64,000 nt of DNA, taken from the NCBI GenBank assembly GCA_003116975.1, contig BGKB01000135.1:124001-188000 (forward strand). Reading direction: 5' to 3'. How positions within the stretch are numbered: position 1 is the stretch's first letter; the number at the start of each line of letters is the position of its first letter. Positions 1 through 64,000 of this stretch are shown here, piece after piece. Under the pieces are notes generated by a model. It saw only the letters and a list, made by a program, of their open reading frames with translations. It searched no databases and was not told the DNA's origin. The stretch is from Aurantiochytrium sp. KH105. Lineage: Eukaryota; Sar; Bigyra; Thraustochytrida; Thraustochytriidae. The position numbers were made by a program, and so were the translations under genes.

Positions 1-59
1 CTTGCTTGCCTACTAGCTTGCTTGCTTGCTTTGCTTTGCTTGGATTGGGATCTGTCTCG

Positions 60-82
60 CTGCTGCTGCTGCTGCTGCTGCT
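60..82. repeat. CTG trinucleotide run
   Basis: About seven perfect CTG units in the non-coding left edge. Confidence 0.9.
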
Positions 83-458
83 ACGTTGCGTCCGTAACAA
101 AAAGCGAGTCCGGTGGCCACACCCATTCGTCGTCCGTCAGTCAGTCAGTCAATCAGTCCATCAACCACACTGCTCGTGCCTTGCCACAGCGCCACGCAAC
201 TACTACGCCAAGCCACACTTCGCCTCGCCTCGCCGCCCGCGTCGTCGCCTTCTTTCACGGGACAAAGAGACGCAGTCGACCACAAATCGTCCGCTCGGCC
301 TGCCTGCGTCACCGCCGCTCCCGCCCTCGTTCGTCGCCCTGCTCGCTCGCCCGCCCGCGCTTCCCGCGCCGTCTCTGCCTCCCTCCCCTTTTCCCCACCC
401 GCGTGCACGGACACACGCCCGCGCTGCTCGCCGCTGGAGCGCGCCGTGTGCGCCTCCT

Positions 459-530
459 CGAGGTCGTCTTCGAGGTCGTCTTCGAGGTCGTCTTCGAGGT
501 CGAGGTCGAGGTCGAGCTCGTCTTCGAGAC
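459..530. repeat. 12-bp GAGGTC/GTCTTC minisatellite
   Basis: Tandem copies of a 12-base unit (CGAGGTCGTCTT) that decay into six-base CGAGGT units. It lies in non-coding DNA upstream of DPM1. Confidence 0.85.
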
Positions 531-880
531 CGAGACCGCGCTTGAAGCGGCCCCGCGCCGAGACCAAGGGCCAGAGCCCTCGGGCAGCGCGAGCGGCATC
601 CGTCGGGCGAGCGCGGGCCCGGCGGCGACGAGGCGCCGAGGGCGCAGGAGGATTGCCGGGGGCTGCGAGCAGGAAGCAAGTTTTTGTCTGCCTGCGTGCG
701 TGCTCTTGGCGTGCGTGTCCAGCAGCAGGCACCGGCGGGCCCGAGATGCGGCGCGGCCGCGACGACGGGCGCCCCGCCTCGACAGCCCGTCACCCTCGCG
801 CGGCCTGCGCCGGGAGGGAGGCGCGGGCGGCGGCGAGGCCGCTGCGCTTCGAGCCGACCGCCATGCCCGGCATTCGTATC

Positions 881-911
881 CATCCATCCATCCATCCATC
901 CATCCATCCAC
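881..911. repeat. CATC tetranucleotide run
   Basis: About seven perfect CATC units, upstream of DPM1. Confidence 0.95.
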
Positions 912-950
912 CGTCTGATCTATCCGGCCACGCTTGCACGCGCGCCGCGC

Positions 951-975
951 CGCGAGGCGAGGCGAGGCGAGGCGG
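951..975. repeat. GGCGA pentamer tract 1
   Basis: Consecutive GGCGA units in the long leader of DPM1. The same pentamer recurs in three other long intergenic regions of the window (near 16740, 39900 and, inverted, 59080). Confidence 0.8.
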
Positions 976-1916
976 GGATGCTGGGGCGAGCGGCGGGGCA
1001 AGCGCGCGTCCGCGCGGGCGGGCGGGCGGGAGCGGCGAGGGCAAGATCGAGGGCACGTACCTTGCGATTAGGATTTGCGTGTCGGCAGCAGAGCAGCGCA
1101 GCGCAGAGCAGAAGGAGCAGGGTAGGCCTCGCTAGCCTGCTGCTAGCAGTTTGGTGAACTAGTGTGGAGCAGCGCGGACGCAGGAAAGCAGTGGCTGCCA
1201 GCAGTGCAAGCAAGGCCGCAACAAAAAAGCGCCCAAAGTTGGATCCTAGGGCAGAGAGCTTGCTTTGTAGGGACTGGATGTCCAGGCAGGGATGGACAAC
1301 AACGAAAAGAGGGAGGACTCTGGAGATGGGGACGACTCGGATGTCGTCATGTCGTGGATGACGGATGCTCTTCCTATTCTAGAGGAGGAGGAAAGGGCAA
1401 GATGATCGAAGCCTCGACGCTTATTGTTATGTTATATGCAAGCATCATCCAGCAGAGCAGAGGGCCGCTTGCATCACCGCATCTGCATCTGCACCTGCGC
1501 TGCTCGCTCGCTCGCACGCACGCACATGCATCCCTCGACCCCTCCACCCCCCATACAGTCCGCGTGCCGCTGCCGGCCGAGCGCGGCGACGTCATCCCCG
1601 TGAGCGTCCCCCTGAAATGCCCCCGCGGCGCTCCTCGCGAGCACCTCTCTTATCCCCGGAGCGGCGCTCGCCCGCTGGCATCCGCAGCCGCACGCACACG
1701 CCGGCCTTTTTTCCGGCCTTGCTCTATCTCTCGTGCTTCCCGCGGTCGCTGGCCACGTGGAAGAGAAAGATCCCTTGGCCGCGTCCCAGCGCCGTCGTTC
1801 GCCGTATCAATCCTCGGAATGCGGCTGCCACGGTGGCACGCCGCGGCAGACCCGAGGCGGCGCGAGGCGGACGCGGGCGGCGCGCGCGCGCGGGGCATCG
1901 CGGCGCTCGCGCTGGC

Positions 1917-1947
<31 letters not shown>

Positions 1948-2013
1948 GCGAGGGCGGGCGGCACTGGCGGCATTGGCGGCATTGGCGGCGTTGGCGTTGG
2001 CGGCGAGATCGGG

Positions 2014-2880
2014 ATGGCGCAGCGCAAGTCCAAGGCGGGCGCCGCCAAGGCGGCAACGGCCGCAAAGGAGGGCAGCTCCGCGCTCTCGGTGGTCGTGCCG
2101 TGCTACGAGGAGGCGCTCAACGTGCGCCCGCTGTGCGAGAGGCTCTTCGCGGCCACGCGCGAAGCGGGAATTGAGACGGAGCTCCTGCTCGTCGATGACT
2201 TCTCCGGCAAGGGGACGGAAGATACGCGGGAGGTGGTCAAGGCGCTGAAAAAGGAGGGCTTCAATGTCAACCTCGAGGTCCGCATGCCAGAGCAGGGCAA
2301 AGGCCTCAGCTCCGCCGTCGTGCACGGACTCAAACTCGCCAAGCACGAAACCATGCTGGTCATGGACGCCGACCTCCAACACGAACCCGAGAGCGTACCG
2401 GATGTCGCAGGACCCATCTTGCGCGGCGAAGCCGACTTTACCGTCGGCAGCCGCCACGTCGAGGGCGGCAAGGCCGAGGACTTTCCCCTTGTGCGGCAGC
2501 TCATTAGCTTCGTCGCGACGGCGCTCGCCTACCCACTCACCGCGTCGACAGACCCCATGAGCGGCTTCTTTTGCATCAGCAAAACGACCTTTAACCGTGG
2601 TCGCGACAGTCTCAACCCCATGGGCTACAAGATCGGCCTCGAACTCATGGTGCGCTGCCGCTGCGAAACCATCAAGGACGTACCCATCACCTTTCGCGAT
2701 CGTGAGGCCGGCGAGTCCAAGCTCACCATGAAGCAAAACCTATACTATCTCCAGCACCTGGCACACCTGTATTGGTTCAAGTACGCACCGCTCGTGGTTC
2801 TCGTCCTTCTCTTCATCCTCGCTTTTCTCGTCTTTTTTGCTCAACTTGTGCGCCAGCACCTTCTCGTTCCTTCGAGTTAG
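2014..2880 (+). CDS. DPM1: Dolichol-phosphate mannosyltransferase (yeast-type, with C-terminal anchor)
   Basis: This enzyme transfers mannose from GDP-mannose to dolichol phosphate on the cytosolic face of the ER, making the donor for N-glycans, GPI anchors and O-mannosylation. The 288-residue protein has the GT2 fold. It opens with SVVVPCYEE near residue 24, followed by VDDFSGKG near 60, the metal-binding DADLQHE near 117, DPMSGFF near 180 and the SKLTMKQ segment near 240. A hydrophobic helix at about 260-283 makes it the self-anchored yeast/trypanosome type, which does not need DPM3 for membrane attachment. I chose the ATG at 2014 because the conserved domain follows directly. An in-frame ATG at 1819 would add 65 low-complexity residues with a hydrophobic stretch and cannot be fully excluded. 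It is convergent with the CSB gene. Confidence 0.93.
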   Translation: MAQRKSKAGAAKAATAAKEGSSALSVVVPCYEEALNVRPLCERLFAATREAGIETELLLVDDFSGKGTEDTREVVKALKKEGFNVNLEVRMPEQGKGLSSAVVHGLKLAKHETMLVMDADLQHEPESVPDVAGPILRGEADFTVGSRHVEGGKAEDFPLVRQLISFVATALAYPLTASTDPMSGFFCISKTTFNRGRDSLNPMGYKIGLELMVRCRCETIKDVPITFRDREAGESKLTMKQNLYYLQHLAHLYWFKYAPLVVLVLLFILAFLVFFAQLVRQHLLVPSS

Positions 2881-3189
2881 CTTTCAACCCACTCACTGGG
2901 CAGGCGAAATCACCAACCCTCATCATCATCTTCTCCCAGGAAACACCTTTCTTTTCTTTTCTTTTTTCAATGCGACTATAACAAAACATCCTGGTGCTGT
3001 AATAGGTAAGATAATACATTTACGACGGGCTGACGAGCGACCCACTCTAAAAATCTAATCTGATCAAATCAAATCGAAACAGAAAGAATGATGAAGATGG
3101 TGGGAAGAAAAAAAAAAAGCATGCAGCGTCGACGTCATGTTCTCCTTTGGTTCCATTCTAGTTGGTTCGGCGGTCTGCGATTTGGAAAC
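2881..3189. other. Convergent 3' spacer between DPM1 and the CSB gene
   Basis: AT-richer than the flanks, with poly-A and TTTTC runs. No gene was seen. It probably holds both 3' UTRs and polyadenylation sites. Confidence 0.6.
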
Positions 3190-6100
3190 TCATTGCGTTG
3201 CAAATGCGGGCTTAACCACCCAACGACCATTGCGCAGATTTGCAAGCTGGCGTAACATTTGCCGAAAGAGCTCGGCATCGGGACGATCCGGATGGTTTGC
3301 AAAGTGAGCGAGAATTTCACCCGTGTCTCGAGCCTCCGATCCAGAAGAGAGAAACGCCAACAACTCCCGCAAAAGGCGCATATGAGGATCATTCGTGTCC
3401 GCGAGCAAGGCCTGTATGTGACTCTCTGCAGCAGCTGTGGACGAGCCCTGCTCACGCAAACGCTGCAAGAGTTGCGCCGAAGCCGCGCCTCCAAAACGAC
3501 CCGCATCCCCAGACTGGCCCGTCCACGTGGGAATATGTACAGTCGAGGCATCGCGACGCGTGCGCTCCTGGTCGCGACGCAGGGCCTCCGCCGCACGCCG
3601 CGCAATACGAAGCGCCTCCTCCGCGACGATGCGCTGATCAGGAGTAGACGAGGCTGCACGTTCCACAACATTGTGCTCAAAGGCTTGTCGGAATCCACTG
3701 TGGTCAAACAACGAACCCAAAATGTTCCCATCACCTCCGCCCGTGCTGTTCGAGCCGGCGGCCCCGCCTCCCTCGACGTTGTCCCCGCCAAAGAGTTCCG
3801 ATGTTTCCGTATGAACAGTCGCCACCGCGCGCCGCGCGGCTGCCTCGTTCGCCTCAACTTCAGCAGCCGTGAGCTCCTCTGGCTCCTGATTGGCTCCGTC
3901 GAGATTCTGTTGCTGCTGCTGCCTGCGTTTCTTGCGACGCAACGAAAAGCTCGTCTTCGACTTTTCCTTTTTCGATTCCTTGCGCTGCTCCTCGTTTGCA
4001 AGCCCTCCCGACTCGTCGAGGGAAAAGAGATCGCGCATGTTCGAAACCTTGGAGAAACGTGACTGCCGTGCATCCGTGAGGATTTTGTTTGAAAGATACT
4101 GTTTGAAGATTTGCCGATGGTAAATCTTCTCCTCAATAGTACCGCCCGTAATGAGCCTGTAGATCGTTACTTGCCGTGTCTGCCCAATGCGCCACGCGCG
4201 CTCGCGAGCCTGCGTGTCCGTACTCGGATTCCAGTCCGGATCGTAGATGAGCACCCGGTTTGCTCCAGTAAGGTTGATGCCGAGACCGCCAACTTTCGTC
4301 GTGAGCAGGAACACAAAGACGCCTTGCTTGCGGTCATTGAAGCGATTGATGAGCTTCGACCGCGTCGAGACTTGAGTGGTACCATCCATGCGAAGAAATG
4401 GATACCCCTCGAGCTCCAGAAATCGCTGCAAAATGTCCAGCATGAGACGCCCTTGCGAAAACAAAAGCACTCGGTGCCCCTCTTGAAACCAATTGCGCAT
4501 GATGATTCGTAGCACCATGAGCTTGCCCGAACGATTGACCATGCGGTCCAATGGATCGCGCTTAATCCAGTCACCACCATTTGTGTCATCCGCTTCGTTC
4601 GTCAAGAGAGCCTCCCACGCATCTTTGCCCTTGAGGGCAGCAGCCTGGCGCAGCTTGTCAAAGTAAATATCGGGATGATTGCAAATATGCTGCAAGGCAC
4701 GAATCAGCTTAAATGTTGTCCTGCTCGACGAACCTTGACCTCGCGTACTGTGTATGAGCTCCTCAACCTCGGGCCGCGCGATGAACGCCTTGTACGCGTC
4801 GCGCTGAACACGTGTGAGATTGCAAAAGATGATTTGCTCGTGCTTTTCCGGGAGACTTTGCGCAACATCTTTTTTCATGCGCCGGATCAGATGGGGGTCG
4901 ATCGTTTCCTTGAGAACCTTGGCGCACTGATATGCCGCCTGGACTTGAGCTGCGCTCGCTGACGCATAACCGCCTTGATTAATGGGAATTGAAAAGCTGC
5001 GCTCAAACATCGGCAAAGTTCCGAGCAAACCAGGCGCCACAAAATCGACAAGGGTCCAAAGTTCACGCAAGTTGTTCTGAATTGGCGAGCCCGACATAAT
5101 GATGCGGTGATACGTTTGGAACTGCTTGCACACCATTGTGATTTCCGCATCAGGGTTTCGCACCTTGTGACCCTCGTCAAGAACCACGTAACCCCATCGC
5201 CGCCGCAAAAGCAAGTCGCGCGACATGCGTAGGCCCTGATAGGTCGTTACAAGGATGGCCTTGTGCTTGACAGCCTGGGCAATTACTTTGGCGCGCGAAT
5301 ACTGTCCCTCGGCCATGGCTAGCCCCGAGGAGTGCAACACGTAGATGCGCGTCTGCGGCGCCCAGGTGTTCAGTTCCGAGACCCATTGCGCAATTGTCGT
5401 AGCAGGGCAAGCAACGATGCTTGCTTCGAGAATCTTCGAGCACCGCAAGGCGCCAAGAAATGAACCCATTTGCACCGTCTTTCCAAGTCCCATCTCGTCA
5501 CCCAAAATACCGCCCGTACTCTTGCGGTGAAGATCCCAGAACCATTCCATGGCCTCGCGCTGGTAGTCAAAAAGCTTTGACCAGGTGCGTCGCGGCAAGC
5601 GCAGGCCGCCTTCGAGACGATGATACTTTGATGTTTCACGCTGCGCCACGTCGTCAGCGCCGCTGTCCGCGTCCTCCATTTCTTGCGCGTACGAGTCTGC
5701 TTCCGCCTCTGACTTGCCATCATCGACAGCCTGCTCCCAATGAAATGCCCAAGTAGCATTACGTTGCTTCGCATCAACGCGCCGACTCTCATAGTCCTCA
5801 TCGTGAAGATCATCCATGACATGCCGCGACACGGGCTCCTTGCTCGCGGCCTCGGTGGCATCGCCGTCCGAGGTCGAAAGCGCCTCAACCGCGCCCTCTT
5901 CCTCCTCTTCGTCTTGTTCTGAGTCCGGCGAACTCACCGCGCTATCCGAGTCGTCTGCATTACTAAACGCGTCGTCCTCGCCATCAGGGCCAGAAATGCC
6001 AGAGCGTGCCGCGCCTCGCGTCGAACACCGACTTGCGTGCGCCTCGATCGTGTCGGTGGGGAAATGTCGAAAACACAGCGGGCACTCGGCATACCCTTCC

Positions 6101-7053
6101 TCCGGTGTTGTGCGCTTCTTGGCCGGAGACACCTTAGACTTGCGTGACTTGGTCTTCTTTGTCTTTTCCTTTTTAGGCCGTTTGCCTGCCGCACTTGGCG
6201 CCTTTACGACACTTTTTGGCTTGATCTCTGCTTGTGGAGGCTCTGGAGCTGCGCCAACATCGAGGGCATCCGCCACGCGTTGTCTCTTACGAGCTTCTAC
6301 AGTTTTGGCCTTGCGAGCAAACGGGTCTGTGGCTTGCCGAGAGCGTTTTCCTGCAGCGGGACGAGACGTTGCGTGTTGGCGAGCTTCCTCTAATGCCTTT
6401 GCTCGAGCTTCCTCTTCGCGAGCGCGGCGTGCAGCGTCTTGACGTGCGCGCTCTTGCGCTTGAGCTCGAGCCTCGGCTTGGGCACGACGCTGCTCTGCGG
6501 CGACTTTGGCCTTGGCGCGGGCCAAAAGCATTCGCATGAGCTGCAGCTTGATCTGCAGCTCATCCGTTCGTGAGTGATCGACGCCCTGCGAGTTGTTGCG
6601 TGCGCGTGCTCGCATTCGAGACGCCACGGAACGCTCGAGCAAGGTGGTCATGCGCGAGAATTGGTCAATGGAAATGACCTCATCGTCGCCCTGGGCCGAG
6701 ATTTTCGTTTCGAGGTCAGCCTCGTCTAAGAACACTGACAGCGGCTTCACGCTCTGCCCCTTTGCGTCCATTTGGCGCTCAAGTTGCTGCACGACATTGC
6801 GTTCCACCTCGTCTGGGTTGTAGGCGCGAATTCCGAGAGCCTCAAGACTGTTGAGCGTATTTTGGCTGCCTACGAACTCGGACCCCGCGTCTTTGAGCCG
6901 GTTCCTGCCCTGTGTCTCGATGCGCATGCCCTGGCCATTCTGCCCGTGTCCCGACGTCTGCTGCCTCTGGCCTTGCGCCTCTTCTTGCGCACCTCTTCGC
7001 GGGCCCTGGCTGCCACTCGCCGCGGCCTCGGCGACTTCGCCATGCTGCTCCAT
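3190..7053 (-). CDS. ERCC6: CSB/Rad26-type SNF2 remodelling ATPase of transcription-coupled repair
   Basis: CSB/Rad26 uses ATP to act on stalled RNA polymerase II and start transcription-coupled nucleotide-excision repair in the nucleus. The 1287-residue protein has an Arg/Ala-rich helical N-terminus (about 170-230), basic NLS-like Lys/Arg stretches (about 290-310), a C2HC finger near 324-343 (CPLC then His and Cys), an acidic linker (360-440) and the SNF2 core. The core shows Walker A DEMGLGKT near 520, the Walker B variant DEGH and motif VI RAWRIGQTRQ. The C-terminal about 60 residues end in FRQMLRQLANLRNGRW, matching the CSB winged-helix domain. I place the start at the ATG at 7053; the seven upstream codons begin with TTG. 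The UBZ4-like finger is unusual for CSB. It is divergent from the MRG15-type gene. Confidence 0.93.
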   Translation of the reverse strand: MEQHGEVAEAAASGSQGPRRGAQEEAQGQRQQTSGHGQNGQGMRIETQGRNRLKDAGSEFVGSQNTLNSLEALGIRAYNPDEVERNVVQQLERQMDAKGQSVKPLSVFLDEADLETKISAQGDDEVISIDQFSRMTTLLERSVASRMRARARNNSQGVDHSRTDELQIKLQLMRMLLARAKAKVAAEQRRAQAEARAQAQERARQDAARRAREEEARAKALEEARQHATSRPAAGKRSRQATDPFARKAKTVEARKRQRVADALDVGAAPEPPQAEIKPKSVVKAPSAAGKRPKKEKTKKTKSRKSKVSPAKKRTTPEEGYAECPLCFRHFPTDTIEAHASRCSTRGAARSGISGPDGEDDAFSNADDSDSAVSSPDSEQDEEEEEGAVEALSTSDGDATEAASKEPVSRHVMDDLHDEDYESRRVDAKQRNATWAFHWEQAVDDGKSEAEADSYAQEMEDADSGADDVAQRETSKYHRLEGGLRLPRRTWSKLFDYQREAMEWFWDLHRKSTGGILGDEMGLGKTVQMGSFLGALRCSKILEASIVACPATTIAQWVSELNTWAPQTRIYVLHSSGLAMAEGQYSRAKVIAQAVKHKAILVTTYQGLRMSRDLLLRRRWGYVVLDEGHKVRNPDAEITMVCKQFQTYHRIIMSGSPIQNNLRELWTLVDFVAPGLLGTLPMFERSFSIPINQGGYASASAAQVQAAYQCAKVLKETIDPHLIRRMKKDVAQSLPEKHEQIIFCNLTRVQRDAYKAFIARPEVEELIHSTRGQGSSSRTTFKLIRALQHICNHPDIYFDKLRQAAALKGKDAWEALLTNEADDTNGGDWIKRDPLDRMVNRSGKLMVLRIIMRNWFQEGHRVLLFSQGRLMLDILQRFLELEGYPFLRMDGTTQVSTRSKLINRFNDRKQGVFVFLLTTKVGGLGINLTGANRVLIYDPDWNPSTDTQARERAWRIGQTRQVTIYRLITGGTIEEKIYHRQIFKQYLSNKILTDARQSRFSKVSNMRDLFSLDESGGLANEEQRKESKKEKSKTSFSLRRKKRRQQQQQNLDGANQEPEELTAAEVEANEAAARRAVATVHTETSELFGGDNVEGGGAAGSNSTGGGDGNILGSLFDHSGFRQAFEHNVVERAASSTPDQRIVAEEALRIARRAAEALRRDQERTRRDASTVHIPTWTGQSGDAGRFGGAASAQLLQRLREQGSSTAAAESHIQALLADTNDPHMRLLRELLAFLSSGSEARDTGEILAHFANHPDRPDAELFRQMLRQLANLRNGRWVVKPAFATQ

Positions 7054-8028
7054 GGCCCTCGCAGGCCGGCGCAATAGACGCCGAGGTCTGCGCGCCGCCG
7101 CCGGCTCGCGTGCTGCCGGCTCGCCTCCTCGTCGCCGCGCCCGCCCGCCGCGCGGTCGCGTTGATCGATTGCCGAGGACTCTCCTGCCTCGAGAGCGCGT
7201 TTGCTTTTCCTTCGCCGGACTCGCTCATCACGAGGTGGGTGCCCCTTCGTCTCCCTTCTTCATCGTGACGAGGAAGTTGGAGGAGACAAAGTTGGCCTTG
7301 GGCAATGTAGTATGTGCACGACGTGAAGCGAGGACTTGCCGGCGATCGATGGCGAGAAGGGCGGTGACGACGGTGAGGACAGAGAGCGCGGCTTGGCGCG
7401 GAAAATGGACGTCAAAAGTAGGCGTGGGAGGAGGAAAAGAAGTCCGTCTTGATGGTCTCACGGCAAGACAAGAGTCGCTGTCGCTTGGATGTAAAAGGGT
7501 GCTCTTCCAGGTGATGGCAAGGACGAGCAGCCGAGATGCTCCGGCACGGGTCCCAAGCATGCAAAAGCGCGTTGCTCGTTCGTGCCATGGTGTACAACAC
7601 GACTCAATGTTCGCCGGCCCACTTTGCAGCGAGATGGATGTTGCCGGCAATCTCTCCCATTCATTTCCATTTTGATCGGAGGATCAAAAGCAGGCTCGCG
7701 AGAATGAGCCCAGCCAGAAGATAGATGTCAACTGCCCTGGTACGGCACTTCGGCTTGTTCTTCTTGCCTGTACCTTTCGCCGTCAGGCCTCTACCGTTGA
7801 TTGTTTGGCTGACAATAAATAACTTCAGTTTTCGACGGGATCGAACAAGGCAGGGGGATCGAAGGTGAAGAAGGCAGCAAACGTCGGCAGCAAATCATAA
7901 CGACGACGACGACGACGACGACGACCGCCACGACGACTGCGACGCAGAGCGGCAGCGGCAGCGTGCGCGGCGCGGTGCAGACGCGGCGGGCGGTGGCGCG
8001 GCGGTAGCGAGGTCTCGGCGCGGAGACG
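7054..8028. promoter_or_regulatory. Divergent promoter region, CSB and MRG15-type genes
   Basis: There are 975 bp between two divergent start codons. A perfect CGA run (7901-7926) lies about 100 bp upstream of the MRG start. No convincing gene was seen; the short frames lack recognisable domains. A shared bidirectional promoter is inferred from the arrangement. Confidence 0.5.
7901..7926. repeat. CGA trinucleotide run
   Basis: About nine CGA units in the leader of the MRG15-type gene. Confidence 0.9.
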
Positions 8029-9373
8029 ATGGGCGCCTCTGCGAACGGCAAGCGCGACGGCGTGGACGGCAATGAGCAGCAGCAGGAGCAGCAGCAGGAG
8101 CAGCAGCAAGAGGAGGAGGCGGGCGAGGGAAGCGAGGGAAGCGGCGCAGGAGACGACGGTGCGCTGCTCGGCCCCGAGGTGGAGACGCCAATGCAGTTGT
8201 CAGACGCGGTTGCCAACAAGTCCGGCTTTGTGCGGGAGAAAAGCGCCGTGGAAGCGTACCCGTATGTTCTGTACCCGGTCAAGGTGCTGCGTGTGGACGC
8301 GGCGCGAAAAGATGCCCCTTTTCGTGTCCACTTTCACGGGTGGAAGGCACGCTATGATCGCTGGGTTGATGTTGTGCTGGACGACACCCCCGAGACAAAG
8401 CTGCGCAGTAAGCAGTTGAAGCGGCTTATCGACGAAGCCTTGCAAATGACCAAGCTGATGGAAGCGCGAAGATCAGCCCGTCTCCGGCGCGAGGGGTCTG
8501 GATCCAGTACGCGCAAGCGAAAGCGCGGCCGCGATGCTGGAGAGGTGGCCGACGAGGCCAAAGCTGACTCTGAACTGCACGATGGCAAGACGGCCCTCGA
8601 GGCCGCTGCTGAAGGCATTTTGCGCCTTTCCATTCCAATCCCACTAAAACGCGCCCTCATCGATGACTTTGAAAGAGTCACACAACGACGTGCCCTCGTG
8701 CGGCTGCCCAAAAAGCATTCGGTGCACCAGATTCTCCAGGAATTCTGCAAGCATGCGTGCCAGCCCATGGGTCTGGCGTCAAGCGTCGGAAAGGTGACCG
8801 AAGAAGACCTCAAGGCCACCGTGGACGGCCTCGCGATCCTCTTCGAGCGTGCCCTGGAGACCAGCTTACTCTATGAATTCGAGCTCCTTCAGTATGATGC
8901 GATCCGCGAGCAAAATCCTGGCCATGAGGACGACCATCTTGTTGCGAAACCGAACGCAGTGCGCAATGTCAAGGGCAAGCGGCTTGTGCACATTTATGGT
9001 GCCGAGCATTTGCTTCGCTACATTTACAATCTTCCCGAGCTGCTGCGCACCTCTGAGCTTCTCGCGTCCGAAATTGATCTCTATCGCCGCATTCTTAATG
9101 GCTTGTTGCGTTTTCTTTCTAAAAACAGGGACCGCTATCTTGCCTCGGACGGCTACGTCGAGGCTTCTCCAGAATACGTGGCCGTTTTGCAGGACNTCCG
9201 AAATTGATCTCTATCGCCGCATTCTTAATGGCTTGTTGCGTTTTCTTTCTAAAAACAGGGACCGCTATCTTGCCTCGGACGGCTACGTCGAGGCTTCTCC
9301 AGAATACGTGGCCGTTTTGCAGGACTTTAAACCCATCAAAATTGACGATGAGAATGCCAAGGCCGAGGCATAG
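8029..9373 (+). CDS. MRG15/Eaf3-type chromodomain-MRG protein, interrupted by an assembly join
   Basis: MRG15/Eaf3 proteins read methylated H3K36 and tether NuA4-type acetyltransferase and Sin3/Rpd3-type deacetylase complexes. The N-terminus has QQQE repeats. A chromo-barrel follows at about residues 80-130 (HFHGWKARYDRWV), then a basic linker with KRKRGR near 165, and an MRG domain that starts near IPIPLKRALIDDF (about 205) and runs to the end. After QD at 9195 there is a single N and the preceding 129 bases are repeated exactly. The 130 extra bases shift the frame. Counting the repeat once gives 1215 coding bases, a whole number of codons (404 residues), ending at 9373. I therefore regard this as an intact gene damaged by scaffolding and not as a pseudogene. 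Confidence 0.9.
9067..9325. repeat. Exact 129-bp direct duplication flanking a single N (9196)
   Basis: Bases 9067-9195 and 9197-9325 are identical and separated only by N. This is the signature of two contigs whose 129-bp overlap was not merged. It lies inside the MRG domain. Confidence 0.97.
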
Positions 9374-9776
9374 GCCCGGGCAAGATGAATGAGCAATTTC
9401 ACTGGGGCGGGGGGAAATTATACCCACCCAAAGGGGGAAAAAAAGAAAAGAGAAAAAAGGAAAAGGAGTGCGCACGCGATGGCGGCAAAAGGCCCACATG
9501 GCCTGGCTGGCTGGCGAGCTAGCTTGTTCTTCAAGCAACACTCGCCAACGAGCGAGCTTCGAGGTACGAGGAAGCCAAGTCGAAAGCCAACCAATTGATA
9601 TGTCATTCCGGAAAAGAAAAGGTTTTGTCTGTGCACCTTGCAAAGCTTGATTGTAAGAGAGAGAAAAAGAAATTGGTGTCTAGGAATGCTCGCTTGACGC
9701 CGTCTCGATTTTTGTCCACGTATTTTACGGTGAATAGAAAGGGTTATAACTATCCAATTGAATGACGCATGGAGAA
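9374..9776. other. Convergent 3' spacer, MRG15-type gene and Hsp33
   Basis: Contains A-rich runs (about 9437-9465) and no recognisable gene. Probably both 3' UTRs. Confidence 0.55.
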
Positions 9777-10870
9777 TCATGACGCAGACGAGGTCGCAGT
9801 CGTGGCCGCGCGAACGGCATCCCGTGAGACTTCGTGCTTGCCGTTGCAATAAGAGCAGACAACTTCGAGATTCTCCTGTTCGGGCTCAAAGATCTCGTCT
9901 GGGTCGTTGGCCAGACCAGCGATGCTCTGCGCCATTCTCTCAACGGAACAAGGGCAAAAGAACGTGACAGGTCGCAAGGTAAAGAGCTTACCGCGCTCTG
10001 GGTCGTTGCGCTCCTTGACTTCAAAGTCGTCTGGCAAGTCAGGAAGGACGGACCGCATCCAGTCTGCTCCGTTCTCGCCCACAAGGCCGTCGAGTACCTC
10101 CGGGGAAGCAAGATCCTCACGAAAGGATTCAATGAGCTCCTGAGGAGAAGCCTCGTTGTCGCCCACGAGGCCCTGGATGGTAAGTGCAGCACAAAGTTCA
10201 ACGCTTCCGTCGTCTGCAAGTTTGGTCCGCACGAGCGCCAACGTCGGGATCTGCTCCGAGCGAGCAAAGAACCGATCCCAAAGCTCCCCCACGGTGGATG
10301 ACCCTGTATCACTTGCCACAGTTGACAAATATGGCTCGGCTTGGTGATAGAGAACCTTTGAGACAAGGAGGGCGTGTGGCGAAGGCAGACCCTTTGCATC
10401 CTCTGTTGTGTGTGGCGTTTCGTTCAGAGTAGGTGCGAGGAATGGCTCGCGAGGAAAAGCAGCACGGACGACGCCGGATCTAGTCGACTCAACACGGGCC
10501 AGCGAGGTGCCTGCTTGGTCGCGCAAAAGGGTCTCAACACGTTCATCACCCTTTTGAAACCCGTTGAGGGCGATCGTGCCTGCAAGCAGCGGGCCAAAGC
10601 ATTCCTCAGTGGCAAACTTGGCGCGGTCGAGGTGCTCATTTTCTCGAGGCCACTCCCAGCGGCCAAGCGCCTCTTTGAGGAGGTCTGTGCACCGTGTCAA
10701 GCTCACGCGGCATCCTCTGTGTTCCGTGCGCAAGAGAAAGTCTCTGGCTGCACCACGCAAAGCCGTGCAGCGACCGTCGCGTTGTCGCGTTTCGGGGCCT
10801 TGTTAGTCGCAATCTCACTCTCGTGTACAGGGCAACCTGACTTACCTTGGTAGAAACCTGCGCGTCGCAT
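9777..10870 (-). CDS. Redox-regulated chaperone Hsp33, spliced (one intron, 10748-10845)
   Basis: Hsp33 is a holdase that is switched on when oxidation releases zinc from four cysteines. The C-terminal zinc module is intact: FFCPC (Cys273 and Cys275) and VCSYC (Cys306 and Cys309). The Cys275-Cys306 interval of 31 residues equals that of E. coli Hsp33 (234-265). The conserved core includes FARSEQIPT near 170. The long open frame lacks an ATG, so I looked for an upstream exon. The ATG at 10870 begins a 25-base exon that ends CCAAG/GTAAGT. A GACTAAC branch site follows, and the acceptor is TGCAG at 10748. The join preserves frame and gives 331 residues starting MRRAGFYQARDF. Hsp33 is mainly bacterial, with scattered protist and algal copies. 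No clear targeting peptide is visible, so its compartment is unknown. Confidence 0.88.
10748..10845 (-). other. Spliceosomal intron in the Hsp33 gene (98 bp)
   Basis: The donor is AAG/GTAAGT (exon ends at 10846), with a GACTAAC branch-like motif at about 10802-10808 and an acceptor TGCAG ending at 10748. The AAG just after the branch is too close to be used, and TGCAG is the next AG. It is a phase 1 intron, and splicing supplies the only available ATG. Confidence 0.8.
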
Positions 10871-11710
10871 CGTGCGCGACCTTGCCTGCGATTTCTATTT
10901 ACGGGCCTCGAAGATCTCGCAAGCCCCTCGAAGAAAGGCCTTGTCCGCGCGCTCGCGTGGCAGCCCTTCTTTTCTTGTCTTTTTCTCGTTTTGTCCTTCT
11001 TCTTTCTTCCAGAGTTGCGACAACTCGAAAAAAAAAATGAAAAAAGCAAATGCCTGGGTTATCTGAGATCATTCATTCTGGTCAGTCATCACATAAGCCA
11101 GGACGTCTGGGAGGCGTTCCTGGCTCAACAGATGAGGCACGCGGCAACTTTTAAAAAAAGTTCTACGTGCATGTGAACGAGGAGTTGGGGAATGATTGAA
11201 TGGCAAAAGGAGCATTGCCTTACGGCATGGCCCTGTAAATAATTGGTTGTGACCGAAAAATGGCTCTGCTCGGACCTTCTTCCAGCCTTAATTGAAAGCA
11301 TGGAAAGAGTAAAAGAAAAAACAAACACAGACGATAAGGCCCGCCATTTAGGGATAGCGACCAATTTCCAAGGAGAAAAACGCGTGAAAGACGTCAATCA
11401 ATCACTCAGTCAATCAATCAAGGACAGATGGATCGAGTCCCCCTACTGCACAATGGACCTTACGCGCGTCTACTTACGCACCGAAATCTAAGCAGCACTT
11501 TAAGGCGTGTGCCTGGAACTCGTATCGGTGGCGGCGGCGCAGACCTCGGTCCGAGGACAACTTGCGCGCGCCGCGAGCATAGGCCCTGGCCAAAGAGCGC
11601 AGCAGTAGAGCTCCTGCCGCGAGCGCGACGAGCTTGCGCTGGAGGGAAGCGCGCGCGTTCTCGTTATTTCTGCGGTGCTGCGGTTGAGGAGTCACAGACA
11701 AAGCGACATC
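10871..11710. promoter_or_regulatory. Divergent promoter region, Hsp33 and RBM34/Nop12
   Basis: There are 840 bp between divergent genes. The middle is AT-richer, with A-runs near 11030, 11150 and 11310 and CAATCA/CAGTCA repeats near 11396-11420. No gene with a recognisable domain was seen. Confidence 0.45.
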
Positions 11711-12100
11711 ATGGCGGACCTCGGCGACTACAAGCCGGGCGACCTAAGCAAGCTGCTTGGCGTGGCGTGGAAGGCGCCGGCGAAGCAGGACAATACGCCT
11801 GCAAAGAAGACGACACCGAAGAAATCGGAAAAGGTCGCCAAAAAGGAGAAGACTCCCGTGAAGACGAGGAAACGAAGTCTCGAGGACGCCCAAAAGGTGG
11901 AGAAAGTCCCCTCTGGCAAAAAGGCGAAGAAGGCTGCCGAGGCCGCCAAGACACCATCGAAGAAGCATCAAAAGCAGCAGCCGAAAAAGGCCAAGGTCGA
12001 AAGTGAGAGCGACGCTGATGAGAGCGACGATGAAGACGTGACCATGAAGCACGAAAACGCGGCCGAGGCAAGCGAGAGCAACAAGAAAAACAACAACGAG

Positions 12101-12137
<37 letters not shown>

Positions 12138-13189
12138 GTGAAAGCGAGAGCGAGTCCGAAGGTGAAAGTGAAGATCAGGAAGCGAAAGAAGAGCCAAAGA
12201 CGACCAAAGCAACTCCTCCGTCTTCCAAAGAACCCAAGCAGGAAAAGAATGCCAAGGATGCCAAAGATGCCGACAAGAACGACCCCGAGGTGGCCGCGCG
12301 CACGATTTTCGTGGGCAACGTGCCTCTGTTGACCAAGAATGGCAAGGTTGCAGAAGCCGCAGAGGGAGACGACCAGCCCAAGGAAGCAGAGGTCAACCTG
12401 AAACGCACACAGGCAGAGGTGCGCAAAACCTTTACTGCCTTTGGCGCAATTGCCTCCGTGCGCCTGCGGTCCGTCCCCATTGAGCCAAGCGCGGTCCCCA
12501 AAAAATCGAGCTACAAAACCATGATGAAGGTTTCGACGCACAAGAACAAGGTGGATGCAGCCGCAGGGACGTGCAACGCCTATGTCGTTTTTCGCGAGGA
12601 GTCGAGCGCCGAAAAAGCCGTGAACGAGGCGCACGATGCCGAGTTCTTCGGACGACACTTGCGCGTTGACCGCGTCGGTGCTGCTGCAGGTAGCAAGACT
12701 GAGTTTGAACCCCGAAAGAGTGTCTTTCTTGGTAATGTGGCGACGCGTGCGACAGATGAAGACGTGCGCACCTTTTTCACTGACAAGGAAGACATTAAGG
12801 TTGCCAACATTCGCGTCGTTCGCGACCGCAAGACGCAGCTTGGCAAAGGTATCGCCTTCGTGCTTTTCACCGAATCGAGCATGGTCAACAAGGCGCTCGC
12901 GCTGAACGGCAGCGATCTCCTCGGGCGCGCTCTTCGGATCACCCGCGTTGGCAAGTCTGGTCCAAGAGATGCGAATGGGCCAAAGAATGGCCGCGGCGGC
13001 TTTTCTCGTGGTGGAAGCGGAAACAGGCACAACAACAGCTCGGGTGAGACCCCCACTCTGGCTTTCCAGGGTGCTCGCGCAACCTTCACGGGTGCTGTTG
13101 CAGCGCGACGCAGACTTCGAAACAAGGTCAACAAGAACCGCACCGATGCACAGAAGAAGCGAGCCAAAAAGAAGCAGCTCTCGCGCTAA
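11711..13189 (+). CDS. RBM34/Nop12-family nucleolar RNA-binding protein
   Basis: Nop12/RBM34 proteins act in the nucleolus on pre-60S ribosome assembly. The 492-residue protein begins MADLGDYKPGDL. A Lys/Ala-rich basic stretch follows (35-95), then acidic Asp and Ser-Glu runs (about 98-160, coded by a GAC repeat). Two RRMs come next: RRM1 at about 196-322 (RNP2 TIFVGNVPL, RNP1-like NAYVVF), with a long insertion between its first strand and helix, and RRM2 at about 337-415 (SVFLGNV, KGIAFVLF). The tail is Gly/Arg-rich and ends in a strongly basic KKRAKKKQLSR. The insertion in RRM1 and the spacing of the two RRMs match RBM34/Nop12. The twelve codons upstream of the ATG are not needed. It is convergent with TCF25, another ribosome-linked gene. 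Confidence 0.9.
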
Positions 13190-13348
13190 TAATTTTGCCA
13201 AATGTTTTCTTTCTTTTTCTCCTTCTTCTTTCTTCTTCTTTCTTCTTCTTTCTTCTTCTTTCTTCTGAAGTTGTTCCCCCCTTTCTTCATCTTCACGATT
13301 GCAAATGTCAAAGAGGGCAAAAATTGCTGCCGAATGAACAGCTCGAGA

Positions 13349-15322
13349 TTAGTCCACATCAAGATTTTCAGAGTCGGTGCCCTCTGCATTTCGCCCTGGA
13401 ATGAACATGGCAAGCATGCGCTGCCACAAGCTTTCGCCATCGTCGGCACCTTGCGCAGGAGGATCTCCTGCCATGGCAATTTCGCCGTTCTCACCTTCAA
13501 CGAAACCAAAACCCGGGGCAGCGTCGGCAAAATCCCCTACGTCGGCTGCGTCTGCACCGTCGGCACCTGCCATCTCTTGGCCATCATCCACAACATTGAC
13601 GACACCGACTTCATCAGCAAATTCCCCAAAACGAACTTGCGCATACCGTTCGCGCACCATCGCATCAGATGCCAAGGCATCAGGATCGTCAGCTGCGCCA
13701 AAGTCGGCCGAAGTTGCCTGAAATGCAAACCAAGTCGCCGCAGAAGCCTGATTCCCGTTGCCAATCGGAGACTTGAACACGTCGACGCCCATACGCGCGA
13801 TAAAAGCATAAAGCTTTTCCTCAGCCTGCGACGAACCACTCGCGCGATGAGCCGCTGTGCACTTTTCCAGCGCAGAATGCACCATGGGGTCTGTCCCAAT
13901 GCTATTGTTAGGATCTGCAGCGCGAAGGGTCCCAATGATCTCCACGAGTGCACCTGGGAATCGACCCAAAGCTTCCACAGCGGCCTTGCGAGCCTTGGCC
14001 TCCTGCCCAAGGCGGAACAGTGCAAGTGCACGCGAGAACCAGATTCCAGGCAATGCGCGCGCTGTCGAGCACTCGTCAAAAAAAGAAATGACAAAGTCGA
14101 GCTGGTTTGCACGAACAGCCAAAAGATCAACCGCAAGCAGCGCAAAGCGACGGTCCGCCTTGGGATCGAGATTGTACATGGTCTTGGCCAAGGAAAATGC
14201 ACTCATGTGACATCCGCGGCGCGACGAAAGCAACATGGACTTGAAGAGCGCACGCTCAAAGGTGGCGTTCAGGTTTGCGCTTGCCGCATCAAAATTGTCA
14301 CCGCCCCCGCGTAACCTGCAGCGTCCCTCTTGCAAAAGCTCGGGAAACCGCGGATGGAGCCACGATTCCAGCGTATACAATGCACATCGCAACATCATCT
14401 CTGCAGTCTCGAGCTGCGAGGTTTGCAGATAGACTTCGTACATTTGCAAGAGCGCAGGCACATGCCAAGGATGGTGCTGAAGGAAGACGACGATGCGATT
14501 AGCGTCCATGCTAGCTTGGCACACTTCGAATTCTTGATGCGCGGCACGGTACGAGGACGACACCTCAAAGGAGAATACCGACGACCCATCAGGGTCCTCG
14601 TCAATGCGAATCATGTGCGCACCTCCATGTCCGGAGGCGTACGTGGGCACCATAAAGGTCTCATCCGGGTTCATGTTGCAAAAGATGGCGCGATGAGGCT
14701 TTTTCATGCGAGCAGCTGCACCGCCGCGTCCCACGCCGGCACCTGCGCCAACACTGGGCTCAGGTCCCGCGGCAGCTCCAAATTTGCCCAGCTTTTGACG
14801 CATTTCGTAGTCTGGATTCAGCTCGCGCACGTTTCGCACGGCGAGGAGCGCAGCAAGTTTGTTTGTCATGCCTCCGGAAGCCTTTGTCTTTGCAGCTTGC
14901 GCAGCCGCCTCGGCCTTGGCCTGCGCAATGGCCGCCTCGAGCGCATCATCTTCATCTTCTCCTTTCTTCTTGTCGTCCTTGGTCTTCTTCCCCTTTTTCT
15001 TCGAGTTTGTTGTCGAAGGCGGCGGCGGCGGTGGTGATGACGGTGACGGTGACGGTGGCGTGGTCTTCTTTGGCTCTGCCTCTGCGTCTTTCTCTGCGTC
15101 GGAGTCCGAGTCCGAGTCCGAGTCAGAGTCAGAGTCAGAGTCAGAGGCCAGGAAAGCAAAGCCACTGCTCTTCACAGCACCGCTGTCACTCTCCTCTTCC
15201 TCATCGTCGTCGTCCTCGTCCTCATCTTCTTCGTCGAAATCGCCATCGTTCTTGGCGGCCTCCGCCTCTCGCGCGCGCTGGCGCTCTAGCTCGAGCAGAC
15301 GCTTGCGCTGACGGGCAGACAT
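13349..15322 (-). CDS. TCF25: TCF25/Rqc1-family protein (ribosome quality control)
   Basis: TCF25 (NULP1; Rqc1 in yeast) is part of the ribosome quality control complex with the ligase Listerin/Ltn1 and NEMF/Rqc2. It helps ubiquitylate nascent chains on stalled 60S subunits. The 657-residue protein starts MSARQRKRLLELERQR with a basic helix, then acidic and Ser-Asp repeats (about 28-85), a Pro/Lys stretch and an Ala-rich helix. The family core begins near RNVRELNPDYEM (about 165) and continues through FLQHHPWHVPALLQ, LETAEMMLRCALY, GCHMSAFSLAK and LDPKADRRFALL, which are alpha-helical repeats. The acidic C-terminus is typical. It is a single exon with an ATG start. Its stop codon lies 159 bp from that of RBM34/Nop12. 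Confidence 0.9.
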   Translation of the reverse strand: MSARQRKRLLELERQRAREAEAAKNDGDFDEEDEDEDDDDEEEESDSGAVKSSGFAFLASDSDSDSDSDSDSDSDAEKDAEAEPKKTTPPSPSPSSPPPPPPSTTNSKKKGKKTKDDKKKGEDEDDALEAAIAQAKAEAAAQAAKTKASGGMTNKLAALLAVRNVRELNPDYEMRQKLGKFGAAAGPEPSVGAGAGVGRGGAAARMKKPHRAIFCNMNPDETFMVPTYASGHGGAHMIRIDEDPDGSSVFSFEVSSSYRAAHQEFEVCQASMDANRIVVFLQHHPWHVPALLQMYEVYLQTSQLETAEMMLRCALYTLESWLHPRFPELLQEGRCRLRGGGDNFDAASANLNATFERALFKSMLLSSRRGCHMSAFSLAKTMYNLDPKADRRFALLAVDLLAVRANQLDFVISFFDECSTARALPGIWFSRALALFRLGQEAKARKAAVEALGRFPGALVEIIGTLRAADPNNSIGTDPMVHSALEKCTAAHRASGSSQAEEKLYAFIARMGVDVFKSPIGNGNQASAATWFAFQATSADFGAADDPDALASDAMVRERYAQVRFGEFADEVGVVNVVDDGQEMAGADGADAADVGDFADAAPGFGFVEGENGEIAMAGDPPAQGADDGESLWQRMLAMFIPGRNAEGTDSENLDVD

Positions 15323-16734
15323 CTTTCTTGCGCTCTCAGGCGTGCTCTCTCTCGTGAGCTCTCACTCTGCGTACGTTCGCGTGGCGCGCCTCCGGCAAGT
15401 TTGTGGTTTGGGCGTCCGAACGCTAATAGCATTCTCGCAGAAATTGATGAGGATGACGAGGATGATCATGATAGTAACGAGAAGAGAAAAACCTGGCACA
15501 AAGATTAAGGCCATACCTCGCGGGGCTAAAGACGCCGCGCGACCTGAGATGCGTTTTTGATTCACGAATTGATTTATTGCTCATATTCGTAGCCGACGGA
15601 GCCGGTCTTGACGCAGGACGAGTTGTAAATGAGGTAGACTTGGGGGTTTGGCCAATGAATTGGAGCTTCCGGCCATACTAGGCCTAGACTATCTGCTGCC
15701 GACTGCAGCTCTTCGTGAACCACCGTGCCCACTTGACCAAACTTTCACTCGATTGATCTTCACCAGAAATGGATTTTTTAGCAGCAAAATTCTCAATGCT
15801 AGCGTACATGGGCACGTTGCGAGCGACAAGATGATCTCGATCGTCTTTGGGATTTTCATTTGCTCCGCTCAAGATTTTCGACAAAAATCGTGTTGTAGTA
15901 TCTTATACACAAGTGTTTTGTTTATTGAGGGAAGTGTCGGATCCCGTGTCGCGTGCAAGAGGCAGACGGCGTGAAAGCATTGCACTTCGCCGCAGGCTCT
16001 TTTTGAAGTTCTCTAACAAATGAAGCCCAAAGCATCGTCCGAGATTTCTAATTCGCGCAGGCCGCCTGTTCTGCTGAAAGTTCTGGAAAGAAAATGTTGC
16101 CATGATGAGAGCAATTTTCTGGCTTGCGACCAGGAGAAAGATCACGAAGATGGTCTCAAGAGACTTCCATTCTGGCTGGCGGCCCGCGCATTGGGCTTTC
16201 CCATACCTTGAGCACGAGAGGACGTTCCTGAAGGTCTTTGCGAGCAACAATCAATCCGATCGATAGTACAAACGTCCTTTCTGGGCGCAGACGCCATCCC
16301 GCCGAACGACCGAGCAAACGGACGAGCGAATGAGAACTAAACCCGGCAAGTTCACGCGCTCTGGTCGAGGCCCTCTGCAGGCGCAGGCAAGGCTCGCATC
16401 ACAGCACAAGCTTGCGCCGAAGCCACCCCGATGTCTTCTAGCGCAGCGGCGCCGCCTTCCTTCGAAGGAGGTCAGGTCTCGCCGTTCTCGTCGTCCCCAA
16501 CAGGAACCGGCCGGAACGCAGCGCGCGCTGAGTCAGCTGCGCCTGGCATGGGTCCTCCAGATCCTATTCCAGCTTCTGCGAAGCCCCATCACGTTGTTAC
16601 GCACGCACGCCCTTCTTTCTTTCTTTCTTTCTTGCAGGCGACTTGCAGGCGACTATAACCAACTGCGAAACGCCGCGCAGGCCCGGCCAGGACCCGCGCG
16701 CAGAGAGCCTCTCGCCGCAGCGCGCGCGCGGGAA

Positions 16735-16760
16735 GGCGAGGCGAGGCGGGGCGGGGCGAG
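16735..16760. repeat. GGCGA/GGCGG pentamer tract 2
   Basis: Consecutive GGCGA and GGCGG units in the leader of the ABHD16-like gene, about 60 bp before a CTCTG run. Confidence 0.8.
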
Positions 16761-16818
16761 CAGAGGAGGCGCGCGGCCTGCTAGCCGAGCCGGCCGCTTG
16801 CCATGGCGTGAGCGAGCG

Positions 16819-16860
16819 CGGCTGCTCTGCTCTGCTCTGCTCTGCTCTGCTCTGCTCTGA
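16819..16860. repeat. CTCTG pentanucleotide run
   Basis: About seven perfect CTCTG units, followed by GATCC-type repeats. Confidence 0.95.
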
Positions 16861-17181
16861 TTCGAACTGATCCGATCCGATCCACTCCGATCCGATCCGG
16901 CTACGTCGCCCGCCGCCTGTGCAGCGCAGCGCAGCGCCCGGGGAGGGCGCGCGGGCGGAGGCGCCGGCGCGCGAGGCAGCGGCGGTGTCCACCGTGGCTC
17001 GCTCGCGTCCGCGCCTTCGTGCATCCTTCAATTCCATCCCTCCCTCCATCCGCCGCGAGCCATCGCCAAACTTGAAACCTCGCGACCACCGTGGTCTCGC
17101 CGCCCGCGCGCGCCCTCTCCCTCCTCCCGCCCGCGCGGTCTGCGCCGCGGCGCTGGGCAGGCAGGCAGCTCGCGCGCGGCC

Positions 17182-20100
17182 ATGGCGCTCGCCGCCGCCG
17201 CCGAGGAGCAGACGGCGGCCGCGGCGGTCTCCGCGGAGCCGGCGAAGAAGGCGGCGGCCGGCGGCGGCGGCGCGGGCGGCGAGGGCTGCGGCGCGTCCGC
17301 GCTGCCCTGCTGCGGCGGCGCGTGCCTCGCGGACCGCCTCTGGCCGTGGCCGCTGCAGGCGGTGGCCGGGAACCCGCGCAGGGTGGCGCTCGTGTACGTG
17401 GGCCTGAACGCCGTCTTCGTCGGGATCGGCGAGGTCGTGGTGCTGCTCGTCTGGCTGCTCACGCTACCGGGGTTTGTGGTCCTCTTGCTCGTGGGGATCT
17501 TTGCTCTCGTCTACAATGTCGCGCGTCTCATCGTGTACCCGGGCATGATCCCGAACGTACAGCGCGGATTGGAGCGCGAGCTCGCGCGCGAAGTGCGACG
17601 CAATGTCCTGCAGAATCTCGAACCGCACGTGAACTTGCTCAAGCTTCTCGTGTACGTGCATCAGAGTCTTCACCTGGGGGGGCAGGGACTCTCTGTCATC
17701 TGGCTCAAGGAGCGTCTCACAGAACTGAGCCGTCAGCGCATGCAGGCGTCCATGTCCACTGTCGAGCCAACGCTCGCAACCCTGCGAAGTTTGCAAAACG
17801 ACAAAAAGGACCACAAGCTCTTGCACGGCGGCGAGGATGTCCTCGAGGCGCTCTCGCAGGTTAGTGATCTCGACGCTCTTCTGGAAGAGCTCGTTGTCTC
17901 TCCGGCGCTCCATGCCCTGCAGACGCATGGAATTGGCGCATTCGCAGCCGCCATCGCGCCCAGTGTCGAGACGCTCGGCCACAACATGCATCTCGTTCCT
18001 GCAGTGGACTCAGCAGTGGACCTGCCCGCGATTCAACCCTCGCACAGACCAGAGGCCGAGCTTCGGGACGCACCTTGGCTCGTCTTAGCCGATCTGGCCG
18101 CTGCTATCAAAACCTGTGCAGAACGAACTGTATTTTTTGAAGAAATCAAAGAGGCTCCGCTCAAGGTCTTGCCCAATCAGGTTTCTCCCGGCGACATTGA
18201 GCTCGGTATCCGTGTGCGCAAGGATAGTGATGCAACAAGCTCAGATTCCGATCGGACTCGCGACGCTTGCGAGAGCGATTCCGAGTTCGATGTGGGCTCG
18301 CCAGCATCCTCACATGCCGGCGGTGTCGTCGACGGAATCAAGTCTTCCTCGGAAACGGGTGGCGGCGACAGCGAGCAAGAAGGTGACGATGGACCTGCAG
18401 GTGCTGCGCTTGCTGCTGTTGCCGCTGCAGCGCGTGCAGCAGGGACGTCTGCCGAGGCCGCAACCGCTGCCGCCAAGGCGAAGGAAAATCAAAAGACTGC
18501 GGATGGCATTCGAGCCGATGGTAAAAAGCACCAAGCATCAGCAGCAGCAGCAGCAAATGTCGAGGGCGGCGATGTTGAAAGTATTGACGAGGAGGAGGAG
18601 GAGGAAGAGGAGGCTCAAGCGGTCGTCAAATCTGCCGCCGAAGGCGGAACGCTCGCGTTATCGGGCGGAAAGTTAGGTATGCTTCTGGAGGAATTCCGCT
18701 CCGCACGCAGACCCATGCTCGCGATCGCCAACCTTGAATTCATGCGATTTGGACTACAGACCAGGTTCAAGGGCGAGCAAGCCTGGGTGTCCAGCTACCA
18801 AGGCGTGCACATCGACACCATGTTTCTTCCTGCCAAACATGCCAAATTCGCTGCAGACCAACGGACCATTATCGTGTGCAACCCCAACTGCGGATATTAC
18901 GAGTTTGCCGCCATGCAGAATCAGTGGGCTCATTTCTACACTGATCTTGGCTTCAATGTTCTTCTTTTCAACTATCGTGGCTATGGCCGTAGTGAGGGGT
19001 GGCCGCGACCCTACGCGCTGCAACGGGATGGGGAGGTTCTTGTAGAGTATCTCACGCGTAGAAAGGGAGTCAAACGGGGCTGGATCGGCGTTCATGCCGA
19101 GTCCATTGGTGGTGTTGTGGCCTGTCATCTCGCCCGGCATGCGACGCGTCTCGGCATCTCCTTTATGGTTGCAGACCGCACACTTTGCGACCTTCCGAGT
19201 GTTGCCGCCAATATGATTGGTAACTGGGCAGCCATCGCCATTCAAGGGATCGGATGGTATGCAGACAACGCCAGTGGATTCTTGGCGGCGCCAAACTCCT
19301 TGTACCGCGTCTGCACCTGCGATCCCAACGACGAAATTATTGCAAATAATGCCTCGCTAAAGAGTGGCGTTGCGCGAAGAATCGTCGCTGCTGCATGTTA
19401 CCCCATGCCCACCGCTGCAAACGAGGAACAACGCATCGCAATTGTCGCAAGTACCCTTCTAGGTGCGCCGCGTGACCGTGAGAGTTTTGATTTTCTGTGG
19501 CTTCGTGACCCTGCATTTTCCAGCGCATTTGCGCTTGCGACGGTGCAGATGTTAGAGGCCCAACGCGAATTGTCCTTGCTGCCTCCGCTCACGAGCAATC
19601 GTGCTCTCGCTTCTTTACTCCACGCGGCAGTTCATGTGCTCTGGTACACAGATGGCTACTGCGGTGAAAGTTTGGGGAGCCCACTTTCCCGTTTTTATCA
19701 AGAGTGGCGCAATTTTCAGCGACCTGCACAGGCCACTCCAGAGCACGTTCAAAACCTCATCAAAAAGGCATCTATAAAATGGGTCGTCCCGCTACAGGAT
19801 TGGCTAGCTAATCTCTTTGTTTGGGGCCAGGATGCCCCGCCTGTCAAGGATCTTGTCAACCCCAAAGATATCGCTCAGGCCCGGCGCGCTATCTACTCCA
19901 TCAAGGGCCGCCGTGTCGTCTGCGGCGCACTGCACCCAGTACCCTTTGCAACTACGGTGGAAATCTATCAGAGTCTCAAGGATGATGCATTACTTCAGGG
20001 TGCTGCCCTTGACACAGACATTGCCGCAGCTATCAATGCAATCAGCACGGCTTTGTCCAAGATCCAAGACATGCGCTCCAAGGTCATGGCTCATCGAGGT

Positions 20101-20289
20101 GGTGACCCGGTTGCGCAGACGCCAGCTCATATCGCTGACGACGCCACTGAAATTGGAATCGAGCCTGTGCGTCCGGCCATGTTTTTGCTTCCTCTTAATT
20201 GCGGTCACAATGGCCGAATAGGTCCACCTGGACTCCGCCAGATGCGAAATCATCTTCTTCGCGCAGGGTGGCTTCCTGCAACCTCTTGA
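17182..20289 (+). CDS. Membrane-anchored alpha/beta hydrolase, ABHD16-like, with a large insertion
   Basis: This is a 1035-residue serine hydrolase, probably a lipid hydrolase on an intracellular membrane. The N-terminus is Ala/Gly-rich with Cys pairs (about 36-48), then two hydrophobic helices (about 66-115). A helical region and an acidic, Ala-rich low-complexity region (about 350-490) follow. The hydrolase domain starts near 558: IIVCNPNCGYYE, NYRGYGRSEG, then the nucleophile elbow HAESIGG with Ser641. The likely acid is Asp717 in PNDEII and the likely base is His1009 in CGHNG. An Ala instead of Gly two residues before the serine, together with the SIGG and DEII motifs, resembles ABHD16A (AWSIGG, KDEII), a phosphatidylserine lipase. 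The Ser-Asp spacing of 76 also fits that family. The Asp-His gap of 292 residues is far longer than usual. Substrate is not known. It has an ATG start in good context. Confidence 0.75.
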   Translation: MALAAAAEEQTAAAAVSAEPAKKAAAGGGGAGGEGCGASALPCCGGACLADRLWPWPLQAVAGNPRRVALVYVGLNAVFVGIGEVVVLLVWLLTLPGFVVLLLVGIFALVYNVARLIVYPGMIPNVQRGLERELAREVRRNVLQNLEPHVNLLKLLVYVHQSLHLGGQGLSVIWLKERLTELSRQRMQASMSTVEPTLATLRSLQNDKKDHKLLHGGEDVLEALSQVSDLDALLEELVVSPALHALQTHGIGAFAAAIAPSVETLGHNMHLVPAVDSAVDLPAIQPSHRPEAELRDAPWLVLADLAAAIKTCAERTVFFEEIKEAPLKVLPNQVSPGDIELGIRVRKDSDATSSDSDRTRDACESDSEFDVGSPASSHAGGVVDGIKSSSETGGGDSEQEGDDGPAGAALAAVAAAARAAGTSAEAATAAAKAKENQKTADGIRADGKKHQASAAAAANVEGGDVESIDEEEEEEEEAQAVVKSAAEGGTLALSGGKLGMLLEEFRSARRPMLAIANLEFMRFGLQTRFKGEQAWVSSYQGVHIDTMFLPAKHAKFAADQRTIIVCNPNCGYYEFAAMQNQWAHFYTDLGFNVLLFNYRGYGRSEGWPRPYALQRDGEVLVEYLTRRKGVKRGWIGVHAESIGGVVACHLARHATRLGISFMVADRTLCDLPSVAANMIGNWAAIAIQGIGWYADNASGFLAAPNSLYRVCTCDPNDEIIANNASLKSGVARRIVAAACYPMPTAANEEQRIAIVASTLLGAPRDRESFDFLWLRDPAFSSAFALATVQMLEAQRELSLLPPLTSNRALASLLHAAVHVLWYTDGYCGESLGSPLSRFYQEWRNFQRPAQATPEHVQNLIKKASIKWVVPLQDWLANLFVWGQDAPPVKDLVNPKDIAQARRAIYSIKGRRVVCGALHPVPFATTVEIYQSLKDDALLQGAALDTDIAAAINAISTALSKIQDMRSKVMAHRGGDPVAQTPAHIADDATEIGIEPVRPAMFLLPLNCGHNGRIGPPGLRQMRNHLLRAGWLPATS

Positions 20290-20572
20290 TCATTTTTTCT
20301 ACTTTTTTCAGTTGCTGTTCACACTCACACAAGAGACGTTTCTCTTTTCATTGTAAGCACGATGATAAACATGACTGTTTTGAATGCTTGCGCAATAAAT
20401 GCAATGTGCGTCGTATACAAGTACAGATTTCCGCCTCATGCCGTGTTCTTTCCGTTCCCCCAAAAGCATCGATCAAAAGCGATTTCTTTATCTATCTGGA
20501 AAAATGATACCACAAATTTCACATTGTACACTCTCTTCGTTATGTTAACTTCCCTCAACACCCCTGGGAACG

Positions 20573-23500
20573 TCAAGGTTTGTCCCATCTCGATTCCCCC
20601 GTCTCGCGGTTCCAGTAATACGTCTTAGAGGTTTCGGGATCAACTGCCTCAACCCATACACTTGCAAGAGGTTCCGGCTCCTTGGTAGTGCTGACCAAAT
20701 CGGCAGCAGTATTAGCTCCGTGCGCAGACACTGCCGCAGCTTGAGGGACTGAAAGGGCTTCCTCTTCTCGGAGAACGTGCTCGACACTATTAGTTCGTGG
20801 ATCGAGCATGACGTCCTGAATTGCATCCAACTCGTCCATGCTCTCGACAGGGTCATCCGCTTCGCTCCTTGCCTGTAGCAATTCATTGCTGTCTAGCGAG
20901 TCCCGACGAGGCGGCAAAAGGGTCTCCAAGTTGACCCCAAACCATTGCTGCAACTTGGCGTCCACGCGGACCATGGCAGACTCCACCTTCACTTCAGCGG
21001 CTTCAACCTTAGTCTTGGCCCAAGCTGCAGCGCGTTCTGCTTTGGCGCCAATCTTTTGCTTCAAAGAAGCTCGCTTGCTTTCAACGCCGACATCCTTGGG
21101 CGGTGCAGTCTTGGTTGACACAAGCTGAGGCAACGCCTTGAGCTGTTCGACCCCATGTGCGCCGTCTGCCCGCGGATAGAGCTGTGCAACACCAACAGGA
21201 AACGCAGAGTCAATATGGACCTCGAAAGGACCTTCCTGGTCAGCTTCATACGTGGCGACCAACAAGACATAGAGCCCCGGCTGAAGCGTCGCATGAATGT
21301 GCTTTTCGTGAACTCTCTCAGGGTGACCCGTCCATGCCACCAGACTCTGACGCGAAAGGGAGCGAATGTAGCGTACGTGTCTCGCACGTCGTGCAGGAGA
21401 TTGAATTAAGAGTCCAGCAAATGGCTGAGGTTGCGTGACCATCTGCCCGTCAGCGTCGATTTGCGCGATCTTGATGTGAATGTCCACGGGTCGCTGCACG
21501 TCAATGATCCATTGCGGATTGCGGTGCACCAGTGCCTCTGTATTGTGTTTCGTCGGCAGTCCTGCAGCAGTGCGGCCCGACCAAGAACCGTGCAAGGTGA
21601 CCGATCGCCAGATGCGCGGGTCGTAGTAATGACACACATACAGCGAACGAAATGTCAGACAAAAGTCGTCAAAGCTCATCCAAAAGGTCCCATCATCCTC
21701 GTCATCGGTCCACCCAAGCTTGTGTTTGAGCCTGGTTGTCCACAGCGGCGACTGATCGCCCCAGTCACCCTTCCATTCAGACTGCGCACCAGGTGGGTTC
21801 CGTAGTTGCAAAAGCTTGTGGCCGTCAACGCGACGAACTTGATAAATGGCATAAATCGCCCCGAAAACAAGCCCCGAATCCATCATCTCGGCGTTTGCTG
21901 CATTGTTTGCAATTGTGCCGCAGCCCATGAGGAAGCCATTGCGCGAGTATCTTTGCAACTTTTCCCAAAGCCGCGTTCTTGCAGGACCTTGTGTTGCCTC
22001 AAGCAAAAAGATTTCTTCCGCGTCGTAGCCGGTCAAAGTCTTCAAAGCCTGGTGCACATAACCGTTTTCGAGCATAGTGTACGTGCCGAACGACTTTGCA
22101 TATGCTTTTTCTAAAAGTGAGACCCACATTTCCTCAAACTTGAGACTATGGCTCGCTGCAACACCTGCATTTCGCTCTGTCTTGTACTGGGGGGCCAACA
22201 TGGGAAATTGATCATCGACCAAGATGAGCTGCCATTGCGAATTCTTGTAGAGACGAAGAGCATAGGCTCCGACATCGTTTCGAGCCTTGGTGATAAATAG
22301 ATTGTCAATCAAGGGATCGACTTCCTCATCGCCAACTGCCCCGGACGCGGCCAAGATTGCCACGGCGGAGAGAAACCAGCCGTTGTGCAAGATGCCCTGC
22401 GCTACATCGTCCGGATCTGTTCCTCCGCTGAATACCTCCACTTTCGGGTTGATGGCGCGCGCACGGCTCCATCCTGCAAGGTAGGCCTCATTGGCGATGC
22501 CTGCAACTGAACTAGCGCCTGCGGGGAACTCGGGGTCGTCAAACATGTCTAACGCCTCAGCCATGCCCTCCAATTTTACAGGCTTCGTATTCTTTCCACT
22601 TTCAATCTCGCCGAGCATTTCGCGAGCGTTCACAACAATTTCAGGCTCCTCGGATTCGTCTGCATTATTGCCATTCGCTTCGCGAGCGACCCGGCGCTGG
22701 TAAAAGTTTTCGAGCTGCCGCCGTCCTGTAGCAATATCATACTGTGCTGCCCACGCATCAAGCTGTTCGCTATGTGAGGCGAGTTGGCGATCCTCCTCCA
22801 TGCGCACCCCTTCAGCAGCGGCGACCTCCTTTGCAAACACCTTTTTCAAAGCGTAAAACCTTTCGCGTTGTTCCCTTGACAAGCGCAAGAGCCAAAGCGC
22901 GACCAATTTTACGTCGACCGTAGCCCACGACTTGGACTTGAAAATTTTCCGCGGCGGCTCGATCTTGTTGGCAAGCAATTTAAAGCGGTACTCGCGAAGG
23001 AAGCGCTGAAACAGAATAGCCTCCTTCGACTTGCGACCCTCGCTGGCCACGACAATGAGCATTTGCATTAAAGCATTCGCACGCGTTTCCTCGTAATACT
23101 CACGCGCCAGTGCCACATCGAGTTTCGGAAGCTGCAAGTACAATTTCCAAGAATCGAGCATTTCCACCTGTTCAAAGGCAGCCTCTTCGGCTTCTGCAGC
23201 GGCCGCCGCTGCAGCCTCCGCGGCAGCAGTTGCTTCCGGATCTGGATTAAACGTATAGCTTTCAATCCAACGCGGAGCCAGCGACTTCTTGACGACAGAC
23301 GTGCTAAAGGCATCCAGACCACACTTGGCAACGCAAAATGGATCGCTTGTGCCTCCACGGTCCGCCGCGCGCAAATCTTTGGCGGACACCACGGTCACTT
23401 GAAGGCTAGCTTTCGAAGCCTTCAGACCATATTCATTTACTTGTGCCGACAAAAGTAACGCGAGTTTGACGTGACCCGTTGCTCGCTTCTTCCCAAAGCC

Positions 23501-26500
23501 TCCTTCAAGCGCAAAAGTATCCACAAGCTCTTCGCCCGGGACTAAGTCCGGCAGATAGATATCGACCGCACCAAGGAGGTCAGAGGAGAGCACGTCCTTG
23601 TCGCGAATTTCAACTTGCAAGGTGTCGTCGACGGGCGGAAAAGTGAATCTGCCACCTCCACGCGCTGATGTCCAGTCCGGGTCGAGCGTTTTGTACACGA
23701 CGGGTGTACGTCGAGAAAAGGTACCGCACTCCACGACGCAGAATGGATCGCTTGTTCCCGTCTTGTCCGCGGCCCGGAGCCCGCGGGCTCGCAACACGAC
23801 CACGCGGACTTGGAGGTCCAGATCTCCGCTTTCACCGCCAAAAACATTTGCCACCTCGACCTGAACTTGAAGCTCTCCCGTCACTTCGATTTTTTCGTTG
23901 TCTGTGTCGAGCTCGTGCCACTCGATGTGAACCGTATCGGGAGTGAGCTCGTCAAGATCAATTTCCACGTATCCAAGGTCATCGTTTGCGCTCGTCATGT
24001 CCCAATCCTTGACGCTGATCTTGAGCTTGTCACCGCCGGGACCAAGTTCATCGACCAATCGATCAAGCTGGTCATCTTCGCCGTCTTGATCATCGTTAGA
24101 GAGCGCATCGCCAAGAATCGCGGCCGCCGTTCCAGCAGCTTGCCCGGAAGGCAGCACTCTTGAGCTTCTCCCATGCTTGCGCTTTTTTCGCCGCAGGCTC
24201 GCTGGATCCCTGTACATTTCAAAAATTGTAAGGGCGACGCCTCCGAGCATGAGCGGCGCAAAGGGCCCCTTGGCTGTGTAAAAGGCATCGACGAGGCTTG
24301 TTTTCCAAGTCAAAGCTTGATCTCGCCTTCGTTTTCCGAGTCGATCATAGAAGAGCTTTCGTTGCGCCTTTTGCAAAACGTCAACCATCTCTTTTGCCGC
24401 GTATCGTGTCGTGTACTCAATGCTACGAGCCTTCTTTGACGCATTCGTCACTGAAAACTTGTCAAGCTCCCGCTTGACGCGCTCGTCCTCGCGATCGCGA
24501 GCTTCGTACTCTTCGCAAAGTATTTCAAAGTTCTCGCGACGCTTCTCGAATACGTGGCGGGCCTGCTTTGCGGCCTCCTTCAGCTCGTGCTCGTCGACAC
24601 AAAGCGTCGCACTCGCCATCCAAATGGGAGTTCGCGAAACGAAAAAGCTCAAAAGAGTCAGGGCACCAACATACGAAAATGAAACGAGACCAATGCCGAT
24701 ATCCAACGGGTCGATGAAGCATGTGCAGCACACTCCCCAGAGGAGCAGCACAAATTGCATTTTGAAGACGAGCTCGCCAATCTCATTCTTCTCCACCAAG
24801 TCATTGGAGATGGGGTCCAACACGTACACGGGAAAGACAAAGGTGGAAAAGTAAATGGGCGTGCTCCTCGAAATGGTTGCCAAGTGTGCGATAAGCCCAA
24901 TGCCAAGGCGACCGAGTTGACACAGCAGAGACAGAGAGAGCGAGAAGAAAATGGCATCGCTACTCTGCACTATCTGCACCAAGACGGCCAGCACGCAAGA
25001 CACCGAGACAGCGTTGAGCACAACGCGAAGCAGCGACTGATATTGCCGAGGGAGAAAAAAACCGTTCGCGGCCCAAATCTCAATGAGCTGCATGGACACC
25101 CACACGAGACCGGTGAAAGCAGACGAAAGAAATCCGGTCATCGGACTCGCAAAGATGTACGCCATCACGGCACAAAAGAAAAAGTACCGAAAGCAAAGCT
25201 GCAAAGGACGACGGAGCTTGTCGCTCAATTGCCAGCTATTATCACGCCAGATGAGCATGATCGATATTGCGAGAAGAAGTGCTGGCCACAGAACCAAACC
25301 AAAGAGAAGCCAAAGTGCTCCTGGGCGCGACACACTGGCCCCCAAAACGTCAATAAAGACGATGAGGCTGCCGATAACGTCGAGCGCGATCGAAATCTTC
25401 ATGCAGTGAACCATGTCGGGCGAGATCTGTTGTGTTCCGTAGAACTTTCGCATGGGCACCAAGGAAAAGACCAAGAGCAATGCGACAAACCAAATTGTAT
25501 TGCCCCAGCGGAGACTTCCTTCTGTGCGACCAATCACCATCCCGTAAAGCACGACAAGCCCGGTGAGCATGCCGATTCCTCTGAGCATCGAATAATCCAT
25601 GGCAGTCAGCTTTCCGTGCCAAAGAGCTTCCACGTCGGTCATCTTTGTCGGATCCGTTTCCTCAGAGATTTGTAGCTTCTCACGCAGGAAAGCAACAACC
25701 TTGGCGCGAATAACCTTGTATTTCGCAGCGAAGCGCTTTGTGAGAATTGCGAAACGCGAGCGCGATGAAGCAAGAAGTCTGCGCAACGATACGTGAGGAC
25801 AACGCAACCGTGCGCCAAGCCCTCTACGGCTCTTGGCCGATTCCTGAAGAGGTCCCAGTTCGGGGTCACTGACATCCTCTGCTTCTTTTGCATCACCTTT
25901 ATCAGCGAGGTCCTCTTCACCATCTGCTCGTTGGCCCGAGACGTTTTGTCCCTCGAGGGCGCCGCCATCATGCGTTTCCGTCGCATCCTTGCTGTCGCCT
26001 TCGGTTGCGCCTTTCTCGTTCTTGCCAAAGCTCGCATCTTGAATCGCCGACTCGTCATTTTTGACTTCCTCCTCGTCGTCGACGTCGTCATCGTCGAATA
26101 TTCGATCAACCTTTTGTGCGTGATGCATGGGTTTACGAAACGGAAGCTTTGGCATCGCGAGAGCACCGGCTTGCTTGTGTTTTGCAAGTCGTTCGTTCAG
26201 AGCCTTCAGATTGCCGCTAATGGATTTGCGAAAAGAACTCGTTCTGCTTGCCTGGTCTTCGTCATCCTCGTCATCAAACCCTGATTCGTCCGAGTCCGAG
26301 TCGCCCAGGTCACCTAAGCCACCAAGTCTTCGAAGACGACTCTTCCTCTTTTTTTCCCGTTTTCGTGCGCGCGATTCCTCGTCGTCGTCCTCGTCGTCGC
26401 CATCGTCGTCGCCCTCCATGTCGAGATCGTCGTCTCCATCTTCTTCTTCATCGCCGTCCTCGGGATCCTCACCACGGCGGCTGGCCTTTTCGAATATACT

Positions 26501-29500
26501 GAAATCATTGGCGCACCAGTGCATGTAGACGCGCAAAGCCACGGCGGCAATCAATGGGAAAAAGATGGATGACACAAAGACAAAAGTGGACGAGGTCATG
26601 GCGTAGAACAAGAGACCCGACATGACCACGAGTAGCTCGGCCAGTGCAACAAGCTGAATAGGAAGACTGATCCACCGGTACATGAGGTACGCGCGCGTTC
26701 GCAACAAGCCTTGATGTTGTAGCATAAGTGCTCGCCGTGCTAGACCGAGGACAACGCTCACGATAACTACCACAAAGGCAATCACACCAAAGATCCATAG
26801 GTCCCAGGTTTGACCAAGCACTGTCAGCGATGGCATCGACTCCTGGTCCTCAAGGGCAAAAACGTAGCCCAAAAGTGCAATGAGAAAGAAGAAACTCAAG
26901 GCAGCCAAGACGAATTCTGGCATGGCGCTCACATCGTGGACACGCTTTCGCTTCATCAGACCTTGGCCAAAGTATGCCACCGAACCTGCGCGGTCCGAGC
27001 CGATGGTTTGCATGCGTTGGTTGATAATCTCCTGCCCTAAAGCTGCTCCATAGATAAAGTACGCGAGTCCAATACCAACTAGCCAGTTCTCGCCAGCGCA
27101 CAAGGCGAGCGTTCCACGCCCAGCAAAGCTAAGCAGCACATAATGACCGGTACCCCACATACACGGTCCACGAAGAAGTGCAAAGAGAGCGGTGTCGAGA
27201 AGTACAATACAGAAAGCAAAGCCAAAGCCTTGCGCACGGTATGCAGAGTCGCACTTGAAGAACACCACGATGGAGTATACAAAGAGGATGCTAAGTGCCA
27301 CACCGTACAAACCTCGAACGAGACGTCTGCGCTTGCGTCTACCGCCTGCGAACCATCGGCGAAAGGTGTCCGTGTACGAGAACTCTTTGACGGTGTCATC
27401 GATAGTGTAGACGCCGCCAAGAAGCGAGCCAAAGGGCTTTTTGTCAGGACGAGTCTTTTCGCCAGAGGAGCTCTTGTCCTTCTCAGGCTCCTCCGCTTTC
27501 TTTGCATTGTTCAAGAGAGCCATTTTGAGACCCATTGTTCCAAGCGCTTGGAACTTGTTCTTGACGGCGCTAAGCTTAGAGTTTTTGTCCACAACGCGCT
27601 GCAGCTGAGCAAAGGCCTGGTGCAGCTGATCATTATCCAAAAAGTAAATACCAATCATGGGCACTGCGTTGAGCGTGAACGCGACGCAGCTCAACCCAAA
27701 AATGGAAAATGGGAGACCAGCATCGATGACACGCATGTCGAAACACACGGCCAGAAACAAGAATACGTATATAGAAGCCGCGCCAACGCCGAAAGCGACG
27801 AGACGCGCATGCGACATGCGCCAGCCACTCTTCTTCCACGTCACGAAAGCAAATGTAATGGCTGCGATTCCCATGCCGACGCAGAATACGGCAAGTCCGG
27901 CGGCCATAGGAACCGCCTCCTTTGCCATGGCCAAGCTGTATGAGAAGCAGAGTGCTACAGGCGCAAGCAGGGTCACCTTGGCACCGAGCGTAAGAAAGTA
28001 GAGGTTGCGTCGAAAGTCGATGTTTGCAGGGGATCCATTCAGATACCAGTTCTTCAAGACAAGGGAAAGCAAATTTTTCGACTCGTCCTTGGCAGCGGCC
28101 TGCAAAAGCCCATTCTCGATGCGATCGACGCGCCAGGCAATCTTGTTGAAAAAGCTGCGTTGCAAAAGCACAAAAGGAAGCACAAGCAAGAGCATTTCGC
28201 GAATCAGAGGCACGATCGTGTCAACCTCGAATTCTGTTCGATACGATGCGTCTGTCTCGCCTTGGTTGGCGGTCATGACTGCAATGACACCATACATCAT
28301 CTCACTTGCGACGAGCTCCCCGGTGCTGTCGCGCATCCCATATGATGGATAGCCGAGTGCTAGAGAACTCTCACTCGAAAGGCTTGTGGACCAAGCTCTA
28401 AAGCTTGAATCCTCGTTGCCCTTTTGTACCATGCGCACAGAGGTGTTCGTCCAACCAGTTGCATCGTTGATCCATCCCGGGGTCGCTGCATCGCCCTCGT
28501 CATCCTCGGGAAAAAACACATAAATGGTGCTGTCGACATTCGTTTGCAGCTTGAGGTACGTCCCACTAGCATCGAGTGCGTTGTGCGTCATATTTGTTTG
28601 GAGCAACAGCCCTCCGCTCACGTCTTGAAAAGTTGGCCAGCTTGGGTCGAGAACAAACGAGCCGCTCACGTAAAGGCGGCCCCATCTTCCTGATGATGGC
28701 ACGTCGGCGGTAAATTTTACGCTTGCGGTCGTCACAGAGGTGCCCGTTCCTATCTCGGAAACCTCCGTCACCTCGATCCGAAACGGCTGAATCGTCGTTT
28801 CCACAAGAAGACAGGGAGCGTCTGGGTCAGCGACATCGGCATCCCATGGCGATGTCAGTCGTCCCAAGCAATTGGCGTCGCTGGTGAGAGGAAGCCATAC
28901 TCTTTCAACGCATGCGGCACGGTCACAGACATTGTTTGGGCCCGCAAAGCAGGCACAGTCGGGAACACGAAAGTTCACTTCATGTAGGAGGTCGTCTGCA
29001 AGCTCAAGACCCGCGTCATCGTCATAAACACGAACCGTCATGTTTTCTCCCGAAAACTGAGCGCCAAACTCGAGAGCATCGCCTTCATTCGGCCAAACGG
29101 GTGTGAGCGATTCTTCGACGACAGAAGATTGCCTTACGACATCGCCAATGGTGATCTCAACAAACGGGTCGCTCACGCCCGCAAAGGGCCCCCACCCGTC
29201 CTCGTCTGTGAGACCAGTAGCAGCGATAATCGCAACAGTCAAGTTGCCACCATTATCCTGGCCTTGTGAGCTACTGCATTCTGCCTCGACATCGCAGCTT
29301 AGCATATTGCGCGTACCTGCGCGCTCAGTCTCGTCATCTTCGTCTTTGGAAAGAAGAACAGCCACAACAACAATGACCAATCCAAGGAAAACGAGCCATG
29401 CAGCCTTTGCTTTTGGTTTTCCGCACGTATGTCGCAAGCGCTCGTACTTTTGTCGCATCTTGGACGGCACAGGAGCCGCCTCGACCTTTTGGGGCTCTGC

Positions 29501-29956
29501 GCTCGCCGTGACTTCTACTGCATTTGCGACAGGCTCCGCGTTTGCAACAGGCTCCGCGTTTGCAACTGAATCTGCATTTGCAGCAGGCTCCGTGCTTGCA
29601 GCAGGCTCCGTACTTCCAGCAGGCTCCGAATTTGCAGCAGGCTCCGTATTTGCGATAGGGTTCACATTTGCAGCAGGCTCCACGTTTACAGCAAGCTCCG
29701 CATTTGCAGCAGGCTTCACATCTGCAGCAGGCTCCGCATTTGCAGCAGGCTCTGGTGTGCTCGACAAAGGCTTCGTTGTGCGCGCTATTGGGTCTGTTGT
29801 GCTCGCCGTACGCTCTGTCGCGTTCAACATAGGTTCGGATGCGCTCGCCGTAGACTCTGTTGTGCTCGCTTTAGGCTTCATCGCGCTCGCTATTGGGTCT
29901 GTTGCGCTCGCCATAGTCTCTGTCGCGCTCGCTACAGGCTCCTCTGAGCTTGCCAT
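20573..29956 (-). CDS. Giant DEK1-like multi-pass protein with C2 domains, calpain-like (catalytically dead) domain and WW domain
   Basis: This 3127-residue protein combines about 22-24 membrane helices with a calpain domain, as plant DEK1 does. The order is: a degenerate repeat N-terminus rich in AxAEPxAN units (about 45-150); a first TM (about 187-203); a C2-like domain (SDPFVEI); about a dozen helices; a highly acidic loop; about ten more helices; a coiled linker; two C2 domains that each contain GTSDPFCV; an Ala/Glu coil; a calpain protease-like domain from about 2490; a C2L-like beta domain; and a C-terminal WW domain (YYWNRETGESRW). The calpain fold is clear (FDDPEFPAG, LLEKAYAKSFG, LLQLRNPPG, SEWKGDWGDQSP). 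However, the active Cys is Gly2526 (QGILHNGWFLSA) and the His is Ala2700 (FGAIYAI). Only Asn2720 remains. It should therefore not cut proteins; a scaffold or mechanosensing role is inferred. Confidence 0.85.
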   Translation of the reverse strand: MASSEEPVASATETMASATDPIASAMKPKASTTESTASASEPMLNATERTASTTDPIARTTKPLSSTPEPAANAEPAADVKPAANAELAVNVEPAANVNPIANTEPAANSEPAGSTEPAASTEPAANADSVANAEPVANAEPVANAVEVTASAEPQKVEAAPVPSKMRQKYERLRHTCGKPKAKAAWLVFLGLVIVVVAVLLSKDEDDETERAGTRNMLSCDVEAECSSSQGQDNGGNLTVAIIAATGLTDEDGWGPFAGVSDPFVEITIGDVVRQSSVVEESLTPVWPNEGDALEFGAQFSGENMTVRVYDDDAGLELADDLLHEVNFRVPDCACFAGPNNVCDRAACVERVWLPLTSDANCLGRLTSPWDADVADPDAPCLLVETTIQPFRIEVTEVSEIGTGTSVTTASVKFTADVPSSGRWGRLYVSGSFVLDPSWPTFQDVSGGLLLQTNMTHNALDASGTYLKLQTNVDSTIYVFFPEDDEGDAATPGWINDATGWTNTSVRMVQKGNEDSSFRAWSTSLSSESSLALGYPSYGMRDSTGELVASEMMYGVIAVMTANQGETDASYRTEFEVDTIVPLIREMLLLVLPFVLLQRSFFNKIAWRVDRIENGLLQAAAKDESKNLLSLVLKNWYLNGSPANIDFRRNLYFLTLGAKVTLLAPVALCFSYSLAMAKEAVPMAAGLAVFCVGMGIAAITFAFVTWKKSGWRMSHARLVAFGVGAASIYVFLFLAVCFDMRVIDAGLPFSIFGLSCVAFTLNAVPMIGIYFLDNDQLHQAFAQLQRVVDKNSKLSAVKNKFQALGTMGLKMALLNNAKKAEEPEKDKSSSGEKTRPDKKPFGSLLGGVYTIDDTVKEFSYTDTFRRWFAGGRRKRRRLVRGLYGVALSILFVYSIVVFFKCDSAYRAQGFGFAFCIVLLDTALFALLRGPCMWGTGHYVLLSFAGRGTLALCAGENWLVGIGLAYFIYGAALGQEIINQRMQTIGSDRAGSVAYFGQGLMKRKRVHDVSAMPEFVLAALSFFFLIALLGYVFALEDQESMPSLTVLGQTWDLWIFGVIAFVVVIVSVVLGLARRALMLQHQGLLRTRAYLMYRWISLPIQLVALAELLVVMSGLLFYAMTSSTFVFVSSIFFPLIAAVALRVYMHWCANDFSIFEKASRRGEDPEDGDEEEDGDDDLDMEGDDDGDDEDDDEESRARKREKKRKSRLRRLGGLGDLGDSDSDESGFDDEDDEDQASRTSSFRKSISGNLKALNERLAKHKQAGALAMPKLPFRKPMHHAQKVDRIFDDDDVDDEEEVKNDESAIQDASFGKNEKGATEGDSKDATETHDGGALEGQNVSGQRADGEEDLADKGDAKEAEDVSDPELGPLQESAKSRRGLGARLRCPHVSLRRLLASSRSRFAILTKRFAAKYKVIRAKVVAFLREKLQISEETDPTKMTDVEALWHGKLTAMDYSMLRGIGMLTGLVVLYGMVIGRTEGSLRWGNTIWFVALLLVFSLVPMRKFYGTQQISPDMVHCMKISIALDVIGSLIVFIDVLGASVSRPGALWLLFGLVLWPALLLAISIMLIWRDNSWQLSDKLRRPLQLCFRYFFFCAVMAYIFASPMTGFLSSAFTGLVWVSMQLIEIWAANGFFLPRQYQSLLRVVLNAVSVSCVLAVLVQIVQSSDAIFFSLSLSLLCQLGRLGIGLIAHLATISRSTPIYFSTFVFPVYVLDPISNDLVEKNEIGELVFKMQFVLLLWGVCCTCFIDPLDIGIGLVSFSYVGALTLLSFFVSRTPIWMASATLCVDEHELKEAAKQARHVFEKRRENFEILCEEYEARDREDERVKRELDKFSVTNASKKARSIEYTTRYAAKEMVDVLQKAQRKLFYDRLGKRRRDQALTWKTSLVDAFYTAKGPFAPLMLGGVALTIFEMYRDPASLRRKKRKHGRSSRVLPSGQAAGTAAAILGDALSNDDQDGEDDQLDRLVDELGPGGDKLKISVKDWDMTSANDDLGYVEIDLDELTPDTVHIEWHELDTDNEKIEVTGELQVQVEVANVFGGESGDLDLQVRVVVLRARGLRAADKTGTSDPFCVVECGTFSRRTPVVYKTLDPDWTSARGGGRFTFPPVDDTLQVEIRDKDVLSSDLLGAVDIYLPDLVPGEELVDTFALEGGFGKKRATGHVKLALLLSAQVNEYGLKASKASLQVTVVSAKDLRAADRGGTSDPFCVAKCGLDAFSTSVVKKSLAPRWIESYTFNPDPEATAAAEAAAAAAAEAEEAAFEQVEMLDSWKLYLQLPKLDVALAREYYEETRANALMQMLIVVASEGRKSKEAILFQRFLREYRFKLLANKIEPPRKIFKSKSWATVDVKLVALWLLRLSREQRERFYALKKVFAKEVAAAEGVRMEEDRQLASHSEQLDAWAAQYDIATGRRQLENFYQRRVAREANGNNADESEEPEIVVNAREMLGEIESGKNTKPVKLEGMAEALDMFDDPEFPAGASSVAGIANEAYLAGWSRARAINPKVEVFSGGTDPDDVAQGILHNGWFLSAVAILAASGAVGDEEVDPLIDNLFITKARNDVGAYALRLYKNSQWQLILVDDQFPMLAPQYKTERNAGVAASHSLKFEEMWVSLLEKAYAKSFGTYTMLENGYVHQALKTLTGYDAEEIFLLEATQGPARTRLWEKLQRYSRNGFLMGCGTIANNAANAEMMDSGLVFGAIYAIYQVRRVDGHKLLQLRNPPGAQSEWKGDWGDQSPLWTTRLKHKLGWTDDEDDGTFWMSFDDFCLTFRSLYVCHYYDPRIWRSVTLHGSWSGRTAAGLPTKHNTEALVHRNPQWIIDVQRPVDIHIKIAQIDADGQMVTQPQPFAGLLIQSPARRARHVRYIRSLSRQSLVAWTGHPERVHEKHIHATLQPGLYVLLVATYEADQEGPFEVHIDSAFPVGVAQLYPRADGAHGVEQLKALPQLVSTKTAPPKDVGVESKRASLKQKIGAKAERAAAWAKTKVEAAEVKVESAMVRVDAKLQQWFGVNLETLLPPRRDSLDSNELLQARSEADDPVESMDELDAIQDVMLDPRTNSVEHVLREEEALSVPQAAAVSAHGANTAADLVSTTKEPEPLASVWVEAVDPETSKTYYWNRETGESRWDKP

Positions 29957-30668
29957 GGTTCGCGAGGCGCTTGCGCCGGAGCACGTGCGCCACGGCCAGG
30001 GCCGTCAACCCTCTCGACGTGACTTTGCTCTTCTTGAACCTGGGAGCCCGGCACCCTTTTTCACGTCCCTCGCTCCTGAACAGACAAGAAAGACCCATTC
30101 CATTACGTGGCAACACGCATGCAGACAGTCAGAGATGCCAGGGCCAGCCAGCACTTCACTTTTGTACGACTGCCAATAATACTAAAGCGAAGGTCCTGCC
30201 AGGCGGCCCCCGGACGTCAATCAACGGTCATAACAAAGAGAACATCACAAAAGAACGAAACGAGGACCCCCGTCCGCGGCCCTGCATGGGTACACACCGT
30301 TTTGCTTCGCAAATGTTAGCAAGCCTCTTCATGTCGATCTCGCAGGCAACTGCGAGATCGGTCACGCGTAAGCATCGTCGGAGCGGTACCGCCCCCAAGA
30401 CCACCCTGCCCCCCTTCGCATCTGCCCCGTGCCACATCGCTGCGAACTCGCTTGAGTGCTCGGCGACGAAGTGAGCGCCGTCGGTAGGCCGCGGACGGAG
30501 GCAGCAGTGTTGACGCTCTTCTGAGAGCGGCACGGCGCGGACCTCAATTCTTGCCATCCACTACAAGCAGCAAAGGACAGACAGTCGAAGCTGACGAACG
30601 AACACAGACCGGAAAGCAAGCGGCGGACAAGCACGAGCGCGAGAAGCGCGCAAGCGCGACAAGGAAAG
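29957..30668. promoter_or_regulatory. Divergent promoter region, giant calpain-like gene and orphan gene
   Basis: 712 bp without a recognisable gene. Shared promoter inferred from arrangement only. Confidence 0.4.
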
Positions 30669-31412
30669 ATGGGGGCGGCGGCGTCTGCGCAGGTCGGTCC
30701 GAAGCCAACCGAGACACAGGAAAAGCAAGCATCCACGAGCGGAAGCGGCAAGGGTAGCGCAGATTCGGCACTTCGCAAGTCCATGCGCGGACGCGTATCC
30801 GTCATGGGCAAAATTGCAATGCCTCAGGTGAAGCGAGCGGGTACAGGCGAAAGGAATTTTCTCGGCGTAGCGCTGCAGTTCGATAACAAAAAGGAAGTCG
30901 CGCCAGCAGGATGTCTCAAGTGCACGTGCGAGCGACAATATAATCTTGCTGCAATCGAAACCTCGAACGAATTGTTTGTGGTCGAGTATATCCAGGAGGA
31001 ACTGAAAAAGGTTGCCACGTATTTTACGAATTCCAAGCAATCAGGCATGACTGCGCGTGGCGCCAAATTCATGGGCCCATGGTTCCATGCCGACCTTGAA
31101 ACAGAAATTCCGCTGACCATTCGCCACCTTTCCCCGCCTCATGAGGGTGCAAAATGGGTCGAAGCCTGGCACGTGACGCGCTATATTGGCTACCTGGACC
31201 CTTACACAAGGCAAAAGTCCCGCTTTCGTCTCTGGAGGCGCGTTGGGCGATTTAGTGATGAACATATCGAGAAGGCTCTCGCTGCCGCTGCCGCTGAGGC
31301 AAGCACGGCCGCAACCGAAGCTGACGCAACTGAAGAAGACGATTCTGCAAAGTCAGCAGATCCTGAAGCAGAACCTATCGCACCAGAAGCAGACGACCGT
31401 GTTGAGATTTGA
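30669..31412 (+). CDS. Hypothetical protein, probably N-myristoylated
   Basis: I do not recognise this 247-residue protein. It starts MGAAAS, which fits the myristoylation pattern (Gly2 and Ser6). A Ser/Gly/Lys-rich linker and basic RKSMRGRVSV follow. A folded central region (about 58-190) contains Cys82 and Cys85 (GCLKCTCE), FVVEYIQEELKKV, MGPWFHADLET and WHVTRYIGYLD. The tail is Ala/Glu/Asp-rich and acidic. There is no membrane helix. Base composition and start context (AAGATGG) look like the neighbouring real genes. It is divergent from the giant calpain-like gene, so the two could be co-expressed, but a functional link is speculative. Confidence 0.7.
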   Translation: MGAAASAQVGPKPTETQEKQASTSGSGKGSADSALRKSMRGRVSVMGKIAMPQVKRAGTGERNFLGVALQFDNKKEVAPAGCLKCTCERQYNLAAIETSNELFVVEYIQEELKKVATYFTNSKQSGMTARGAKFMGPWFHADLETEIPLTIRHLSPPHEGAKWVEAWHVTRYIGYLDPYTRQKSRFRLWRRVGRFSDEHIEKALAAAAAEASTAATEADATEEDDSAKSADPEAEPIAPEADDRVEI

Positions 31413-32686
31413 AGAAAAAGGTTTCTGACGACGACGCGCCAATCGAGCATCTTCGAATAATGAATATTGGATCTGGCATAATGCGTGATTGATCGTTTGC
31501 GTCGCACACAAGCCTTGAGCCAAGCTATGGGTTACTGTCAGTACGTTGTGTTTTGACGGGGCTCTGGCCGCACCAAGAAAAACTATCCAGCTCTTCATCC
31601 TCAGCTTGAACCATTTGGCAACGAAAGCATTGCTTGGGATCCTCGTTTTCATCATTTTTATAACGTATAGGCCCTACGAGCTCTTTTCTCAGTTAATTTA
31701 TGCTATTTTGGCTTTTGAGATGCGACCCAGGTGCTTTTTTGGGAAGGTACTCGCCCATGTAAATTATGGACGTTGAAGCGCTTTGGCAGGCTGCCCATGT
31801 TTCGTGCCCACAACACTGCGACGCCATCGAGAGAATGAATGTATGTATTTCGTTAATGCCACTTTCATCAGCACCTCAGGCTGCACTTAATTGAGTACTT
31901 CGTGCCCACAACACTGCGACGCCATCGAGAGTATGAATGGATGTATTTCGTTCATGCCACTTTCATCAGCACCTCAAGCTGCACTTAAGCCTACAGTTAA
32001 TTGCGTACTTCGCTTCGTCAGTCTTCAAGTTGTCCACCTCTGATTCCCGCTAATAAGTCTGCGACGCCATGGAGGAAGTTACTTTGGTTCCTGCCATTTC
32101 CGCACATTACTTCAACACGGGCGAACAGCGTTTGCGTTTCGCTTCCAGGCTGCAGGGCCTTCCGCCCGGTCGTTTGTTTCTCTGGCTTTTTTCTTGCACA
32201 TGCTTGAAGCTCCGAAACTTTGAGACGACGACGGTGCCACATCGACGGCTTCACCTCCACAGATCCAGGAGACTGCGACGATGGAGGAATGCGAGAGCTA
32301 TACCATCATCAGAGCAGCAGAAGATTCCGGTAAAAGCGGACTCGAGCTGGCCAGGGCATGAGTTTCATGCAGTAGGCCTAGACATAAACCAGCGGTACTA
32401 TTAGCATGCCACACGAGGATGTCCATCCTAGAAATGCCCCATGTCGTTGCTGTTGATCATCGTGCATCGTGGATTCTTGAGCCTGAGCCTGAGGATGATC
32501 TTCGGGAACGTACACGCAGATCCAGATCAACAAGCAGCTCGCGGCGGCGCCGTACGAGCGGACGTGCGAGCGGCAAGAGTCGCAAGCAGACTAGCTAGCT
32601 AGCTGGCAAGACGCAGCGTTGGCCCCGAGACTGAAGCGGTGCGCGGCGAGCGTCTCACGCAAAGGGTAAGGCCAAGGGCGGGAAAC
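31413..32686. other. Intergenic region with a 98-bp tandem duplication
   Basis: There are 1274 bp between two genes on the same strand. The first half is AT-richer. It contains a tandem repeat (31801 to about 31996). A 111-codon frame beginning at the ATG at 32069 has no recognisable domain, and I do not call it. The last about 200 bp are GC-rich and probably the leader of the RCC1-type gene. Confidence 0.5.
31801..31996. repeat. 98-bp tandem duplication, two diverged copies
   Basis: Copies begin TTCGTGCCCACAACACTGCG at 31801 and 31899. They differ at a handful of positions, and the second carries a short insertion near its end. A short echo (CTGCGACGCCAT) occurs near 32058. Confidence 0.9.
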
Positions 32687-34024
32687 ATGAGCATGGGCAT
32701 CTTGGCGAGGCTAGGCGCCGCAGCTCGCACTCGCGTGGCGGCGACAGCGACAACGACGGCGAGATCGGGAGGGCGAGGCAAAGGCGCAGAACGAGGCAGC
32801 GCTCTGATAGTGCCCGCCACCGGAGCGCTCGCGTTTGCAGCTCTTGCGACTGCCACAGCGGTAACCAGCACGGAGGAGTCGAGGACCTCGTGCGAGGCCG
32901 CCGCGAAGAAGCTCTTGCTCTGGGGCGCGAACGGCTTTGGACAACTGGGTCTTGGATCCGCGTCGGACGAGTCATCGCCAGAATGCGCTGGTTCTGATCT
33001 TGATGTGGAGCCTGCATTTGTCTCGTGCTTTGGTCAAAGCTCTGGCTTCATCACAACGGATGGCGAGGTCTATACATTTGGGCGCTCCATGTACGGGAGC
33101 ATTGGCCAGGGCGATACGGTGGAGAACTGTTCGGTCCCAGAGCATATTCCCGAGCTTACCGACCAACATGTCAAGGTACTGAGCATGGGCGAGTTTCACA
33201 TGGCCGCCATTGACGGCAAGGGCCGCCTGTGGACCGCAGGTCGCAACTGGACCGGGGAGCTTGGTCGTGGAGGCGACTCAACGCGGCCCGACGCCGTTCA
33301 GGAGCCAGCAGGTGCTCGTTTTGTCGATGTCGCATGTGGCCGTTCCTTCACTGCGGCTGTTTCCGAGGATGGTCGCGTCTTTACCTGCGGCAATGGGCGC
33401 CAAGGCGTTCTCGGCAGTGGCGCGTACACCAACAAGGAGACCTTTTCAGCTGTGGATGCCAAGTTTCTCGGCGGCGAGAAAGCGATGCGCGTCGCGGCTG
33501 GTGAGGAAGTGCTCATGGTCCTCACGCAAAGCGGCAAGTTGTACGCATGCGGCAACGATGACTATGGCAAGCTGGGCATCGGAGGCCGAAGCAAGGTTCG
33601 TATTCAGACGGAGCCGCAGCTTGTCAATGCACTTTACCGGGAGAAGATTGTCCAGGTGTCATGTGGCAGCATGCACTGCGCGGCCATTGATGAGAAGGGC
33701 GCTCTGTACACGTGGGGCTGTGGCTCTGACGGCCGTCTGGGCCATGGATCCAAGAGCGATGTGGCGACGCCGACCCAGGTTCATGCGCTCAAGGGTAAAA
33801 AGGTTGTTCAAGTTGCTTGCGGTGGCTCCCATACCCTTGCGTTGCTCGAGGATGGCAGTGTTTATGCCTTTGGCAAGGGCAGAAACGGCCAGCTTGCTGC
33901 GGGAGATAGTCTTGAGTCCGTGGCGGCCTATCGTACGACGCCGCACCATGTTCAGGCACTGGCTGATTTCAAGGTTCTTTCCATCACTGCCGGAGGGGAT
34001 CACTCGGCCTGCATCACGGCATAG
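32687..34024 (+). CDS. Seven-bladed RCC1-repeat protein with a mitochondrial-type presequence
   Basis: The 445-residue protein begins MSMGILARLGAAARTRVAAT, an Arg/Ala/Ser/Thr-rich, acid-free presequence. A hydrophobic helix follows (about 38-60), then seven RCC1 repeats. Repeat cores are LLWGANGFGQLGLG, YTFGRSMYGSIGQG, WTAGRNWTGELGRG, FTCGNGRQGVLGSG, YACGNDDYGKLGIG, YTWGCGSDGRLGHG and YAFGKGRNGQLAAG, so it should form a full seven-bladed propeller. A presequence plus one helix suggests an inner-membrane anchor, as in yeast Fmp25. Human RCC1L/WBSCR16, which supports mitochondrial rRNA and ribosome assembly, is the other comparison. It is not the Ran exchange factor, because it lacks a nuclear localisation signal. 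The upstream 16 codons begin with GTG, so I use the ATG at 32687; 32693 is a second choice. Confidence 0.82.
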   Translation: MSMGILARLGAAARTRVAATATTTARSGGRGKGAERGSALIVPATGALAFAALATATAVTSTEESRTSCEAAAKKLLLWGANGFGQLGLGSASDESSPECAGSDLDVEPAFVSCFGQSSGFITTDGEVYTFGRSMYGSIGQGDTVENCSVPEHIPELTDQHVKVLSMGEFHMAAIDGKGRLWTAGRNWTGELGRGGDSTRPDAVQEPAGARFVDVACGRSFTAAVSEDGRVFTCGNGRQGVLGSGAYTNKETFSAVDAKFLGGEKAMRVAAGEEVLMVLTQSGKLYACGNDDYGKLGIGGRSKVRIQTEPQLVNALYREKIVQVSCGSMHCAAIDEKGALYTWGCGSDGRLGHGSKSDVATPTQVHALKGKKVVQVACGGSHTLALLEDGSVYAFGKGRNGQLAAGDSLESVAAYRTTPHHVQALADFKVLSITAGGDHSACITA

Positions 34025-34367
34025 TCTCTCTCTCTTTCTCGCTCTCCTCTCTCTCATACGCACGCGTGCTGCGTTCGAAACAAAGATGCAGACGTTACGC
34101 ATGGAGAGCTTTCACCGAGCGAATTTACGGATAATTTTCTTTCATCAGGAGATCAAATAGCATCGCCAAGCAATAGGAAAAAAAAAAAAGAGAGAACAAG
34201 GAAAAGCAACAACGAAAAACAACATAACAAATGACACACAATTTTGGATCGGGCAGCCGCACGACAAGCAAAGACAGACAAAGTCACGCGGCGGTCCAAT
34301 CACTTCTACAACAGGTTTTTTGTGAGAGAAAGGAAAAGGGTGCCCAGAATAAAACAGAGAAACACAA
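34025..34367. other. Convergent 3' spacer, RCC1-type gene and 5-phosphatase
   Basis: Contains a CT-rich run just after the RCC1-type stop and an A12-type run near 34180. No gene was seen. Confidence 0.55.
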
Positions 34368-37300
34368 TCACAACGGGGGCGGCGGAGGTGGGACAGATGT
34401 CAGTGTCCAGCGACTTCGACGTCCCGAACGACGCGAACTCTCCTCATCAAATTCATCGCCAGGGTCCGATGGCGATGGCGACGGAGGCGGAGGAGGTGGG
34501 GGAGGGTATCTTGAAATCGCTTCGGACGAACGACCATCCCCATGCGCGATGGCGGCCACAGCGAGGGTCAACCTTGCCGCTGCGCTTGCGACGCTCTCGC
34601 TGCGGAAAAGCTTGGAACCATCGTCACTCTTCAAGACGCTTTCATCGTCCCCGAACTCAGCGTCGTCGTCAGAAAACTCTGAGAGCGCGGCATCTCGGGC
34701 ATCCGGAGGATAAAAGGGAGGGGGCGATTCGATATTATCAGGATCTTCTTCCAGATACGGTTCCATTTCATCCGGATATGCATATGAAGGACGCATCGAC
34801 GCGGGCGGAGGAACTGGAGGAGGCGGCGGCGGTAAGGTCCTTCCTCCGCGTTGACTGCCATTGCGCGACCCAGAGTCCCACGCAGATTCGTGCACCACAA
34901 CAGGCGATGGTAACGAAAGGGACGATGCGCCGGCCCTGACAAAAGAGGCCTCCCGCGCCCTGATCTCGGATGAGACAACTTCTTCGTCGGTCTCGTAATC
35001 CGAGTCCTGGGGGAAGGCAGCGTCACTGTGCACGGACTCAAGAGCTTCGATCCACGCCAGCTTGTCCGAGCGCGACTCGACGGCTAAAAGCATGGTCACC
35101 AGGCCCGATGCGTCCGGTCCAATAGGACGGCACTCGTGCACTGCAAAAGAGAATTCCAAATGATCGTCAATCGTCACATGGCGCATGTCCAGCACAGCGA
35201 GCACATTGTGCGTGGGACGAACGGACTTGCGTTTTGGTATCTGTTGGCTCAGCAAAAAGGCACGCCCATCCTTGTACAAGTTAAGGTACACCCGCGTCGA
35301 GACTCGCGTGTACGACTTGTGATACTTGACCTGGGCAGCGCCTGAACGCACTAGAGGTGGAAGTTCGAGGCTGCCAAAGACACCTTCTTCCGAGGACGGG
35401 CTCGGTATGTAGCCAGGACCCTTGCGCGCCGAGCGCCGCGCATCCTCTGTGGGGGGCAGGATACATATTTCACCCATGAGCTTGCCGATTTGCAGCCCCC
35501 CACAAATGATGGGCTCGGAAAATGGGATCGTCGGGGTGACCTTTGCCGTCCAAGCCTTGAGTCCGTTTCGGCTGACAAAGCCACCAACAGCCTGCACAAC
35601 GTTGCGCAAGGAGATGCAGCTCTGGCCATTAAGCACAACATGCCGTGGACGGGCTAGGTTGTTGGCCATTTCTTGCATCTGCTCGCTGGTCTTGGCGTTG
35701 AGGAGGATATGATGCAATGACAGCACCTCCTCGTCTTTCGTGGAGGGGCTGCTCAAGTGCACAAAGAGATGCTGAGACTTGAGGAAGAGGGGGTCAAAGA
35801 CGATAGGTTTGAGAAGAGGCACACCGATTTGAGGGTCAAAAGCGTAGTACAAGTCCTGAAAGGCACCCGTGCCCTGGTAGGCGAACCGCTGTGCGCCCTT
35901 CTTGCCAGCGCGAAGGTCTGGACTCAACTCTGTGCCCGCAGCAGCTGCCGACCATTCAATCTGGTGCAAGATGGGGGAAGCGATGCACATGTTGATCCAT
36001 GAGGGCAGCGGCGAGCCATCTTCCGTCGCATCCAGGCTAACGACAACATTTTGCAGCTGGATGCGCGGTGCTCCGAGGCCGACAGCTTCTCTAGGTGCGA
36101 CAAAGAAGTCGCCATTATGCGACGTCCAGCCGCCCTCGTCCTCCATGTGAAGGGCAATTTGCCGACGTGGGCTCGAAGGAAGCACCTCTTCTTGGTCTAC
36201 AGCCACCGCCTCAATATCAGCAAAAGCGCCAGTTTCACTGGCAGCAGGCTGATTTCCAACATTCGAGCCAGTTGCATGAGGGCCGTTTGTCAAACGCAAT
36301 CCGTGAATCTTGGGACCTTTCTTCGAGACGCGCTCCGCAAGACGACGGAGCGTTGAGCTGGCAGCGTTAAGGGAGAGATTTTGATTCAACGGACCCAGCT
36401 GAGGCCCGGAACGCACCATTTTGCGGGTTTCGGTAATCTCGCGAGTCGTTGGCGAGGTGAGGGGATGAAGCGGCCAAGAGTACTCGTGGCGGAGCGCGAG
36501 CGTAAACTCGGCTCCGACAGGACGGTGATCCGAGATCATGATACCGTCTGCACAAAAGTATCGCTGCAAGACTACAGAATCCTTGGATCCAGGATGAGAA
36601 TGCCACAAGATGCGGTCCGTGTACGAGGGGGGTTGCTCCTTTTTGTTGCTGAGCTCGCGCCGTCCTCGCTTCCAGCGATACGTCGGTGGAAAGTCTGGGA
36701 TGGGAGAAGTGAATCCATGAAACGCCGTGCCATCCTTGAGTTGATGCTGCAATTGGTCATTCAGGTGCAGCAAGTTGTAATTCTTGAGCGTTGTGGCTCT
36801 GGCGGCCTGCTTGAAGTCGAGTTCCACGCGGTAATTGAGGTCGCCCAAAAAGAAGAGCTGTTCGAAGAACAGCGTGGGTTCGAGCGGGAAAGCGTCAATG
36901 CGCGCCGCGGGACCGTGCAGCGACAGCTTGGACATGATTTGCGTGTAATTCAAATTGCGCTCAGAGACTTTGTGCTGCTGTGCGCTCAAGTGGGCATTAA
37001 TGAAGCAAATGGGGATGTCGCGCCACCGAAAGCCAATGCCCACGCCGCCCTTGTTGCCAAGTTGCACAGCGGATCCCAAGCGCAGTCCGGTCTTCACAGA
37101 CCCGGCGGATCGAGAGTTAATGTGGGGGAGTTCTTCCATGTGCACAAAAACCAACAGAACCACCTCCCACATGCGTACGCCCATCGGACTGGCATAATTA
37201 TCACCAAGGTATGCTGCGATGGCCTTTTCCCATTCGTCAAACTTGGAGCTCACCTCTTGCAAGCCAATGGCATACATTTTGATGGGTTTGCTCTCCGTCG

Positions 37301-39455
37301 ACCGAGGAATCCATTCGCTAAGCCCGTCGCGCGACTTGGGTGGCGAGGCATCGCCTACATTGAAGGTTCCAATGAAGATGTTGGCCTGCGTCTCGAACCA
37401 CTCCTGGTTGATGGCGCTCCAAGCGTGCTGCTGCAGGAACGAGGCATCCGTGACATCTAGCGAGGGCGCGGGCACGGGTTTGGCCGCACGTTGCCGCTTG
37501 AGTGTGAATGTCTTGATTTGCCGGCGTGCATTGGCTTCGCGAAGCAACATGTTTTCCCCGGCTTCGCGCAGCGCATTCAGCACAGAGAGGAACCGGTTTG
37601 CCTCTTCGATGGTACGGCAATCCAAGGTAAAATGAAAGGGCTCAACATCCTGCTCGTCGTAGTCATAGTCTCCAAAAGTCGCGGGAGAGTTCTGGCGCCG
37701 CAAGGTCGCCCCCCTGCCAGTGGCTTCCGTGCCGTCGGGTTCCTTGGCATTCCTTTTCTTTTCGGTCTTGCTCAAGCAAACAAATTTCCATGCGTCGCCG
37801 CGGCCGTCGTCGTCGCCATCGTCAAGAGAGCGAATGCCGGCCTCAAAGACGTCGAACGAGGCGTGCGAGCCTGTGGCTGACCAGACGGGCGGTTCAAGTT
37901 CTGGATGGTGGACTCCCTGAAAGTCTACCTGGACGCGCGTGAGGTGCTTGGCCACCACTTTGGCCGTCAACTGGGCGGGAGACACCACGCGCACAGCAAA
38001 TTTCTCTTTTGAAGTTGGCGTGATGATGCCCGAAGCGGTATACTTGAAAAGATGAATGCGTCCCAAATAGGGATTGATGGCCAAGGTGCGCAAGCCCCGC
38101 TTGCGCTCGAAGTTGCCCCGAAAGATCGACCACCCGCCCTGGAAGTCGATCGCGCACGCTCCACTGTTCAGCGTTCTCCGCATCTGCACTTTGACTTTAC
38201 CAACAAGTGCCCGCTTCAGAGCTTTGCTAATGAAGCGCAAGTCATTGTGAGACTCAAAGACAATATTTTCCACGACATGATGCAGCGGCAGTTTGGATTC
38301 CATGCGCGAGCTTCTTCCCCCTGGAAAGAGTTTCAACGACCGAGTGCGCGTCGCCATGCCCTTGAACGAGGTACTCTTGCGGACAGGGGATCGAGGCACA
38401 AAGTTGTCGTGGCCTAAGAGGTCCGAGTCATCAGCATCGGCTTGCAGCTTGAGCACTTCATCTTCGCTGATGGCCGTTCCGTCTGTTTCGATGTGAAGTG
38501 TGAGTCCGAGTGCGTTGTATCCGTGTTGAATAAATCCAGTAATTTCCGGGAGCCTATATGCGGCCAAAACTCCACCGGAAATATGGCTTACGATCTGCAA
38601 CAGACGCCTTCGCAAGGACAGCAAGAGACTTGCAGGTTCTGCTTGCCCAAAGCAATTATACCTCGATACATAAAGTTGTTCCCACTCGACGTCGGGCGCT
38701 GACCGCTTGAGCGTGCGCTCGAGCGTGCGTTGATACCTTTGCCGCGCGAGATAGGTCGATGCTTCTTCGAGCTCACGTTCGGCCTCAGAGATGTCAAGCA
38801 TTTCCTGAATATTTTTGATTTTCACTGGCCTTCCTGCGCGTTGGTCAGCGCGAGCTTCTGCGTCCTCGCGAAGGCGAGCGCGATGCGCCTCTTCGTCGTC
38901 ACTTTCGGAGTGGCCTTCATCGTCGTTGCCATCGTCATCGTCGTCCTCGTCCTCGTCATCGTCTTCCGAGTCGGAGTCGTCGAGTCGAGCACCTGGCCTT
39001 TCTGAGGGTGGCCTTGGACTCCCGGCCTTGCGCAGGGTCTGGAAACCCTGCAGGCGGGGTTGGTCGCTTCCTTGCATGGTCGAGAGATGGCGATGGCGAT
39101 GCTGCTCCAGGTTGTGATTCCCCTTCCACGTAATCACCTTGTCGAGCGAGGGTCGCAGTTCGCGCACCGTGTCGAGGAACTGCTCTAGGAACGAGCTGTT
39201 TTTGAAGGAGACCGTGACCTTGAAGAGCAACGAGCCGGCCTTTTTCAGCCGCACCGTTTGCTCGTCGACGACGTGAATGGAGCTCACATCGCGCAGGTTC
39301 AGGGTCGCGGTGGCGTTCCCGAAGTCATCCACGAGGATCACCTTTTGCTTCGCGCCCAGCGTCACCACCTTGAGCGCCACGCTTCCCCTGCTCACGCCCA
39401 CCTCGTCCACGTCAAAGACCTGCTCCAGCGCCCCTTGGTCCTCCTCGTGCGGCAT
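34368..39455 (-). CDS. Large inositol polyphosphate 5-phosphatase with PH-like and C2-like domains
   Basis: The enzyme removes the 5-phosphate of phosphoinositides or soluble inositol phosphates. The catalytic domain (about 690-1000) carries all the family signatures: IFIGTFNVGD, LGNKGGVGIGF, INAHLSAQQ, GDLNYR near 870, PPSYTDRIL near 945 and SDHRPVGAEF near 975. Around it in this 1695-residue protein are an N-terminal PH/GRAM-like beta domain (about 10-100), an acidic Asp/Glu run (about 150-185), an unassigned middle region with another PH-like segment before the phosphatase, C2-like beta regions after it (about 1120-1340), a C-terminal PH-like domain (about 1375-1475) and a proline-rich tail ending in PPPPPPL. 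I see no RhoGAP, SH2 or Sac domain, so it is not a standard OCRL, SHIP or synaptojanin. It is divergent from C2CD3, with an ATG start. Confidence 0.87.
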   Translation of the reverse strand: MPHEEDQGALEQVFDVDEVGVSRGSVALKVVTLGAKQKVILVDDFGNATATLNLRDVSSIHVVDEQTVRLKKAGSLLFKVTVSFKNSSFLEQFLDTVRELRPSLDKVITWKGNHNLEQHRHRHLSTMQGSDQPRLQGFQTLRKAGSPRPPSERPGARLDDSDSEDDDEDEDDDDDGNDDEGHSESDDEEAHRARLREDAEARADQRAGRPVKIKNIQEMLDISEAERELEEASTYLARQRYQRTLERTLKRSAPDVEWEQLYVSRYNCFGQAEPASLLLSLRRRLLQIVSHISGGVLAAYRLPEITGFIQHGYNALGLTLHIETDGTAISEDEVLKLQADADDSDLLGHDNFVPRSPVRKSTSFKGMATRTRSLKLFPGGRSSRMESKLPLHHVVENIVFESHNDLRFISKALKRALVGKVKVQMRRTLNSGACAIDFQGGWSIFRGNFERKRGLRTLAINPYLGRIHLFKYTASGIITPTSKEKFAVRVVSPAQLTAKVVAKHLTRVQVDFQGVHHPELEPPVWSATGSHASFDVFEAGIRSLDDGDDDGRGDAWKFVCLSKTEKKRNAKEPDGTEATGRGATLRRQNSPATFGDYDYDEQDVEPFHFTLDCRTIEEANRFLSVLNALREAGENMLLREANARRQIKTFTLKRQRAAKPVPAPSLDVTDASFLQQHAWSAINQEWFETQANIFIGTFNVGDASPPKSRDGLSEWIPRSTESKPIKMYAIGLQEVSSKFDEWEKAIAAYLGDNYASPMGVRMWEVVLLVFVHMEELPHINSRSAGSVKTGLRLGSAVQLGNKGGVGIGFRWRDIPICFINAHLSAQQHKVSERNLNYTQIMSKLSLHGPAARIDAFPLEPTLFFEQLFFLGDLNYRVELDFKQAARATTLKNYNLLHLNDQLQHQLKDGTAFHGFTSPIPDFPPTYRWKRGRRELSNKKEQPPSYTDRILWHSHPGSKDSVVLQRYFCADGIMISDHRPVGAEFTLALRHEYSWPLHPLTSPTTREITETRKMVRSGPQLGPLNQNLSLNAASSTLRRLAERVSKKGPKIHGLRLTNGPHATGSNVGNQPAASETGAFADIEAVAVDQEEVLPSSPRRQIALHMEDEGGWTSHNGDFFVAPREAVGLGAPRIQLQNVVVSLDATEDGSPLPSWINMCIASPILHQIEWSAAAAGTELSPDLRAGKKGAQRFAYQGTGAFQDLYYAFDPQIGVPLLKPIVFDPLFLKSQHLFVHLSSPSTKDEEVLSLHHILLNAKTSEQMQEMANNLARPRHVVLNGQSCISLRNVVQAVGGFVSRNGLKAWTAKVTPTIPFSEPIICGGLQIGKLMGEICILPPTEDARRSARKGPGYIPSPSSEEGVFGSLELPPLVRSGAAQVKYHKSYTRVSTRVYLNLYKDGRAFLLSQQIPKRKSVRPTHNVLAVLDMRHVTIDDHLEFSFAVHECRPIGPDASGLVTMLLAVESRSDKLAWIEALESVHSDAAFPQDSDYETDEEVVSSEIRAREASFVRAGASSLSLPSPVVVHESAWDSGSRNGSQRGGRTLPPPPPPVPPPASMRPSYAYPDEMEPYLEEDPDNIESPPPFYPPDARDAALSEFSDDDAEFGDDESVLKSDDGSKLFRSESVASAAARLTLAVAAIAHGDGRSSEAISRYPPPPPPPPSPSPSDPGDEFDEESSRRSGRRSRWTLTSVPPPPPPL

Positions 39456-39893
39456 CTCGCCCTGCGCACGCTCGCACGCGCGCGCGCACCTGCCGCACGC
39501 AAGAGCTGGTCTCCTTCGACACCAAGCGACACCAAGCCAGCAGCCAGCCGGCCAACGCGATGCGGTGCTGGGCGCGCGTCCTCGGGCGCGCGTCCACGTC
39601 TATGTATCTCCTGCTCCGAGCGGCGGCGGGACAGGTGGTAGTAGAAGTCGTCGCCTCCCAGGCCTAGAGCTCTTGTATAGCAGGCGAGCAGGCAAGCCAC
39701 GATGTGCTCGCGTCTGCTTGCGCCTATACTAGCTAGTTAGAGCTAGCGAGGCGCCGCGGTGTGCGCCGCTCTGCTCGCCGCTGCTCGCGCCCGCGTACTT
39801 CTCGCGCGCGCTCGCCGCCTCCGGTGCCAGGGGCGGCGCGCGGCCGCGGAGATCGCGCGGCGCGCGGCTCTCTCTCTGCCTCTCGCGCGCGCT

Positions 39894-39922
39894 GGCGAGG
39901 CGAGGCGAGGTGAGGCGAGGCG
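39894..39922. repeat. GGCGA pentamer tract 3
   Basis: Consecutive GGCGA units with one GGTGA variant, in the divergent leader between the 5-phosphatase and C2CD3. Confidence 0.8.
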
Positions 39923-40014
39923 TCGGGTCTTGCCTCGCGCGCGCTGTCCTGTCCGAGCGTGCACGTGCCGCGCGAGGGAGGCAGCCCCGGCCGGCCGATG
40001 CAGAGGCGCCGCGA

Positions 40015-40048
40015 GGGAGGGAGGGAGGGAGGGAGGGAGAAGGGAGGG
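40015..40048 (+). repeat. GGGA run, G-quadruplex-capable
   Basis: Eight GGG runs within 34 bases, mostly separated by a single A. This satisfies the G3N1-7 quadruplex rule several times over. It lies in the divergent promoter region. Confidence 0.85.
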
Positions 40049-40681
40049 TGGACGCAGCGGGCCGCGCAGCGCGGCGCTGCGCTGCGCTGCTCGCCGCCCG
40101 AGCCGCGCGGCGCGAGGCCGTCGGCGAGGGCTGATGGATGGCGCTTTGCTGTTTCTTGTCCTTGCGACCGCCCTGCTTGGCTTGCGCTTGCTTTCCACCC
40201 TTTGTTTATTTTATTTTTTTCTGGATTGGTGGCCTTGTTGTCCGTATTTGTTTCTCGATTTGTTTCCCTGTTTGCCGCTGTTTGTTTGCGTGTCGTTTTT
40301 CTATTCTCCAAAGTGTAGTGAAAACGATCAGGACACCGCACTTACGTCCTCGCCTCGGCTCTTGTCCTAATCAGTCTGGCGTCTGCAAGCGATGATCTCC
40401 CTCTCGTATACTTGCACAACAATCTCTCTCTCCCTCGCTCTGTCTTTGCCTAGCTCACTCGCTCGCTCCCTCGCTCGCCTGCGCGCGTGGCATCCCGGGA
40501 CATGGACTCGCATCCATTTCGGTCTGCTGCTGCTCTGCTCTGCTCTGCGCCGCCTACAAAAAACATTAGGGTTTTTCTAATGACTAAAGGTGTGCGCGTA
40601 CGCGGGGACATGAGTGTGTACCTCGACGGGGACCCCACCCTCTCCCATCACCTATTTTTTGGCGGGTGACGATGATGCTCA

Positions 40682-40708
40682 GCTCTCGAGCGGAATTCGC
40701 TCGAGAGC
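40682..40708. repeat. Perfect 11-bp inverted repeat with 5-bp spacer
   Basis: The arms GCTCTCGAGCG and CGCTCGAGAGC flank GAATT. It lies about 570 bp upstream of the C2CD3 ATG. Confidence 0.85.
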
Positions 40709-41274
40709 CGCGCGCTGCGCGAGAGCGGGGCGTGGATGGTCGGCATCGGTGCGGCTTTACTTCTTCGTCGACAGCGACTCGTCGCTTCCCCCCCGCGGGC
40801 TCCAGGACAGGAGGGACGGCGTTCGATCGAAGGCGCAGCAGCAACACCGTCAACACCGTGGGGGAAAAACTCACGGTTAGGCTTGCACGACCCCGAGTCC
40901 GAGTCGGGGAGAAAAAGACAGCAAAGGTCGAAACCCCCGGCCGGCCTCGGGCGGGCGGCGGTGCTGCGGCGCGCTGCGGCCAGGACGGGCTTCCGTCGCG
41001 GCGGCGACGCGTGACTGCCGGCGACTGGCGTCCGGCAAAGGCTGAGGACTTGAAGCCCCAAAACCAACGACCAACCCACCCCTATCCATCGTTGTTGCCG
41101 GCCGGCCCCTGCCGGCCGACCAAGTGCCTCCGCGCAGTCTCTCTGAAGCGAAACAAGATCATTCGCGACTCGCGCGGGGCGCAGACAGTGCAAAGATCTC
41201 GCTCTGGTCCAAGACGTTCCGCTTTGCTGCTGCACGGCTCGCATTCTGAAATAAAAGCAAAGTAGAAGAAGAAC

Positions 41275-44200
41275 ATGGCACTCCAGGCGGCCAACCTTAC
41301 GGACAGTGAAACCACAGTGGCCACGAAAAGAGAGCTCGAGGCGCTTGACGTCCCGCTGGGACCTGAAGTCCCACCACGGGTGTATGGTGGTCTTCGAGGT
41401 GAGGTGGAACTCAAGGTCGCGCGATTGACGGTCTTGCGAGGCGCACTTGCTCGCGAAGCTCGTCATACTTCGCTTGCAGTTGCATTTGCGTGGTGGGGAC
41501 AGGACCCAAACTCCTCGGCGACTGCTTTTCGGCCACTTGTGCGGCGAAAAGATGATCGACCTGTAGGACCAGCAGCAACCGCTGCGCCTCTCAGTACAAA
41601 CACCTACTTTCCAGTGCGCTCCTCGCCCGCAAAACTTGCCGCATATCTGCGGGACGCTCAGACACTTGAACTTCGCGTCGTGCGTGCCGAGGAAGCCACA
41701 ACAATCGATGGCCCGAGCTTTGGCGTCGCGACGCTCGAGCTTCAAATTGCCGAAAACGTTGACCTGTCACACCTCACCGTCGACGGCATGCTTCCTGTCC
41801 GCGACCCTGCCTCGGGCACCGAAGTTGCGACTCTCGAGGTGAGTTTCCGCGTTGGTCTCGGGCCTCGTCATAGTTCTCTTCTTGCCTTGGTTGCTGCAAA
41901 CGAGGCAAAGCGCAAAAATCCGCCGCTTCGTCTTGGGCGTCACGTGCCATCACCATCGCTCCAAGCTCTGGTTCAGGGTATCGAATCTCTACCACATGAG
42001 AATGAGCCAGCATCACCTAGCGATACCATGACGGCCTCTGCTCTTTCCTTTGAAATGAACGAGGTCCGAGCAAGTCTGGCAGCCACGGCTTCGCAAGGTG
42101 ACTCAAGACCAACATCAGCGAGCAGCTTTGGAATCCACGAGCTCGAGTCTGAGGCTCCTCCATCAAGTGCGCCACGAAGTCCACAGCAACAACATCGACC
42201 ACAAAACGCAAGAACGGCGCCTCCAAGCCGTAGACGTCAAAGAGCCACGATGGCGGCTGATCTTGCCATCGAACTGGGAGGAAACAGTGATAGCTTGCAG
42301 CACGGCGAACAAGGTGCTGCCGCACGCTTGCGTGCACTTCGCGTGATCAAGTCGCTACGGAGTCGGGGGATGGGCCCGCCAACACCTCGAGCACAAACGC
42401 AAACGCAAACGCGAACGCGAACGCAAACGCGAACACGACGTGCAAACACGGAAGAGAATACGGGCGTAGGGGCTCCAGGTATTCACCACCAAGCCGCGCA
42501 AACTCATGTGCGTTCAAGTCCAAGATCGCCATCAGGTCCCGGCACCGCACGAGCACCGCCACCTGCTCTAGCCAAGTTCCTAGCCCAAGCCGAACGACTT
42601 CGCAATGAAATGGACCGAGCTCTTGACAGTTCGGATATCGAGCAGCCAATGGTCAGCCCAGGTCCAAGCCAAGAGCACGCGCTCGTCATATACCCAGACG
42701 GTCCAAGCTTCGCAGGCCATCGGCCAAGCTCGCCATGGTACGAAGAGCCTCGATTTCCGGAATCAGGCGTTCTTGCGTCAGCTTACGCTCCAGGCGTTGG
42801 CGTCATTAACGCCTCGGGGGAAACGGCAGATCTCGAAACCTGGATCCCGCAGCTCTTGCACGAAATCGGCGACACCGTAGGGTTCCCGACAGACCCGCTC
42901 TTGGCAGCGATGCAGCCTGTTACGGCAGCCGTTGCCGCTGGCTTACGATCGGTCGAAAGCGTTGAATTCGTGCTCTCTGAAATTGACGCAAACCCCAAAC
43001 TTTGGAGCCACAAGTCCTCATCCCATGATGTAAAGCCAGACTTTTTAATTGAATGCCTTCTCGAATTTCCGCGGTCAGGGAATAGCCCGGACGCGGACGA
43101 GGAACGCATCGTGAAAAGCTCCGTGCAGTTGTCAGCACGCAACAGGTCTACACGCTCGCAGCCTGTCCCTACGGGCACGGCTCGGCGCAGGAGTAGTGCG
43201 GCGCCGTCTGATCGAAATGCCGACAGACCCAAGCCTGGCCCAAGCAAGACAAAGCTTGATCTGTCGACCACGCGTCACGTGCGTTTCGACCAAGCTACCT
43301 TGGAGAAATGGCTCTCTGGCTACCTGCGCGTCTCGCTGCTTCGGGACGGCATTTCTGCTGCTACGGGTGCGCTGGCCCTACGCACCGTTATTCTCGCCAA
43401 CGACCCTCATACTGCAGCGTCGTTGCGTCTTCTCGACTGTGCTGGAATCGCAGGGACTGTGGCAGAATTGGCCAAACAAAGCGCCTCAGTCACCGGAGAT
43501 CAGGTTCTCGCTACACTTCACCTCGAGATTACCATGACATCCTCGCAGGACGCTGCAACACGTCGCGCGGAGATGAGCTTTGCACGTGCACAATCTGCGG
43601 CTCTCTTGAAAGGACGGCCACCCCAGCCTCCTACGACATTGCCACCACGAGCACCACAGGCAGATGGATATCATTTGCGTCTCGTTCTTGACCGCCTCGA
43701 GGTCGCCAAAGGTTCGAGCGCGTCATCCATTGAAGCGCTGCATGAACCAATTCAGCTACAGCACCAAACTGGTGCTCACGGGTACGTCACTTTGAGTGAG
43801 GCAACTCGATCGGTCGAGTACCCTGGAAGCACCGTGCGAAGACCCTTTATCATGGAGGCCTATGATGCACATGGAAGTCTTGTTGGCTTGGCCAAGCTTC
43901 CTGAATCGTTCAAGCTCCCCTTTAGCGATTGGGTGTCAGTTCGTGACCCTTTTACTGGCAAGGATCGACTCTTTGCTCATATTCGTCTCGAGGAGATGGC
44001 CGTGGCCAACACAACGGACGCGCCGCGTCCAATCACGCCTCCTCGGCATCCACATACCGAGGAGTCATCGCCGCCGCAAAGTCCTTTCGAGCGCTCTCAG
44101 CACTCACCACCGTTACAACACCCCGTGACACCACCACGCCATCGTTCGCCCACAGTTCCACAAGAGTCGCCATCATCAACGCAAACGGGACGATCTCCAT

Positions 44201-47200
44201 CCTCGAGACAAGGAAAACGCACGCCGCAGCCACAGAGACAAGACTCGCCAGCGTCAAGACAATCAACACCAGTGGCGCGTTCCTCGGCGCGAAAGCCGAC
44301 ATCAACGTCATCGCGAGAGTCGACGCCAGCGAAGTCGTCTGCACCCAGCGAATTGGCTTCTGTTCGTTCACCATCGGGCAGAGGCGTTGTACCCGGCAAC
44401 GGCGATGATCACTTTGTCGAAACCACCGCTGTTCAGCACGTCTTTGTTTTTGAACTTGGATCTCTCTGTTATCGCGCGGATTTGGCTGGCGCGCTCGTCA
44501 CGTATAGGTTTCCCCTTGTTGACGAGGGTGCGTCGATCGAAGATCAGCAGCTTCACGAGCATGAGCTTTGGTGGGACAGCGTGGTTGAGGAGAATAACAC
44601 GATTGGGCGACACCTCATTGAGACGACACAGGCGGACGAAATTCTTGCAGAGTGGCTTGCACGAGAGAATGACAAAATCCGCTTCCGAGTCCTCGCCCCG
44701 CCGCCCGGGGCTAATGAAAGTGAGGCGCGCGAAGATGCGCTGGCAACTTTGTCCATCCACGAGCTTGCTGCTCTCTATCGCAGAGCAAGACGGCTCTCCG
44801 ATACCGAAGATCAGCAAGCGGGAGGAGGAAAAGAAGAAGAAGGAGAAGAAGGCGGAATGGGTGCCACACAGCAGACTGCTCGAGCTTCGGCCGTTTTTCG
44901 TTTACCCCTTTTGCCTGCGCGTTCGAGTCCTGCAGCACGAAAGCAAAAGGTGAATTACCTCAAGGTGGCCGTGCGCTACCTGCAGTATGAGACTCGGCAG
45001 TGGGTGCGAATTGAAACGCTTCGCCAAGCGCAAGGGCCCTCTGGAGAACACGCAACGTCCCGGACCCGCTTAGATGCGCAATCAGGCCCGCGACGCGTGC
45101 GAGCTTCGGACAATAAACTTGATGAAGCCCGCGCAAGGCTCTGCGTGCAAATTGTGCGTGTCTCAGGATTGGAGCAACTTGCGCGCTTGGCTGCCAAGCA
45201 AAAGGAAGGAGCTTCTTCGATGCATTTGGCGGCTGCTGTTGGCGTCAATGCATTCGTAGATGTCTCGATAAGTGTAGGTGCTCATCAATTACGCCATCGC
45301 ACTGCTGTCGAGCCACGAAGTTTTGAGCCGGCGTTCAATGAAGAGGTGAGCATCGAGTTTGCTCTAGACAAAGAGGTCCTGGACGCGCTCGGGCGTGCAG
45401 AGGCAGTCATTCGTGTCTGGCATCAGGAACCTAACGCTGCCATGGCCAAAGGTCAAACGGTTCTCTTAGGATCTGCTCGAGTCTCCCTACGTGATTTGCT
45501 CTTGTCCCAGTCTGGAGCCCGCGGCGACTTTGCGCTAACGTCTCCGGTCGATGCCAATATCGACGACAAAACGCGAGCGCACCCCCCACTTGGGCATGTT
45601 CGCGCCGCGATCTTTTTCGAGCACCATCGTGAGCTCGCGCAGTACTTTCCTCCCGATGACCTCGCCACACCCTTTTCCTCTGCCGCGCACTACATTGCCA
45701 CGGATGCAACCTCCGTTGATGATGACGATGATGACGATGATGATGATGCATTTGGAGAAGGAGGAGAACACGTCGACTTCGAGGACGATTACAAGGACAG
45801 CATTCTGCCACCTGAGTCCGCGGCAACGGACGAGCATCTTGTTGCCCAAGACGATTTGGGGGTCTCTTTGCCTCTATTGACCGGCGAGGCCGAAGAGGGC
45901 TCCGATGACGATGAACGTATCGTGCTTCAAGCGCCTTTGTCAACACCTTTGAACGATAGAGGAGACGCTGCCTTGTCTCCAACACAAGATCGGGTCGAAA
46001 GTGAAAATGACAGCATGATGCAGCCCTTGTCTGCGTCACGAGGCGGTGGCATGCTTTGCGTGAGTGTCGAGGAAGCCATGCACTTGCCCATGGTACTTGT
46101 GCGGGACAGCCTACAGCCGCCGCTTCCGTACGTGTCATTCGTCCTTCACGGCCCAAGGTTCTCAGATGCACGTCACACGCAGCCCAATCCAGATGGGAGC
46201 TCGTGCAACCCGCGTTGGTTCGAAAATCTCCGGCTGCCTATCGATAACCTTGGCCAGCTTCGTGATGGCATTCTTCGCTTCCACGTATGGCATCGGGCTT
46301 CTTGGCAGAGGGACTCTGTCGAAGACCACGGAAGCGTTGTCTCGGAAGGTGGGGCCCGACATCCGCCTCCGGGCTTGGACTTTGATCCCTACTCGAACGG
46401 TCTTGCGCTGCAGCATCGTACCATAGCAGAGACGTCTGCTGTTTTTGGGGACAATGATATTTACTTGGGCACCGCGGTCGTTGATCTTTCCACGCTCGAT
46501 GTTGGTATCGACCGCGTTCATGGCTGGTATCATGTCATCGACGCGGAGCAACGTCGCGTCGGCCAAGTCAAGGTCAAGGTCTCGATCGTACGCGCATCTT
46601 CTGGCGTAAAAGACAACGACTTTGCCGCCACTTCAGCCGAAGAGAGTGTATCTTCAAACACATTTGCTTCACGAGACGTTTCTGGAAAAGAGGATGCAAA
46701 GCATGACCAGGATTCCGAGGCAGCCCTTTCGCCAGCAGCTTTGGCAGACGCAATGCAGAGTCTCGATTTAGTATCGGAGCGCCTGCGAATGCGCATGTTG
46801 CGCCTGGAGAACTCGAGTCCAGCCCCTCAAGACAATGCCGGCGCCTCGGTCGACCGCCAGGTGGCAGATGAAAAAGAGGACCAGCAAGAAAACGATGGTG
46901 GGATTACTATGTGCAGTCAATCTGGATCGAATATTGACGTAGAGATCCCACCAAGTGGCGCAAGTGGCGATCTGGAAAGCCTTGACCTCAACGATGGCGT
47001 CGCGCCTGTTGAACCACCTAGACCTCAGGATACAGAGACGCTACATCCCACCGAAATCATGCACACTTTGGAGGATGCGGACAATTTGTCTCCCCACCCG
47101 TTTGATGGTGCTGCTGCGGTAGAATCCATTCACACCACATCCGAGGCCAAGGGCGGCATCGGCGAGTCCGACCTGGTCGAAAATACCAAGACGGGCGAGG

Positions 47201-48417
47201 AGAATTACGAGGTTGTCAAAGACTGTGAAGAAACTTCTTCAACAGAGCACGGATCGGCTCTTGCAGCTGACGATGATGCAATCAACGCTGCACTCGATCA
47301 AGTCGAAACTGCCATTGAGGGCAACACTACTGATGGCATATTTGATGGTGATGCCGAAGAAGACATCGAGAAGCGTCAAGAGTCGGCTGATGTTTTGACA
47401 CCAGCGGACGCAGGTTCAGGAATGGTACTGGAGGAGTGCACGTCAGAATTGCATGAGACAATCTATGGAACGCAAGAAGCGGTTTCTAATGATTTAGATG
47501 CAAGCAAAGCACATCAAGTTGGTGAAACTACAAGTCTTGCAAGGGGCCAAGAAGAGGAAGACGAAGAAGAAGAAGAGGGTACTTTTGACTTTGAAAAGGA
47601 GGAAGTCGAGAAGTGCGTTTTTGGCCCGCAAGATGTGATTGCAGAGAATGACGAAGAGAGAATTTCTGAATCGCGCAAAGGCGATATCCGGTTGAAACGC
47701 TCTGCGTTCTCTCCAGTGAACTGGAACGAAGAGCATCAACAAGTAGAGGAAGAGGAGGACAGTCTCGCCGAACAGCCCACCAAAGGAACGCTGGCGAACC
47801 CCGAAAAAGACTCTGTTTCTAGCGATGCGGAGGCTCACGATGGCTCGCGCGACTCTACGTTAAGCCCTGGAAAATACGGTCAATCGGTGAGCACTGTCGA
47901 AGGCGTTGGCGGTTTTCAGGAGCATGACATTGATCAAGTTCATTACGTAGTTGATCTTCACGCGAACGAGGAAGACCAAGAGGAAACGACCTTTGCCAAG
48001 AGCTCCAACGCAGATCTCGACGAGCTTGAATTCCATGGTAAACGCGCTTCTCAAGACCCGAAAGCGCATGAGAGCGACAGCGAGAGCTCTTTGTCAAGCG
48101 AGGGCGCCAAGAGTGTTCTGTCTTCCTTTGCAGTGGACCCCATGAAGATGCCCGATTTGCCATCTACGCACTACAATCAATTGGCGCAAGTAGGACCAGA
48201 ACTCCCGCAAGCGCATATATGCAGCGGCCAAGAGGCCCGCGTGAGGCGCTTGTCTGTGTCGCCAATCCAAGTTAACGAGACGATGGAGGTGGGCACCCCG
48301 AGTTTATTCGCAAGCGAGGAGAAGCGTCGAATGGCCAAGAAGAGCACGTGGATGGACCCTGAAACCGCGCGGATCGCCCGAATTTTGCGGGGTGATAGCA
48401 GCAAAGCAAGTAACTAA
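41275..48417 (+). CDS. C2CD3: C2CD3, centriole distal-end assembly protein
   Basis: C2CD3 sits at the distal end of centrioles and basal bodies and is needed for their elongation, distal appendages and cilium or flagellum formation. The 2380-residue protein is close to the human length. The N-terminal C2CD3 domain (about 25-190) shows the linker PPRVYGGLRGEVELKV and the FAWWGQDPN signature, where human has RWWGE. Later C2 domains include one from about 1288 (LCVQIVRVSGLE, FEPAFNEEVSIEF) and one from about 1592 (MLCVSVEEAMHLP, NPRWFENLRLPI, LRFHVWHR, LGTAVVDLS, GWYHVI). Disordered linkers separate them: a Pro/Ser/Arg-rich stretch (about 920-1035), an Asp run near 1483 and an acidic C-terminus. 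A hexanucleotide run near 42395-42440 codes alternating QT/RT. It is a single exon with an ATG start (AACATGG). Its presence implies a flagellated stage. Confidence 0.9.
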   Translation: MALQAANLTDSETTVATKRELEALDVPLGPEVPPRVYGGLRGEVELKVARLTVLRGALAREARHTSLAVAFAWWGQDPNSSATAFRPLVRRKDDRPVGPAATAAPLSTNTYFPVRSSPAKLAAYLRDAQTLELRVVRAEEATTIDGPSFGVATLELQIAENVDLSHLTVDGMLPVRDPASGTEVATLEVSFRVGLGPRHSSLLALVAANEAKRKNPPLRLGRHVPSPSLQALVQGIESLPHENEPASPSDTMTASALSFEMNEVRASLAATASQGDSRPTSASSFGIHELESEAPPSSAPRSPQQQHRPQNARTAPPSRRRQRATMAADLAIELGGNSDSLQHGEQGAAARLRALRVIKSLRSRGMGPPTPRAQTQTQTRTRTQTRTRRANTEENTGVGAPGIHHQAAQTHVRSSPRSPSGPGTARAPPPALAKFLAQAERLRNEMDRALDSSDIEQPMVSPGPSQEHALVIYPDGPSFAGHRPSSPWYEEPRFPESGVLASAYAPGVGVINASGETADLETWIPQLLHEIGDTVGFPTDPLLAAMQPVTAAVAAGLRSVESVEFVLSEIDANPKLWSHKSSSHDVKPDFLIECLLEFPRSGNSPDADEERIVKSSVQLSARNRSTRSQPVPTGTARRRSSAAPSDRNADRPKPGPSKTKLDLSTTRHVRFDQATLEKWLSGYLRVSLLRDGISAATGALALRTVILANDPHTAASLRLLDCAGIAGTVAELAKQSASVTGDQVLATLHLEITMTSSQDAATRRAEMSFARAQSAALLKGRPPQPPTTLPPRAPQADGYHLRLVLDRLEVAKGSSASSIEALHEPIQLQHQTGAHGYVTLSEATRSVEYPGSTVRRPFIMEAYDAHGSLVGLAKLPESFKLPFSDWVSVRDPFTGKDRLFAHIRLEEMAVANTTDAPRPITPPRHPHTEESSPPQSPFERSQHSPPLQHPVTPPRHRSPTVPQESPSSTQTGRSPSSRQGKRTPQPQRQDSPASRQSTPVARSSARKPTSTSSRESTPAKSSAPSELASVRSPSGRGVVPGNGDDHFVETTAVQHVFVFELGSLCYRADLAGALVTYRFPLVDEGASIEDQQLHEHELWWDSVVEENNTIGRHLIETTQADEILAEWLARENDKIRFRVLAPPPGANESEAREDALATLSIHELAALYRRARRLSDTEDQQAGGGKEEEGEEGGMGATQQTARASAVFRLPLLPARSSPAARKQKVNYLKVAVRYLQYETRQWVRIETLRQAQGPSGEHATSRTRLDAQSGPRRVRASDNKLDEARARLCVQIVRVSGLEQLARLAAKQKEGASSMHLAAAVGVNAFVDVSISVGAHQLRHRTAVEPRSFEPAFNEEVSIEFALDKEVLDALGRAEAVIRVWHQEPNAAMAKGQTVLLGSARVSLRDLLLSQSGARGDFALTSPVDANIDDKTRAHPPLGHVRAAIFFEHHRELAQYFPPDDLATPFSSAAHYIATDATSVDDDDDDDDDDAFGEGGEHVDFEDDYKDSILPPESAATDEHLVAQDDLGVSLPLLTGEAEEGSDDDERIVLQAPLSTPLNDRGDAALSPTQDRVESENDSMMQPLSASRGGGMLCVSVEEAMHLPMVLVRDSLQPPLPYVSFVLHGPRFSDARHTQPNPDGSSCNPRWFENLRLPIDNLGQLRDGILRFHVWHRASWQRDSVEDHGSVVSEGGARHPPPGLDFDPYSNGLALQHRTIAETSAVFGDNDIYLGTAVVDLSTLDVGIDRVHGWYHVIDAEQRRVGQVKVKVSIVRASSGVKDNDFAATSAEESVSSNTFASRDVSGKEDAKHDQDSEAALSPAALADAMQSLDLVSERLRMRMLRLENSSPAPQDNAGASVDRQVADEKEDQQENDGGITMCSQSGSNIDVEIPPSGASGDLESLDLNDGVAPVEPPRPQDTETLHPTEIMHTLEDADNLSPHPFDGAAAVESIHTTSEAKGGIGESDLVENTKTGEENYEVVKDCEETSSTEHGSALAADDDAINAALDQVETAIEGNTTDGIFDGDAEEDIEKRQESADVLTPADAGSGMVLEECTSELHETIYGTQEAVSNDLDASKAHQVGETTSLARGQEEEDEEEEEGTFDFEKEEVEKCVFGPQDVIAENDEERISESRKGDIRLKRSAFSPVNWNEEHQQVEEEEDSLAEQPTKGTLANPEKDSVSSDAEAHDGSRDSTLSPGKYGQSVSTVEGVGGFQEHDIDQVHYVVDLHANEEDQEETTFAKSSNADLDELEFHGKRASQDPKAHESDSESSLSSEGAKSVLSSFAVDPMKMPDLPSTHYNQLAQVGPELPQAHICSGQEARVRRLSVSPIQVNETMEVGTPSLFASEEKRRMAKKSTWMDPETARIARILRGDSSKASN

Positions 48418-48495
48418 ACTACTTCAAACCTAGGTTCATTGTATTTTGTGTATGTGATATGCTACATGAGTTTGGACAGCCCATCAAGGTGTGTT
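48418..48495. other. Short convergent 3' spacer
   Basis: Only 78 bp separate the C2CD3 stop from the stop of the coiled-coil gene, so the two 3' UTRs very probably overlap. Confidence 0.6.
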
Positions 48496-49167
48496 TTATT
48501 GGTTTGGAGCCGACACAACAAGGAGCCGCTTGGTCCCGACCGGTGGCGGATCCTCGTGATCTTGACTGTCCTCGTCAGGCTCGGCGCACAGACCGCTCGC
48601 GAGAAGACAGTTGACGACTGAGGAGGCTTCGTCGGCCCCGGCAAGGTCAACACTATAAGGCATTCGCAAAAAGCGTTTCCAGAATGTGAGGTCTCCAGGG
48701 ACTGAAAAGTGGTTGGCGAGAAAGATACGCGCGACGCGCTGAAGCTTTTCATTTTCTTCGGCTTCGTCTTGGGTCACCGGGGGCATTGGGTCACTACTGC
48801 TACGCCGTGCGACGGCCAAATTGTTCTCCTTGTTGAGCTCGTCGGCAAGCGCGCGCAGGTCGTGCTCTTCGGTCTTGCGCTTGGCGACGCGGGCGCGCGT
48901 TTCCTCCAGACGCGTCTTGAGCGCAATTTCTGTCTCCTGCAATTGACTGATTGTCCTCGCATTGTTCTGGCGCACCTCGCATCGCGCCAGCCGCAGGGCC
49001 TCGAGATCCTTGCCGCCGTCGCGCGCAGCGTCCGGATCTGGGGGCGCCCGGAGACGGTCGCCGGTTTCATGCAATTTGATGCGCGCCGAGGCCACCTCGG
49101 CGCGCAGACCGGCCTCCACGGCGCGCAGCGTGCGCAGCCGCGCCTCGGCGCCCTCCTCCTCCGCCAT
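48496..49167 (-). CDS. Coiled-coil protein, possibly CENP-K-like
   Basis: The 223-residue protein is mostly heptad-rich helix from about 5 to 140 (ETEIALKTRLEETRARVAKR and similar), followed by a short globular C-terminus. I do not recognise it with certainty. The C-terminal pattern FLANHFSVP, then PYSVDL, then VVNCLLASGLCAEPDED resembles, from memory, the CENP-K end (FLEDHFPLP, then VELLLRNGIALRHPED). CENP-K is an inner-kinetochore CCAN subunit of about 270 residues. Coiled-coil similarity is weak evidence, so the assignment is only a suggestion. The ATG at 49167 is the first in frame. It shares a 379-bp divergent leader with the unknown membrane protein. Confidence 0.65.
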   Translation of the reverse strand: MAEEEGAEARLRTLRAVEAGLRAEVASARIKLHETGDRLRAPPDPDAARDGGKDLEALRLARCEVRQNNARTISQLQETEIALKTRLEETRARVAKRKTEEHDLRALADELNKENNLAVARRSSSDPMPPVTQDEAEENEKLQRVARIFLANHFSVPGDLTFWKRFLRMPYSVDLAGADEASSVVNCLLASGLCAEPDEDSQDHEDPPPVGTKRLLVVSAPNQ

Positions 49168-49546
49168 TTGCTGCCGCTACTCTTGCGCGCACAGCTCCGC
49201 ACGAAGGCTTGTGTGGTTTCTGTGTTTGCAACGTTGTCGAAGACGACTCGGCCGGGAAGAGAAAGGCTTAACCGTAACCGAGCTCGCTCTCCTTCTCCTT
49301 TATCTTCCTTTCAAGTTCTGCAGACGCAGCAAAGATACTACGCACGAGAGTGCTCGCCGCCGCCGCCGCTGCTGCTGCTGCGGCTGCTGCTGCCCCTGAT
49401 CGTCCACGGCGACTAGGCGAGTTGTTAAAACTGTCTGGACTTGTTGAGTCGCGCGCCTGATTAGTCTGCAGCGCCCGAGTTTGTTGGAGTTGTTGTTGTG
49501 GTGGTGGTGGTTGCTCTGGTGCGTCGGGTGTGTCGAGTCCGACGAT
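49168..49546. promoter_or_regulatory. 379-bp divergent leader
   Basis: Separates the coiled-coil gene from the membrane-protein gene. It holds a GCCGCC/GCTGCT tract (about 49358-49392) and a TTGTTG/GTGGTGG stretch just before the membrane-protein start. Confidence 0.5.
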
Positions 49547-51064
49547 ATGGGGGTCAAGGTAGTCCTCGTCGGCAGCAGCGGCGGGGGCGGCGCGACAGAG
49601 GGCCACGCTGACGTGCAGGGCTTTGTCAAAACGCTCGAGACCCAACTTGAAGCAGCGGGAATGGAGCTCGTCGGCGTGCAGATGATCGCCACGATGAACG
49701 GGATCGGGATGGACCATGCCGGGCCCACGACGCCGGCTGTGCTGCACACGCGTCTGCATGGAGAAAGGGGCCTGCAGAACTTTGCAGGAAGCCTCGAAGA
49801 GGTCAACGAGCGCGCTCGAAGCGTAGACTCTGTTCTTGCAAGCTATATTGCCGATGCTGTCTCGAAATGCGACGCGGTCGTGTCCATGAGCGCAGATGTG
49901 GAAGGAGCTAACCTTCGGTGTCTACGTGAAGCCGGGCGCGCTAGGATTCCCGTCACTGGGACAGGGGGGTCGTCGGTGTCAATGCTCATGAAGCGTGTTT
50001 TGTTCGTGGGTGGCAGCGGTTCTGTGTCGACAACAGCCACCTCTCGAGCAGTCTCTTTCACGCACGCTTTGGCCAAATTTTTTGGGCTTCACTACGAGCC
50101 GCACGTTGGCAGTGGGGCCGGCGCGCCGTCCGTGCTTTCCGTACTGAATTCGATGTTGCCTGCGTTTCTGGCAGTGGCCGTGCTACGCTTCGGTATGCGG
50201 GTAACGCACGTAGAGCTCCCAGAGTTGGATCGTTTGTTGCGTGATGTTAGTCTGCCCGTTCTGGTTTGCGCGACTGTAGTCCACGCATATGTTGGCAAGG
50301 AAATGGGTTCGCTGGGTTTGTTGTCAAGCATAATTGCCGGAACAGCTTGTGCTGGATCAATTGCATCAGCTTTGCTGATTGGCCTGGGGCTCTCACGCGC
50401 TCTTCCGCGTGTACTCTTTGGCCTCATTCGAGCGGACGTTCCTGCTACGGCATGTTCTATCATTCTCACAGGTTTATGTAGTATATATGGTGCTATCGGT
50501 GGGTTTTGCAGTGCACTCATCCTTGTGCCTGTGCGCGACGTAATTGTGGCATGGATCCAGGGACAACACCATCCCATCGTTGGCGCCATTGCGGGCGTGC
50601 TCATGTGCCGAGGAAGTAAAAGTGGATATTATCACTCCATTGCGCTGCCAATCATTCTCATAGAGATGGAGCATGGGGACTTTAGTTTTGTGGGGAGTTT
50701 GGATCTATTGACTCTCGTATGCGTCTCTGGGGGCATTTGCGCAGGAGTTAGGCTGCAACGGAAAAGCGCCCTCGCGGAGCGAGGGCTTTGGGTGAATATG
50801 TGTTTTGGCGACATGATCGAGGCTGCATATCCATTCATGGAGGAGGTCACTGCAGTGAATGCCGCTGGGTACCTCGGCTCCGCGGTCGGAGGTGCCATTC
50901 TCCAGACGGGCGAAGGAGATGCAGTGCTGAGCACCGCTTATTTGCCGGTACCGCTTTCGATCCTCTTTGCTGGTGTCTCGGGACGATTGGTACTTGCTGC
51001 AGCCTGTTTGGCTGCATGGGGCATCCCTTTCATCGTTGCTCTTGTATTTTATCGGAACAGGTGA
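49547..51064 (+). CDS. Unrecognised membrane protein: Gly-rich nucleotide/sugar-fold-like N-terminus plus about eight membrane helices
   Basis: I do not recognise this 505-residue protein. The first about 150 residues look like a soluble alpha/beta domain: VKVVLVGSSGGGG, VVSMSADVEGANL and then IPVTGTGGSSVSML, suggesting Gly-rich loops that bind phosphate or a sugar. A second Gly-rich motif follows (VLFVGGSGSVSTTATSR). From about 205 onward there are about eight hydrophobic helices, several Gly/Ala/Ser-rich (for example GLLSSIIAGTACAGSIASALLIG), with a polar HHPIVGAIAGVLMCRG loop and a YYHSIALPIILIEMEHG segment. It may be a transporter or membrane enzyme. Upstream codons (TTG start) are not needed. 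Genes with this layout could come from bacteria, but I have no evidence for transfer. It is convergent with TPK1. Confidence 0.75.
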   Translation: MGVKVVLVGSSGGGGATEGHADVQGFVKTLETQLEAAGMELVGVQMIATMNGIGMDHAGPTTPAVLHTRLHGERGLQNFAGSLEEVNERARSVDSVLASYIADAVSKCDAVVSMSADVEGANLRCLREAGRARIPVTGTGGSSVSMLMKRVLFVGGSGSVSTTATSRAVSFTHALAKFFGLHYEPHVGSGAGAPSVLSVLNSMLPAFLAVAVLRFGMRVTHVELPELDRLLRDVSLPVLVCATVVHAYVGKEMGSLGLLSSIIAGTACAGSIASALLIGLGLSRALPRVLFGLIRADVPATACSIILTGLCSIYGAIGGFCSALILVPVRDVIVAWIQGQHHPIVGAIAGVLMCRGSKSGYYHSIALPIILIEMEHGDFSFVGSLDLLTLVCVSGGICAGVRLQRKSALAERGLWVNMCFGDMIEAAYPFMEEVTAVNAAGYLGSAVGGAILQTGEGDAVLSTAYLPVPLSILFAGVSGRLVLAAACLAAWGIPFIVALVFYRNR

Positions 51065-51223
51065 TGCAGCAGCAGCAGCAGCAACAGGAGAAGACATGCG
51101 CTCTCGGTCCCTCCTTGCTCCTTGTTGCCCCTCTTTTTCGGTGCTAGCCTCGTGCAGTTGTGTATGAGCATGCTTCCATGATTCACCAAAAACAACAGAA
51201 AGTACCCAGCGGAGCAAGCATGC

Positions 51224-52183
51224 TTAGTCGGTTGCGTCTGCATCGTCGGCAACGTCGAGCGGAACACTGGACCATAGCAAGGGAGCATCCGTCTCAATTG
51301 AAGCTGTGCAGCCATCCATTTCGTTGGATGAGCTCACGAGACCGCCGAGTTCGAGGACTTGGTTCGACAAATTCCAGCGGAGTCCAGAAGTGGTGACACG
51401 TGCAGGCCCAGCAAGCGGCGCAAGTCCGCAGGTAGGACTTATGATATCTTCAGGCCTGATGAGAGTGTGCTTGCCAGGTGCCAATAAGAGTGCTAGTGAC
51501 TGATCCGATAGCAATATGAGGTCCTGAAATGTTTTGTCGAACTTGAAAAGCATGCTTATGTTTGCAAATTCGTGGTCGAGACGGCCTCCTGTTGCGCCAA
51601 GCACGATAACACTATAACGAGTGTCAAGCATGGCCTCTTCTTGCGCCTCGGCAATGATGGCGAGCGCCTTTTCTAAATCGTGCTTGTCCTGGTCCGGGGC
51701 CTGAATCACGCGCGTGCCGCGTGCTTCGAAGAAGCTCCGCGATTGGGACTCGATCGAGTCAAGGTCGCCGACGATAAAGTTCGGTGTGAAGCGCGCAGCG
51801 GCTAGTTTGTCCGTGGACTGGCAAGCCTCGTACAGCGCATTCGCGGCGCCGTCTACGCAGACGCGCAGCTCCGCAAGGTCCCAAAGGTGTTCCATAAAAT
51901 CGGGTTGCAAGGCGTCGGGCCCGTCCGCCATGACAAGCACAAGTTTGACGGGCTGGGCCTGGCCATTAGCGTCTTCCCTGGCCTCTCCCTCTTTCTTCTG
52001 CTCTAAACCTTGCTGTCCTTGCTGCGCTTCTTGCAACTCTTGCCCAAGTTGCGCTTCTTTCTGTGGCGCCGGGCCGGAGGTGCTGTTGCTGCTGCTGCTG
52101 GCATGAGCGCCTTGTGCGCCTCGTAGCAAGCCTGTGAGGTCGCGGAGGCGCGCCCCTGTTGCCGGCGCTGTGCCGCCGAGCAT
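51224..52183 (-). CDS. TPK1: Thiamine pyrophosphokinase
   Basis: It converts thiamine and ATP to thiamine diphosphate and AMP, usually in the cytosol. The 319-residue protein has a disordered Gln/Glu/Ala-rich N-terminus of about 75 residues. The N-terminal catalytic domain begins KLVLVMADGPDAL and contains VCVDGAANALY, the Mg/ATP site VGDLDS near 140, the HDLEKAL helix and LGATGGRLDHEFANI near 197. The C-terminal thiamin-binding domain includes PLAGPARVTTSGLRWNLSN. Animal and yeast enzymes are about 240-320 residues, so the length fits. The longer frame begins with GTG; the first ATG is at 52183. It could be coordinated with thiamine demand, but I saw no TPP riboswitch nearby. Confidence 0.93.
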   Translation of the reverse strand: MLGGTAPATGARLRDLTGLLRGAQGAHASSSSNSTSGPAPQKEAQLGQELQEAQQGQQGLEQKKEGEAREDANGQAQPVKLVLVMADGPDALQPDFMEHLWDLAELRVCVDGAANALYEACQSTDKLAAARFTPNFIVGDLDSIESQSRSFFEARGTRVIQAPDQDKHDLEKALAIIAEAQEEAMLDTRYSVIVLGATGGRLDHEFANISMLFKFDKTFQDLILLSDQSLALLLAPGKHTLIRPEDIISPTCGLAPLAGPARVTTSGLRWNLSNQVLELGGLVSSSNEMDGCTASIETDAPLLWSSVPLDVADDADATD

Positions 52184-52610
52184 GGCTCCTTGCGACGGGC
52201 CAGGCGTGGGATGGGTGGGAGTCTGGATTGCCCTGCCCTGCCCTGACACTCGCTCGCTCCTGAGCGCGCGAGGCGTATCGATAGCGTTTTGTCACTCAAC
52301 TTTTTGTTGGCTGTCGGTCACAGACTCCATCTATCACAGGACTCAACATTTTTTCGAGCTGGACCTCGGCTGCGACAAAAGAAGAAGTAGCTGCACAGAT
52401 TGATTTGATTGATTTAGTTTTCCTTTGGCACAGGCCTACTGCTACCACGTGCGAGCTATTAGACCCCAAGGTCGAAAGTAATGCTGCGCTGTTCGTTTTT
52501 TGAAAGACATGAAACCATTTCTTTTGGTGTTCTCTTTTATTTTGGTGTTCTCACGTACGGGCACGGGTTTGGGCATGGGCGCGTGTTTGGGCATGCGACT
52601 CGTATAAGTT
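52184..52610. other. Tandem spacer, TPK1 leader and homeodomain gene 3' end
   Basis: 427 bp with no recognisable gene. The segment at 52290-52440 is AT-richer. Confidence 0.5.
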
Positions 52611-54560
52611 TTAAAGGCCTTGGCCTGGAGCCTGTTGTGAAGCGGCATGCTGCGTGGGCCACTGGTTCGAGACAAGGTAAGGTTTGACACTTTCCCAACC
52701 GAGAATGGCCTCGTTTTGATGACCAAAGTAGATTTGGAAGCGAGGCTCCTTGCTTGAACGCGACGCAGGCGGGAGCACGTGAAGAATCTCGCCATCCATG
52801 TTATCGTGCATGATCTTGAGGCCCACAAAGGCCTCGCTGAGAAAGTTTTCTGCCCAATGCGAAGGATTTGAGTATACATCCTGACTGAAAATGACGCGGG
52901 AAGGGTCCCCCGTAGGCCCAGCGCTGGGAATATGCGGGGCCGTAGCAGTCGAGGTGTCGAGAGATTGCGGACCGTCGTAGGTCCCTCGCGACTTGCTCTC
53001 TATAAGCTCTGGAAAATGGGCATCGAGGATATCAGCAACGTTGAGCGTTTGCAACGGAGCACCGAGTCCAGCGACAATACTCTTCATAATGACCTCCACC
53101 TCGCGATCCCCACTGTATTTGCCGATAATGTACCAAAGCAGTAGCGTCCGAAAGTCTTGATCTCTTTTGATAAGCAGCGTTTTCAGCGCTTTAATGGCGC
53201 CATGACTCGCGGCGATCTGCACCGCACGTACGCATGGATACAAGACGGAATCCTTGGAAAGCAAGTTTTCAAAGACACTCGACATGGTCGGAGGCACTTT
53301 GGTGCGTCGTCGAGCTCGGCGAGCGGCGAATGCTGCATTTTCGCCATGCGCGTCTTGGTCATGCATGTCGATACCACCTGACATGACTTGATAAAAGGCA
53401 GGATCCTTGTCGAGATATAGCTTTACGGTGCGAAAAGCGCGCGAAATGTCCTTGGCGTTTTCTTCAGAGAGATTGTTCTCCTCGAGTTTCATGGAGAATC
53501 CATCCGTGTCTTTGCGAGCTCTCGAGACCAATCCGTGCTGCACATCGTGGTGGTCCATTGCGTGACTCACATGGCTTGCGTGCGACCGTGATAGCTCGTC
53601 CATCTCGTGGCCCGGCTGGCTTCCTGGTTCATTTTGATCCTGACCTTGAGACTGTTGTTGTTGTACTTGCACAGACATGGGAGGTGGCATGGGCGGACCT
53701 TCTTGTTGCTGTTGCTGTTGCTGCTGGTCGTGGCTTTGTTGCTGACCTTGGTGGTCATCTCTGTCTTGGCTTTGCGCAGATGGCTGTCCTTCCAGTGGTC
53801 CCTGGGCCTGTTGTTGTTGTTGTTGCGCATCTTCGGCACTCAAGGGGTGCATGGAAGGTTGCTGCTGCTGCTGCTGCTGCTGGTGCATGAGGGCGTGCTG
53901 CTGATGAATGTGTTGCTGGGAACCCTGGCGCGCTAGTTTATGGGCCTGATCATCCCCAGTACCTCCATAGCCCCTTTTCTTGACGCGATTGTTATCGGCT
54001 TCATCAATGTATGCGAGCATCTTGGCGTCCTGGCGGTACTCTTTTGTCCTACGGTTATCGAACCATTTCGTAATTTGTTGCAGAGAGAGGTTGAGCTCTT
54101 CGGCCAAGCGAACTTTGGCGGGACGGGCAGCCTTGCCACGTGTTACCCGACCCGACTTGAAGGCCTCTTCAAGTTTCTCGCGAACCTCTGGCGCAAGCGG
54201 AACACGCTTCTTGCGAAGATATTCTTTGCCACCATAGACAAACTTGTGCACTTCTTTGCGCTCGATCCTTCGTTGAAGTTCGGGATCGCTTGCCATTTCT
54301 TGCATTGATCCTGGTGCCGACATATGGCCCACATGGCCTCCGTGATGAGCGTTGTGTGTCGCGTGGTCGTCGTGATCCTGCACAACGCTTATTCGCGACG
54401 AGTGCGCGTTTATGTCGTCGACTCCTTGAACATGGTGTTCCTGGTCTTGATCCTCCTCGTCTTCTTGTTCCTGGTCTTCTTCTTGCGGATGTTGCTGCGG
54501 CCGTAGTTCGTCTGGTATAATATGTTGATGAATGAGTTCATCTCTCGAGATCTCCTCCAT
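52611..54560 (-). CDS. Homeodomain protein with atypical, lengthened homeodomain and Gln-rich linker
   Basis: A 649-residue probable transcription factor. The homeodomain (about 112-175) shows RKKRVPLAPEVREKLEEAF, LAEELNLSLQQITKWF and DNRRTKEYR. The WF-x-N-R recognition helix is intact (Trp166, Asn169), and Asp fills position 50. From the helix-1 Phe to the Trp there are 32 residues, against 28 in a typical homeodomain and 31 in TALE types, so it has a four-residue loop insertion. A His-rich acidic N-terminus and a long Gln-rich linker (about 215-330, including an eight-Gln run) surround it. The C-terminal third (about 370-640) is a helical, folded-looking region that I cannot assign (VRAVQIAASHGAIKALK, RTLLLWYIIGKYSG). 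The frame upstream begins with GTG; 54560 is the first ATG. Confidence 0.85.
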   Translation of the reverse strand: MEEISRDELIHQHIIPDELRPQQHPQEEDQEQEDEEDQDQEHHVQGVDDINAHSSRISVVQDHDDHATHNAHHGGHVGHMSAPGSMQEMASDPELQRRIERKEVHKFVYGGKEYLRKKRVPLAPEVREKLEEAFKSGRVTRGKAARPAKVRLAEELNLSLQQITKWFDNRRTKEYRQDAKMLAYIDEADNNRVKKRGYGGTGDDQAHKLARQGSQQHIHQQHALMHQQQQQQQQPSMHPLSAEDAQQQQQQAQGPLEGQPSAQSQDRDDHQGQQQSHDQQQQQQQQEGPPMPPPMSVQVQQQQSQGQDQNEPGSQPGHEMDELSRSHASHVSHAMDHHDVQHGLVSRARKDTDGFSMKLEENNLSEENAKDISRAFRTVKLYLDKDPAFYQVMSGGIDMHDQDAHGENAAFAARRARRRTKVPPTMSSVFENLLSKDSVLYPCVRAVQIAASHGAIKALKTLLIKRDQDFRTLLLWYIIGKYSGDREVEVIMKSIVAGLGAPLQTLNVADILDAHFPELIESKSRGTYDGPQSLDTSTATAPHIPSAGPTGDPSRVIFSQDVYSNPSHWAENFLSEAFVGLKIMHDNMDGEILHVLPPASRSSKEPRFQIYFGHQNEAILGWESVKPYLVSNQWPTQHAASQQAPGQGL

Positions 54561-54742
54561 CTTGCTTTCGTTCTCCTTATAAGCTGTACGAGACTCGGAT
54601 CTCTTTCTCTTAGTATTCTGCACAGCGCAGATCTAAAAGGGTTTTTCTTCTACAAACAAGGTCCCCCTTTCCTCTCCTTCCCCGTCTCCACGCTCTCTCG
54701 CGCAGCTCTTGCGCAGCGCAGGCGTCCTGACCGAGATCAACG

Positions 54743-54766
54743 ATATATATATATATATATATATAT
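54743..54766. repeat. (AT)12 dinucleotide run
   Basis: Perfect AT repeat in an otherwise GC-rich leader of the homeodomain gene. Confidence 0.97.
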
Positions 54767-55346
54767 CCAGCTACCCGCCACGCGCCGCGGGAGAGCGAGC
54801 GTCTGTCTGCCTCGCTCGCCTCTTCTCGCGGGGCGGGGCCGCAGGGCCCACGGTGGGGCGCGCGAGGGGCGGAGAGGGGGCCAGAGCGGCCGAGGCCCGC
54901 GGCCGCTCGCGACTACGCCCGCCGCCGCCTGCCCACCGCCCGCGCGCGGGTCGCCGCTTCGGCCCGCGGTGGAAGGCTGGTAGCCCTCCTTTTGCAGTTC
55001 TGCTTTTGCGCCTTACGCTCCGGGCCGCCGGCCCAGTGGCGCGCCTCTGCCGCTCCCCTTCGCGCTCCCCCTCCCTTCGCCCTCTCCGCAGTCGCCCCAC
55101 ATGCCTTCATATTCGCCACCTCGGCATCGCCGGTGCACTGCGCGACGGACGGGAATGTGGTGGGGCGTTTCGATCATAAAACGGGTGTGTGGGATTGAAA
55201 TTCGACAGTGACAAGAGAGGGAGATGCGGGACGAAATTGGGCGAGGGTTAGGGGGCCGTGATGAGAGGAGATTGAATTTAAGGGGAAAGCGCGCGGGGAC
55301 CGCGAGGGAAAAAACTTGAGAGCGCGCGAGGAAGGCAGGCATCAAG

Positions 55347-55378
55347 GAGAAGAAGAAGAAGAAGAAGAAGAAGAAGAA
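55347..55378. repeat. GAA trinucleotide run
   Basis: About ten GAA/AAG units in the 3' region of the kinase gene. Confidence 0.95.
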
Positions 55379-55745
55379 TGCGAGAGCGGCAGTAGCGGCG
55401 AGGGGGGCGCGAAATGAAGGCAAGCCACAAAACAAGACGAACAGGGATTGTGAGCGCAAAATGCGAACAGCAAAAGGATGATGGACGAAAGAAACACACA
55501 GGGATAATTATGGAAAAAAGAAAGAAAGAAGGGGGAGAATGACAACGGGGTGCGTGGGGCAAGAAAGTGGGAATCGCGGCAATGCGCGAAAACCAGCCGC
55601 ACGCACAGGTAAATGAGCCTTTCCACAAAGGGCTCAAGGAAGAAGAAAAAGAAGAAGAAGGAGTCTTGATGGTGCCGACCGATGACGCATTCGCTAACTT
55701 GACTCGACTTGGTAAAATCGCCGAAGGCTTTTGCCATTTGGTTAG

Positions 55746-58601
55746 CTAAAATTCCTCGCACCACAGGTTGGAGCCCGTGTAGGGCTCGCGAGGAGGGTCT
55801 GCGTCAAAGGTGTCGAAAGCAGAAGTATCGGTGGGGGAGGAGATGGTCGGAACAAAGGGCGCGACGCAGGATCTTGCACGAAGTTCATTCCAGGCCGCAG
55901 TATCAACGCTAAAGAACGGGTGGCGCTTTACATCGAGAGCGCCGTCGCGAAGACATCCAAGACGCTGGCTTGGAGATTTTGTGAGAAGCTTGCGCACGAG
56001 ATGCTCTGCTGGGCGCACGTTGGTGGAGGGCCGGCGCGATGTAGTGAGCGCGACATGGGAGGAACCTTTGCGGTCCTTGACGGGAACAGGAATGGAAAAG
56101 GTGTACTCGAGCTGAGCCTGCGAAAGGGACGAGGGAGGATTCATCTCAGTCTCGCGGATGCAAGCCTCGAGACGGGCGTAATCGACCTTGCTGTTGACAA
56201 TATTTTTGCAGACAGTGATTTGGTCGTCTGAGTACTCGTCTGCAAAAGGGGAAATGCCGCAGCAAATTTCGTAAATGAGGACGCCGACGGCCCACCAGTC
56301 GACGCCGCGGTCGTGGCCCTTGCCCAAGACAACCTCGGGCGCCAGATACTCGGGGGTTCCGCAGAGTGTAAAGGTTTTCCCCGACGGAAGATGCTTGGCA
56401 AAGCCAAAGTCTGCAACCTTGACGAAACCCTCGCGGTCAATGAGAATATTTTCAGGCTTGAGATCACGGTAAATGACATGCTGGCTGTGCATGTAGTCAA
56501 AGGCGTCGACAATGCCGGCAGCATAGAATTGTGCGTGCGCGAGCGGAAGGCGATAGTGCTCCTGCATGATGCTAAAGAGCTCGCCGCCCTGGACGAACTC
56601 GAGCAACATGTACAAGGAGTTTCTGTCCTGGAACGTGGTGATAAGCTTGAGGATAAAAGGGTGGTTCATTTCCAGGAGAATGCTGCGCTCGTTCGCAACG
56701 TTTCGCGTCTGGTCGCACTCGACAATGTGCGCCTTGCTCATGACCTTGAGCGCCCAGACGCCCTGAACAGATGCCTTGGAGGAGGCCTCGGCGAGATACA
56801 CTGTGCCAAAGGTGCCTTTGCCAAGGATTTTGCGACGATGCAGATCGCGCAAGGAGAGCGCCGACGTGTCAACGAGACACATGCTTTCCCGCTTGCGCTG
56901 GTTCTCTTCAAACCGGCGCTGCGAGGTGTTAACAAGGACATCGGACTTGCCGCGCATGAGCTTGAAGGTATCGTAGGAGAGCGCGAAGCACTCGACGTCA
57001 CCGACGGCAACACAGGTGGCGGCGCGCGGCTCGTTATTGAGAAGGGCCATTTCGCCAAACCAGTCACCCTCGGTAAGTGTGGCAATGTGTGCGCCAAGGC
57101 TCTCGTTGCGCGAGTGCGCCGTGACGCTCGAGCCCTCGGAGGCATGGGATCCGCCGGGGCTCTCGGCCCCCGAAGCGGCCAGAAGCTCGGCCGAGAGGAC
57201 GTCGACAGCTCCGGAGCGAACAATATAGAACCGATCACCGATATCGCCCTCGTGTACAATGATTTCCTGGTCGGCAAAGTTCATGATCTCAAACTTGGAA
57301 ACGATGCGCGCACGCAGTCCCTTGGGCAGTTGTTGCAGGACCGGTACAGCCTCCATGACGCGCTTTTTCATGGTGTCGTCCATGATGGCGCGCAGTGGGC
57401 CAAGGTGCTCCTGAAAGGCTCGTCGGTCGACGGCCAGAAGCACGGTGTCAGTGAGCGTAACGACATCAGCGGCGCGAGGCTCTTCGGTGATGAGTGCGCG
57501 CTCGCCAAAGTGCTGGCCGGGGCCGAGCTCGACCCTACCGAGCCCAAGCTCACCAATGTTCGAGCACTCGACGGTACCTTCGCGAATAAAGTAGCATACA
57601 TCACCCTTGTCGCCCTTGCGCACGACGCGCTGTCCCGCGCGGACCTGGACAACCTGCATGGAGCCGACGATAAGGTCGCGCTGTTCTGGGGTAAGGTACT
57701 CTGCGAGCGAAGGTATGCTATCGAGGGCTGCGCGGAACTCTTCCTGGTTGGCGAGCTGCTGCTCGGAGATAACTTGGCGGAATGTGGCGCGGTCGATGGT
57801 CCACAAGCGCCCATGCTTGGTGGAGGATCCGCCGGTGCCGTCCTCGTTTGTGGAAGAGACGCAGCGGATGGTTTCGGATGCCTTGTTTTGAAAGAGAAGA
57901 GCATTGTCACAAAAGAAGGGTTCTTCGCCGGACCCTGATCGGAGTGTGGGGCCCGCGCTGGAGGACGCGGCAGAGGTGAACTCAAAGGTGCCTTCCGCAA
58001 TAACGTAAAAGTTGTCGCTCTTCTTGCCGGCCGTGACAACGGTGTGGCCAACCTTGGCCTTTTCCCTCCACATGTAGGCGACGATCTCCTCGCGATGCTT
58101 GTCTTCCAAGGAGCTGAACATGTAGCATCTTGCAAGAGCGCGGTTAATGGTCTCTACCTCTTCGTCGGTCTTTGGTATTTTTGACCTTGACGAGCCGGAG
58201 CGGTCCTTGGTGAACCCGCGTTGGAAAACAGCTTTGCGAGTCTTTTTCGTCGTACCGGACACGGATGTGGCGGCCACGGTGCGGGTCTGTCCACCAACGC
58301 GTTCGTCTCTTTCGATCACGCTGCGGTCGTCATCCTCGTCGAGGTCCTCTTCCTCGTCGAGGTCGGCGCCGTCGTCCATGATGACTCTCACGGCGTGGGT
58401 GCTGGCACCGCCATGTTTGCTCGAGCTGGAGAGGACGAGTTCGTTGCCTGCGCTTTCGAACAGGGACGAGCGGTCGCTGGCGTCGCTGGTGCGCACGTTC
58501 ACGCGGCCGTCCGTGAACGTCCCATCATCGAGGAAGTCGGCCTCCGTTGCGGCGGCGTGGTCGTGCACGCCATTTCGCTGCGAGCTCGACCCGCAGCCCA
58601 T
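55746..58601 (-). CDS. Myristoylated cyclic-nucleotide-binding AGC kinase (PKG-like)
   Basis: This fuses cyclic-nucleotide-binding (CNB) domains to an AGC Ser/Thr kinase on one chain, as PKG does. The 951-residue protein starts MGCGSS, so myristoylation at Gly2 and palmitoylation at Cys3 would hold it on membranes. Three CNB domains lie at about 160-270, 290-410 and 415-580. The first has a degenerate binding cassette. The second (FGERALITEEPRAADVV, near 362) and third (FGEMALLNNEPRAATCVA, near 514) are intact. The kinase domain (about 588-870) has the glycine loop LGKGTFGTVYLAE, WALKVM, YRDLKPEN, ADFGFAKHL and an activation-loop TLCGTPEYLAPE. The C-terminus is AGC-type. Both good cassettes read RAA where cGMP-selective sites usually have Thr or Ser, so the ligand may be cAMP or another nucleotide. 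Confidence 0.9.
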   Translation of the reverse strand: MGCGSSSQRNGVHDHAAATEADFLDDGTFTDGRVNVRTSDASDRSSLFESAGNELVLSSSSKHGGASTHAVRVIMDDGADLDEEEDLDEDDDRSVIERDERVGGQTRTVAATSVSGTTKKTRKAVFQRGFTKDRSGSSRSKIPKTDEEVETINRALARCYMFSSLEDKHREEIVAYMWREKAKVGHTVVTAGKKSDNFYVIAEGTFEFTSAASSSAGPTLRSGSGEEPFFCDNALLFQNKASETIRCVSSTNEDGTGGSSTKHGRLWTIDRATFRQVISEQQLANQEEFRAALDSIPSLAEYLTPEQRDLIVGSMQVVQVRAGQRVVRKGDKGDVCYFIREGTVECSNIGELGLGRVELGPGQHFGERALITEEPRAADVVTLTDTVLLAVDRRAFQEHLGPLRAIMDDTMKKRVMEAVPVLQQLPKGLRARIVSKFEIMNFADQEIIVHEGDIGDRFYIVRSGAVDVLSAELLAASGAESPGGSHASEGSSVTAHSRNESLGAHIATLTEGDWFGEMALLNNEPRAATCVAVGDVECFALSYDTFKLMRGKSDVLVNTSQRRFEENQRKRESMCLVDTSALSLRDLHRRKILGKGTFGTVYLAEASSKASVQGVWALKVMSKAHIVECDQTRNVANERSILLEMNHPFILKLITTFQDRNSLYMLLEFVQGGELFSIMQEHYRLPLAHAQFYAAGIVDAFDYMHSQHVIYRDLKPENILIDREGFVKVADFGFAKHLPSGKTFTLCGTPEYLAPEVVLGKGHDRGVDWWAVGVLIYEICCGISPFADEYSDDQITVCKNIVNSKVDYARLEACIRETEMNPPSSLSQAQLEYTFSIPVPVKDRKGSSHVALTTSRRPSTNVRPAEHLVRKLLTKSPSQRLGCLRDGALDVKRHPFFSVDTAAWNELRARSCVAPFVPTISSPTDTSAFDTFDADPPREPYTGSNLWCEEF

Positions 58602-58748
58602 GCTGCTGGTGCTGCTGCTCCGCCTCCTCCTCGCCTAGCCTCTCGCCTCGCCCGCGCGGCGCGCGGCGGGGCCACGGCGCGCGGAGAGAGAGGAAGGAGA
58701 GAGAGCGCGCGCGGTCTGCCTGCGGCCTCCGCCGCTCTCGCCGGGCAG

Positions 58749-58787
58749 GTATGTATGTCTGTCTGTATGTATGTATGTACGTACGTC
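58749..58787. repeat. GTAT/GTCT tetranucleotide run
   Basis: Imperfect tetranucleotide repeat in the kinase gene leader, about 150 bp upstream of its ATG. Confidence 0.85.
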
Positions 58788-59061
58788 CGAGAGAAGGAGG
58801 ACGACTCGTGAAACGTGGCCGTGGTCCGCTGCTGTTCTTGTTCACAACAACCGCACCAATCGGCTAAAGCTGGCGCGCAACAGAAACAAACCGGAGCTCG
58901 CACTTGCGCTTCTAGCTAGCAAGCAGGGGGGCCGAAAAGTGCCAGGGGTGCACGCGCGGCACTAGCACGCACGCACTCGCTCGCCCTCGCACTCCCTCCC
59001 TCTCTCGCTCCCTCGCGCCGCGCCGCGCTCGCCGAGCCGAGGTCGGGCCCGTGCCGCTGCC

Positions 59062-59099
59062 TCGCCCCGCCCCGCCTCGCCTCGCCTCGCCTCGCCTCG
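59062..59099. repeat. GGCGA pentamer tract 4 (inverted, CGCCT units)
   Basis: Consecutive CGCCC/CGCCT units. This is the same pentamer family seen in the other three long intergenic regions, on the opposite strand. Confidence 0.8.
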
Positions 59100-59205
59100 A
59101 CGGCAGGCTCGAGCGAGCGAGGGAGCGGCGCGGGTGTTAGCGGCAGCGGAGCGGCACGTGCGCGCGTGCAGGAAATGAGAAAAAGAAGGATGGCAAGGGC
59201 AGGTT

Positions 59206-59217
59206 CACGTGCACGTG
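59206..59217. promoter_or_regulatory. Tandem CACGTG pair
   Basis: The 12-mer CACGTGCACGTG is two abutting palindromic E-box/G-box sites. An identical 12-mer recurs at 61548-61559, and a single site lies just upstream at 59155-59160. Confidence 0.5.
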
Positions 59218-61453
59218 CCCCGCGCCCGTTGCGGGAGGGGCCGCGGTTACTCGCTCGCCCGCCCGCTCGCTCGCGCGCTCGACGCCCGTCTGCTCTCGCG
59301 CCTGGTTGGTGGGCCCGCGCCGAGGAGCGCGCGAGAGCGAGGTAAGGGCGGCAAGCAGCAACAGAAAGAAGGAAAGAAAGAAGCAAGCTCGAGCTGGAGC
59401 TGGCACCGAAGTGGCCTAACAAAAGGCCTATCTGCCGCCGTGTCCGGTACGCGCGGCTGCGGGCTACGTTTGCGTGCGGAGCGTACAAGACGCAGGAGTG
59501 TGAAGGCGGGCGGGCCTCGGCAAGCGCGAGGCCTAAGCGCGTCTTCGAATACCTTCCCTCGCTCGCGCCCGCCCGCGCTGCGACGCTCGCGCGCGGGCAG
59601 CTACGCCGCGAGGAGTGCGGCCGCCGCGCAGCAGGCGGCGCCGCGCGGGCCCGTCTGCGCGCCGGCGCCCGCGGGCCCGGAGGCCTGCGCGCGAGCGCGT
59701 GCCGCGAGAGAGAGAGCCTGGGAAGCGTGAAAGCAGCGATGAATGGATGGATGGGCCTCGCCCGATCTCGCCTCCCTCTCCCCGCCCTTCGCGACCGCGC
59801 GGAGGAGGAGAGGAGCGCGCGAGAAGAGGGCGCGCGAGGCCGATAGACGGACGGGCAGCCTGCGCCCGCGCGAGGCTGGCCGCGCTGCTGCTGAGCCGGT
59901 CTGCTCCGGTCTGGTCTGGTCTGGTCTGTTCTGCCTGCTCAGACAGACACCGCAGGCAGGCTGCGTTGCTTTGCTCTGCTTCGTGTAGTTCGGCCAGAGA
60001 AAAGTTTTTTCATCTCGCCTCCCTCGAAGCACGGGACGCACCGCCTCGGTCTCCACCTCTTTGCCACTGTCTCTGCGCATCCACGCCTCTCATGCCCCTA
60101 CAATGTAAATCAATGTACAATACAGCTTATTATCCCGCAGTTATGATACAGAGAATCACGCGAAGCGAGGAATCGCACGAGTGTGGGACGCTTGAGGTAA
60201 TGCAGAGAGGAGCGTGGCGTCTGCACGTGCTGCAAGGGTGATATGCGTGCGTGTACACTGCAGCGTGCTTGCCCCATTACCACTGCCACCGTGTCCACTG
60301 GCGCACACACCAGTGAGCCACTGCACACACCTTGGTGGGCTCCTCAAGGGCGGCGGCTCGATTGATCGTTTCGTTCGGGTCAACCTCGCTTTATGTATCC
60401 TCAGGCTCTCCCATCCATCCGCCGAGTCTGCACTGCCGAGAGCCCTATAAGCAGCCAGCTAACGACAGCGACGCTGCTCGTGCTCTGGGCCACGCTCTCG
60501 CTCCGGCTCCCGCCCCTCCCGTCCCTCCCTCTTGGCGCTGGCCGCTCCAGGCCTCGGCCTCTTCATCAAAAGGCAGGTCAAGCCAAGCTGGGCGAGCAAG
60601 GCCAGGGCCGATCGACTCCCGCCCCGCGTCTTGGAAAGCGAGCTGATGTTGGACATGACGGCTGTGCTGTTTGTTGCCTGGCCGGCGCGGCGAGGATCAT
60701 GACCAAGTCAGACGGAGCTGCGCAGCGACGACGATGTGAAGCAGTTCAACAACGTTATCAGCCTCGTGGATTGAGAAAGCAAGTCGCGCTGCAGGAATTT
60801 GACACGTGGGATCGGGGTTGTCGCCCACGATGGCGGGCGGTCTCCGGCATTGCAGTCGCTGTCGATACTGGATGGATGGTTCAGGTTCCTCGCGACCCAA
60901 AGCCTGTCGAAACTTGCAGCCTGCAGCAGCTGCAGCTGCTGCTGCTGCTGCAAAAGGCTGCACAAATTGTGGCAAAGAGAGCGCCTGCGGAGGATGGCGA
61001 TGAGCTGCGCAACGTGACGTGACCGGGCTGCCCGTCGCATCAGCCAGCATCACCATCGTCGTCGACAATTTCTCGCCACACACGCAGCTGCAGCTGCAGC
61101 ACAGCGAGCGATTCTCGCCAACCGCGCCGAGGGTCAATTCTTCACGCAGCCGCAGAAGAAGAAGAAGAAGAAGATGCGCTCCGCGACCGGGTGCACGCTT
61201 GCCACGGCCCGCTGTTGCGTGCGCGGACGAGGTCGTCCTGTCGGAGTCGCTCGCAACGGTCGGTCGCTCGTCATCACCGTTGCCGCTCGGGGCCGCACAC
61301 AACGGAATCTCCACTCGTGTGAGATTAGCAACAGCAAGCAGCCTTGCGCTAAACTGACAGTCTGCCTGCCTGCCTGACTGTGAGTGAACGAACAGCTAGC
61401 TGGTCCTTGACCCTGCGCGGTCTTCGGCGACGAGACACACGCCTCTGTCCCGC

Positions 61454-61494
61454 CAATGCAATGCGATGCGATGCGATGCAATGCGATGCGATAC
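61454..61494. repeat. ATGCG/ATGCA pentamer run
   Basis: Alternating ATGCA and ATGCG pentamers, about 440 bp upstream of the thioesterase start. Confidence 0.9.
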
Positions 61495-61529
61495 CTCGCG
61501 ATTTGCGAGGCGGTGCGAGCCCTGCAGCG

Positions 61530-61559
61530 CACGTGCAGCGCAGTGCGCACGTGCACGTG
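61530..61559. promoter_or_regulatory. CACGTG triplet upstream of the thioesterase gene
   Basis: CACGTG occurs at 61530-61535, 61548-61553 and 61554-61559, the last two abutting. This is the consensus for bHLH-type or G-box bZIP factors. The function is inferred. Confidence 0.5.
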
Positions 61560-61933
61560 CCCTGTGTCACGCTCAAAGGCGGTACGGCGTTCCCGGGGTG
61601 TGCGCCAGGGCGTAGTCCACATGGGAACACTCCTGCTTTTTCTGTCCTGGCGCTCGCTTGTCTGTCGCTGTCGACCGATAGCTAGCTAGTCGCTCGAAGT
61701 CGAGGACCTCGACGGGCACGCTATGCTACGCGAGGAGCGCTTGTCGAACGGACTTCTTTCTGCCTGTATAACGCGAGGCGCGCCCCGGTTCGGCTCCGCG
61801 TGCCTGTCGTCGCTTGCTGCAGCTGCTGGTCGCTCGCGGTCCTTCCGTCCGGTCTCTGCTCAGGCGTCGATGGCGGCGATGGCGTCGACGGGCAGTGCAG
61901 AGCAAAGCCGAACGCCTTGACCGCGCGGGAGCC

Positions 61934-63031
61934 ATGACGCTGGTGGAGCACGCAGCGCGCGCGGGGACGCGCGCCCGGACCAAGGCAGGCACCTTCCGCG
62001 ACCTCAGTCTGCAGGACTTCGTCGCGCACCTGAGCGTCAAGCCGCTCGGCCGCGACGATGACGCCGGCACGGCGGCGCGCGGTGCCGACGTCTTCGAGGC
62101 GCGCAGCAACCAAGACTTTGGCTGGGGCAGGCTCTTTGGGGGCCAGCCCATGGGCCAGAGTCTGGCCGCAGCCTCGCTCACCGTGCCAGAGTCCATGACC
62201 GCGCACTGGATGAGCTGCATGTTCGTGCGCGAGGGCATGTGCGACGAGCTGCCGCGCTTCGCCGTGGAACGCGTGCGCGACGGCCGCAGCTTTGCCAGCC
62301 GCCGCGTGCGCGCCTTCCAGGGCCATGGCGATATCCTCGACATGCTCGTCAACTTTCACGTTGAAGAGCCCGGCTTTGAACACCAGGCGCGGCCCGTGCC
62401 CCCCGGGCTCGTCTCGCCCCAAGATCTCGGCCCGAATCGCGCTCGCTACGAGGCCTTTGCGAAATCGCAAGGCAAGACCATTGACGAAGTTTTGCCCAAA
62501 CCAGTGCAATACCTCATGCTCGATGAGGAGCAGCCCATTCTTGTGCGACCCGGCCTTTTGCGCGACGTCGCAGGAAGCCCCGAGGCGCTCGACCCGCACC
62601 AACACAGCTGGATGAAGGTCAATGGTCCTGGCGGTAAGGCCAAGGCCGACTTTTACGAAACCATTGCTGACGAGGAAGCGCCTGCCGACTTGCGCACCGA
62701 GCTTACGGACGAGCAGCTTTCGCAAGCCATGCTCGCCTTCATGGTTGACTTTGGCTTTCTTGGCACCTCTCTCCTTCCGCACAAAAAGAGTGTTTGGCAA
62801 AAAACAGTCATGGCCGCCTCGCTGACACACTCCATGCACTTTCACAAGCCCATCGCGTTTTGTGGTCCCGAAGACGAGAGCCCCTGGCTTCTGTTTGACC
62901 AAGAGTCGCCCACAGCCACGACGGGTCGTGGCTTCGTTTCAGGGGAAATCTACAATGCTAATACCGGCACACTCGTTGCCACGGCTTTGCAAGAGGGTCT
63001 CGTAAGACCTGTAAGACCTAAGAAAACCTAA
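61934..63031 (+). CDS. Acyl-CoA thioesterase II-type protein (TesB/ACOT8), catalytic Asp replaced
   Basis: TesB/ACOT8 enzymes hydrolyse acyl-CoA to free fatty acid and CoA and have two hotdog folds. In this 365-residue protein the first hotdog (about 45-165) carries LFGGQPMGQSLAAASLTVP and VRDGRSFASRRVRAFQ. The second (about 255-365) carries LTHSMHFHKP, WLLFDQESPTATTGRGF and TALQEGLVRP. The family signature SLDHSMWFH reads SLTHSMHFH here, so the catalytic Asp (Asp204 in E. coli TesB) is Thr298. The Gln of QEG (Gln353) is kept. It ends RPKKT, without a peroxisomal SKL-type signal, unlike ACOT8. The protein is about 45-80 residues longer than TesB or ACOT8, mostly in the linker between hotdogs. 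The upstream frame starts with TTG; the ATG at 61934 fits the N-terminus (FRDLSLQDF). Confidence 0.87.
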   Translation: MTLVEHAARAGTRARTKAGTFRDLSLQDFVAHLSVKPLGRDDDAGTAARGADVFEARSNQDFGWGRLFGGQPMGQSLAAASLTVPESMTAHWMSCMFVREGMCDELPRFAVERVRDGRSFASRRVRAFQGHGDILDMLVNFHVEEPGFEHQARPVPPGLVSPQDLGPNRARYEAFAKSQGKTIDEVLPKPVQYLMLDEEQPILVRPGLLRDVAGSPEALDPHQHSWMKVNGPGGKAKADFYETIADEEAPADLRTELTDEQLSQAMLAFMVDFGFLGTSLLPHKKSVWQKTVMAASLTHSMHFHKPIAFCGPEDESPWLLFDQESPTATTGRGFVSGEIYNANTGTLVATALQEGLVRPVRPKKT

Positions 63032-63170
63032 CTTTGTTAGTTTATTGTTTCCAATTCCAAGTACAAGGAAAAGACAGACACATTTGATTTCGTTTACAAG
63101 TTAATCACTGATATCGACATGACCGCCGTGTGACAGCACCTTTTTCTTCTTTTCTTATTCTTGTCCTTTC
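63032..63170. other. Short convergent 3' spacer, thioesterase and ATG5
   Basis: 139 bp, AT-richer than the coding flanks. The 3' UTRs of the two genes probably overlap. Confidence 0.5.
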
Positions 63171-64000
63171 TCATGCTTCGTCAGTGTAGAGGCAAATGTA
63201 TAAAAACATGTCCGCGTGCGCAAGGGACTCGTACAGGTCCACGACGAGAGCGTCAGAAGGAACGTCAATGCCCTGGCATCGCAGCTTTGTGCGTCCATCC
63301 AATCCCAAAACGTAATCGTCGACAAGTTCCTGCGCCGTTAGGCTGCTGTCCAGTGGTACAACGATTTGTTTCGAGGCCACCGTACGCAGGTTTCCTCGCT
63401 CTACGAGCTGCAGAATTCGCACTGGAGCGGCCTTTGGTACATATTCGTGCATGCGCTGCAGAACGGACCGATAGCGGTCCACCTCGCCGGCAAGAACGCT
63501 CTCCCATAGGGCGTCATCATCATTTTCTCGTAGTTCTGTAAAGGGTAGTCTTGAATTGTAGCGCAGAAACATGCCCTGTTTAAAGAGGTGAAAGAATTCC
63601 TTGCGGGCAGCGTCCGGTCCAGGGCACGGCACAACGGGAGCCTCGGAGCTGCTCAGACCCGCGCCACGCAAATGAATCGTAATGCGAAGCGGGGCCGCGT
63701 CCCGTGGATACAGCACGTCAAATAGCGCTCCAAGGGGATATTGCCACTTGAGCGCAACGCCTTGAGCCTCGAACCAGACTTCTTGCATGCGCGCTGGAAC
63801 AACCGAGGTCGTGCGCATCGCCGCCAGTTTCTCCGCCAGCGCGAACGGGAGAAAAGACTGTCTGCTTGCAAACGAGAACGCTGGGAGTGGCGCATCTTCA
63901 AAGTCCGCGTCCACTCCCTCAACGAGGACAGGAAGGCCACCGCGCCAGCTTGCGCGTACCACACGCGGCACCTCGACCTCTGCCTCGCCCTCGCCCGCGC
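63171..64000 (-). CDS. ATG5: Autophagy protein 5 (ATG5), N-terminus cut by the window edge
   Basis: ATG5 is conjugated to ATG12 and, with ATG16, forms the E3-like complex that lipidates ATG8 on the growing autophagosome. At least 276 codons are present. The start is missing: the frame stays open to base 64000 and contains only a GTG at 63971. The order matches the family: VVRASWRGGLPVLVEG (VWxGxIPxxF type), SFASRQSFLPFAL (PRxSYLxL type), VWFEAQGVALKWQYPLGALFD (strong ATG5 signature), ITIHL, FFHLFKQGMFLRY, ALWESVLAG, and the C-terminal ubiquitin-like domain ending DMFLYICLY. The Lys in HLFKQ lines up with the ATG12 acceptor Lys130 of human ATG5. The C-terminus is complete (stop at 63171). Confidence 0.92.
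   Translation of the reverse strand, partial: AGEGEAEVEVPRVVRASWRGGLPVLVEGVDADFEDAPLPAFSFASRQSFLPFALAEKLAAMRTTSVVPARMQEVWFEAQGVALKWQYPLGALFDVLYPRDAAPLRITIHLRGAGLSSSEAPVVPCPGPDAARKEFFHLFKQGMFLRYNSRLPFTELRENDDDALWESVLAGEVDRYRSVLQRMHEYVPKAAPVRILQLVERGNLRTVASKQIVVPLDSSLTAQELVDDYVLGLDGRTKLRCQGIDVPSDALVVDLYESLAHADMFLYICLYTDEA

Follow-up and report, generated by a model that had tools for sequence, protein, structure and literature searches.

A Type 3/4 membrane-anchored calpain lacking the catalytic Cys and His in Aurantiochytrium sp. KH105

The gene, its second copy and its domain order

We analyzed a stretch of 64,000 nucleotides from contig BGKB01000135.1 of the thraustochytrid Aurantiochytrium sp. 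KH105 (referred to as "the window"). One open reading frame (ORF) on its minus strand spans 20573-29956 and comprises 3127 codons, encoding a protein of 3127 aa. The features of this gene are listed below in the order of the protein.

20573..29956, minus strand: ORF of a membrane-anchored pseudocalpain, Type 3/4 with Type 4 as the best fit (ORF list)
29405-29956, minus strand: N-terminal tail of Ala/Glu/Pro-rich repeats, residues 1-184 (sequence)
29348..29404, minus strand: hydrophobic segment 1, residues 185-203, preceded by a Lys/Arg-rich stretch (Kyte-Doolittle scan)
28958..29248, minus strand: N-terminal C2, residues 237-333, between hydrophobic segments 1 and 2 (Pfam C2, E 1.9e-10)
26528..28219, minus strand: membrane region part 1, predicted hydrophobic segments 2-13, residues 580-1143 (hydropathy)
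25589..26527, minus strand: long charged loop inside the membrane region, residues 1144-1456 (hydropathy)
24638..25588, minus strand: membrane region part 2, predicted hydrophobic segments 14-22, residues 1457-1773 (hydropathy)
23909..24040, minus strand: partial linker C2, second half of the profile, residues 1973-2016 (Pfam C2, E 9.4e-06)
23513..23812, minus strand: complete linker C2 with nearly the whole profile, residues 2049-2148 (Pfam C2, E 4.4e-15)
23240..23407, minus strand: partial linker C2, first half of the profile, residues 2184-2239 (Pfam C2, E 2.2e-12)
21629..22543, minus strand: CysPc (calpain protease core) without catalytic Cys and His, residues 2472-2776 (Pfam PF00648)
22406..22408, minus strand: Asp2517, position of Asp96 in calcium site 1 (alignment, site list of PMC4057710)
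22379..22381, minus strand: Gly2526 at the catalytic Cys position (alignments)
22130-22132, minus strand: Glu2609, position of Glu175 in calcium site 1 (alignment)
21857..21859, minus strand: Ala2700 at the catalytic His position (alignments)
21797..21799, minus strand: Asn2720, the one triad residue kept, with Pro-Pro (Pro2722) and not Pro-Trp after it (alignments)
21755..21778, minus strand: Glu2727 and Asp2734, positions of Glu292 and Asp299 in calcium site 2 (alignment)
21692-21694, minus strand: Asp2755, position of Asp321 in calcium site 2 (alignment)
21218..21592, minus strand: divergent, weakly supported CBSW (calpain beta-sandwich, Calpain_III), residues 2789-2913 (Pfam)
20576..20662, minus strand: C-terminal WW, residues 3099-3127 (Pfam WW, E 2.8e-09)

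A second copy of the gene is present on contig C61, again in a single open frame (3116 aa), and carries Gly, Ala, Asn and Pro at the same four positions as the window gene. Across the genome (76.0 Mb in 367 contigs), the 25 Peptidase_C2 matches correspond to 11 gene pairs and 3 second pieces, and from this pairing of the calpain genes we infer that the assembly holds two haplotypes. Over the whole gene, the two copies differ by 187.5 synonymous and 68.5 non-synonymous changes (dN/dS 0.106). Between the copies, dN/dS was 0.401 in the N-terminal tail and 0.305 in residues 1181-1455 of the charged loop, which evolves fast, and the two membrane parts were slow (0.048 and 0.040). The alignment of the tail (residues 1-184) contained 25 gapped codons.

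A Pfam scan of the whole protein returned four C2 stretches, Peptidase_C2 and the C-terminal WW, giving a domain order of C2, many membrane spans, a linker with C2 domains, CysPc, a weak CBSW and WW. Hydropathy, on which alone the predicted membrane spans and topology are based, gave 22 hydrophobic segments in residues 185-1773 at a cut of 1.4, and 21 at a cut of 1.6 for the part of the ORF within locus L011. Residues 204-579 contain four N-glycosylation sequons and eight Cys; this segment, with the N-terminal C2, may lie on the non-cytosolic side. Within the linker (23240-24040, minus strand), the complete C2 is flanked by two half-length matches, the second half of the profile coming before the first, as if one C2 had perhaps been split or permuted around another; the single-sequence structure model of the linker C2 region (residues 1972-2316, mean pLDDT 32.6) is too poor to tell. 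Streptophyte DEK1 carries a laminin-G-like (LG) domain in its linker. No Pfam LG match was obtained here in linker residues 1930-2470, scanned in four pieces, or in the whole protein, and a divergent LG can escape such a scan.

Membrane-anchored calpains have been divided into four types, in which DEK1 is Type 2, Type 3 is C2-MEM-Linker-CysPc-WW and Type 4 adds a CBSW; according to the available text, Types 3 and 4 are predominantly oomycete, with Type 3 also in a brown alga (PMC10762896). Stramenopile calpains with a C2-TML-CysPc order were described in 2012 (PMC3563603, available text). The window protein has the N-terminal C2, the multi-span region, the CysPc after a linker and the C-terminal WW of Type 4. 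Calpain_III, which separates Type 4 from Type 3, reached 24.8 bits when scanned alone (cut-off 21) and a sub-cut-off 17.9 bits in the whole protein, and the structure model of this part is of low confidence. The protein thus appears to be a membrane-anchored calpain of Type 3/4, with Type 4 as the best fit. Set beside oomycete Type 3/4 calpains by description (PMC10762896, available text), it has the same domain order but differs in its weak CBSW and in the C2 matches of its linker.

The initial annotation had called the protein DEK1-like. This label is not supported: the domain order is that of Type 3/4 and not that of DEK1, C2 and WW domains are present, and the triad reads G, A, N. The window protein and DEK1 (Type 2, land plants) are alike in having a multi-span region with a long loop, a linker, a CysPc and, weakly supported in the window protein, a CBSW, whereas DEK1 keeps the whole triad, is proteolytic and is published without C2 or WW domains.

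Catalytic residues and selection on the core

The calpain fold recognized in the initial annotation was confirmed, as Peptidase_C2 (PF00648) matched residues 2472-2776 over its whole profile (1-297 of 297, E 4.8e-62); the structure model likewise predicts that the core folds as a calpain core. Most of the domain lies inside the originally proposed interval of 21700-22500, although its full span is wider (21629-22543). The motif QGILHNGWF starts at residue 2520 (nucleotides 22399-22373), FGAIYAI at residue 2698 (nucleotides 21865-21845) and LRNPPG at residue 2718 (nucleotides 21805-21788). In the alignment with m-calpain, Gly2526 fell on the nucleophile position (Ser in three entries listed), Ala2700 on GHAY and NPPG on NPWG. 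The loss of both Cys and His, the retention of Asn2720 and the disappearance of the Trp after Asn-Pro, all noted earlier from the window sequence, therefore hold, and they are common to both haplotypes.

The same columns were read in bacterial relatives. We found 55 distant calpain loci in prokaryote genomes and 3 in IMG/VR; 30 of the prokaryotic loci were examined, and L058 and L068 were dropped before alignment. In the 28 aligned bacterial relatives, the Cys, His and Asn columns read C, H and N without exception; at the Trp column, 25 have W and 3 have H.

The catalytic Cys and His expected of an active calpain peptidase are thus both missing from the window protein. Loss of catalysis is well supported, and the protein is very probably non-proteolytic, with the caveat that triad substitutions need not always abolish activity (PMC7912814, available text). 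Similar changes are known in related proteins. In Types 1, 3 and 4, residues of the active site "might be missing/substituted" (PMC10762896, available text), and brown algal and oomycete sequences are described in which Cys is replaced (by Ser, Ala or Gly in oomycetes) and His gives way to Ala, Ser or Thr, Asn being mostly kept (PMC13413365, available text). Publications on oomycetes and brown algae thus already report that this Cys and His can be lost and that Gly and Ala are among the residues found instead, and the protein described here is a further case.

We compared the rates of change between the two copies of each calpain gene. In the CysPc core of the window gene, 21 synonymous and 3 non-synonymous differences were counted (dN/dS 0.038, p 1.9e-11 against equal rates), a value that, like the others here, comes from the haplotypes of one genome, in which each gene shows few changes. 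The core values of the seven pairs with Cys and His in place were 0.014, 0.031, 0.036, 0.049, 0.089, 0.186 and 0.266, and the three other pairs with a broken triad gave 0.189, 0.229 and 0.323; the motif state was assigned by alignment for at least one copy per pair and by pattern for the remaining copies. The dead core is under strong purifying selection, like several of the Cys/His-keeping calpains, and its constraint is stronger than that of the other dead cores. The low core dN/dS, together with the same state in the second haplotype, indicates neither error nor decay, in line with the retained non-proteolytic role first suggested for this protein.

Calcium-site positions and the other calpains of the genome

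We then considered the positions of the calpain calcium ligands, taken from the list for rat CAPN2 in the available text of PMC4057710 and transferred by counting along the m-calpain alignment, so that they are statements about aligned letters alone. Asp96, Glu175, Glu292, Asp299 and Asp321 of rat CAPN2 correspond to D2517, E2609, E2727, D2734 and D2755, and Glu323 corresponds to Thr2757. By this alignment, five of the six acidic calcium-site positions are kept in the window core.

At the same five columns, the Cys/His-intact genes of the genome have two acids in C204/C34, four in C33/C47, five in a fusion with EML-type domains, one in C13/C24, three in C73/C18, two in C247/C15 and one in C89/C98. 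These counts come from one copy per gene, except for C73/C18, in which both copies were counted, and gaps or insertions near the sites in some paralogues mean that single columns may be misplaced. The dead core retains more calcium-site acids than either of the two membrane calpains with intact Cys and His (C204/C34 and C13/C24). In classical calpains, the Trp reorients on calcium activation (PMC4057710, available text). Since Thr stands at the Glu323 position and Pro replaces the mobile Trp, the switch may not work here as it does in classical calpains.

The existence of a paralogue with both residues, a question raised with the initial annotation, was borne out twice. C204/C34 (about 2322 aa) and C13/C24 (about 1970 aa; 1968 aa in the comparison below) each have about 20 hydrophobic segments, a 21st in C13/C24 falling inside its CysPc, and both keep Cys and His, with Asp in place of the catalytic Asn (DPWG). 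The loci of these two calpains are L029/L030 and L020/L021; DPWG is found in both, and most acidic calcium-site positions are lost in the copies aligned (L029 and L020).

The membrane regions of C204/C34 and C13/C24 are themselves related: their score of 254 compares with 48 for the best of 60 shuffles, and BLASTP gave 3e-23. A match of the window membrane region to the 1968-aa paralogue (hhalign probability 94%, score 69.15) was rejected, as it failed the controls: the best ten of 100 local shuffles (72.7-82.2) and the reversed sequence (76.15) scored higher. Against the 2322-aa paralogue, hhalign gave a score of 24.35 and no detectable relation. In a tree of eight CysPc rows, one per gene, which covered neither the three other triad-broken genes nor bacteria, the three membrane calpains formed one clade in 11% of 200 bootstrap trees, and this grouping was not rejected by the AU test (p 0.24). 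A 26-row tree (20 rows from this genome and 6 bacterial, without L033/L034) left the place of the window protein unsupported. The CysPc trees thus appear neither to group nor to separate the three membrane calpains with support.

The Cys is missing in 4 of the 11 calpain genes of the genome. Further pairs with a broken triad are L024/L025, L031/L032 and L033/L034, with motifs such as QGRLANAW, GWIY and EPWR in L024/L025; both copies of L024/L025 and L033/L034 were aligned, and the third pair was represented by L031 only. Another calpain, L017 (G000:C41:136500-144500), has intact active-site motifs, all five acidic calcium-site positions and Calpain_III. In its pair, L018 (G000:C16:533500-541500), the calpain continues in the same frame into a HELP motif and two EML-type beta-propellers, the HELP motif (25.4 bits) lying slightly below its own Pfam cut-off.

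Possible roles of a non-cutting core

Overall, we consider it probable that the window protein is best explained as a Type 3/4 pseudoprotease working as a calcium-operated clamp or scaffold at the membrane. As separate parts of this reading, a calcium-responsive scaffold or regulator is about an even proposition, and a partnership with the two Cys/His-intact membrane calpains is rather unlikely. On the cytosolic face of this multi-span protein, the core would serve as a clamp whose conformation is operated by calcium. Calcium ions close to the membrane would bind the retained core sites and the C2 domains of the linker, and closure of the two core halves could alter the hold of the core, CBSW and WW on their partners, so that the protein would gate or scaffold rather than cut. 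Judging from their families, the C2 domains and calpain calcium sites would be calcium-responsive, the WW would bind proline-containing peptides, and the membrane region may, by analogy, sense or conduct. As the mobile Trp is lost, any closure would differ from that of classical calpains.

The most serious alternative, although we regard it as unlikely, is that the membrane region is the working part, as a channel or tension sensor, and that the dead core serves as a passive plug or regulatory tail. In Arabidopsis, according to the available text of PMC5647327, a mechanosensitive calcium current depends on the membrane region of DEK1, for which overexpressed calpain cannot substitute; the slow evolution of both membrane parts in the window gene also fits this idea. 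However, no relation is detectable between the window membrane region and its counterparts in the other two membrane calpains, and the core is just as constrained as the membrane parts, although a passive plug would have no need of this.

Much less probable is residual hydrolase activity in which another residue, such as a Ser close to the active-site helix, acts as nucleophile. The predicted calpain fold of the core would allow it, and many brown algal members have Ser in place of Cys (PMC13413365, available text), but in the window protein the nucleophile is replaced by Gly, not Ser, and the base by Ala; a His close by, such as His2524, might perhaps serve as base.

A still more improbable reading is that the core cuts by a non-canonical triad. 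For the DEK1-like calpains of brown algae and oomycetes, the available text of PMC13413365 (July 2026) considers it possible that cutting continues through a displaced triad, whose Cys lies 38-40 columns, and whose one or two His lie 66-67 columns, ahead of the usual positions. The Gly/Ala/Asn state of the window protein is within the spectrum of those sequences, Asn2720 is kept, and His2635, 65 residues before Ala2700, is near the published His spacing, a match made by spacing between columns of the published alignment, which was not in hand, and our residues. In contrast, the displaced Cys, present in nearly all the brown algal sequences and the oomycete sequences described there, is missing: residues 2213-2678 contain no Cys at all, which leaves no displaced nucleophile under any alignment, and our re-examination found no other Cys in register. 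The same His also occurs in the other two membrane calpains, whose canonical Cys and His are intact (GGHVHSAL and GGHVHAAL), and therefore it is not a replacement base in this genome. It was found in none of the 28 aligned bacterial relatives, and the other Cys/His-intact calpains of the genome read G, D, A, A, G and E in this column (six rows from five genes). On sequence grounds, the displaced His in this genome appears to mark membrane-anchored calpains and not a replacement base.

Finally, a pseudogene or an assembly or sequencing error, to which the loss of two of three catalytic residues might point, is almost certainly wrong, because the two haplotypes agree in these residues and in an open frame, with 187.5 synonymous against 68.5 non-synonymous differences.

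CAPN6 and the trypanosomatid calpain-like proteins also have a calpain fold without the full catalytic residues, with non-proteolytic functions reported, and differ from the window protein in their other extra domains. They are not known to be multi-span membrane proteins. The window protein extends the published cases in three respects: no displaced Cys, a displaced His shared with Cys/His-intact calpains, and five of six calcium-site acids kept. Among the matches listed for the pseudoprotease literature naming calpain, nothing concerned such membrane pseudocalpains, and among those listed for thraustochytrid calpains in open-licence PMC, calpain was absent from the best 12 of 561 in one listing, and in another, of 8 papers, 4 named both calpain and thraustochytrids, with 1-3 mentions of each.

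More tentatively, the stramenopile C2-MEM-CysPc-WW calpains could form an old, obligately non-proteolytic branch whose core is purely a calcium-driven clamp, Cys and His having been given up and the calcium sites kept. If true, the two other membrane calpains, with Cys and His in place but most calcium-site acids lost, would present the reverse of the window protein, and the printed "non-canonical triad" would be a structural His and a lineage-specific Cys that were misread. Whether the displaced Cys and His cut was left open in the available text of PMC13413365; the window protein, which has the same architecture, argues against it, as its displaced Cys is absent and the displaced His occurs in canonical calpains. 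The gene also offers a natural experiment on what selection keeps of a calpain core without catalysis, here the fold and most calcium-site acids. The presence of one dead and two Cys/His-intact membrane calpains in one genome would allow gene removal to distinguish catalytic from structural roles.

Two further ORFs of the window may be mentioned. A 2380-aa ORF at 41275-48417 (plus strand) matches the N-terminal C2 domain of C2CD3, a centriole protein family. At 55746-58601 (minus strand), a 951-aa ORF has three cyclic-nucleotide-binding stretches and a protein kinase domain in a PKG-like order.
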